Of a DNA stretch of 32,176 nt, positions 1 to 32,176 are shown one piece after another. Within the stretch, counting starts at the first letter, position 1. Every line of letters begins with the position of its first letter. Both the position numbers and the translations under genes were made by a program. Location: NCBI GenBank assembly GCA_910574865.1, contig CAJTDN010000028.1, positions 1 to 32,176 on the forward strand, in the 5' to 3' direction. Under the pieces are notes generated by a model, which made no database searches, had not been told where the DNA came from, and saw nothing but the letters and a program-made list of their open reading frames with translations. This DNA comes from Lachnospiraceae bacterium. GTDB taxonomy: Bacteria; Bacillota; Clostridia; Lachnospirales; Lachnospiraceae.

Positions 1-135
1 TGTTTGGTCACTTACATTATACCATGAGCGGAGAGAAAATTTATATAAAAAATTCAAGAAACCCAATAAAATCAATGGGTTTTGGCATTTAACAAATGCC
101 TAAATATAATTGTTCCAAAGGAGAACAACAAAATA
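1..135 (+). promoter_or_regulatory. AT-rich putative CRISPR leader
   Basis: No gene is visible. The stretch is AT-rich and lies on the 5' side of the repeats as they read (GTCGC... to ...GAAA), which is where type I-C leaders sit. A small perfect hairpin (GGCATTT / AAATGCC, 84-100) ends exactly 35 bases before the first repeat. The leader role is inferred from position only. The cas genes, if present, would lie left of the window. Confidence 0.4.
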
Positions 136-301
136 GTCGCGCCCCGCGAGGGGCGTGTGAGTAGAAATGGATTTGCCACAGTGGCAAGCAAACGACAAAA
201 TCGTCGCGCCCCGCGAGGGGCGTGTGAGTAGAAATAATGGAGAATGATGGAACGCAACTGGACGGGAATGTCGCGCCCCGCGAGGGGCGTGTGAGTAGAA
301 A
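136..301 (+). CRISPR. Short CRISPR array, type I-C-like, 3 repeats
   Basis: Three identical 32-base repeats lie at 136-167, 203-234 and 270-301, separated by two unrelated 35-base spacers (168-202, 235-269). Each repeat begins GTCGCGCCCC, contains a GCCCC/GGGGC hairpin with a GCGA loop, and ends GTGAGTAGAAA, which resembles the 11-nt 5' handle region of Cas5-processed type I-C repeats (usually GTGGATTGAAA). Repeat length and 34-35 base spacers also fit type I-C. No cas gene is in the window, so the subtype rests on the repeat alone. The last repeat is not degenerate, and nothing after 301 repeats the pattern, so the array is either very young or has lost most of its spacers. Confidence 0.93.
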
Positions 302-380
302 GTGGCTTGATTTTAGAAAGATGCACAAGCAATGCTTTTTCGTTTTTGATTGTATCGCACTAAAATTGTGTATAAATACA

Positions 381-409
381 TTGACCGTTGTGCAATTAGT
401 GTGTATAAT
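381..409 (+). promoter_or_regulatory. Sigma-A promoter of hicAB
   Basis: TTGACC (381-386) and a perfect TATAAT (404-409) are separated by exactly 17 bases. The site lies 24 bases before the hicA start, and a GGAGGG ribosome binding site follows at 420-425. In HicAB systems HicB usually represses this promoter; no operator was identified with confidence here. Confidence 0.8.
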
Positions 410-432
410 ATAATTATGCGGAGGGCCATTGA

Positions 433-606
433 ATGAAACAAAGGGATTTGATTAAGAAACTTGAAGATGCGGGTTTTTCTTTTGAAAGACATGGTGGGAA
501 TCATGATATATACAGAAGAGGCAGAGATATAGAAAAGATTCCAAGGCATAAAGAGGTTAATGAAAATTTGGCAAGAATGATACTCAGAAAATGGAAATTA
601 TTATAG
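433..606 (+). CDS. hicA: HicA-family mRNA interferase toxin
   Basis: This 57-residue protein matches the HicA toxin family in size and pattern: a short dsRBD-like fold that binds and cleaves mRNA when not held by HicB. The hallmark G-G-N-H motif is at residues 21-24, with His24 as the expected catalytic residue, followed by the typical D-I-Y strand and the I-P-R-H-K-E motif (36-41). The ATG has an excellent GGAGGG site 7 bases upstream and a consensus promoter in front. The hicB start is 12 bases after the stop, so the two form an operon in the usual toxin-first order. All key residues are present and the frame is intact, so the toxin is probably functional. Placement beside a CRISPR array suggests a small defence or plasticity spot, which is an inference. 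Confidence 0.9.
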   Translation: MKQRDLIKKLEDAGFSFERHGGNHDIYRRGRDIEKIPRHKEVNENLARMILRKWKLL

Positions 607-618
607 GGAGTGAATGAT

Positions 619-1059
619 ATGAAACAAGTTTATCCAACTTTTATAGTAAATACAAATGATGGCTCAGAACATTCCTTTTTGGCATGTGTTCCTGACATGG
701 AGATTTTTACTGAAGGAGATACTTTTGCAGATGCTATTGAGATGGCGAGGGATGCTATTGGGCTGGCTGGAATTTCAATGGAAGATAATAAAGAAGAACT
801 TCCTGTGCCTTCGGATCAAAATGCTGCTATTGAAAAAGTGCGGCAGGATACGGAGGATATTGATTTCTCTAAAGGTATTTTGACATATGTAGATGTTGAT
901 TTCTCTGAGTATAGAAAAAAGGTTGATACAAAAACTGTCAGAAGAAATGTTGCCCTTCCAAGCTGGCTTAATTATGAGGCTGAACATGCAGGAATCAATG
1001 TTTCAAGGGTACTACAAGAAGCATTGATGAATGTATTGAATGTAAAGAGAAATATATAG
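619..1059 (+). CDS. hicB: HicB-family antitoxin
   Basis: This 146-residue protein is the expected partner of the upstream HicA. The N-terminal half (about residues 3-55) is the HicB partial RNase H-like fold: strands leading to a F-x-A-C-V-P-D-M-E pattern, then a threonine/glutamate loop and the A-x-x-M-A-R-D-A-I-G helix. The C-terminal part (about 95-146) carries V-A-L-P-S-W-L-N and a N-V-S-R-V-L-Q-E-A-L helix, which fits a ribbon-helix-helix DNA-binding domain of the kind that lets HicB repress its own operon. A GTG nine bases upstream is possible, but the ATG has better spacing (8 bases) from the GGGAG site at 606-610. The middle linker (60-95) is acidic and variable. Confidence 0.88.
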   Translation: MKQVYPTFIVNTNDGSEHSFLACVPDMEIFTEGDTFADAIEMARDAIGLAGISMEDNKEELPVPSDQNAAIEKVRQDTEDIDFSKGILTYVDVDFSEYRKKVDTKTVRRNVALPSWLNYEAEHAGINVSRVLQEALMNVLNVKRNI

Positions 1060-1096
1060 TATATATTTGAAAATGAAATAATAAAAAGTTTAAACT

Positions 1097-1131
1097 GGGC
1101 AGTGATTTTGCGAGGAAAGAAATCACTGCCC
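1097..1131. terminator. Hairpin after hicB
   Basis: A perfect 12-bp stem (1097-1108 with 1120-1131, GGGCAGTGATTT / AAATCACTGCCC) encloses an 11-base loop, 38 bases after the hicB stop. There is no long T-run on the plus side; on the minus side the stem is followed by AGTTTAAACTTTTT. It could end hicAB transcription weakly or terminate minus-strand transcription of the pseudogene region. Confidence 0.5.
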
Positions 1132-1235
1132 CTATATGTTATGATGTTGGGGTCTTGACTGTTCTTTTGGTGACATTGTTCGAGTATGGTTTCAGTAAAT
1201 AGACGATGTTGGAGGCGACAAGGATGGAGAGCCAC

Positions 1236-1444
1236 CGTCCCGCTCAATATAGGTGCGGACATAAGCCGCATAAAACATCCGCCAGTTGTTTTTTTTGTTT
1301 GGAAAAATATTCGTCCGTGGGAAGAAACGGCGTGTCATCTGTCACGCCAAAACGTTCGCGCAAGGAAAAACCAAGCAGGGTCAACAGCCCGATGCGGCCG
1401 GAAAGAAACTCGCTGACTCCTTTCATCATTTGGAATTGTTGCAA
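1236..1444 (-). pseudogene. Remnant of AAA-type ATPase with DUF4143 domain
   Basis: Read on the minus strand, 1444 to 1297 encodes a segment typical of the AAA_14/DUF4143 ATPases: V-S-E-F-L-S-G-R-I-G-L-L-T-L-L-G followed by S-L-R-E-R and P-T-D-E-Y. The frame then shifts at an A8 homopolymer (T8 at 1289-1296 on the plus strand). In the shifted frame the family's W-R-M-F-Y-A-A-Y-V-R-T-Y-I-E-R-D motif continues to about 1236 and stops matching. The Walker A part and the C-terminus are missing. This is a decayed fragment, not a gene. A second fragment from the same domain lies at 19411-19580, and an intact relative with the same general architecture lies at 7016-8368. Confidence 0.75.
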
Positions 1445-1447
1445 GAT

Positions 1448-1465
1448 TAATACAATATTGTATTA
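1448..1465. repeat. 18-bp perfect palindrome
   Basis: TAATACAATATTGTATTA is a perfect palindrome with no loop, directly after the stop of the Uma2 gene and before the DUF4143 remnant. It could be an operator for a dimeric protein or a weak bidirectional stop. No function is assigned. Confidence 0.45.
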
Positions 1466-1466
1466 G

Positions 1467-2012
1467 TCATGACAACAATTTGGAAATGCAGATATTAAAA
1501 TCGTCATAAATACATACGGGAATGTCATCATCGAAAACATACTGGTTTGTCCTGCTTCCGTGTTCAAAGTTATGAACCATGACCGTGCGCGTCGCCGGAT
1601 TCACGATCCAATATTCGCGAACCTTGGCCGAACGATATTTAAACAGCTTGATGTCGTAGTCCCTTTGCGGGTCGGAGGGGGAAACCACCTCGATAATCCA
1701 GTCAGGAGCACCGTTGCAGCCGTATTCGTCCAATTTGTCCTTGTTGCAAATCACGGAGATATCCGGTTCCACGTAGTTTTTGTCATCTTCGTTTAAGAAC
1801 ACGGCAAACGGGACGGGATAGACTTTGCAAGAACCGGCGTGCGTGTCAATATACTGCCCGATTATTTTGGTGAACTGGCTGACAAGTTCCTGGTGAATCC
1901 GTCTTGGCGGAGCCATCATATACATCTGCCCGTCAATCAATTCCGCCCGCTGGCCGTCCGGCAGGGCGTAGATATCATCAATCGAATATTGTCTTTTTTG
2001 TGGTAATGCCAT
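1467..2012 (-). CDS. Uma2 family (DUF820) putative restriction-type endonuclease
   Basis: This 181-residue protein fits the Uma2/DUF820 family, which has a PD-(D/E)XK nuclease fold and unknown cellular substrate. The order of motifs is right: an N-terminal L-P-D-G-Q-R-A-E-L-I-D-G element, the conserved M-A-P-P-R-x-x-H-Q loop, then V-E-P-D-I-S-V-I and D-W-I-I-E-V-V-S-P-S as the catalytic core, and Y-W-I-V-N-P near the C-terminus. Length is normal for the family. The start is not certain: an ATG five codons upstream (2027) is also in frame and neither has a clear Shine-Dalgarno site; M-A-L-P-Q is the usual beginning of relatives. The frame stays open back to 2171 over the antisense GNAT remnant, so the original upstream region was probably replaced. 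Members are often multi-copy and linked to mobile or defence DNA. Confidence 0.85.
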   Translation of the reverse strand: MALPQKRQYSIDDIYALPDGQRAELIDGQMYMMAPPRRIHQELVSQFTKIIGQYIDTHAGSCKVYPVPFAVFLNEDDKNYVEPDISVICNKDKLDEYGCNGAPDWIIEVVSPSDPQRDYDIKLFKYRSAKVREYWIVNPATRTVMVHNFEHGSRTNQYVFDDDIPVCIYDDFNICISKLLS

Positions 2013-2094
2013 AGGCGTGGGCGACATAAAAGATTTTGAATTGAGCCGCTTCGCTTCAGGTGGCGATACGAGCAACAAGCATAGCGTTTGCGAG

Positions 2095-2116
2095 CCGGTT
2101 TGCGCTAGCAAACCGG
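2095..2116. repeat. Small perfect hairpin between Uma2 and GNAT remnant
   Basis: CCGGTTTGC and GCAAACCGG form a 9-bp stem with a GCTA loop. The surrounding bases (GCGAGCC..., GCTTCGCTTCAGG) look like a REP-type intergenic repeat rather than coding sequence. It marks the point where recognisable GNAT sequence begins. Confidence 0.4.
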
Positions 2117-2117
2117 A

Positions 2118-2400
2118 ATTGAGAAAGGCAGAAAAAGAAGATTGGCAGGAAATCATGAATCTGGTGCACAAGACCGTGCGGGAAATATACCCGCGTTATC
2201 ATCCGAACGCGGTGGTGGAGTTTTTCTGCACGTTTCATGACAAGCGGCGAATACAACAAGACATTCAGAACGGAAATGTCAGGGCGCCGGTGCAAGATAA
2301 GAAAATCATCAGGACGGGCAGCGTGGAGGAAAATCGCATTGATTGGCTTTATGTGTTGCCGGAGTTTCAGAAAAGGAGACATGGACGGAAAGGACAATAT
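2118..2400 (+). pseudogene. GNAT acetyltransferase remnant
   Basis: The plus-strand frame reads as the N-terminal two thirds of a GNAT N-acetyltransferase: L-R-K-A-E-K-E-D-W start, an I-Y-P-R-Y-H-P-N-A-V-V-E-F-F helix, then T-G-S-V-E-E-N-R-I and the L-Y-V-L-P-E-F-Q strand that precedes the acetyl-CoA loop. Immediately after that the Q-x-x-G-x-G/A motif is scrambled (Q-K-R-R-H-G-R-K) and the rest of the frame is not GNAT-like. The Uma2 5' end overlaps the front. It cannot be an active enzyme because the cofactor loop and last strands are lost. Confidence 0.6.
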
Positions 2401-2488
2401 TTATATCCCCGCCATGATGGCGGGGAATGTTGTAGGAGAAGGCGTATGTCTTGGCGGAATGGATGTTGCATGGAAATAGAAATAATGT

Positions 2489-3723
2489 TTAATGTTGAGT
2501 TTCCAATTCTCGTATTCCTTTCTCAACGTTTAATCTGCTGAAAATAAATACTATCAGAAGGCCGCTTATGATAGGAAGCGCATAAAACCAGAAATTCATT
2601 CTGGCCATGGTGGTGCCGGATTGTGTCGTGGCATCAGCGGTATATCCGATTCCAGAGAGAATCCATCCGGGCATCGCGGCCGCAATTCCACTGGAAATTT
2701 TCCCGCCGATGGAGGAACTGGAATATAACAGTCCTTCTAAGTGCCTTCCGGTCTGCAGATAGGAGTATCGGACAAGGCTTGGCACAATTGGCGCGATACT
2801 TGCGCATAATACGCCGAAGGGAAGAAACCGCATACAAAAAGTTACGTAAAATAGTGGTCGGTTGACAGTGTCCATAAACGCAAAGGGAAGGCTTAAAAGA
2901 ATTAGTACAACTATGAAAAGAGAAACGAAAACATTACATTTAAAGGTTCCTAATTTTGCAACAATGCGGGGCGCCATGAAAAGTCCCGGAAGGCAGGCTA
3001 ATAACACTACTACACTTAAGGATGAATAAATGTTAATGTCCCCTAAATTGATTTCGCAGTAATAGAGGGAGAGCGATAAATTGGATGCGAGCACGAAATT
3101 TACCACGACAGCATATAAAATTGCCCAGATAAAGTAAGGGTTTTTGAAAACGTTTTGCAAGTCATTTGCTAAAGAGTTTTTCGGCAGCGTGGTGGTGGAT
3201 GGTGCCGTTTCGTTATCTTGCGGAAGTTCTTTCACGGTAAGCCCGCTTAAAAGTATGAGGATGGTGCCGGCAGTGGTGAATATTGTCATTACAATTCGCC
3301 AGGCAGACACCGTATTACCAAGTGCTTCCACGGTTCCAAGTGTAAGACTGTTTATTAAAATATTTGCAAACAGAACGACGGTGTAAGAAACTACGTTCAT
3401 GGTGACACGTTCAGAATCAATTTTTGTGATTAGCGCGTTCATCGTGTTATATGAAAGCATGACGATAGTATAAGAAACGGCGTTGTATATCAGGTAAAAC
3501 ACGAAAAAATAGGCATAAGGAAGTCAGCCGCCGGTTTCTGGAATAAAAAATAGTAAAATACCGGAAACACCGAGCGGTATGGCGCCTCCAACTAGCCAAG
3601 GACGGGCTTTTACGTATTTACTGTGGCACTTGTCCATGATTGCCCCGAATATAAAATCTGTCACGCCATCCAATAATTTAAGAAACGGGAAGAAATAACG
3701 CCAGGAGAATATAGGAAACGTTA
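2489..3723 (-). pseudogene. GPH-family (MelB-like) sugar:cation symporter, broken
   Basis: The minus-strand frame encodes a multi-helix transporter of the glycoside-pentoside-hexuronide:cation symporter family. Signature pieces are D-G-V-T-D-F-I-F-G-A-I-M-D-K with K-A-R-P-W-L near 3560-3690 and Y-N-T-M-N-A-L-I in the next helix; about ten membrane segments follow to the charged C-terminus at 2489. The frame holds an in-frame TGA at 3524-3526, right where a helix begins (G-G-stop-L-P-Y-A-Y), and the first about 40 residues before F-P-I-F-S-W are absent. The 337 codons from an internal ATG at 3502 stay open, but a transporter without its first helices should not work. The substrate is unknown; linked glycosidases suggest glycosides. 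Confidence 0.78.
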
Positions 3724-3774
3724 TAAAGACTGGAGTAATAAGCTAAAATAGAATAAAGTGTAGGATAAAAATAT

Positions 3775-3807
3775 AAAATTACGGATAGAAAATCCGTAAT
3801 TTTTTTA
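3775..3807 (+). terminator. Intrinsic terminator
   Basis: ATTACGGAT (3778-3786) pairs with ATCCGTAAT (3792-3800) around an AGAAA loop, extended by AAA/TTT pairs, and runs into seven T residues on the plus strand. The minus side is also AT-rich, so it may act in both directions between the transporter remnant and the AraC fragment. Confidence 0.7.
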
Positions 3808-4029
3808 TTAATATGATGATGGTTGTGCCTCAATCATCTGTATCGCGATATCCGAGATGGAATATCCTATTTGTTCATCTATATATCTGTGCTCCAATAG
3901 ATGGCTAACCACATTTGAACAGATACAAATCATAAAATTTTTTGTATTTCTCAATCCATCTGCCGCCAAAGTCCTAGGCACGCAGGAAAAATCCTGGCTC
4001 ACGAGATAGTGGAATCCATCCATGTCCAA
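3808..4029 (-). pseudogene. AraC-family regulator fragment (linker region)
   Basis: The 73 codons match only the linker found before the helix-turn-helix domain of the AraC regulators in this window: L-R-N-T-K-N-F-M-I-C then a helix, then I-G-Y-S-I-S-D-I-A-I-Q. The intact neighbours show the same layout (for example N-G-K-N-L-A-I-I-V-I-A-L-A-T-R). No DNA-binding domain follows, since the frame ends at the terminator at 3775-3807. It abuts the front of the plus-strand AraC gene head to head, which points to a rearrangement junction near 4030. Confidence 0.5.
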
Positions 4030-4112
4030 GTGAAATAGGAGAACGGTATGACATTGTCAAACATTTTAGCAATGAGGTATTTCCCGTTTATATCTGGCGG
4101 ACGGAGGATAAA

Positions 4113-4850
4113 ATGGCATACGACATGGAAAAAGAGGAACTGCTTTACCACATGTATCAGCAAGACCTGCCACAAAAAAATCATCAATACATAGACGAGG
4201 AACGGATTGTTAATTCGGTGAGGGAAGGGGACGAGGTGTATTTAAAAGAAAATATAGATGAAATATGGCCGACGTGTTCGCGTATTGTCCCGGAATCGAT
4301 AAAGAAAAGTGAAGAATATCTGGCAGTCATCACCATCGCGCTTGTTTCAAGGGCAGCGATTGAAGGTGGAATGACATCACAAGAGAGCTTCCGGCTTAGT
4401 GATTTATATTTACGGGAAATCGCACATAAAACAACGATGAAGGAAATCCGGAATACAAGAAACCAGGCCGTGATAGAGTATGCCAGGCGTGTTAGGAAGA
4501 TAAAGGAAGAAGGGTCGGAAAAAATTGTGGTAGAGAATGCAAAATCTTTTATCACGGTCAATATTTTCAAGAAGATCAGTTTGCGTGACGTGGCAAAGGC
4601 ACTTGGGATGAACAAGAGTTATGTCGGAAGAGTATTCCGGGAAAGTGAAGGGATGACCGTTGTCCGCTATATTCAGAGGGAGAAAGTAAAAATGGCGGAA
4701 AACATGTTGAAATATTCAGATCGGACTGTTGTTGAAATTGCAGATTATATACAATTTGTAAATCAGAGCTATTTTGGAAAAATATTTAAGCGGGAAACGG
4801 GACTTTCGCCCGTCATATACAGAAATAAGTATCACCCCCCACAGTTTTAG
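4113..4850 (+). CDS. AraC-family transcriptional regulator, N-terminally short
   Basis: This 245-residue protein has a complete C-terminal AraC DNA-binding domain (about residues 145-243): first HTH around I-S-L-R-D-V-A-K-A-L-G-M-N-K-S-Y-V-G, second around T-V-V-E-I-A-D-Y-I-Q-F with Y-F-G-K-I-F-K-R-E-T-G. Residues 60-110 form the helical linker shared with the regulators at 8706 and 10064. Those are 453 and 405 residues long and have a full sensor domain; this one lacks most of it. The frame is open upstream to about 3979, and family-like sequence can be read from about 4045, so the gene is probably the 3' part of a longer one cut at the 4030 junction. A GGAGG site 5 bases before the ATG could still allow translation of an unsensored regulator. 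Confidence 0.75.
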   Translation: MAYDMEKEELLYHMYQQDLPQKNHQYIDEERIVNSVREGDEVYLKENIDEIWPTCSRIVPESIKKSEEYLAVITIALVSRAAIEGGMTSQESFRLSDLYLREIAHKTTMKEIRNTRNQAVIEYARRVRKIKEEGSEKIVVENAKSFITVNIFKKISLRDVAKALGMNKSYVGRVFRESEGMTVVRYIQREKVKMAENMLKYSDRTVVEIADYIQFVNQSYFGKIFKRETGLSPVIYRNKYHPPQF

Positions 4851-4873
4851 AGACAAGGAGAAAAGTAAAACAT

Positions 4874-4945
4874 ATGTTTAGACAAGTAAAAATCAAAATA
4901 TTGTCATCCATTAAGAAAAAACTGGAGCCACGATTTCAGGCGTAG
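4874..4945 (+). pseudogene. Detached N-terminal piece of the alpha/beta hydrolase gene
   Basis: An ATG at 4874, preceded by AAGGAGA at 4855-4861, opens a 23-codon frame (beginning M-F-R-Q-V-K-I-K-I-L) that ends at TAG 4943-4945. It is in the same frame as the hydrolase that follows, and the sequence after the stop continues I-A-T-T-K-L-Y-G-K-L straight into it. The simplest reading is one gene with a nonsense codon near codon 24. Confidence 0.6.
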
Positions 4946-4972
4946 ATAGCTACTACAAAACTATATGGTAAA

Positions 4973-5746
4973 TTGATTACCGTGAATATCAATGGGCGTG
5001 ATGTCAAAATGCGGCATCATTCCAGTGGAAGGAAAAATGCGCCCGTATATATCGATATTCATGGTGGCGGCTGGGCGTGGGGATGTATTGAAAATGGAGA
5101 CCATCTGAGGGATAATTTTGTCAGACAGCTGGGAATTGAGTGCTATTCCGTTGATTATACCTTGGTTCCGAACGCGTTTTATCCGACGCAAGTGAACGAA
5201 CTCTATGAAATTGTAGAGTACATGCATGCGCATCCGGAAGAATTTCAAATAGATCCAAACCGAATGATTGTCGGAGGGCGCAGCGCGGGAGGAAATTTGT
5301 CGGCGGCTCTTTGTCTCATGGCAAAAGAAAAGGGGAGTTTCCAGTTTATGTGTCAATTGTTAGAATACCCTGCCATGGATTTGACGGGGACGTTTGTTAA
5401 GCATAGGGATAGATATGTTGAAAAACCGGCATTGCCGATATGGTCGTTAAAGCTTTTGATAGATTCCTATGCATCGAAAAAACAACAGAAAGAAAAATTT
5501 TGTTCACCGCTTTTTGCAACGAGGGAAGAACTGGAAGGTCTGCCGCCGACCGTTATACAGACGTGTGAATATGATTCTGTGAGATTGGAAGGCGATTTGT
5601 ACGCTGAGAGATTGGCAGATGCAGGAGTCATTGTAAGGCATCGCTGTTATCCGAAGGCGATTCATGGATTTTCAGAAGAGGAAACGAAAGAAGCCCTTGA
5701 CTGGCAGCAGTATATGATTGATTTTTTAAAAGAATATGTTCAGTGA
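4973..5746 (+). CDS. Alpha/beta hydrolase fold-3 (HSL-type) esterase
   Basis: The protein belongs to the hormone-sensitive-lipase-like (abhydrolase_3) esterases. It has the oxyanion motif H-G-G-G-W (about residues 30-34), the nucleophile elbow G-R-S-A-G-G near residue 104, an acid region C-E-Y-D-S-V, and the catalytic histidine in I-H-G-F-S-E near the end, so the triad is complete. About 257 residues is slightly short for the family. The only start in this part is TTG at 4973 without a convincing ribosome binding site; the natural start appears to be ATG 4874, separated by an in-frame TAG at 4943. Expression may therefore be impaired even though the catalytic core is intact. It converges on the AraC/GyrI gene. 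A role in deacylating sugars or plant esters would fit the neighbourhood but is not shown. Confidence 0.82.
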   Translation: MITVNINGRDVKMRHHSSGRKNAPVYIDIHGGGWAWGCIENGDHLRDNFVRQLGIECYSVDYTLVPNAFYPTQVNELYEIVEYMHAHPEEFQIDPNRMIVGGRSAGGNLSAALCLMAKEKGSFQFMCQLLEYPAMDLTGTFVKHRDRYVEKPALPIWSLKLLIDSYASKKQQKEKFCSPLFATREELEGLPPTVIQTCEYDSVRLEGDLYAERLADAGVIVRHRCYPKAIHGFSEEETKEALDWQQYMIDFLKEYVQ

Positions 5747-5760
5747 GAGAGAAGATACAT

Positions 5761-5787
5761 GTCCCCCGTCAGTTGGTGGCGGGGGAC
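5761..5787. terminator. Hairpin between convergent genes
   Basis: GTCCCCCG and CGGGGGAC pair perfectly around an 11-base loop, between the stop of the hydrolase (5746) and the stop of the minus-strand AraC/GyrI gene (5794). T-rich sequence follows only after about 20 bases, so it is a plausible bidirectional terminator without a classical U-tract. Confidence 0.45.
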
Positions 5788-5793
5788 AAATGG

Positions 5794-6645
5794 TCATGAT
5801 TGTTTTTTCACTATGGGAATCCACACTTCATATTGGGCGTTCTGTGGGTCAGGATTCAGGTAGACCTCGACATCCGGGGCGTTGCCATATTCATAGCCCG
5901 ACGTGGGCAGCCACTCCGTCACGATGCGTCGTTCCAGTTCCTGGATGGAATCGTTGGTTCCCGAACCGGGAAAGACGGCCCATGTCGCGGGCGGAACGGT
6001 ATACTCTTCCAACTCGCCTTTTTCCATCGAGGTGGAGACGGCGATATAGTACCGCCATTCTTCCTCGTCGTTGCAAGTGCTGATGCCAAGAACGCCCATG
6101 GGCTGCGCGTTCATCATTTGCGTGAGGCGCTGCAACGTGCCGTTTGTCGCGATTTCCTGCCATTTTGACGGAATGACCGCGAAATTTTTTTCAATCTCTT
6201 TTTCCAGCGGGACGGACACGCCGACAATGCGAAACGCGTCCTTTGTTTCAATTCTATAATTCATTTCACCGACTCCTTTGATTGTGATTTTGAATGTAAT
6301 CGGTGGAAAGGATTTTATCGACACGCCCTCGTCCTTCAGCGCGGAGGGGGCAATCCCGTGGATGCTCTGGAACGCCCTGTTAAACGCGGTCGGGGAGTTG
6401 TAGCCGTATTTCTCGGCCACGTCGATGATTTTCGCACTACCGCCCTGCAAGTCCACGGCCGCCAGCGACATTTTCCTTTTTCGCACATATTCGGACAAGG
6501 GCATGCCCGCCATATAGGAAAACATTCTTTGAAAATGATAGGACGAACAGCAGGCGATTTGCCCGAGCCGTTCATGGTCGATTGTGCCGGTAAGGTTCTC
6601 CTCGATGTAGACAATCGCGTCGTTTAATCTTTCAATCCATTCCAT
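5794..6645 (-). CDS. AraC-family regulator with GyrI-like effector-binding domain
   Basis: This 283-residue protein has the AraC DNA-binding domain at the N-terminus (residues 1-105: I-E-R-L-N-D-A-I-V-Y-I-E-E-N start, H-F-Q-R-M-F, then Y-N-S-P-T-A-F-N-R-A-F) and a GyrI/BmrR-type small-molecule-binding domain from about residue 125 to the end. This is the Rob/SoxS-plus-GyrI architecture often used to sense drugs or amphipathic ligands. The domain order differs from the sugar-type AraC regulators elsewhere in the window. GAGGAGG lies 9 bases before the ATG, a strong start. It stands alone on the minus strand, with no obvious target gene beside it. Nothing is truncated. Confidence 0.9.
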   Translation of the reverse strand: MEWIERLNDAIVYIEENLTGTIDHERLGQIACCSSYHFQRMFSYMAGMPLSEYVRKRKMSLAAVDLQGGSAKIIDVAEKYGYNSPTAFNRAFQSIHGIAPSALKDEGVSIKSFPPITFKITIKGVGEMNYRIETKDAFRIVGVSVPLEKEIEKNFAVIPSKWQEIATNGTLQRLTQMMNAQPMGVLGISTCNDEEEWRYYIAVSTSMEKGELEEYTVPPATWAVFPGSGTNDSIQELERRIVTEWLPTSGYEYGNAPDVEVYLNPDPQNAQYEVWIPIVKKQS

Positions 6646-6832
6646 CTTTCCATTCCTCCTCGTTAAACTGTTATAAAAAGTTGTACCAGTACGTTATTTG
6701 CGCGGACGACGAGCCAAAGCCTTGCCTGCATGACCTTGGTGGCTGCCAGGGGGGATTTCAATCCGGATACGGGTATTGTATCAAATTCTGCATGGCGTGT
6801 CCACTCATTGTCTGCACGAAAAAGAGAGGTAA

Positions 6833-7006
6833 TCGTTTGCTGTTACAGTTCAGTTCCCGGCCAATCACCACGCTGATTGGCCGGGAGGATGCACGTAAAT
6901 CTGGCCGATGCATCACCCGCTTTGCCGTAGGCAAACTAAAAATGCGGGTGATGCCCGTTACAATTCGGACCCGCGCTGGCGCGGGGCTGAATTGTAATCG
7001 TTTGCT
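6833..7006. repeat. Three-hairpin element, copy A, with 9-bp direct repeats
   Basis: The core 6842-6997 (156 bp) is flanked by the direct repeat TCGTTTGCT (6833-6841 and 6998-7006). Its ends are inverted: GTTACAGTTC at the left, GAATTGTAA at the right. Inside are three stems: CCCGGCCAATCA with TGATTGGCCGGG (6856-6867/6874-6885); GCATCACCCGC with GCGGGTGATGC (6910-6920/6944-6954), enclosing TTTGCC-GTA-GGCAAA; and TTACAATTC with GAATTGTAA (6958-6966/6989-6997), enclosing CCCGCG/CGCGGG. A copy with the same layout but different stem sequences lies at 11653-11816. It looks like a MITE-type hairpin element or a mobile structured RNA. It fills the otherwise gene-free 6646-7015 interval. Confidence 0.7.
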
Positions 7007-7015
7007 TCAAGTTCC

Positions 7016-8368
7016 TTACAAAAGCATCGTCATGTACAAGGGCAGGAACGTGATACCTTCCTCTTCCTTCAGGTCGCCCGTGTGTAACACATAGGGGGTG
7101 TGCAATTGCTCCGCGTATTTTACCTTGAATTTCCGCAGGGAGCTTAACGTGTAATTTTTGCCGGATTTCACTTCGATAGGCGAAATGTTGTGGCGGTTGC
7201 TAATCTTGCTTTTGGTTATTAGGAAATCAATTTTCATGCGTGACGCGGCGTCATCACGTGACGAGTTGGAATAGAAATAGAGCCTGCGCCCGTTTGCCGC
7301 GAGCATCTGGGCAACGACGTTTTCTATAATCATCCCCGTGTTGACCTCCAATTTATCAAATAAAAGTTTTTTATATATTTCCTCGCTTACGATGCCGTTT
7401 TCGTCAAAAGCGTGGCTGATTAAAAGTCCGGTGTCCGCCATGTAACATTTGAGCGTCAGACGGTCCATGTTGAGTTTCATCCCGATGCTTGGCGCCGTGG
7501 AGTTATAACAAGTGTTTATGATCATGGCATCATTCAGCCAGAATAACGCGCTTTCATAATCACGGAACCGGGCTTCCTTTTTCAGGGAAGAAAGCCGGAA
7601 TTTTCTGTCATGCTTTTGCAATTGTGCGGGAATCTCGTCAAAAATTTGTTCCACTTTCATCTCGTACCCTTCGGCATGCTTCACGATGTCAGAGCGGTAG
7701 AGTGAGAGGATATCTCGTTTTACCCGGTCCGCTTTGTCAAAGTCACGCGTTCGGACGTAAAAGTCAACGGCCTGCGGCATGCCCCCGACAATCATGTATT
7801 GCCTGAAATAATCCATCGCTTTGCGGTGTAGCGCCTGCCCCAGGGGTTTCTTCTTTTCGAAACACATGTGGATAAAATCCATCAGCGTGTCGTTTCCTAA
7901 AGCCCATAGAAATTCCTCGAAATCCAAAGGATACATCCAGACGTGGTGTTCCTCGGAGGGGATCAGGATGTCCTGGACATTTTTCTTGATGCTCATGAGC
8001 GAGCCGGTTTCGATAAAGTCGTAGCGCCCGTCGGCCACGAGATACTTGATGGCCGAGCGTGCCCGCGGGAAAAGCTGCACCTCGTCAAAAATAATCAGTG
8101 ACTCACGCTCATATAGCTTCACGTTATAAAAGCCAGAAAGATACATGAAAAAGGAGTCCAGGTCGGTCAGGTAATTGACGAACAAGTCGGTCACTTCTTT
8201 GGTGGCATTGTTGAAATCAATTAAAATGTAGCTCTTATATTCCGTCTTTGCGAATTCTTCGGCAATATAGCTTTTTCCCACGCGGCGCGCCCCGTCAATT
8301 AGCAATGCGCATCGCCCGGCATCCTCTTTTTTCCATTTGATTAATTCGTTGATAATCTTTCGCTTCAT
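7016..8368 (-). CDS. AAA-family ATPase with DUF4143 domain
   Basis: This 450-residue protein fits the AAA_14/DUF4143 ATPases, a large and poorly understood family common in gut anaerobes. Walker A is G-A-R-R-V-G-K-S near residues 26-33 and Walker B is L-I-I-F-D-E-V-Q near 92-99, followed by the E-T-G-S-L sensor-like motif. The DUF4143 part (about 200-380) includes the Y-M-A-D-T-G-L-L motif, and the C-terminal end holds an R-M-K-I-D-F-L-I ... I-E-V-K-S-G-K pattern typical of its nuclease-like tail. Length is normal and no break is seen. A GGAGA site lies about 11 bases before the ATG. It is monocistronic between element copy A and the hairpin cluster. Fragments of related genes at 1236 and 19411 show that the family has repeatedly entered and decayed here. 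Confidence 0.88.
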   Translation of the reverse strand: MKRKIINELIKWKKEDAGRCALLIDGARRVGKSYIAEEFAKTEYKSYILIDFNNATKEVTDLFVNYLTDLDSFFMYLSGFYNVKLYERESLIIFDEVQLFPRARSAIKYLVADGRYDFIETGSLMSIKKNVQDILIPSEEHHVWMYPLDFEEFLWALGNDTLMDFIHMCFEKKKPLGQALHRKAMDYFRQYMIVGGMPQAVDFYVRTRDFDKADRVKRDILSLYRSDIVKHAEGYEMKVEQIFDEIPAQLQKHDRKFRLSSLKKEARFRDYESALFWLNDAMIINTCYNSTAPSIGMKLNMDRLTLKCYMADTGLLISHAFDENGIVSEEIYKKLLFDKLEVNTGMIIENVVAQMLAANGRRLYFYSNSSRDDAASRMKIDFLITKSKISNRHNISPIEVKSGKNYTLSSLRKFKVKYAEQLHTPYVLHTGDLKEEEGITFLPLYMTMLL

Positions 8369-8399
8369 CTATAATGTCATCTCCTATAGCACAAAATCA

Positions 8400-8665
8400 A
8401 GATTTTTAACACACCCATGATAACACGTTTTCAAGATTTTTTCAATAAGTAAATAGACACGAAATCAAGAAAACGTACATCTCTTAATATGCACGTTTTC
8501 GAGAAATATATGCGTTGTTCCGTTTTCGATAGATATACTGAGGAGCAAAAACATTTGCTCCTCAGTATACGAGGATGCGCACAGCTGCATAAGGAAATAT
8601 GCCGCTTTGCGGCTGCGGCTGGCGCTATACTCACGGCGGATTTCATCTGCCGTGAGTATAATCAT
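8400..8665. repeat. Intergenic hairpin cluster
   Basis: No gene is visible between 8369 and 8705. The stretch holds repeated ACGTTTTC/GAAAACGT motifs (8411, 8470, 8502) that can pair with one another, then a perfect 16-bp stem TATACTGAGGAGCAAA (8534-8549) with its complement (8554-8569) around a 4-base loop, a GCCGC-TTT-GCGGC hairpin (8601-8613), and a 15-bp stem with one mismatch (8627-8641/8645-8659, ATACTCACGGC...). None is followed by a T-run. It may end the minus-strand AraC operon or be a hairpin-type mobile element. Confidence 0.55.
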
Positions 8666-8705
8666 ATTGTCATCCGCATGTCTCCAGGCTCGGGCCAGGG
8701 CTTGC

Positions 8706-10067
8706 TCACGTTCGTTTCGCCGCGCGGTACGCGGCCGGGCTCATGCCGATGACCGCCTGGAAGTCCTGCGAGAAATGGCTGCGGGAGGAGAGGCCGATTT
8801 TCTCCATGACGCTTTGGATGTCGTCGTCCGTGGTGGCGAGCAGGAGGGCGGCGTATTCCATTTTCCGCGCGCGGACGTATTCGCGCAGGGACTGCCCGGT
8901 TTCTTCCTTAAACTTGCGGGAAAGGTAGTACGGCGTGTAACCGATAAGACGCGCCAGTGTTTTTAGCTCCACGGTTTCCGCGAGATGGTTTTGCACGTAA
9001 TCCATGCAGAGCGTGACTTCACGGCCGTAGGCACGTGATTCGCGGCGGCGTTTCTGCAGGTGTTCGTAAAATTCGCGGGAAATCTCTTTCATCAGGTTTT
9101 GCAGGCCGACAGGAGAGTGCGGCTCGTTCTCAATTTTTCCCAGATACTCATCCGCCAGCCGGTATGCTTCCTCGTAGGTAAGCCCGGCCTCCACGGCGGT
9201 TCTTGCGCACAAGGATACCATCATGATGGCGGAGGCCTTTAATTTGCCAACGGGCGACTGGATGCCGGATGCGTCCGTGGGGAGCAGGCTTGGCCGGTAC
9301 GCTTGCGGGTCTTGCCCGGCGGGCAGCCCAAGGTGCAGATACCCGGCGAGTTTTCTTTCCGTGTCCCGGATGGTCTTGTATGTCGATGGTGAGATGTCAA
9401 TGGCCTTTTGTCCAAGTTCCTTGACGGTGCCGGCATAAAAATCTTCTAGTGGCTCGGAAAGGGGAACCGAAACGCGGGTCGAAGCCAATCCGGGGAAACC
9501 AAAATCCGGGCGTTCGGCATGCGAGGGGGCGGATTTTGTTGATTTGAAAGGCGTTATCCGCGGGTCGTCCTGCAGGGAATGCAGTTCCTGGTACGTGACT
9601 TTTTTCCCGGTGACGCAGTAATGCAGCAGGATGGCGTAAGAGGCAAGCTGGGTATGGGGAATGACGGGCAATTGTCCCATGGCTTTTAATAGCTGTCGCT
9701 TGGAGTGGAAATTCATGCCTTGCGCCTCGTATTTTGCCAGGGTACGTTCCAACTGTGCGAGGGACACGGGATATTGGAAGGCGGGACCCAGCAAGTAAAT
9801 CCGTTTCAAATCATCCGCTTCCTTTTCAAGAACGGCGTACCATACCAGCCCCATGTAAATGCTGAGCGCGTAAGGGGCCGAACGTGTTTTCGCATATTCA
9901 TGAAGATATGCGTGGTAGTTGCATTCCAGAAAAAGGCGGTGGAACAAGTTCTGCCGGTCTTCGCTGGGGCAATTGCTGTAAAGCAGCGTTTCATTTTCAT
10001 CATAAATCCAGGCGTACAGATTGGGAATGCAGGATAATACGTCAAGCATGTCGGCTGGAGACGTCAT
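8706..10067 (-). CDS. AraC-family regulator, second gene of a coupled pair
   Basis: This 453-residue protein has a C-terminal AraC DNA-binding domain (about the last 100 residues: C-M-D-Y-V-Q-N-H-L-A-E-T then L-A-R-L-I-G-Y-T-P-Y-Y-L-S-R-K-F, and a second HTH ending F-Q-A-V-I-G-M-S-P-A-A-Y-R). A long N-terminal sensor region (1-330) is related in layout to the next gene and includes the A-S-A-I-M-M-V-S-L-C-A-R-T-A-V-E-A-G-L linker helix. The start chosen is the ATG that overlaps the previous gene's TGA as ATGA, 7 bases after GGGAGG; an ATG at 10082 lies upstream of that site and is less likely. The overlap means translational coupling. It probably helps control the divergent GH2 and lipoprotein genes. 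Confidence 0.88.
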   Translation of the reverse strand: MTSPADMLDVLSCIPNLYAWIYDENETLLYSNCPSEDRQNLFHRLFLECNYHAYLHEYAKTRSAPYALSIYMGLVWYAVLEKEADDLKRIYLLGPAFQYPVSLAQLERTLAKYEAQGMNFHSKRQLLKAMGQLPVIPHTQLASYAILLHYCVTGKKVTYQELHSLQDDPRITPFKSTKSAPSHAERPDFGFPGLASTRVSVPLSEPLEDFYAGTVKELGQKAIDISPSTYKTIRDTERKLAGYLHLGLPAGQDPQAYRPSLLPTDASGIQSPVGKLKASAIMMVSLCARTAVEAGLTYEEAYRLADEYLGKIENEPHSPVGLQNLMKEISREFYEHLQKRRRESRAYGREVTLCMDYVQNHLAETVELKTLARLIGYTPYYLSRKFKEETGQSLREYVRARKMEYAALLLATTDDDIQSVMEKIGLSSRSHFSQDFQAVIGMSPAAYRAAKRT

Positions 10068-11281
10068 GATAATACCTCCCATTCGTTTCGTTTTTGATAA
10101 GTGTTCCGATATTGCTGCGGGGTCATCCCGACGGCCTTTTTAAATAATTTGCCAAGATGGCTCTGTGAGGAAAATCCAAGATAAGAGGAAATCTCGATTA
10201 GGGAGTAATCCGAGTAAATCAGGAGGTTTTCCACCAGCGCCATTTTTTCCGAGAGGATATACTGGTATAGGGACATGCCGGTTTCCTTTCGGAAAAGGGA
10301 AGTCAGGTAATTGGGGTGCACGTAAAAATGCTCCGCGATTTCCTGGATGGTAAGGCGGCTGTGCAGGTGGGAAAAGACATAGTCCTTGCATTGGCCGATT
10401 AACGGGTTGCCACTGGCGGCCGGGACGGGGGAAACGGATTGGGACTGTTTTAAGTCCCGCACCATGGCCGCCAGGTCGCGTTCCGCCTTGTTTGTCAGAA
10501 TTGCCACGTCATAAACATTTTTAATATCTTCGATTTCCTGCATGTAGGCGTCTCCAAGCGTGAAGGCGGCTTCCTGGGTCAGCCCGCCGCGGATGGCCGC
10601 CCGTGTCGCGAGGGCGATGACGATGATGGCGAGGTTTTTTCCGTTCCGATTTGGATCCTTGGCGGTTATGCCGAGAGAACCGGCGTATTGTTCTTCCTTG
10701 CTTTTGGCGAGAAGCTCCAGATTGCCGGTCTCGATGGCAAGCATTTCCCGCTGCTCCTGCGAGTAGGGGTTGTGTTTGGTATTAGACTCCCGGCTGTTGA
10801 AAAGACGGGAGCTGGTCGTGGTCTGCGCGAGCGTCTCGTACCGTTCTTCCAAGCAGTTCGCGGCATAGCATTGGGCCAGTGTTAGCACGCCTTGGTGGGT
10901 CAGGTTGTGCAACAGCAGCAGCGCGTTGGCGAACTCGTCCATGCCATGGGTGAAGAGCTGGTCCGCGATGGAAGACGGCGTGTCGTCGTCTTCCAGTGTG
11001 TGTTTCAGAGCCAGGCCGTGGACGATATTGACGGGGCCGATGATGAAACAATGGGCGGCGGATTTTATGATTCCATAAAAAATATACCCGTTCGTGCATG
11101 CGATGGCGGGCGCGTCGTCGTTGGCAAGTGACAGCAAGGTATTCTCGATTTTCTGGAAAAAAGTGTCGTTTAAGTCAATCCGTTTTGTCTCCGTTTTTAG
11201 AAACCGGCCGTTTCCATCATAAAAGCGTACATGTGTGGAAAACTGGGTGGTGAGGTAATAGAAAATCGCGTCCATGTTCAT
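10064..11281 (-). CDS. AraC-family regulator, first gene of a coupled pair
   Basis: This 405-residue protein has a C-terminal AraC domain (about 295-400) with both HTH units: L-T-I-Q-E-I-A-E-H-F-Y-V-H-P-N-Y-L and S-L-I-E-I-S-S-Y-L-G-F-S-S-Q-S-H-L-G-K-L-F. The N-terminal region carries the same kind of sensor and linker as the gene it overlaps. Among three clustered ATGs (11287, 11281, 11275) the middle one is 7 bases from GGGGAGA (11289-11295) and is preferred. A 279-bp palindromic element begins only 32 bases upstream of the start codon, so promoter and leader lie in or beyond that element. It overlaps the second regulator by four bases. Two related but non-identical regulators could act as a pair on the two half-sites of the shared operator; that is an inference. 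Confidence 0.88.
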   Translation of the reverse strand: MNMDAIFYYLTTQFSTHVRFYDGNGRFLKTETKRIDLNDTFFQKIENTLLSLANDDAPAIACTNGYIFYGIIKSAAHCFIIGPVNIVHGLALKHTLEDDDTPSSIADQLFTHGMDEFANALLLLHNLTHQGVLTLAQCYAANCLEERYETLAQTTTSSRLFNSRESNTKHNPYSQEQREMLAIETGNLELLAKSKEEQYAGSLGITAKDPNRNGKNLAIIVIALATRAAIRGGLTQEAAFTLGDAYMQEIEDIKNVYDVAILTNKAERDLAAMVRDLKQSQSVSPVPAASGNPLIGQCKDYVFSHLHSRLTIQEIAEHFYVHPNYLTSLFRKETGMSLYQYILSEKMALVENLLIYSDYSLIEISSYLGFSSQSHLGKLFKKAVGMTPQQYRNTYQKRNEWEVLS

Positions 11282-11312
11282 GATCATGTCTCCCCGTTGA
11301 AATGTAAAATGG

Positions 11313-11591
11313 TAGCGTCGGTGTACAGAAGGCAACACGCCCGGGCCCATGTGATTTCAAGGGTTTTCAGCGTCATCTTCAATCGGCGTACGTCCTTGTA
11401 CGCCTCATTCATCTTCCTTGAAAACCCTTGAAATCCCTATGGGTGAGGTCGTAGAGTCGTGAAGAGGCATATTTCCCCTCTTTCAAGGCACTTAAGCGAC
11501 GCGTACAAGGACGTACGCGGAGTGAAAGTAACGATGAAAGAGGGGAAATATGCCCTTCATCGACCGTGTTGCCTTCTGTACACCGACGCTA
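11313..11591. repeat. 279-bp nested palindrome with 27-bp terminal inverted repeats
   Basis: The two ends are perfect 27-base inverted repeats (11313-11339 and 11565-11591, outermost bases TAGCGTCGG / CCGACGCTA). Inside are two long stem-loops: a 17-bp stem GATTTCAAGGGTTTTCA (11353-11369/11419-11435) and a 20-bp stem GGCATATTTCCCCTCTTTCA (11466-11485/11535-11554). Each encloses an inner palindrome, GGCGTAC-GTCCTT-GTACGCC and CGCGTAC-AAGGAC-GTACGCG, which are nearly reverse complements of each other. The end base pairs TA...TA would fit a TA target duplication as in IS630/mariner-type MITEs. No coding capacity. Confidence 0.75.
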
Positions 11592-11652
11592 TTATCATGA
11601 CATTGATTATATCTCATCGTGAATCATTTGGCAACGGATAACGGGGTAGAAA

Positions 11653-11816
11653 TCATTTGAAGTTACTGTTCACGGGGCCGTGCGCCCTGCCGCACGGCCA
11701 CCGTCCGATAAAGTGATGGTGTCGGTGGGCATCCAGCCCATTGCCGGAGGCAATTTTAGATGGCTGGATGCTGTTACAATCCACGGCGGTCACGCCGTGA
11801 ATTGTAATCATTTGAA
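11653..11816. repeat. Three-hairpin element, copy B, with 9-bp direct repeats
   Basis: The core 11662-11807 (146 bp) is flanked by TCATTTGAA (11653-11661 and 11808-11816). Ends are GTTACTGTTCACGG and CCGTGAATTGTAA. Stems are GGCCGTGCG/CGCACGGCC (11676-11684/11691-11699), GCATCCAGCC/GGCTGGATGC (11729-11738/11762-11771) enclosing TTGCC-GGA-GGCAA, and TTACAATCCACGGCG/CGCCGTGAATTGTAA with one mismatch. The layout equals copy A at 6833-7006, with stems changed on both sides. The right-hand direct repeat forms the beginning of the AraC operator at 11812. Confidence 0.7.
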
Positions 11817-11871
11817 TAGTGATAAATATATTTGGAAAGTGATATCCAGAATTTGGATTTAAAGATATACT
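11812..11871 (+). promoter_or_regulatory. Tandem AraC operator and promoter of the GH2 gene
   Basis: Two direct half-sites, TTGAATAGTGATA (11812-11824) and TTGGAAAGTGATA (11832-11844), are 20 bases apart; a TATACT -10 box lies at 11866-11871. The same arrangement is found at 14518-14575 in front of the lipoprotein gene, including the AAAYATATT spacer. Direct half-sites about two helical turns apart with the second near -35 are typical of AraC-type activators. The two AraC genes next door are the natural candidates. Confidence 0.7.
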
Positions 11872-11927
11872 TGAAGGCATGAAAACGGTTTTTAATGAGT
11901 TGTGTCGTAACAAGCAGGAGGAATTAT

Positions 11928-14489
11928 ATGAAAGCAGAAAAATTCAATTTGGGATGGTTTGTAAAAGAAGGGGTGGCGGACCCGTTTGCCGCCATTTTTT
12001 CCCCGTCCGGGGCGGGTGGTGAGCCGGTCGTGCTGCCCCAGGACGCCATGATTTTGGAGAAGCGCGACGAGAATTGCCAAAGCAAGGCGCAGTCCGGGTT
12101 TTATCCGGCAAAATCATATACTTATACGAAGGAATTCGAGGCTTTGGAAGAGTGGCGTGAAAAGGTCACCATGATTGAATTCGAAGGAGTCATGATGCAC
12201 GCGCATGTTTTCTTGAATGGGAAGCATCTGGCCACGCATGAGTATGGGTATTCCAATTTTTATGTGGATTTGACACCGTATTTGAACTATGGGGAGAAAA
12301 ACGTTTTGAAGGTGGTGTCCGTCAACAAGGAAAAGGCTTCCCGCTGGTATCCGGGGAGCGGTATTTACAGGGACGTGACGCTCTGGCAGGGCGGCAGGCA
12401 GTACATTCCGGAAGAGACGATCCGGGTCAGGACGGAGACGGTGGAAGACGGTTGCGCCGTTTTGGCGATGGAATATGACGTGGCCAATACGGAGTATAAG
12501 GAAGTAAAACGGAAAGCAATCGTGACGATTTATGACGGGGAAGGAAAGCAGGTTCGCCGGGCGGAACAGTTCCTGATTGTGGAACCGGGCGGGAAAGCAG
12601 AGAATTTCTGCCGCCTGACGGTACCTGAACCCGAATTATGGTCCGTGGACACGCCGAGCTTGTACGAAGCGGAGGTCGTGTTATTTGACGGGGAGGAGGA
12701 ACTGGATGCCGCCCGGGATTCGTTCGGTATCCGGACGTTGTCCTTGAGCGCCGCGTCAGGATTGAAAATCAACGGGGAAACGGTCAAGCTGCGCGGCGCG
12801 TGCATTCATCATGACAATGGCGTCATCGGGGCCACCACGCTGGAGGCGGCCGAGGAATTTCGTTTGAAGGCGTTGAAAAATGCCGGGTTTAACAGTATCC
12901 GCTGTGCGCATAATCCGGCTTCCAAAGCGATGCTCAGGGCTTGCGACCGGATCGGGATGCTGGTGATGGACGAACTTACGGACATGTGGAACGAGCAGAA
13001 AAACGCGAATGATTTTTCCCTTCAGTTTGGCAAGGTATGGGAGGAAGAGGTGAAAAATCTCGTGGACAAGGATTATAATCACCCGTCCGTCGTGATGTAC
13101 AGCACGGGAAACGAGATTCCCGAGATTGGCAGGAGCACCGGGGCCGACATGAACAGGAAACTGGCCAGGGCGTTTCGCGAAGCGGACCATACCCGTTACG
13201 TTACTTGCTGTATCAGTGGATTCTTGGCGGTGGTAGATTGCATGGGAGCGTTCGCGCCGTCGGCGCAACCGACCGGGCAACCGCAGGAGGAAGAGAAGCA
13301 GGAGGCCGGGCGGCAGGAGAAGCAGGAGCAGGTGGCCGGGCAGCCGCAGGCGCGGGTGAGCGAGGGCGGCACAGAAGAAAGGCGGGCGCGCTCAGGCGAG
13401 GGCAGCGAGGAGCTGAACAGCATGATGGGGGCTACGCAGCAACAGATGATGGATGCCTTTTCCGTGAGTCCCGTGTTGGACGAATGCATTGAGCCGGTGG
13501 AATCCGAACTGGATGTTATCGGGTACAATTATTTGACCGCCCGGCATGAATATGAGCACCTGCGCCATCCGGATCGCGTCGTCGTGGGAAGCGAGACATA
13601 TCCGCCGGAAATCCCGAGGCTTTGGGAGATTGTGAAAAAGAACCCGCATGTAATCGGGGATTTTACGTGGACCGGGTTTGATTACCTCGGCGAGGCGGGT
13701 ATCGGAATCTTCCATTATGACGCCGACCAGGAAGGAATGGGGTGGTTCCCGGACAGGCTGGCCTACCAGGGCGATATTGACATCAATGGGAACCGGCGGG
13801 ACATCAGCTATTTCCGTGAAATTGTCTTCGGGCTTAGGAAGGCTCCTTATATCGCGGTAGAGCGGGCCGACAAGGTTGGGCATGTCCATGATGAAAATAA
13901 TTGGAAATTTAAGGACGCGGTGCATAGCTGGACGTTTCCGGGATATGAGGGGACGGTCACGAGGGTTTATGTTTTCTCCGGCCAGGAAGAGGTGGAACTG
14001 TTCTTGAACGGGAAATCCATGGGCAAGAAAAAGGTGGGGGAGACGGAGCCGTTTACGGCGGTTTATGAGGTGCCATACGAGGCAGGGCACTTGTGTGTGA
14101 AAGCGTATGAAAATGGGGCGGCCGTTTGGGAGGACGCGCTGTCCACCGCGGGTGAAATATGTTCGTTTTGTGTGGAGACGACCAAGGAGGAGCTGGCCGC
14201 GGGCGGCGGCGACGCGGCGTTTATTACCGTGGATTTGGCGGATGAGGAAGGGAACCGGAACATGTTTGGCGACCGGGACGTCACGGTTTCGGTGGATGGG
14301 GCCGGCACCCTTCTGGGCTTCGCCTCGGCAAGGCCAAGCGGCGGCGGTGGATATCAGGACACCACTTCCATGACGTATGACGGCAGAATCATGGCGGCGA
14401 TAAGGAGCGCGGAGTATCCGGGGGAAATCCGGGTGCGTTTCACGGCGGAAGGCTGCGGGGAGAAAACGGTATTGCTGCACACGGTATGA
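11928..14489 (+). CDS. Glycoside hydrolase family 2 (beta-galactosidase-like)
   Basis: This 853-residue protein has the GH2 layout: N-terminal jelly-roll sugar-binding domain (residues about 35-150, with the V-F-L-N-G-K and Y-P-G-S-G-I-Y-R motifs), an immunoglobulin-like domain (150-260), the TIM barrel (from about 265, R-G-A-C-I-H-H-D and I-R-C-A-H-N-P), and C-terminal beta domains of the DUF4982 type (E-L-F-L-N-G-K). The acid/base is Glu396 in T-G-N-E-I and the nucleophile Glu556 in G-S-E-T-Y. No signal peptide, so it acts on imported glycosides in the cytoplasm. An AGGAGG site lies 6 bases before the ATG. A glutamine/glutamate-rich insert of about 60 residues (13258-13430) interrupts the barrel between the two catalytic residues and is unusual. 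Specificity (galactoside, glucuronide, mannoside) cannot be read from the sequence. Confidence 0.9.
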   Translation: MKAEKFNLGWFVKEGVADPFAAIFSPSGAGGEPVVLPQDAMILEKRDENCQSKAQSGFYPAKSYTYTKEFEALEEWREKVTMIEFEGVMMHAHVFLNGKHLATHEYGYSNFYVDLTPYLNYGEKNVLKVVSVNKEKASRWYPGSGIYRDVTLWQGGRQYIPEETIRVRTETVEDGCAVLAMEYDVANTEYKEVKRKAIVTIYDGEGKQVRRAEQFLIVEPGGKAENFCRLTVPEPELWSVDTPSLYEAEVVLFDGEEELDAARDSFGIRTLSLSAASGLKINGETVKLRGACIHHDNGVIGATTLEAAEEFRLKALKNAGFNSIRCAHNPASKAMLRACDRIGMLVMDELTDMWNEQKNANDFSLQFGKVWEEEVKNLVDKDYNHPSVVMYSTGNEIPEIGRSTGADMNRKLARAFREADHTRYVTCCISGFLAVVDCMGAFAPSAQPTGQPQEEEKQEAGRQEKQEQVAGQPQARVSEGGTEERRARSGEGSEELNSMMGATQQQMMDAFSVSPVLDECIEPVESELDVIGYNYLTARHEYEHLRHPDRVVVGSETYPPEIPRLWEIVKKNPHVIGDFTWTGFDYLGEAGIGIFHYDADQEGMGWFPDRLAYQGDIDINGNRRDISYFREIVFGLRKAPYIAVERADKVGHVHDENNWKFKDAVHSWTFPGYEGTVTRVYVFSGQEEVELFLNGKSMGKKKVGETEPFTAVYEVPYEAGHLCVKAYENGAAVWEDALSTAGEICSFCVETTKEELAAGGGDAAFITVDLADEEGNRNMFGDRDVTVSVDGAGTLLGFASARPSGGGGYQDTTSMTYDGRIMAAIRSAEYPGEIRVRFTAEGCGEKTVLLHTV

Positions 14490-14510
14490 GCGGGAAGTGG
14501 CAAATCCCGC
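14490..14510 (+). terminator. Short hairpin after the GH2 gene
   Basis: GCGGGA (14490-14495) and TCCCGC (14505-14510) pair around a 9-base loop immediately after the TGA. The next bases are ATGTTGTTTG, only weakly T-rich. It may attenuate transcription between the GH2 gene and the lipoprotein promoter. Confidence 0.35.
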
Positions 14511-14517
14511 ATGTTGT

Positions 14518-14575
14518 TTGAAAAGTGACAAACATATTTGAAATGTGATGTCAAATAAAAGCAGAAAGGTATAAA
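14518..14575 (+). promoter_or_regulatory. Tandem AraC operator and promoter of the sugar-binding lipoprotein
   Basis: Half-sites TTGAAAAGTGACA (14518-14530) and TTGAAATGTGATG (14538-14550) are 20 bases apart, and a TATAAA -10 box follows at 14570-14575. The spacing, sequence and distance to -10 closely match those before the GH2 gene, so both genes probably answer to the same AraC regulator. Here no hairpin element has been inserted, so this copy shows the uninterrupted operator. Confidence 0.7.
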
Positions 14576-14648
14576 CTAAGGGTACGTCAATGATACAAGA
14601 GCAGTTCGGAAAGTATCGTAGAACATATTTTTAAAGGAGGATGTATTT

Positions 14649-16628
14649 ATGAAGAAGAAACAGATTGTAAGCCTGGTATTGGCGGCGGCGATGGTCGTTT
14701 CCTCGTTTGCGTTGGCCGGTTGTGGCGGCAAAGGCGGAAATGACGGCGGCGGAGACGGCGCGGATGGTAACGGGGGCGGCACGTCCGGGAAGGATGCCAA
14801 TTTTTCCTGGTGAATTTCGACGACGGACGGTGGTGGCACGTACTATGAAGAGTACGATGACAACCCGGCGGTGCAGTGGCTCAACCAGCAGTACTGGGAC
14901 ACGGAGAACGGGACGATTGGCACGGAGGAAAACGGGCGGAATGTAAAGTTTACGTTTACGGCTCCGGTGTCTGGTTCAGAGCAGGATAATTTTAATGTCA
15001 TGATGTCAACCGGGGAATACACGGACATCGTGGATATCACGATGGGCACGGAAACCTCCAAGACATGGTACGAGGAAGGCGTGGCGCTGGACTTGACGGA
15101 GTATGTGGAAAAATGGTGCCCGAACTATGTCGAGTATCTGGATGAAAACCCGGATGTCAAGGCCTTGGTGACGGATACGGACGAGGACGGAAAGACGCAC
15201 TACTACCAGATGTCTTGTATCATGGATGGAATTCCCGACCCATGGTGCGGGTATGCGTATCGTCGTGACTGGATTGTGGCGTACGGCACGCCCAGCAGTC
15301 ATGTGTGGGACTGGGACAGTGACTATGTGAAGAAAAACGGCCATCCGGCAGTGACCCCGCTTTCCGAAGCGAAGGCACAAGATAACATGGAGGGATGGAA
15401 GGAGAACGAGGTGACGAGCTTCACATCCAGCGAAGGGGAAAATCCGGATGACGATTATGAGGACAATGTCATTTTCCCGAGCGGGAAGGATTACCCTTAC
15501 ACCATCAGCGACTGGGAGTGGATGTTCGAAGCATTTGAGAAAGCGTTGGCCGACAAGGGCTTTTCCGAGGATACGACCGCATATTGTACGACGGTCGGTT
15601 ATATGGGATATGATCCGCTTGGCGAGCTGGTTTCTTCTTTCGGTGCCGGCACCGGCGACTGGATTAAGGATAAGGATAACAACGCGAAGTTCATGGGAGA
15701 CAGCGAGGAGTTCAAGACATATTTGGAATGTCTGTCGAATTGGAACCAAAAGGGATGGCTGGACAAGAGTTTTGAGCAGAGGGCTTCCGACTTGTTTTAT
15801 ATCATTAATACGGGAGGCGTGATGCAGGGCAAGGTCGGCTTGTTCTTCACCTATTCTTCAACGGCAGGAACGGGTATTCGCTCTACTTGTGCGGATCCGG
15901 TGGATCAGCAGAACGCGTTCGTGATGGGCTGTCCGCTTCCGGTGAACGACGTGTACGGCGAGGAAAACTCAAAGTTCGTGACTCCGAACAGCGTGTTCCA
16001 GGCCGGGCGCGTGGACACCAGCGTGATTGTGACGGAGAAGGCGGAGGATAAGGATTTGGAGGCACTGTTTACGGTATTTAACTGGCTGTATAGCAGGGAA
16101 GGCGCGGCAACCCGCACCTTAGGGCTGAGCAAGGAGCAGCTTGACTCGGCAAATCTTGAGCACCACAACGTATATGCGGACCAGAACCTGGACGGGGCGT
16201 ATGTTTTGGAAGAAAAAGACGGCAAGACCGTATACAACATGAACTTCCCGGACGGTGTCGGTGATTTCGCGGGCGCGCTGGTATTCGCCAGGATGGCGGT
16301 GGGACTGCGTCTGTGCGGCGACCCGAACGGGGATTATATCATCGATAACCATAAGGCAAAGGTTATCTCGGACGCGCAGCAGTTCTGGGCGATGTATGAG
16401 AACACGGCTTCCCTGATGAATTATGCTTCCTTATACACGACGGAGGAGACGGACGCGAACGGCCCGGTAAATACAGAGGTGTGGGACTACGCGGCGAGAA
16501 ACCTGCCGGCTCTTATTAAGAGCGGCGACTTGTCCGGCTGGGACGCCTATGTGGAAGGCCTGAACGCGCTGAACCCGGAAATCCACACGAAAAACGACCA
16601 GGCGATGTTGGATAGGCTGTACCGGTAA
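14649..16628 (+). pseudogene. Extracellular solute-binding lipoprotein (family 1), interrupted by TGA
   Basis: The frame from ATG 14649 to TAA 16628 (659 codons) encodes a large carbohydrate ABC-transporter binding protein of the type that feeds MsmF/MsmG- or LplB/LplC-like permeases. It begins with a lipoprotein signal (M-K-K-K, hydrophobic core, L-A-G-C with Cys25 as the lipidated residue) and a glycine/aspartate-rich linker. Codon 55 is TGA (14811-14813), directly after F-S-W; the frame continues without any other break through the mature domain (N-P-A-V-Q-W-L-N ... G-E-Y-T-D-I-V-D). An internal GTG at 14871 could start a protein without signal peptide, which would be useless outside. The stop lies where a second tryptophan is plausible (TGG to TGA). 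A strong AAAGGAGG site precedes the ATG. No permease genes are adjacent, which is unusual. Confidence 0.8.
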
Positions 16629-16696
16629 TTATCATTGAGATTAAGGATTGACAATGAACGGATAATGGATGCCGTATAGTGAAATGCTTGTAATTA

Positions 16697-16737
16697 ACCA
16701 GCCAAGGCTTTGGAAAAATCCGGGAGCTTTGGCTGGT
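16697..16737. terminator. Hairpin after the lipoprotein gene
   Basis: ACCAGCCAAGGCT (16697-16709) pairs with AGCTTTGGCTGGT (16725-16737) with one mismatch and a 15-base loop. No T-run follows, so it may be a transcript-stabilising or weak terminator structure. It occupies most of the 190-base gap before the GH43 gene, in which no further promoter was clear. Confidence 0.45.
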
Positions 16738-16820
16738 GCCATATCATGGTGTTAAAATACCGATAGGGCGAGATAATAGCCTGGCAGAGGAAAACTGTCA
16801 GAAAGGAAGGAGAAACCAGT

Positions 16821-18608
16821 ATGAAATATTTTTGTAATCCAGTGAATATGGAGTACCGCTACCAGATGTTTCAAATAAAGGGACAAGAAAACTTGTGCGA
16901 GGCGCACCGGGAGGCGGCGGATCCTTCCATAATCTATTTCAAAGGGCGTTATTATTTGTTCCCGTCGATGTCGGCCGGATTTTATACGAGTGAAAATCTT
17001 GCGGGCTGGGAGTTCCACGCGTTTTCCGGCGACATCCCGATTTATGACTATGCGCCGGACATCCGTGTCGTGGGAGATTACGTGTACTGCTGCGCGTCGT
17101 CCCACGAAAACGAGTGCTCTTTTTATCGGACGAAAGACCCGTTGACGGAGCCGTTTGAGGAAATCAAGGGCAGTTTCCGGTTCTGGGATCCGAATTTGTT
17201 GTGCGACGATGACGGGAGGCTATATCTGTACTGGGGGAGTTCGAACTCGGAACCGATATGCGGCGTGGAACTAGATCCAAAGACGATGCGGCCGCTGGGT
17301 GAAAAAACGCCGCTTTTGGAGGCTCATGAGGATGTCAACGGGTTCGAGCGGATGGGAGAGGATTATGTGCCGCCAAAGACGGAAGAAGAAATTCAGGAAG
17401 CAATCGCGGCGGTGCTGAAAGAACACGGGCAGGAAGGGTACGAGCCGGATGAGGCGATGAAGAGGCAGTTTTATAAATGGTTCGGCAACAGCCCGTATAT
17501 GGAAGGCCCGTGGATGACAAAGCATGACGGAAAATATTACCTGCAATACGCGGTGACCGGGACAGAATACAATGTGTACGCGGACGGGGTCTACGTCGCG
17601 GATTCTCCGCTGGGGCCGTTTACCCTGGCGAAAAACAATCCGTATTCCTATAAGCCGGGCGGGTTTGTCACGGGCGCGGGACACGGATCGACTTTCGAGG
17701 ACGGCGGCGACGGTTTTTGGCATGTGTCGACGATGCGAATTTCGGTCAACCAAAGTTTCGAACGGCGGCTGGGAATCTGGCGGGCGCAGTTTGACGAGGA
17801 CGGGGAGCTGTGCTGTGACCAGCGTTATGGCGACTGGCCGATGAGGGCCGACGCGAAAATATGGGATAAGCCGGAATGGATGCTGCTTTCCTTTGGCAAG
17901 CCGGTAAAAGCGTCCTCTGGCCGGAACGCGGAAAAAATCACGGACGAGGACATCCGCACATGGTGGCAGGCGGAGACGTCGGGAAAAGAGGAATGGGCCG
18001 AGATTGATCTGGAAAAGGTGATGGATGTTCGTGCGGTGCAAATTAATTTTGCGGATGACTGCCAGGTAGAGGTGGAGCCGGGAACGTATTTCTTCACCTC
18101 CTGGGACCAAAAGCGGAGAATCGATGAGACGCGGCACGTCACGCGGTGGATATTGGAAGGCTCCGTGGACGGCGTGCATTATGAAATACTGGAAGACAAG
18201 TCGCGGGCGGAGACGGACTTGTCCCATGACCTGGTCGTGTGGGAGGAAGGAAAGCAGGTCCGTTACCTGCGTGTCCGCGCGATGGAACTGCCTTACGGGC
18301 AGAGGCCTTGTATCAGCGGTCTCCGGGCGTTCGGGCTGGGGAAGGGCAAAAAGCCGCGGCAGGTGGAAACCTTCACGGCCGCGCGGGAGCAAAACGGAAT
18401 GGACATGAGGGTGTCCTGGGAGCGAGACGACGCCGTGGGCCATAACATTCTCTGGGGACACGCGCCGGATAAATTGTATCACGGCCACATGGTCTATGGA
18501 AAGTCGGAGCAAAACATCGGGGCGCTGGTCTGCGGGAGCGACGTTTATGTGCGAATCGACGCCTTCAACGAGAATGGAATCACGGAGGGCGTGACAAGGA
18601 AGGCGTAA
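16821..18608 (+). CDS. Glycoside hydrolase family 43 protein
   Basis: This 595-residue protein has the five-bladed propeller of GH43 (residues about 1-340). The three catalytic acids are placed as expected: Asp34 in A-D-P-S-I (base), Asp123 in W-D-P-N-L (pKa modulator) and Glu228 in Y-M-E-G-P-W (acid). The C-terminal 250 residues include a discoidin-like (F5/8 type C) region with W-A-E-I-D-L and R-A-V-Q-I-N-F, followed by a fibronectin-III-like tail. No signal peptide, so it is cytoplasmic and works on imported oligosaccharides; family activities are mostly beta-xylosidase or alpha-arabinofuranosidase. A GGAAGGAG site lies about 8 bases before the ATG. It follows the lipoprotein gene in the same direction and likely shares its sugar source. 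Confidence 0.9.
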   Translation: MKYFCNPVNMEYRYQMFQIKGQENLCEAHREAADPSIIYFKGRYYLFPSMSAGFYTSENLAGWEFHAFSGDIPIYDYAPDIRVVGDYVYCCASSHENECSFYRTKDPLTEPFEEIKGSFRFWDPNLLCDDDGRLYLYWGSSNSEPICGVELDPKTMRPLGEKTPLLEAHEDVNGFERMGEDYVPPKTEEEIQEAIAAVLKEHGQEGYEPDEAMKRQFYKWFGNSPYMEGPWMTKHDGKYYLQYAVTGTEYNVYADGVYVADSPLGPFTLAKNNPYSYKPGGFVTGAGHGSTFEDGGDGFWHVSTMRISVNQSFERRLGIWRAQFDEDGELCCDQRYGDWPMRADAKIWDKPEWMLLSFGKPVKASSGRNAEKITDEDIRTWWQAETSGKEEWAEIDLEKVMDVRAVQINFADDCQVEVEPGTYFFTSWDQKRRIDETRHVTRWILEGSVDGVHYEILEDKSRAETDLSHDLVVWEEGKQVRYLRVRAMELPYGQRPCISGLRAFGLGKGKKPRQVETFTAAREQNGMDMRVSWERDDAVGHNILWGHAPDKLYHGHMVYGKSEQNIGALVCGSDVYVRIDAFNENGITEGVTRKA

Positions 18609-18639
18609 GACGCATGACGCCGCATGGTTAAAAATGTAT

Positions 18640-18652
18640 GTGAAAAGTGACA
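18640..18652 (+). promoter_or_regulatory. Single AraC-type half-site
   Basis: GTGAAAAGTGACA, followed by AAAC, matches the first half-site of the lipoprotein operator (TTGAAAAGTGACAAAC) almost exactly. No second half-site is seen 20 bases away on either side. It lies before the acetyltransferase gene and could be a remnant or weak operator. Confidence 0.4.
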
Positions 18653-18722
18653 AAACACGAATTATACGTTGGAATATTTGCGGGCTTTGGGGAAAAAGGT
18701 AAATGCGGCGGCAAGGCGGATT

Positions 18723-19373
18723 ATGAAAATGACCAATAAGGAACGAAGAGACAAAGGAATGGTCTATGTTGCCGATCATCAGATTTTTGCCGAAATGGCA
18801 GAATGCAAAAGGCGGCTAAAAAAATTGAACATGCTAGATTGTTGGGAATATGAACAAGTCAATCATGCCGCGAAAGAAGTGATACCGGACTGTCAAAATA
18901 TATTTGTGATTCCTCCGTTTTATTGTGAATATGGAACTCACATTAAGATTGGACGAAATTTTTTTGCTAATTATAATTGCGTGATGATTGACGTTGCCAA
19001 AATAGAAATTGGGGATGACTGCATGTTCGGACCTAACGTGTCCATATATACGGCCGGGCACCCGATTCATCCGGATACCAGAAACAGCGGTTATGAATAT
19101 GGGAAAGGGATTACCATAGGTAATAACGTGTGGATTGGTGGAAGCGTCGTGGTAGTACCGGGAGTCCATATAGGCAATGATGTCGTAATAGGGGCGGGGA
19201 GCGTCGTTACGTCGGATATTCCGGACATGGTCGTGGCGGCAGGAAATCCATGCAGGGTGATTCGGCAAATTACGGATGAGGATCGCCGCTACTATTATAA
19301 AAAGAAAGAAATAGATGACGAGGCGTGGAGAATCATTTCTGCTTCCGATAGTGGAGAAATGTTTTGGCAGTAA
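18723..19373 (+). CDS. Maltose/galactoside O-acetyltransferase family protein
   Basis: The protein (216 residues from this start) is a left-handed beta-helix acyltransferase of the Maa/LacA type, which moves an acetyl group from acetyl-CoA to a sugar hydroxyl. An N-terminal mac domain (M-T-N-K-E-R-R-D-K-G-M-V-Y and the following helices) leads into hexapeptide repeats (I-G-R-N-F-F, I-G-D-D-C-M-F, I-G-N-N-V-W-I, I-G-N-D-V-V-I-G-A-G-S). The catalytic histidine is in T-A-G-H-P-I-H. The start is uncertain: the frame is open upstream to a TTG at 18669, and ATGs at 18723 and 18729 both lie near AAGGCGG. M-T-N-K-E at 18729 is the most family-like. The tail after N-P-C-R-V-I is about 30 residues. It ends the glycosidase cluster. 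Confidence 0.87.
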   Translation: MKMTNKERRDKGMVYVADHQIFAEMAECKRRLKKLNMLDCWEYEQVNHAAKEVIPDCQNIFVIPPFYCEYGTHIKIGRNFFANYNCVMIDVAKIEIGDDCMFGPNVSIYTAGHPIHPDTRNSGYEYGKGITIGNNVWIGGSVVVVPGVHIGNDVVIGAGSVVTSDIPDMVVAAGNPCRVIRQITDEDRRYYYKKKEIDDEAWRIISASDSGEMFWQ

Positions 19374-19410
19374 GGCTTTCCTCCTTTGTTTGGGTTGTCA
19401 CGTTACGATT

Positions 19411-19580
19411 TCACAAAAAAGTGAGGAGGAACGCGACATTGACAAGCTGGCCGGTGGAAGCCGTGACCGCCGTCATGAACCGTGTAAATTTGATGACGTC
19501 GCTCAACTCGGACAAATCGCGGACGTCCCGCTCAATATAGATGCGGACGTCCGCGCCGTTTCGTTCGCGCAAGGAGAAAC
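19411..19580 (-). pseudogene. Remnant of AAA-type ATPase, DUF4143 domain
   Basis: Read on the minus strand, the sequence gives F-S-L-R-E-R, then V-R-I-Y-I-E-R-D-V-R-D-L-S-E-L and K-F-T-R-F-M-T, then T-G-Q-L-V-N-V-A, which is the central DUF4143 signature, before a TGA at 19411. The roughly 40 residues that separate S-L-R-E-R from Y-I-E-R-D in the other fragment (1236-1444) are deleted here. It sits between the acetyltransferase and DUF5692 genes and overlaps neither. The two fragments share 17 identical bases (CGTCCCGCTCAATATAG) and a CGTTCGCGCAAGGA block. Confidence 0.72.
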
Positions 19581-19584
19581 TTTA

Positions 19585-20625
19585 TTATTTTTCCGCCCTC
19601 GCGTACGCGATTTGGAAGTCCTTCTGATCCGTGAAGATTTCCTGCTTGTACGGATTCTTTTTCTGTTCTATCGAACGTTTGACGATGAAGGCAAGGCACA
19701 GTACGTTGGCTGCCAGCGCGATTACGGCCACCACGCCCTGCATGGTCGGGTTGGCCGCCGTCGGGCGTACCGCCGCGTCCATGAAGCCGTCCGCGTAAAG
19801 AACCGGGATGGTCGTGAACTGGCTGTAATCCTGGAACATCGGGAATACTTGGGCGAACATGCACCACAACGCCAGGGTGTTCGCGCGGTTCTGAATCCAG
19901 CCGCCCTTGTTCCACAGCATGTTGGCAAACGTCGGGGCCAGCAACAGCGCCAGGCCGCAGTACCATGCGTGCGTCGGCAGGTTGTTGTACGTATACTCGA
20001 AGTTCCACAAGTCATAAGCGATGATAAAGCACCAGGTCATGTCCGGCCACAGCATGTCTTTCTTGTCCTTGGAAGAATAAATTCCCCACCAGCCGGTCAT
20101 GCAGAGGATATTCAGGATTCCGGCGATACCGTTCACCCAGTTCCACCAGCCGCCGTACAGCCACACGTTTTCGGAAGACAGCCACCAGCGGTCGCCGAAC
20201 TCCTGCAGGGCCATCATGCCCTTGATACCGGATTCAAAGTCACTGACTACCGCGATTAAAATATTGATTGCCACGATAACGAACGGGAATACCTTGAACC
20301 ACTCCGTCTTGCCGATATTCCATTTGTATTTGAGCATCATGAAGCCGATACATCCGGCGGTCGCCGCGTACAACTTCGCGTAATGGAACCAGCTTCCCAT
20401 GTGCACGTAGGTCGGGTTGTTCAACGCCCAGTCCATTCCCATCGCCGCGCAGACATAGATGGCGATGAAGTAAACCGTCAGTGCGGCCGGAATCACCAGA
20501 AAGCAGATGATGCCGCCCTGCTTCGTGCGGCGCGCGAACTCGTTCGCCAAAATCAATCCTGCAAATACCAATACCCATCCGAACAGTTGCCAGCCGGCAC
20601 CGTCCCCATAAACTTGAAATAACAT
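19585..20625 (-). CDS. DUF5692 family multi-pass membrane protein
   Basis: This 346-residue protein is almost wholly hydrophobic with about nine or ten membrane segments and many tryptophans (G-D-R-W-W-L, Y-G-G-W-W-N-W, T-G-W-W-G). It looks like the DUF5692 family, whose function is unknown; the family name comes from memory of such proteins and could not be checked. The ATG used here is 8 bases after GGGAGG; an earlier in-frame ATG (20697) lacks a site. It follows the Fe-S/FAD oxidoreductase by 114 bases in the same direction, so it is probably co-transcribed and may carry its substrate or product across the membrane. The charged C-terminus (K-R-S-I-E-Q-K-K-N) is likely cytoplasmic. Confidence 0.75.
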   Translation of the reverse strand: MLFQVYGDGAGWQLFGWVLVFAGLILANEFARRTKQGGIICFLVIPAALTVYFIAIYVCAAMGMDWALNNPTYVHMGSWFHYAKLYAATAGCIGFMMLKYKWNIGKTEWFKVFPFVIVAINILIAVVSDFESGIKGMMALQEFGDRWWLSSENVWLYGGWWNWVNGIAGILNILCMTGWWGIYSSKDKKDMLWPDMTWCFIIAYDLWNFEYTYNNLPTHAWYCGLALLLAPTFANMLWNKGGWIQNRANTLALWCMFAQVFPMFQDYSQFTTIPVLYADGFMDAAVRPTAANPTMQGVVAVIALAANVLCLAFIVKRSIEQKKNPYKQEIFTDQKDFQIAYARAEK

Positions 20626-20654
20626 GTTAAATTCCTCCCTTACTATGAGCACTT

Positions 20655-20734
20655 GGCACTCGTACTTTGAGTGCCTACGTGCGAATGTACTCCGCATACC
20701 TTGGCGAGGTTCTTTCGAGCTTAGTTATGCGGAG
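20655..20734 (-). other. Two hairpins between oxidoreductase and membrane protein genes
   Basis: In the 114-base gap, CTCCGCATA pairs with TATGCGGAG (20690-20698/20726-20734) and GGCACTC with GAGTGCC (20655-20661/20669-20675). Neither has a T-run in the direction of transcription. They may stabilise or process the bicistronic RNA and set the ratio of the two proteins. Confidence 0.5.
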
Positions 20735-20739
20735 CTTCC

Positions 20740-23463
20740 TCAATTTTTTTTCCCAAACTTAATTTTCAGCCCGCGTTTTATCGCGTATGGCAGTATCGCC
20801 TTGAATTTGTCTTCCGACCGGTACATGTTACTGCACTCGGGGTGTTCCCGGTACAAATGTATCGCGTCGAACTCGCATTTTGTCGTACACACGCCGCAGC
20901 CGATGCAACGGTTCTCGTCCACGACGGAGGCTCCGCATCCTAAGCATCGCGCCGTCTCGGTCTTGACTTGTTCTTCCGTGAACGGCTTGCTTGCGTCACG
21001 GAATGATTTTTTATGGTCAATGTTCTCGTCCATCGGCGGAATTTGCCGCTCGGAGTGGTCGTAATCCTCCACTTTAACATTTTCTTTGTCAAGTTCGATG
21101 AACTGGCGGCGGTTGCGGCCAATCGTCAGGCTGCTGCGCGGCTGCACGTAGCGGTGGATGGAGACGGCCGCCTCTTTTCCGGCCGCGATGGCGTCAATCG
21201 CGAACTTCGGCCCGGTGTAAACGTCGCCGCCGACAAAGACGTCCGGCTCGTTCGTCTGATAGGTAACAGGATCCGCCACGGCCGCCCCGCCGCGGCCAAA
21301 TTCCACCTTGGAATTTTTGAGCAAATCGCCCCACACGATGCTCTGCCCGATACTTAAAAATACGTGTTCGCAGGGGATGGCGATTGTCTCGTCCTCGTCG
21401 TATTTCGGGTCGAAACGGTGGTCGTCGTCAAACACGGAAACACATTTTTTCAAAATAATGCCCGTCACCTTGCCGTTTTCCGTCAAGATTTTCTTTGGCC
21501 CCCAGCCGCAGTTGATGGTAATGCCTTCCTCTTCCGCCTCGGCAATCTCGTCCTTGGAGGCGGGCATGATGTCGCGGCTTTCCAGGCAGAACATGGATAC
21601 TTCCGGGGAACCGCAGCGGCTGCTCGTGCGCGCCACGTCGATGGCCACGTTGCCGCCGCCCAGCACGACGCTCCTGCCGGGAACCTGGTAGGACTCGTCC
21701 GCGCCGACCGTGCGCAGGAAATCGACGGCGGTCATCACGCCTTCAGCGTCCTCACCCTCGATGCCCGCTTTTCGCCCGCCCTGGCAGCCGATGGCGATGT
21801 AAAATGCCTGGTAGCCTTCCGCCCGCAAGTCGTTTAACGTCACGTCTTTTCCAACCTCGATGCCGCAGCGAATGTCCACGCCCATCTGTCGGATGATATC
21901 GATTTCCGCGTCCACCACGTCCTTTTCCAGCTTGAACGACGGGATTCCGTAAACGAGCATGCCGCCCGGCTTTTTATTTTTCTCGAAGACGGTCGGCTTG
22001 TAGCCTTTTTCCGCCAGGTAAAAAGCACAGCTTAAACCGGCCGGGCCGCCGCCGATGATGGCAATCTGCTCCGAGAAACCGTCATCCTTCGTCGATGGCG
22101 GGATGATGGGCGGCACGTATCTTGTCTCGGCCTCCAAATCCTTCCGCGCGATAAATTTCTTTACTTCGTCAATGGCAATCGCCTGGTCAATCGTGCCCCT
22201 GGTGCAGGCGTCCTCGCAGCGTCTGTTGCAGACATTTCCGCAGACCGCCGGGAACGGGTTTTCCTTTTTGATTAATGCCAATGCTTCCGTATACCTGCCC
22301 TGCGCCGCCATCTTGAGATACCCTTGCACCGCGATGTGGGCGGGACAAGCCGTCTTGCAAGGCGCGGTACCGGTGTCGTAGCAGTTGACGCGGTTCTTGT
22401 CGCGGTAATCCTCCGTCCATTTGTCAGGACCCCATTTGGCCGCGTCCGGTAATTCCTGTTTCGGATAAACCACCGGGCCGTCCTTGGTGCAAAGCTTCTG
22501 GCCGAGTTTGACGGCTCCTGCCGGACAATATTCCACGCAACGGCCGCAGGCCACGCAATTTTCCGTGGTGGTTCTGGCAACGTATGCCGAGCGCGACATG
22601 TTCGGCGTGTTGAAAAGCTGGGACGTGCGCAAAGCATAGCAGACGTTGACGTTGCAGTTGCAGATGGCGAAAATCTTGTCCCTGCCGTCAATGTTCGTAA
22701 TCTGGTGCACGAACCCGTTGTCCTCGGCACGTTTTAAAATTCGCAGGGCTTCTTCATATGTAATATAGCGTCCGCCCTTCTGTGTCTCCACGACGTAGTC
22801 CGCCATGTCGCCCACCGCGATGCACCAGTCCTCCGGGTCGTCCGCGCAGCCCTCGTCGAAGGTCTGGCGGGAATAGCGGCAGGAACATGGGCTGGCCGCA
22901 TATTTCCCATCGTATTTCTTCAGCCAGTGGGAAATGTGTTCGATGTCGATGGACTGGTTTTCCGATTCGATGGCCTTCTCCACCGGGATGACGTGCATGC
23001 CGATGCCGGCCCCTCCCGGCGGCACCATCGGCGTCACCTTCTCAAGCGGCAGCCTTGACATCCGCTCGAAAAAACGCCCCAGTTCCGGGTGTTCTTCCAA
23101 TTGTTTTTTGTTCATGTTGGTAAATTCGGCGCTGCCCGGCACGAACATCGGGAGCACGTATTGTTTGACGTGCTCGGGATTTTCCCAGTTGTACTCCAAC
23201 AACCCGACGATGCACATCTCGTTTACGATGGGCTCAAGCTCTTCCTTGCTTTTCCCGGTGGCCTTCATCAGTTGTTCGAACGTCAGTGGCTTTCGCACCT
23301 TCATCTTCAGCGCGACCTCGGCCATCTCGTCCGTCACGACGCAGGCCAGGCCCCAGTATTCCGGGTCGTCCACCGTCACCTTGTGGCCGATGCGGTCGGT
23401 AATCATCTGGCCGAGCTTCAAGATGCATTCCCTTGGGGCTTCGTTCGTCTTGGTTCCACTCAT
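20740..23463 (-). CDS. Multi-domain Fe-S/FAD NAD(P)-dependent oxidoreductase
   Basis: This 907-residue protein joins several redox parts. Residues about 1-330 form an N-terminal region with cysteine clusters (S-P-C-S-C-R, C-N-C-N-V-N-V-C) and a ferredoxin motif C-V-A-C-G-R-C-V-E-Y-C-P. Then comes a GltD-like Fe-S domain (C-K-T-A-C-P-A, C-G-N-V-C-N-R-R-C-E-D-A-C), an FAD site (I-I-G-G-G-P-A-G-L-S), an NAD(P) site (V-L-G-G-G-N-V-A-I-D-V-A-R) and a G-G-D-V motif before a C-terminal ferredoxin (C-L-G-C-G ... C-I-G-C-G-V-C-T-T-K-C). This is a glutamate-synthase-small-subunit-type electron bifurcation or transfer scaffold, cytoplasmic. The substrate is unknown. M-S-G-T-K has GGAG 8 bases upstream; a start at 23526 is less likely. 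It is divergent from a GntR regulator that probably controls it. Confidence 0.87.
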   Translation of the reverse strand: MSGTKTNEAPRECILKLGQMITDRIGHKVTVDDPEYWGLACVVTDEMAEVALKMKVRKPLTFEQLMKATGKSKEELEPIVNEMCIVGLLEYNWENPEHVKQYVLPMFVPGSAEFTNMNKKQLEEHPELGRFFERMSRLPLEKVTPMVPPGGAGIGMHVIPVEKAIESENQSIDIEHISHWLKKYDGKYAASPCSCRYSRQTFDEGCADDPEDWCIAVGDMADYVVETQKGGRYITYEEALRILKRAEDNGFVHQITNIDGRDKIFAICNCNVNVCYALRTSQLFNTPNMSRSAYVARTTTENCVACGRCVEYCPAGAVKLGQKLCTKDGPVVYPKQELPDAAKWGPDKWTEDYRDKNRVNCYDTGTAPCKTACPAHIAVQGYLKMAAQGRYTEALALIKKENPFPAVCGNVCNRRCEDACTRGTIDQAIAIDEVKKFIARKDLEAETRYVPPIIPPSTKDDGFSEQIAIIGGGPAGLSCAFYLAEKGYKPTVFEKNKKPGGMLVYGIPSFKLEKDVVDAEIDIIRQMGVDIRCGIEVGKDVTLNDLRAEGYQAFYIAIGCQGGRKAGIEGEDAEGVMTAVDFLRTVGADESYQVPGRSVVLGGGNVAIDVARTSSRCGSPEVSMFCLESRDIMPASKDEIAEAEEEGITINCGWGPKKILTENGKVTGIILKKCVSVFDDDHRFDPKYDEDETIAIPCEHVFLSIGQSIVWGDLLKNSKVEFGRGGAAVADPVTYQTNEPDVFVGGDVYTGPKFAIDAIAAGKEAAVSIHRYVQPRSSLTIGRNRRQFIELDKENVKVEDYDHSERQIPPMDENIDHKKSFRDASKPFTEEQVKTETARCLGCGASVVDENRCIGCGVCTTKCEFDAIHLYREHPECSNMYRSEDKFKAILPYAIKRGLKIKFGKKN

Positions 23464-23565
23464 AAGCCTCACTCCTTTTTCTTCTTGGTTATACCAAACG
23501 CCCCCTCCGAGAATCATGGCTCCCATTTGATCTGAGGGAACAATTTTGGTAATATTGCTGACATT

Positions 23566-23594
23566 ATTTTAACATTCCCCATGGAAAGCGTCAA
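23566..23594 (-). promoter_or_regulatory. Promoter of the oxidoreductase operon
   Basis: On the minus strand, TTGACG (23594-23589) and TAAAAT (23571-23566) are separated by exactly 17 bases, about 100 bases before the oxidoreductase start. The region is AT-rich. The leader between promoter and gene holds no obvious structure. Confidence 0.6.
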
Positions 23595-23677
23595 CATTTG
23601 ATAAAATTTTTGTAAAAATTATATAAAATTTATGAATGAATATCAGAATAGTGCACTATAAAAATTCATTTTGGCAT

Positions 23678-23735
23678 CTGGTACAACCAGTTCCTGTTGA
23701 AAAATATTTTGTTTTTCGTTATACTGGTGGTACCA
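23678..23735 (+). promoter_or_regulatory. GntR-gene promoter with two FadR-type operators
   Basis: TTGAAA (23697-23702) and TATACT (23720-23725) with a 17-base spacer form a strong promoter. It is bracketed by TGGTACAACCA (23679-23689, in the longer palindrome CTGGTACAACCAG) and TGGTGGTACCA (23725-23735), the latter overlapping the -10 box. TGGT-N3-ACCA is the pattern bound by FadR-type GntR regulators. This suggests autorepression and possibly joint control of the divergent oxidoreductase. Confidence 0.75.
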
Positions 23736-23766
23736 TGGCACTGAACGTCAAGGGGGCGTTCGCTTC

Positions 23767-23913
23767 GTGCCAACCGTGGCGGGGCAAAGACCGCGGGGAG
23801 CACGAGGCGCGTGGCAATCCGTGGCGGGGCAAAGACCGCGGGGAGCACGAAGCGCGTGGCAATCCGTGGCGGGACAAAGACCGCGGGGAGCACGAAGCAC
23901 GTGGCAGTCCGTG
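23767..23913. repeat. 45-bp tandem repeat before the GntR gene
   Basis: Three units (23767-23810, 23811-23855, 23856-23900) of GTGGCAATCC-GTGGCGGGGC and so on, the last followed by a 13-base partial. Units 2 and 3 differ at only two positions. The length is a multiple of three, so frames stay open through it on both strands, but the real GntR start lies after it. It is far more GC-rich than its AT-rich surroundings. Confidence 0.85.
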
Positions 23914-23951
23914 AATATCATGGAATCAAAGAAAAAGGGAGGAAGTCCGTC

Positions 23952-24659
23952 GTGGAATTTAAAAAAATCAGTTCCCCGACCTTGCGGGAGCTGTTTGTCC
24001 AACAATTGGAAGATTTGATTTTGTCGGGAAAATTGAAAATCGGGGAAAAATTGCCGACCGAGCGGCAGCTGGCGGAGTCGATGCAGGTCAGCCGTTCCGT
24101 CGTGAACAATGGCCTTTCGGATTTGGAGAAGAAGGGATTCCTCGTCGTGAAACCAAGAAGCGGCACTTACGTGGAGGACTATCGCAAGAACGGGACGTTG
24201 GATACGTTGATTTCCATTATGAAATTTAACGGGGGGCGCCTGCGCAATGACGAGGTGAAATCGATCTTGGAGGTTCGAATCGCGCTGGATACCCTCGCGG
24301 CCAGGTTGTGCGTTCCTAACATAACCGACGAGGAGGTAGAGGTGCTGCACCAGGACGTGGAGCGCATTCGCAAGGCGGACGGCATCGGCGAGGCTTCGGA
24401 GGCGGCATTTGATTTTCAGCATGATTTTGCCTTGTTTTCCAAAAACACGCTGATTCCATTGATTTTCCAGTCCTTCCACACGCCCGTGTTCACCCTCTGG
24501 GAACGGTTTTGCACGTTGTATGGCATTTCCGCGCTTTACGATAATAATTACACGTTGTGGACGTATATCCGTGACCGGGACACGGAAGGAGCCGTCACCT
24601 GGATTGAGAAGTCGATTAATGAAAGCGTGCGGGGAAGCCGGAAGATTTATTATGATTGA
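23952..24659 (+). CDS. GntR/FadR-family transcriptional regulator
   Basis: This 235-residue protein has an N-terminal winged HTH of the GntR type (residues about 10-75: I-L-S-G-K-L-K-I-G-E-K-L-P-T-E-R-Q-L-A then V-S-R-S-V-V and R-S-G-T-Y-V) and a C-terminal helical FCD domain (80-225) as in FadR, with E-V-R-I-A-L-D and helical A-F-D-F-Q-H-D-F. FCD regulators bind carboxylic acids or similar metabolites. The start is GTG, 7 bases after GGGAGGA (23938-23944); the frame remains open through the tandem repeat but that part is not protein-like. Two matching operators in its own promoter suggest autoregulation. The divergent oxidoreductase/DUF5692 genes are the likely targets. Confidence 0.88.
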   Translation: MEFKKISSPTLRELFVQQLEDLILSGKLKIGEKLPTERQLAESMQVSRSVVNNGLSDLEKKGFLVVKPRSGTYVEDYRKNGTLDTLISIMKFNGGRLRNDEVKSILEVRIALDTLAARLCVPNITDEEVEVLHQDVERIRKADGIGEASEAAFDFQHDFALFSKNTLIPLIFQSFHTPVFTLWERFCTLYGISALYDNNYTLWTYIRDRDTEGAVTWIEKSINESVRGSRKIYYD

Positions 24660-24930
24660 CAATGATGTGCTTTGTGGCATCCTATTGAAAGGGCAAATGA
24701 TTTCTAGTAAGATGCGTATGATAGGCGAGAGGGGGACTTTGCCTGATGGCGGGAGCAACCACGGCGGGAATGATGCTGGTGGCCGTAATCTTGTCGAAGG
24801 TGATACTTGCCGGATTGTTTTACGGGGAGCGCGCGTGGCTGGGGCGGGAGTATACATATCAAATTGTAAGATTTTCACCAAAAAATATTTGTTCGTTTTT
24901 TGCGGGGGTGCCGTTAAAAATTTGGAAAAA
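24660..24930. other. Intergenic stretch with no assignable gene
   Basis: The gap between the GntR gene and the Spo0A-type regulator has an open frame from ATG 24746 whose first about 35 codons are hydrophobic (M-A-G-A-T-T-A-G-M-M-L-V-A-V). It is followed by a Lys-rich tail that is simply the box array at 24931-24969. It may be a decayed membrane-protein end; it is not called a gene. No terminator for the GntR gene was found. Confidence 0.4.
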
Positions 24931-24993
24931 GACGAAAAGGTCGAAAAAAGTCGAAAAAAGTCGATTGAAATCTCTTTGCCACATTGGTACAAT
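24931..24993 (+). promoter_or_regulatory. Phased 0A-box-like array and promoter of the Spo0A-like gene
   Basis: GACGAAAAG, GTCGAAAAAA, GTCGAAAAAA and GTCGATTGAA follow each other from 24931 to 24969 with about a 10-base period. The last unit runs into TTGAAA (24965-24970), which with TACAAT (24988-24993) and a 17-base spacer makes a near-ideal promoter. Spo0A boxes (TGTCGAA) in tandem at 10-bp steps are the known binding mode for the Spo0A C-terminal domain, as in the abrB operator. The regulator encoded downstream has such a domain, so autoregulation is likely. Confidence 0.7.
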
Positions 24994-25123
24994 ATATTGG
25001 ATAATGGGATGGAAAGCCTATGGAAACGGGCTATACCAGGACGGTTTGTGCGTCGGTTTGACTCGTCACCCATGAGAGTAGAGGTTTTGTGCGGTTCCCA
25101 AAAAATTTCCAGGTAGGGGTCGC

Positions 25124-25180
25124 TAATCCGACAGTCCACATGCAAGGCAATGAATTGTATGCATGTGAGTTGCCGGATTA
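25124..25180 (+). promoter_or_regulatory. 21-bp imperfect hairpin in the regulator leader
   Basis: TAATCCGACA...CACATGCA (25124-25144) pairs with TGCATGTG...TGCCGGATTA (25160-25180), with 17 of 21 positions paired around a 15-base loop. It lies between the promoter and the ATG at 25215, so it belongs to the 5' untranslated RNA, and argues against the longer frame that opens with GTG at 25089. It might control translation or RNA stability. Confidence 0.6.
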
Positions 25181-25214
25181 CAACCGCACAGTCGGAAAAA
25201 TGGCGGGAACATAC

Positions 25215-26015
25215 ATGAGAAGAGGTGCGGCTTTGAAAGCGAAGAGAGTTCTGATAGTGGAGGACGAAGTGGAAGTCCGCGAAGAGTACAAAAGGCTGAT
25301 GAGGGAAAAACATCCCGGATTGAGCCTGGCGGGGGAGACGGATGATACGCGGGAGGCACTTCGGATTTTGCAAAGCACGACAGTGGATGCGGTCATACTT
25401 GACTTGGAACTGGGGGGAGATTTTGGAATCAGCTTTCTGGATGGTTTGAATGAATTGAAAGGGGAAAGGCCGTTTGTCGTGGTGGTTACCAAGGTTACTT
25501 GGAAAGACCTTTCCCGATCGCTTTATAATCGGGGGGCAAATTGCGTTTGCATTAAGGGTGGAAAAAATTTCACGCTGGACAAACCTTTGACTTTTGTTGA
25601 CGTGGTGGCTGGCCGGTGGAAACCGAAAGAATCCATGAACGAATATGCGGATAATGTAAATTTGCAAACACAGGTGGATGTTTATAGGAATGATATACTA
25701 GGGGCACTGGAAGAAATGGGGTTTCCGGACAGTGGATGTGGTACGGAGCAGTGTGTGGAAGCACTTCTTTACATTGTGTTGTCCGAGAAAAAGGAGGTCA
25801 GTATCACGAAGGATGTGTACCCTTATGTGGCATATGTTTGTAAGACGAATGGAAGGAACGTGGAGATAAACATTCGAAAGAGTATTGAAAAGGTGTGGCT
25901 GTGTGGGTATGGAAAGAAACTGCGAAAATTGTACCCGTATGAGTGGAGCCATGAGAGCGGCAGGCCGACGAATGCGGAATTTCTTAGAAACATGGCAAAA
26001 AAATGGATAAAGTAA
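25215..26015 (+). CDS. Spo0A-like response regulator
   Basis: This 266-residue protein has the size and domain order of Spo0A. The receiver domain (about 9-125) has the acidic pair Glu16-Asp17, phosphoacceptor Asp63 (V-I-L-D-L-E-L), Thr92 and Lys114, all in the expected spacing. The C-terminal domain (about 150-266) matches the Spo0A DNA-binding domain: S-I-T-K-D-V-Y-P-Y-V-A, then V-E-I-N-I-R-K-S-I-E-K-V-W and the diagnostic R-P-T-N-A-E-F-L near the end. It differs from canonical Spo0A in many positions, so it is a paralogue with its own targets. ATG 25215 and TTG 25233 (with AGAGGTG 5 bases before) are both possible starts. A small peptide gene and a membrane kinase follow, and phased box arrays flank the locus. 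Confidence 0.88.
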   Translation: MRRGAALKAKRVLIVEDEVEVREEYKRLMREKHPGLSLAGETDDTREALRILQSTTVDAVILDLELGGDFGISFLDGLNELKGERPFVVVVTKVTWKDLSRSLYNRGANCVCIKGGKNFTLDKPLTFVDVVAGRWKPKESMNEYADNVNLQTQVDVYRNDILGALEEMGFPDSGCGTEQCVEALLYIVLSEKKEVSITKDVYPYVAYVCKTNGRNVEINIRKSIEKVWLCGYGKKLRKLYPYEWSHESGRPTNAEFLRNMAKKWIK

Positions 26016-26033
26016 CGGGCTTGTAAGAACAAG

Positions 26034-26059
26034 TCGAATTCCTCCGACTGGATTCGACG
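26034..26059. promoter_or_regulatory. Inverted TCGAAT boxes after the regulator gene
   Basis: GTCGAAT (26034-26040) and ATTCGAC (26053-26059) are perfect inverted copies 19 bases apart, 57 bases before the peptide gene. They carry the same GTCGAA core as the arrays. A small CTTGT-AAGA-ACAAG hairpin precedes it, and GGACTTTTCT follows, so a weak terminator is the alternative reading. Confidence 0.5.
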
Positions 26060-26115
26060 GACTTTTCTCTCCTCAAATTGTATGTTATGTGAAAACATGC
26101 AAGGGAGGGAAGAAG

Positions 26116-26160
26116 ATGAGCTTTTGGGAATGGCTGAAGTATTTCTTGGGAAATATATAA
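26116..26160 (+). CDS. 14-residue hydrophobic/aromatic peptide, candidate signal
   Basis: ATG 26116 opens MSFWEWLKYFLGNI and ends at TAA 26160. It has an excellent GGGAGGG site 7 bases upstream (26103-26109) and is followed after 12 bases by a strong intrinsic terminator. This is the arrangement of a real, highly expressed very short gene rather than a chance frame. The peptide is amphipathic with two Trp, two Phe and one Tyr. Its location between a Spo0A-like regulator and an AgrC-like kinase makes a secreted signal the obvious guess; it has no Cys for a thiolactone and no AgrB-type processing gene is in the window. It could also be a membrane-active peptide or a leader peptide controlling the terminator. 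Confidence 0.6.
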   Translation: MSFWEWLKYFLGNI

Positions 26161-26172
26161 GTAGTAGAGGTG

Positions 26173-26206
26173 GGCGGCAATATAGATTATGCCGCCTATT
26201 TTTTTT
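26173..26206 (+). terminator. Intrinsic terminator between peptide and kinase genes
   Basis: GGCGGCA (26173-26179) pairs with TGCCGCC (26190-26196) around a 10-base loop, and eight T residues end at 26206. The kinase ribosome binding site begins right after it (GAAAGGAA, 26207-26214). The kinase therefore depends on read-through, which would keep its level far below that of the peptide. Confidence 0.85.
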
Positions 26207-26223
26207 GAAAGGAATAATAACAA

Positions 26224-27543
26224 ATGATAATTCATATGGTTATAGAGTGGATGAGGATTACTGTGATTTTGCTTGGTCTTTATGTGTTGGCTGGAAGAGG
26301 GCAGATTAAAAGGAGATGGATATATTGGGTGTTGACGGCGTTTATGATGGGGACGTGCATATTCGTAAGAGTCATACCTTTCCAAAACGCGAGTATTCGT
26401 TATGTGATTGAAATGGGGATACTGTTTCTTTATACATTTTTCTGCTATCAACAGAATAGGGGACGAAATTTTATGTGCTTGACAATGGTCAGTGTGGTAA
26501 TTGACGTGATAAGTGTTTTGGCAAGTGCAATTGCTTATTTGTTACAAGGTGGTTCTCCAGGAGAAAATTATCAGTTAGTTACGCAGATGGCGATAGTTTT
26601 AATGTATGCTGTGCTTTTGTGTGTGTACCCACTAATTCGAAGAGGAAAATGGTTTGATTTTAGGAAAAATAATTCTACGATTGCAGTTGCTGGCATGACT
26701 TTTTGTTTACTGTTTGCAAAGGGTGTGGTGCTGGCATTTGTTGGAAGTGGAGACGAAAACAATAATGTGTATTGGCTTTTGACTGCTTCGTTCGTATTTG
26801 CGTTAGGTGCTTGTGTATTATGGGCGTTGAACAAAAAAGTAGAGGATGAAAGCAGGAGGGAATTAATCAGGTATCACCACCGCGAGAAAGAGGTGCTTCC
26901 CACGGTGGAGAGAGTTTTGGAAAAGATGAAGGATTTGTCAGGTGATTCAGAAGAATTGAATAAAACCATGGCGGAGTTGCAGGAACTTTGCCACACGGAT
27001 GAAAGGATAACAAGGGCGGAGGCCCTTTCCGCAAAGACATTTGTATCTACGGGAAGCCCTTTGCTGGATGATATGTTGGAACGATATTTGTTAGAGGCGG
27101 CGCATAAGGAAATCGAGGTGGACATTATCGTGCAAGCCCCGATAAGCCCTCTCTTAAAAGAACAAAAAATAGAAATCGGACTGCTTTTACGGATGTTTGG
27201 AGATATTTACCGTAATGCGGAGAAAGTGGTTTTGAAAAAAGGGGACGAGGGACAAGTCTTGGTTTGTATGGGATACAATCAGGATGGGGAGTATGAGATT
27301 TCCGTGTATGATAACGGGGCGGCTTTCCCGGGACATGTCTTGAAACGTCTGGGTCAACGAGGCGTGACGACGGATGGGACGGGGCATGGGATGGCAGACG
27401 TGTTCGAGGTCTTGGATAAGTATAAGATTAGTTTCATGCTTGAACAACATTTTCCGAAAGAGCATATGTTTACCAAAGCCGTACGGCTGATTTTTGATCG
27501 CCAGGGAAGACGAGAAATCTGCGAAGGCTCCGAGAGGGGTTGA
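26224..27543 (+). CDS. AgrC-like membrane sensor histidine kinase (GHKL type)
   Basis: This 439-residue protein has about seven membrane segments in residues 8-200 and a cytoplasmic kinase part. The ATPase domain is of the GHKL/HATPase_c_5 type seen in AgrC and ComD: N-box Asn331 in D-I-Y-R-N-A-E-K, G1 box Asp363 in Y-D-N-G, and the G2 box with R-G-V-T-T-D-G-T-G-H-G-M. The phosphoacceptor region is less typical; Tyr217-His218-His219 (R-Y-H-H-R-E-K-E) after the last membrane helix is the best candidate. Peptide-sensing kinases share this layout. It follows the 14-residue peptide gene and a terminator, and is next to the Spo0A-like regulator that it could phosphorylate. The last codons overlap the start of the phased box array. 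Confidence 0.87.
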   Translation: MIIHMVIEWMRITVILLGLYVLAGRGQIKRRWIYWVLTAFMMGTCIFVRVIPFQNASIRYVIEMGILFLYTFFCYQQNRGRNFMCLTMVSVVIDVISVLASAIAYLLQGGSPGENYQLVTQMAIVLMYAVLLCVYPLIRRGKWFDFRKNNSTIAVAGMTFCLLFAKGVVLAFVGSGDENNNVYWLLTASFVFALGACVLWALNKKVEDESRRELIRYHHREKEVLPTVERVLEKMKDLSGDSEELNKTMAELQELCHTDERITRAEALSAKTFVSTGSPLLDDMLERYLLEAAHKEIEVDIIVQAPISPLLKEQKIEIGLLLRMFGDIYRNAEKVVLKKGDEGQVLVCMGYNQDGEYEISVYDNGAAFPGHVLKRLGQRGVTTDGTGHGMADVFEVLDKYKISFMLEQHFPKEHMFTKAVRLIFDRQGRREICEGSERG

Positions 27544-27548
27544 AAAAA

Positions 27549-27704
27549 TTCGAGGAGGCTCAAGAAGGATTGAGAAGGCTTGAGAAAGATCGAGGAGGCT
27601 CGAAAGAGTTCGAGAAAGTTCGAAAAAGTTCGACTAAATTCGAGAAAAGCCCGAAAATAAGGGAACTATGGGGGATGCCGGAAGTTCGAAAAGATTCGAC
27701 TTTT
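27549..27704. promoter_or_regulatory. Phased TCGA-box array upstream of the RHS gene
   Basis: Ten consecutive 10-base units run from 27549 to 27648 (TTCGAGGAGG, CTCAAGAAGG, ATTGAGAAGG ... TTCGAGAAAG, TTCGAAAAAG, TTCGACTAAA, TTCGAGAAAA). Two more, TTCGAAAAGA and TTCGACTTTT, follow at 27685-27704 just before TTGAAT. The period equals one helical turn, so all boxes face the same side of the DNA. The core is the same TCGAA as in the array before the Spo0A-like gene. The later units are closest to consensus; the earlier ones are degenerate. Confidence 0.7.
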
Positions 27705-27705
27705 A

Positions 27706-27738
27706 TTGAATGATTTTTCACGCGTAGTCCGCTACAAT
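27706..27738 (+). promoter_or_regulatory. Possible activator-dependent promoter of the RHS gene
   Basis: TTGAAT (27706-27711) and TACAAT (27733-27738) are 21 bases apart, too wide for normal sigma-A recognition. The Bacillus subtilis spoIIG promoter is known to have a similarly wide (22-base) spacer and to need Spo0A bound next to -35. Box units end at 27704, right beside the -35 element, so the same mechanism is plausible. Confidence 0.45.
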
Positions 27739-27750
27739 GGTATGTAGGAA

Positions 27751-27950
27751 GTAATGGAACCTATTTCCATTACGCATTTATATCAGATGGGGGATGACTC
27801 CCGCCTCTATAGGCGGTGGGTAACATGTTTGTATCAGTGGCGGGAGTCGATCTCCCATCTGATATGCCTCCGGCGGATGGCAGGCGCACAAAGATGTATT
27901 TTGTCAGCATGGCTGACCTGTCGCCGCCGCAAGAACGCCGGCGGTGCTTT
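27751..27950 (+). ncRNA. Structured leader of the RHS gene (attenuator or riboswitch-like)
   Basis: GTAATGGAA/TTCCATTAC forms a 9-bp hairpin (27751-27773). Then 27780-27805 pairs with 27839-27865 in a nearly perfect long stem (one mismatch and one bulge; ends ATATCAGATGG / CCATCTGATAT). Within it, CCGCC (27801-27805) can instead pair with GGCGG (27812-27816), so two folds compete. A third hairpin CCGCCG/CGGCGG (27924-27929/27939-27944) followed by TGCTTTTG lies just before the AGGAGG site at 27971. This looks like a regulated leader. It matches no riboswitch class recognised by eye. Confidence 0.55.
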
Positions 27951-27984
27951 TGAACTACACGAATGACGCGAGGAGGAATTATTC

Positions 27985-30900
27985 ATGTTGCGAAAGAGGA
28001 AAATCAGGAGACGATACTTCAGGACTTCCGTGGCCCTTCTATTGGCGGCCATCCTGGCTTTGCAGGGGACGAGTCCGCTTTTCGTCCAGGCGAAGGACGT
28101 GGTGGAGAACACCCCGAGGACGGTGGACTTTTCAAGGCCGGAGGCCTTGCGGTCCCTGGAAGAGGCGGGCGTGACGGACGGCGTGTCACCAGAAGCGTCC
28201 GACGCGGACCATACGGATGGCGCGGGCGGCGGGATGGGAACGAACCGGCCGGATGCAAATGGGACAAAAGCCGACGGTTCCAATGCGGCTGATGTTGACA
28301 AGGCCGGTTCCGGCGCGGATGCCGACAAGACGGATGGGGACAAGACGGATGCTGGCGCGGGCACCGATTCTAGCGCGGCCGATACGGACACGGATGTCGA
28401 CAAGGGCAATGACAATGCATCCGATTCCGAGGCGGATGCGAACAAGGGAAATGCCGGCGCGGCGGATAAGAATGCCACTAAGACGGATACCAACGCGGCC
28501 AATGCGGGTGCCGATAAGGTGGATACCAACGCGGCCAATGCGGGTGTCGATAAGGCGGATACCAACGCGGCCGATGCGGATGCCGACGCGACGGATGGGG
28601 ATGCCAATTCCGGTTCCGCGGCTGGTTCCGACGGGGATGCCGATGTCGATACGGGTTCCGGGGAAGGCAAGATTCCCTCCGACCCGGAGGCCGAGGGCAG
28701 GGAGCCGGAGGATTTCTACCCGATACCGGAGGAGCCGGAGGGCGAGCTGGTCAGCTTCGACGGCGGCTCCCGCACCTACCGCACGGGCGACGGACAGTAC
28801 ACGACCGTCATCGGCGGCTACGTGGGGACGTACCAGGACGACGGGGGCGAATTTCAACTGGCGGACAACACGCTGGTGGAGCCGGAGACGACCGCCTACG
28901 CCGCCGGCGCGGGCGAAGAAACAGGAGCAGGCGGCGGACGAAACAGCGCGAATGGTCAAAACAACGCCGCCAGCGCGGCAGCAGATGGCGCGGCCGGCCA
29001 GGCCAACGCCGCCGCGGCCAACAGCCAAAATGGCGCGAATGGCCGGAATAACGCCGCCGCCAATGACCGGAACGGCGTGGCCAATCCTGGCTTCGTGCAC
29101 AACAAGCAGAACGACTATCTGGTCGTGCTCCCGAAGAACATCACCCCTGAGGCGGGGATGGTGCTCGTGCGCGGCGAGGACACGATGGAAATCGTGCCGC
29201 AGGGCGGCGACTTTTCCCATTCCGTGGTCAAGGACAACGCCATCCGCTACAACCAGGTGTACGACGGCATTGACGTGCAGTACACGGTTTTAAACGAGAA
29301 CATCAAGGAAGACATCATCCTGCGAAAGCCAATGGGGCAGGAGAGCTTCACCTATGAGTTGAAAATTCCCGGCCTGAAGGCCGAGTTGATAGAGAATCAA
29401 ATATATATTTACCCGGAAGAGAAAGACGAGGGCGAGGCGCGCGAGGAGGCGCGGTTCATCCTCGAGGCGCCGTCGATGGAGGACGCGGCGGGCGAGGTGA
29501 GCGTCCATATCGAGATGGGGCTTCGCGTGGAAGAAGACGGACGCGTGCTGCTGACGGTCACGCCGGACAAGGAATGGCTGGCCGACGAGGCGCGCCAGTA
29601 CCCGGTGCGTATCGACCCGAGCACGGTCAACGTCGGCCGCGAGTCGTTCAGCATGATTGGCGTGGAGCAGGGCAGTCCCAACGTCAACATTGGCGATAAC
29701 AATTACCCGTATGTCGGCTACGACGACGGCATCGTGTCCGGCAACATCGAGTTCGGTTCGATACATCGAATTTGCCGCACGTACATCAAAATCACCGGCG
29801 GGCTGGAGTCCATCCCCGCCGACGTGAAGATTGACAGTGCGACATTCTCCGTCAGCCAGCGCACGAATTTCAGCAAGGGGAATTCGCAGTTCGGACTTTA
29901 CCGGGTGGACGGTGCGTGGGACGGCAGCGTGACATGGATGACGCAGCCAGGCAACCACACGTTCATCGACGTGCAGAACGCCAGCCCGAAGGCGAACCAG
30001 TACATTCAGTACAACGTGAAGGAACTGGTCAACGACTGGGTGCAGGGGACGTATGCCAACAACGGCATGGTGCTGAAGGCCGTCGACGAGGCTTCCGGCC
30101 TGGACGCGGCCATGCAGTGCGAGGTGCTGAATAATCGCAACTCCGTCTACGGGCCGACACTGACCGTGCAATGGTCGCCGGCGGAGGACCCGTTCCTGCG
30201 CGACTTGTCGCTCGACGACACGACGATCACGCTGCGGCCGATGACGGAAAAGGCGGTCAGCGGGAAACTGACGTTTGACGGCATTTTCGCGGACGGCCTG
30301 GCAAAGAGCGGGGCCACGGTGGAATATTACCTGGTTCCGGACGAGGAGGCGGCAGAGGCGCATCGCGAGACGAAGGCTGAGGGCCTATACACATACCCGG
30401 ACAGCACCGCCTACAACCTCGTTTTCCCGCAGGCGAACAAATATTACGGGAAGGACAGCAACTGGCAGGGGACGCTCTACGCCGGTCTGGAGAAGGACAA
30501 GCTCTACACCATCAAGGCGCGGGCTTCCAAGGCGAACGCGGAGGGCGAAATCGAGACGGGAAAAGAAATAACGAGCGACAGCTTCCTCGTTTATGAGGTA
30601 AAGCAGTTTGACACGCTGCCGAAAATCGCCCGTTATTACGGCGTGCCCCTGGCCGACCTGATGCGTGACAACCAGGTGCAGGACGCGCTGGTCATCGCGG
30701 GCAACACGCTCTTTGTGCGCAATCCGCAGACGAACGTGCCGTACAGCCCGGCCGGTCTGACCGATATTGACAAGATGAAAATCGACGGCGCGCTGATGGG
30801 GCGCGGGCTGCATTGCGAGTTCGGTTTTGAGCCGATCAACTTAAACACCGGCAACTTTTACATGGAACAAGAGGACACGGCACTGGCCGACCTGGGCGGC

Positions 30901-32176
30901 GAGTTCGCCCTCACGCGCAGCTACAACTCCAAGGGCGCGAACCAGGTCAGCATGTTCGGCCGTGGCTGGAGCTTCGAATACGAGCGGGGCCTCACGCAGA
31001 CGGAGGACGGCGGCATTTTCTACACGCGGGGCGACGGCGGGTACTTGTACTTCACCAGAAATGAGGACGGTAGCTTTAGTGCGCCGGCCGGTTATGCGCT
31101 CGAACTGCGCCCGGTGCATTATGAAGGAACGGATAGGGATCACATCGGCTGGGAGCTGGTGGACGAGGAGAAAAAGGTGTGGTCGTTCGACAAATACGGC
31201 GTGCTGCGCTTCGTGACCGACCGCCTTGGTTTCCAGACGACGTTCGATTACGACGAGGCTTACGCGCTGACGAAAATCACGCTTCCCTCGGGAAGGGCGT
31301 TCGCATTCGAGCAGGACGAGCAGGGGTTCGTGACCCATGTGACGCGCCCCGACGGCGGAAAGCTGGCCTATGAATACGACGAGAACCACCGGCTCGTTGC
31401 CTATACGAACGCCAACGGCGGCAGGCGCACATATCATTATGATGAAAATGGCCTGATGACCTCGTGGGAGGACGCAAACGGCAACGCCGTGGTCACCAAC
31501 ACCTACGATCAGGAAGGGCGCGTCGTCGCGCAGACGGACGCGAATGGGAATATGGCCACGTTTGCCTACGCAAACGGCCAGACGACCACGACCGACAACG
31601 AGGGAAACGTCACGGTCTACCATTATGATGAAATGTACCGCACGACCCTCGTCGAGTATCCTGACAAAACGACGAAAACGTGCGCCTATAACGGGCAGAA
31701 CCAATTGGAATCCGAGACGACGGCGGGCGGTACGAGAACCTATGCCTACGACGGGGCGGGCAACGTCGTCACGATGACCCGCGAGGACGGGGCGGCCGCG
31801 CATTACACGTACAACGAGAAAAACCAGGTCACTTCCGTCACCAATTATGACGGCGGCGTGACGACCATGCAATATAATGAGGCGGGCGACCTCGTGCGAA
31901 GCACGGATGCCAACGGCAACGCGACGGGCTACGAGTATGACGAATCGCACCGCGTCATTGCCATGACCGACGGGAACGGCATCCGCACGGCCTACGCCTA
32001 CGACGGGGCGAACCTTGTCTCGTACACCGACGGCAACGGCAACACGTGGGGCTTTGGCTACAACGGGATGGGCCTGCCGACGGGCATGACGGATCCGCTG
32101 GGAAATGTGACGGCTGTTGGCTATGACATGGAAGGAAATAAAGTGTCGGAGACGGCGGCGGACGGCGGGACGACGA
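27985..32176 (+). CDS. Very large secreted DNRLRE/LysM/RHS-repeat protein (3' end outside window)
   Basis: The frame stays open for 1397 codons to the window edge. It starts with a basic signal peptide (L-R-K-R-K-I-R-R-R then a hydrophobic core to about residue 35). Residues about 70-235 are Asp/Asn/Ala-rich low complexity with 12-residue repeats, and 305-370 Ala/Asn-rich. A DNRLRE domain covers about 552-732, a LysM domain about 867-912 (Y-E-V-K-Q-F-D-T-L-P-K-I-A), then a DUF6531-type entry domain (L-N-T-G-N-F-Y, 945-1030), and YD/RHS repeats from about 1072 (Y-E-Y-D, H-Y-D-E, Y-A-Y-D-G-A-G-N). This is the build of a wall-associated polymorphic toxin or adhesin; the variable C-terminal payload is not in view. 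AGGAGG lies 8 bases before the ATG. The gene is much more GC-rich than its neighbours. Confidence 0.88.
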   Translation, partial: MLRKRKIRRRYFRTSVALLLAAILALQGTSPLFVQAKDVVENTPRTVDFSRPEALRSLEEAGVTDGVSPEASDADHTDGAGGGMGTNRPDANGTKADGSNAADVDKAGSGADADKTDGDKTDAGAGTDSSAADTDTDVDKGNDNASDSEADANKGNAGAADKNATKTDTNAANAGADKVDTNAANAGVDKADTNAADADADATDGDANSGSAAGSDGDADVDTGSGEGKIPSDPEAEGREPEDFYPIPEEPEGELVSFDGGSRTYRTGDGQYTTVIGGYVGTYQDDGGEFQLADNTLVEPETTAYAAGAGEETGAGGGRNSANGQNNAASAAADGAAGQANAAAANSQNGANGRNNAAANDRNGVANPGFVHNKQNDYLVVLPKNITPEAGMVLVRGEDTMEIVPQGGDFSHSVVKDNAIRYNQVYDGIDVQYTVLNENIKEDIILRKPMGQESFTYELKIPGLKAELIENQIYIYPEEKDEGEAREEARFILEAPSMEDAAGEVSVHIEMGLRVEEDGRVLLTVTPDKEWLADEARQYPVRIDPSTVNVGRESFSMIGVEQGSPNVNIGDNNYPYVGYDDGIVSGNIEFGSIHRICRTYIKITGGLESIPADVKIDSATFSVSQRTNFSKGNSQFGLYRVDGAWDGSVTWMTQPGNHTFIDVQNASPKANQYIQYNVKELVNDWVQGTYANNGMVLKAVDEASGLDAAMQCEVLNNRNSVYGPTLTVQWSPAEDPFLRDLSLDDTTITLRPMTEKAVSGKLTFDGIFADGLAKSGATVEYYLVPDEEAAEAHRETKAEGLYTYPDSTAYNLVFPQANKYYGKDSNWQGTLYAGLEKDKLYTIKARASKANAEGEIETGKEITSDSFLVYEVKQFDTLPKIARYYGVPLADLMRDNQVQDALVIAGNTLFVRNPQTNVPYSPAGLTDIDKMKIDGALMGRGLHCEFGFEPINLNTGNFYMEQEDTALADLGGEFALTRSYNSKGANQVSMFGRGWSFEYERGLTQTEDGGIFYTRGDGGYLYFTRNEDGSFSAPAGYALELRPVHYEGTDRDHIGWELVDEEKKVWSFDKYGVLRFVTDRLGFQTTFDYDEAYALTKITLPSGRAFAFEQDEQGFVTHVTRPDGGKLAYEYDENHRLVAYTNANGGRRTYHYDENGLMTSWEDANGNAVVTNTYDQEGRVVAQTDANGNMATFAYANGQTTTTDNEGNVTVYHYDEMYRTTLVEYPDKTTKTCAYNGQNQLESETTAGGTRTYAYDGAGNVVTMTREDGAAAHYTYNEKNQVTSVTNYDGGVTTMQYNEAGDLVRSTDANGNATGYEYDESHRVIAMTDGNGIRTAYAYDGANLVSYTDGNGNTWGFGYNGMGLPTGMTDPLGNVTAVGYDMEGNKVSETAADGGTT
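28486..28593 (+). repeat. 36-bp coding tandem repeat in the RHS protein
   Basis: Three units of 36 bases starting GATACCAACGCGGCC (28486, 28522, 28558) encode D-T-N-A-A-N-A-G-A-D-K-V with small changes; the third is diverged in its second half. It lies in the Asp/Asn/Ala-rich segment after the signal peptide, likely a flexible wall-spanning stalk whose length can vary by recombination. Confidence 0.75.

Follow-up and report, generated by a model that had tools for sequence, protein, structure and literature searches.

Three consecutive genes on the + strand of a 32,176-nucleotide Lachnospiraceae contig, analysed here over its full length (the window), encode a Spo0A-type response regulator (RR), a 14-codon peptide with its own ribosome site and terminator, and a multi-pass membrane histidine kinase (HK), as the initial annotation had recognized. 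The arrangement probably represents a peptide pheromone module, in which a leaderless peptide, an agr-like kinase and a Spo0A-type RR would be autoinduced via tandem 0A-like boxes. No description of it was found in the literature searched, in line with the earlier remark that no described system of this exact composition was known.

The RR gene (25215..26015, + strand) lies in an ORF that opens with GTG at 25089; from the sequence, translation probably begins at ATG 25215 or TTG 25233 instead. Its receiver and Spo0A_C output domains both score over the Pfam cut-offs (Response_reg 47 bits, Spo0A_C 69 bits), as do those of the RRs of L036 and L048. With the Spo0A equivalog model TIGR02875, for which the cut-off is 200 bits, the window RR reached 76.5 bits and three further module RRs also fell short (101.9, 107.7 and 69.6 bits). 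The window genome carries a separate high-scoring Spo0A besides the module RR, and a separate Spo0A_C match of at least 137 bits was found in 25 of the 27 module genomes searched. Judged by these scores, the module RRs belong to the Spo0A_C-domain family but are not Spo0A itself.

The peptide gene, MSFWEWLKYFLGNI (26116..26160, + strand), comprises 14 codons and a stop, starts with an ATG at 26116 preceded by the strong ribosome site GGGAGGGAAGAAG, and encodes a leaderless amphipathic peptide. It is followed by a terminator-like hairpin with a T run (26161..26212, + strand) that folds at -19.8 kcal/mol (z -4.4; none of 200 shuffles equally good), and hairpins of differing sequence occupy the equivalent place in L006, L032, L033 and L034. 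The hairpin was left unlisted by a promoter/terminator scan of 24850-28000 and came from separate folding against shuffles; the scan itself gave six terminator-like sites versus 2.8 in shuffles, and no excess of promoter-like sites (5 versus 5.7). An Rfam scan of 24600-28000 gave no match at the gathering threshold.

The kinase gene (26224..27543, + strand) encodes 439 amino acids with seven predicted N-terminal helices, an invariant His219 and a divergent ATPase domain, the HATPase_c match of which (22.2 bits) lies under the Pfam cut-off of 26.4. Seven N-terminal helices followed by a DHp/CA part are also seen in its AlphaFold model (mean pLDDT 77), while hydropathy gives six or seven, depending on the threshold. 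The cytoplasmic part of AgrC was among the top structural matches to the model (VIA-align 2), tied with other kinases and aligned over residues 218-427, in a comparison that covers mainly residues 275-426 and not the transmembrane part. Sensor and cytoplasmic halves compare at 62 versus 93% and 64 versus 89% in the two closest kinase pairs, in which the sensor half, by sequence, is the faster to diverge. A mobile or phage origin of the module was rejected, as relatives of the window kinase were absent from plasmid, phage and viral-contig collections (the viral contigs being searched with profile A2).

Loci with the kinase and a peptide were found in seven families of Clostridia, and in five of these the RR is adjacent. 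Thirty of 40 RR-HK pairs had gaps of usable length, those dropped being seven gaps under 100 nt (L040, L036.0, L058, L043, L083, L084 and L086) and three over 700 nt (L036.1, L067 and L072); L032 was retained after its gap had been redrawn, since the start of the kinase ORF there lies upstream of the peptide. A short ORF of 11-20 codons with a good ribosome site was present in 28 of these 30 gaps, against a mean of 4.2 and a maximum of 10 in 300 shuffles, and such an ORF with Trp in 27 gaps, against a mean of 0.89 and a maximum of 3 in 300 shuffles. Control intergenic regions contained such an ORF in 14 of 149 cases and one with Trp in two of 149, one of the two being the L073 module itself. 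These counts exclude a chance ORF for the set. The neighbourhood of regulator, peptide and kinase, for which the initial annotation had suggested a genome search, does recur, and its short gene is conserved. The strict ORF rule, whose length limits were fixed only after the first loci had been viewed, found no short ORF in the L034.0 gap, missed the L076 peptide and chose an unlikely ORF in L044; the peptides first read by eye include those of L036, L039, L044, L058, L067, L069, L071, L072, L073 and L076, among others. Relatives with RR and kinase and no short gene, which by the initial annotation would refute the module, do exist, but only as a minority: L040, L043, L083, L084 and L086, five pairs whose gaps are all shorter than 100 nt. 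The peptide is also missing beside kinases L078 and L082.

The sense orientation of the window ORF and the terminator-like hairpin before the kinase would suit a leader peptide that attenuates the kinase. The peptide gene is on the kinase strand in 21 of 37 loci and antisense in 16, and such a role is excluded in the latter because of that orientation. A leader peptide or a chance ORF is a highly improbable account of the short gene.

The 37 peptides read are leaderless, 12-19 residues long, 14% tryptophan and amphipathic as helices. Of the angles tried, 100 degrees gave the highest hydrophobic moment, and 35 of the 37 exceed the mean of their own permutations (Stouffer z 10.9). Peptides of this kind, encoded as tandem copies in L045, L042 and L087 and with boxes ahead of the peptide gene, might instead be an output of the system, namely a surfactant resembling phenol-soluble modulins, an antimicrobial or a membrane toxin under RR-HK control, with the RR-HK pair sensing something else, perhaps membrane damage. 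The distribution of the peptide speaks against this. For fourteen kinase matches the fetched stretch contained no RR, and contig ends cut at least seven of these; among the six with upstream sequence, four keep the peptide (L042, L070, L085 and L087). Conversely, no Trp-rich peptide ORF was seen in 14 fetched loci where a Spo0A_C gene stands without a module kinase; these loci were selected from the extra Spo0A_C matches and do not include all of them, and several lie near contig ends (such as L158, L159 and L164). A single-Trp ORF was noted about 2 kb off in one of them, L152. Neither an immunity nor an export gene recurs widely, and the net charge of most peptides is between -1 and +2, which would be unusual for an antimicrobial peptide. 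An output role therefore appears unlikely, if worth keeping in mind.

Peptides that stay with the kinase, have no leader and lack a widely recurring exporter could also be membrane-bound small proteins that remain inside the producer and tune the kinase in cis, with no cell-to-cell signalling. MgrB and SafA, small proteins acting on PhoQ, are precedents for cis-feedback, and an amphipathic helix would fit the inner membrane face. Such a role is in our view rather doubtful, given the fast-changing sensor half of the kinase in close relatives, which is more typical of signal-receptor pairs. Covariation of peptide and sensor region, which the initial annotation had put forward as a check, was not detectable beyond common descent. 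Peptide and sensor similarity were correlated in a simple Mantel test (r 0.21, p 0.0005), the r falling to 0.085 without the 10 pairs among five window-genus loci; in a partial Mantel test on the cytoplasmic half, r was 0.03 (p 0.31), and covariation is therefore unsupported beyond common descent. The set comprised 36 of the 37 peptide-bearing kinases, the partial L034 kinase being omitted and the L032 row overrunning the stop by a few codons.

In a survey of neighbouring genes, for which the loci often extend just 3-5 kb per side, no exporter, processing or immunity gene recurred widely beside the module in the 37 loci, an ABC ATPase being present in three (L032, L060 and L076). A 123-aa XRE-type regulator occurs in six of the 37, all of one branch, and a third neighbour family in three; the XRE-type protein is presumably too short for a RopB. 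Across 25 module genomes no AgrB was found on module contigs, except in the one-contig G1090, where the nearest lies more than 200 kb away, and contig breaks could hide some. AgrB matches are wholly absent from 10 of the 25, and the sole AgrB match of G000 is on C8. An AgrB-dependent agr system was rejected, AgrB matches not being found beside the modules of these 25 genomes. Against the pheromone reading stand the scarcity of exporters, the lack of covariation beyond descent, and the RR-HK pairs and kinases without a peptide.

The preferred pheromone reading draws further on box arrays. The 0A box is TGTCGAA, which the tandem boxes of the module resemble. Three GTCGA(A/T) boxes of period 10 precede the RR gene (24940..24965, + strand; GTCGAA at 24940 and 24950, GTCGAT at 24960), just upstream of or at the -35 of the promoter-like site TTGAAA-N17-TACAAT, an arrangement that recurs in G002 (L032). 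The cluster GTCGAA...TCCGAC...TTCGAC, also of period 10, lies 5' of the peptide gene (26033..26058, + strand; GTCGAA at 26033, TTCGAC at 26053), with a similar stretch in L032, L006, L033 and L034. Before the RHS gene there is a period-10 TCGA array and a separate box pair (27549..27700, + strand); the run extends from 27549 to 27639 with three of its ten places degenerate, the pair stands at 27685 and 27695, all are spaced in tens, and the array is seen in L032 and L037 too. For 27530-27720, two rounds of shuffling put the lag-10 self-similarity at z 8.3 and 9.1; it was 3.1 before the window RR and 2.0 before the window peptide. Upstream of peptides across loci it was z 6.6, leaning on L056 and L049, and lag 23 was likewise prominent (z 4.7). 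In a whole-genome search for the box pattern, 18 of the 29 matches fell at module copies and a C16 ABC/RHS site, eight at two further arrays (C1 and C18) and three were isolated; a TGTRGATTTT-type period-10 array in another genome had eight of nine matches at its module.

Box arrays precede the RR gene, the peptide gene, two RHS genes and the gene of a C39-peptidase ABC transporter. The boxes that the initial annotation placed before the RR and RHS genes are present, and stand before the peptide gene as well. Two arrays, however, lie at unrelated genes and might be sites of Spo0A or of a different regulator, which counts against the pheromone reading. The possible target in the window (27985..32176, + strand) encodes an RHS-repeat protein with a signal-like start, RHS repeats and DUF6531, and is cut at the contig end since the window is the whole contig; the RHS link was confined to G000 and G002, two genomes belonging to the same genus as the window.

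In the mechanism that we favour, the 12-19 residue amphipathic, Trp-rich peptide would be expressed, leaderless, from its own small transcription unit and would get to the membrane or the outside, where it may be sensed by the neighbouring kinase through its multi-pass domain. The kinase would then phosphorylate the adjacent Spo0A_C RR, which is expected to bind the tandem 0A-like boxes spaced 10 bp and to switch on its own gene and the peptide gene (autoinduction) as well as targets, here RHS proteins and the C39-peptidase ABC transporter. A positive sign of regulation is assumed throughout. We lean slightly towards a wider generalization, that Clostridia have a widespread pheromone class of leaderless Trp-rich amphipathic helices, each with its own seven-helix kinase and a second class of Spo0A_C regulator that would bind 10-bp tandem arrays.

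This three-gene circuit comes from a gut-type bacterium, and the recurrence of the peptide beside similar sensors points to an undescribed route of signalling between bacteria, in which a kinase and a peptide accompany a family of RRs that carry a Spo0A_C domain and, by their scores, are not Spo0A. Were the reading true, the Spo0A output domain would have been taken up for communication between cells, separately from sporulation; should the peptide act as the signal, a large number of Clostridia, most of them uncultured, would share a communication system. Gene callers would tend to miss the signal gene because it has fewer than 20 codons and is often on the opposite strand. Because the peptides are so short and no enzyme for their processing is apparent, they lend themselves to chemical synthesis and testing.

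ComCDE and PlnABCD are pheromone systems in which a peptide gene, a multi-pass membrane kinase and an RR stand side by side, and the module shares this adjacency with them and with agr (AgrBDCA). The fastest divergence of the sensor half in close kinase pairs is a further likeness to all three; the cytoplasmic part of AgrC aligns with the kinase model over 218-427, tied with other kinases. Unlike agr, the modules have no AgrB match beside them in the genomes searched, and unlike all three systems there is no propeptide or leader. The agr signal, a thiolactone or lactone peptide, is released from AgrD, its longer precursor, whereas the window ORF encodes 14 residues without Cys. In pheromones of the ComCDE and bacteriocin systems, the mature peptide comes after a double-glycine leader; no such leader was found in the 37 peptides, the few Gly-Gly pairs (such as in L045, L046, L085 and L087) being terminal with at most two residues after them. 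AgrA and ComE have a LytTR output domain, that of the module being Spo0A_C. Phenol-soluble modulins and delta-toxin are leaderless amphipathic helical peptides, as the module peptides are; the module peptides differ in their smaller length, their higher Trp content and their link to a kinase gene.

The LCP/SIP peptides that act with RopB are, in the portions of PMC10518010 consulted, very short, leaderless and hydrophobic or aromatic, with a strong ribosome site, encoded beside the receptor gene and often on the opposite strand. The module similarly has a leaderless peptide with a good ribosome site beside a presumed receptor gene, but LCP receptors are cytosolic RopB-clan proteins whereas in the module it is a membrane kinase and an RR that are conserved beside the peptide gene, and the LCPs with a length given there have 8-9 residues versus 12-19 (PMC10518010). 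The main text of that paper contains none of the terms 'histidine kinase', 'two-component' or 'Lachnospir'. The premise of the initial annotation that Spo0A is a phosphorelay endpoint does not apply, the module RR not being Spo0A and Clostridia kinases being held, in passages of PMC6136694 and PMC11210211, to phosphorylate Spo0A directly. Compared with Spo0A and the orphan sporulation kinases of Clostridia, the module RR is a paralogue under the equivalog cut-off (76.5 versus 200 bits) that likewise joins a receiver to Spo0A_C, and direct transfer from kinase to RR would be expected in the module too (PMC6136694, PMC11210211).

On the + strand of the window, a complete contig of 32,176 bases in a genome of 5.33 Mb (G000), the Spo0A_C response regulator (RR), 14-codon gene, membrane histidine kinase and RHS gene were found as initially annotated. 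A strong ribosome site precedes the peptide gene (MSFWEWLKYFLGNI, 26116-26160, +) and a terminator-like hairpin follows it; hairpins 3' of the peptide occupied the same place with differing sequence in 5/5 genus loci tested. At 23700-23900, short tandem repeats with several frames open lie at the start of a GntR-family ORF. Contig C15 of the same genome carries a second module copy (locus L006), whose peptide is MTFWEWLRYLLRRG and whose kinase shares 46% identity with that of the window; a frame change in the variable linker interrupts the RR of this copy (8328-9322) and may reflect an assembly error or a pseudogene. The high-scoring Spo0A of G000 sits apart from the module, on C7. A third site (L037, G000:C16:104000-113710) encodes a C39-peptidase ABC transporter, an FtsX-type permease and a short kinase remnant preceding a second RHS-like gene, whose start resembles that of the window RHS gene. 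The box pairs and promoters at this ABC transporter and RHS-like gene closely resemble those of the window RHS gene.

The peptide gene is real. A short gene had been claimed between RR and kinase, a claim borne out under a fixed rule (an ATG start, 11-20 codons, a five-base match to the ribosome site, both strands allowed; length limits chosen after the first loci had been inspected), with a passing ORF in 28 of 30 gaps and a Trp-containing one in 27. In 300 dinucleotide shuffles of these gaps, the corresponding counts averaged 4.2 (maximum 10) and 0.89 (maximum 3). Among other intergenic regions of related loci, 14/149 held an ORF and 2/149 a Trp ORF, one of these two being the module region of L073. 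Gap length excluded 10 of the 40 RR-kinase pairs from the count, and in five of those ten (L040, L043, L083, L084, L086) no peptide was found. Of the 30 gaps, seven (L069, L071, L073, L075, L076, L079, L081) were added later for this count, and six of these seven pass the rule.

The 37 peptides, some picked by eye, are leaderless, 12-19 residues long and 13.8% Trp; examples are MEDLYEEFLEWLRKWLP, MWKEIWRLMCDIIAGR and the tandem pair MSFWEWLAYVLTGGGV and MSFWEWLAYLLAGGGV. An SFWEW start is common to distant families (the window, f1; L045, f19; L070, f62). Among ten angles tried, the mean hydrophobic moment was highest at the helical 100 degrees, and in 35/37 peptides the moment exceeded the mean of the peptide's own permutations (Stouffer z 10.9). 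That such a peptide is itself an effector is conceivable, though we consider it unlikely.

The peptide gene is sense to the kinase at 21/37 loci and antisense at 16/37, the latter apparently forming one group in the midpoint-rooted kinase tree. Attenuation of the kinase is ruled out where the gene is antisense, since it cannot then attenuate it. Modulation in cis by the peptide appears slightly less probable than an effector role. Of six kinases with upstream sequence and no RR nearby, four keep the peptide (L042, L070, L085, L087); none was found at L078 and L082. No Trp-rich peptide was found at 14 selected loci, some near contig ends, that have an additional Spo0A_C gene and lack the module kinase; at L152 a one-Trp ORF lies 2 kb away. 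In the closest kinase pairs the sensor half diverges faster than the cytoplasmic half (62 vs 93% and 64 vs 89%). A test of whether peptide similarity follows the sensor half did not separate effector, cis-modulator and autoinduction readings.

Kinase matches occurred in 14/98 relatives searched, several with an adjoining Spo0A_C RR. Profile searches gave matches in at least 19/397 genomes of the family (E up to 1e-15), 15/392 of the order and 11/391 of the class (both E up to 1e-25), and at least 1/348 of the phylum, that one being G000 itself; the draws overlap, each includes G000, and, with scoring limited to the three or four best candidates in each genome, the counts are lower bounds. Seven families of the class (f1, f5, f12, f19, f62, f80, f91) have loci that combine kinase and peptide, the RR being absent from the stretch fetched around the kinase in f12 and f62. 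At L034 (G001:C321) one RR and one peptide gene are flanked by two kinases with differing sensor halves, and in one branch a small XRE-type regulator lies near the module (L045, L069, L071, L072, L073, L079).

TCGA-core arrays at a spacing of ten lie upstream of the RR, peptide and RHS genes in the window; 0A boxes, which the Spo0A C-terminal domain binds, have a tandem 10-bp spacing. Across G000, TTCGA-N5-TTCGA-N5-TTCGA (up to two mismatches) matched 29 times, and the reversed control 5 times. Of the 29 matches, 12 lie on the window contig (C28), one after the second kinase (L006), five at the ABC and RHS-like genes of C16, five on C1 upstream of a MATE transporter, three on C18 upstream of an RdRP-domain gene and three isolated. 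The arrays on C1 and C18 may be those of Spo0A or of a different regulator. The former (L117, G000:C1:211000-230000, at 8940-9060) is a long period-10 array of GTCGAAAAAA type with the transporter downstream on the minus strand; the latter, of period-10 TCGA type, directly precedes a gene (L118, G000:C18:66000-82972, at 9560-12531) whose 910-aa product contains an RNA-dependent RNA polymerase domain (PF05183); two similar genes of 243-282 aa come next. In the relative G002, arrays lie upstream of the RR and the RHS gene and between the second kinase and a HerA-like gene; none was found upstream of the RR in L006, L033 and L035. G174 has the box TGTRGATTTT, which recurs every ten bases in the region separating peptide and kinase; 8/9 of its genome matches fall there.

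Autoinduction is the best-supported reading, and a somewhat probable one: the peptide would act on the kinase, the kinase on the RR, and the RR on boxes at the peptide, RR and target genes, steps that we infer beyond the genes and boxes themselves.

The module was not described, by title or abstract, in the open-licence literature searched. Among the closest known systems are agr and ComCDE; agr needs AgrB, and ComCDE a leader-cutting exporter. No AgrB match lay beside a module, and 10/25 module genomes had none at all. The Spo0A_C domain is treated as unique to Spo0A in one account (PMC6136694), to which the module RR family is an exception. The LCP class is also close, its peptides being leaderless, as in the module, and read by RopB (PMC10518010).
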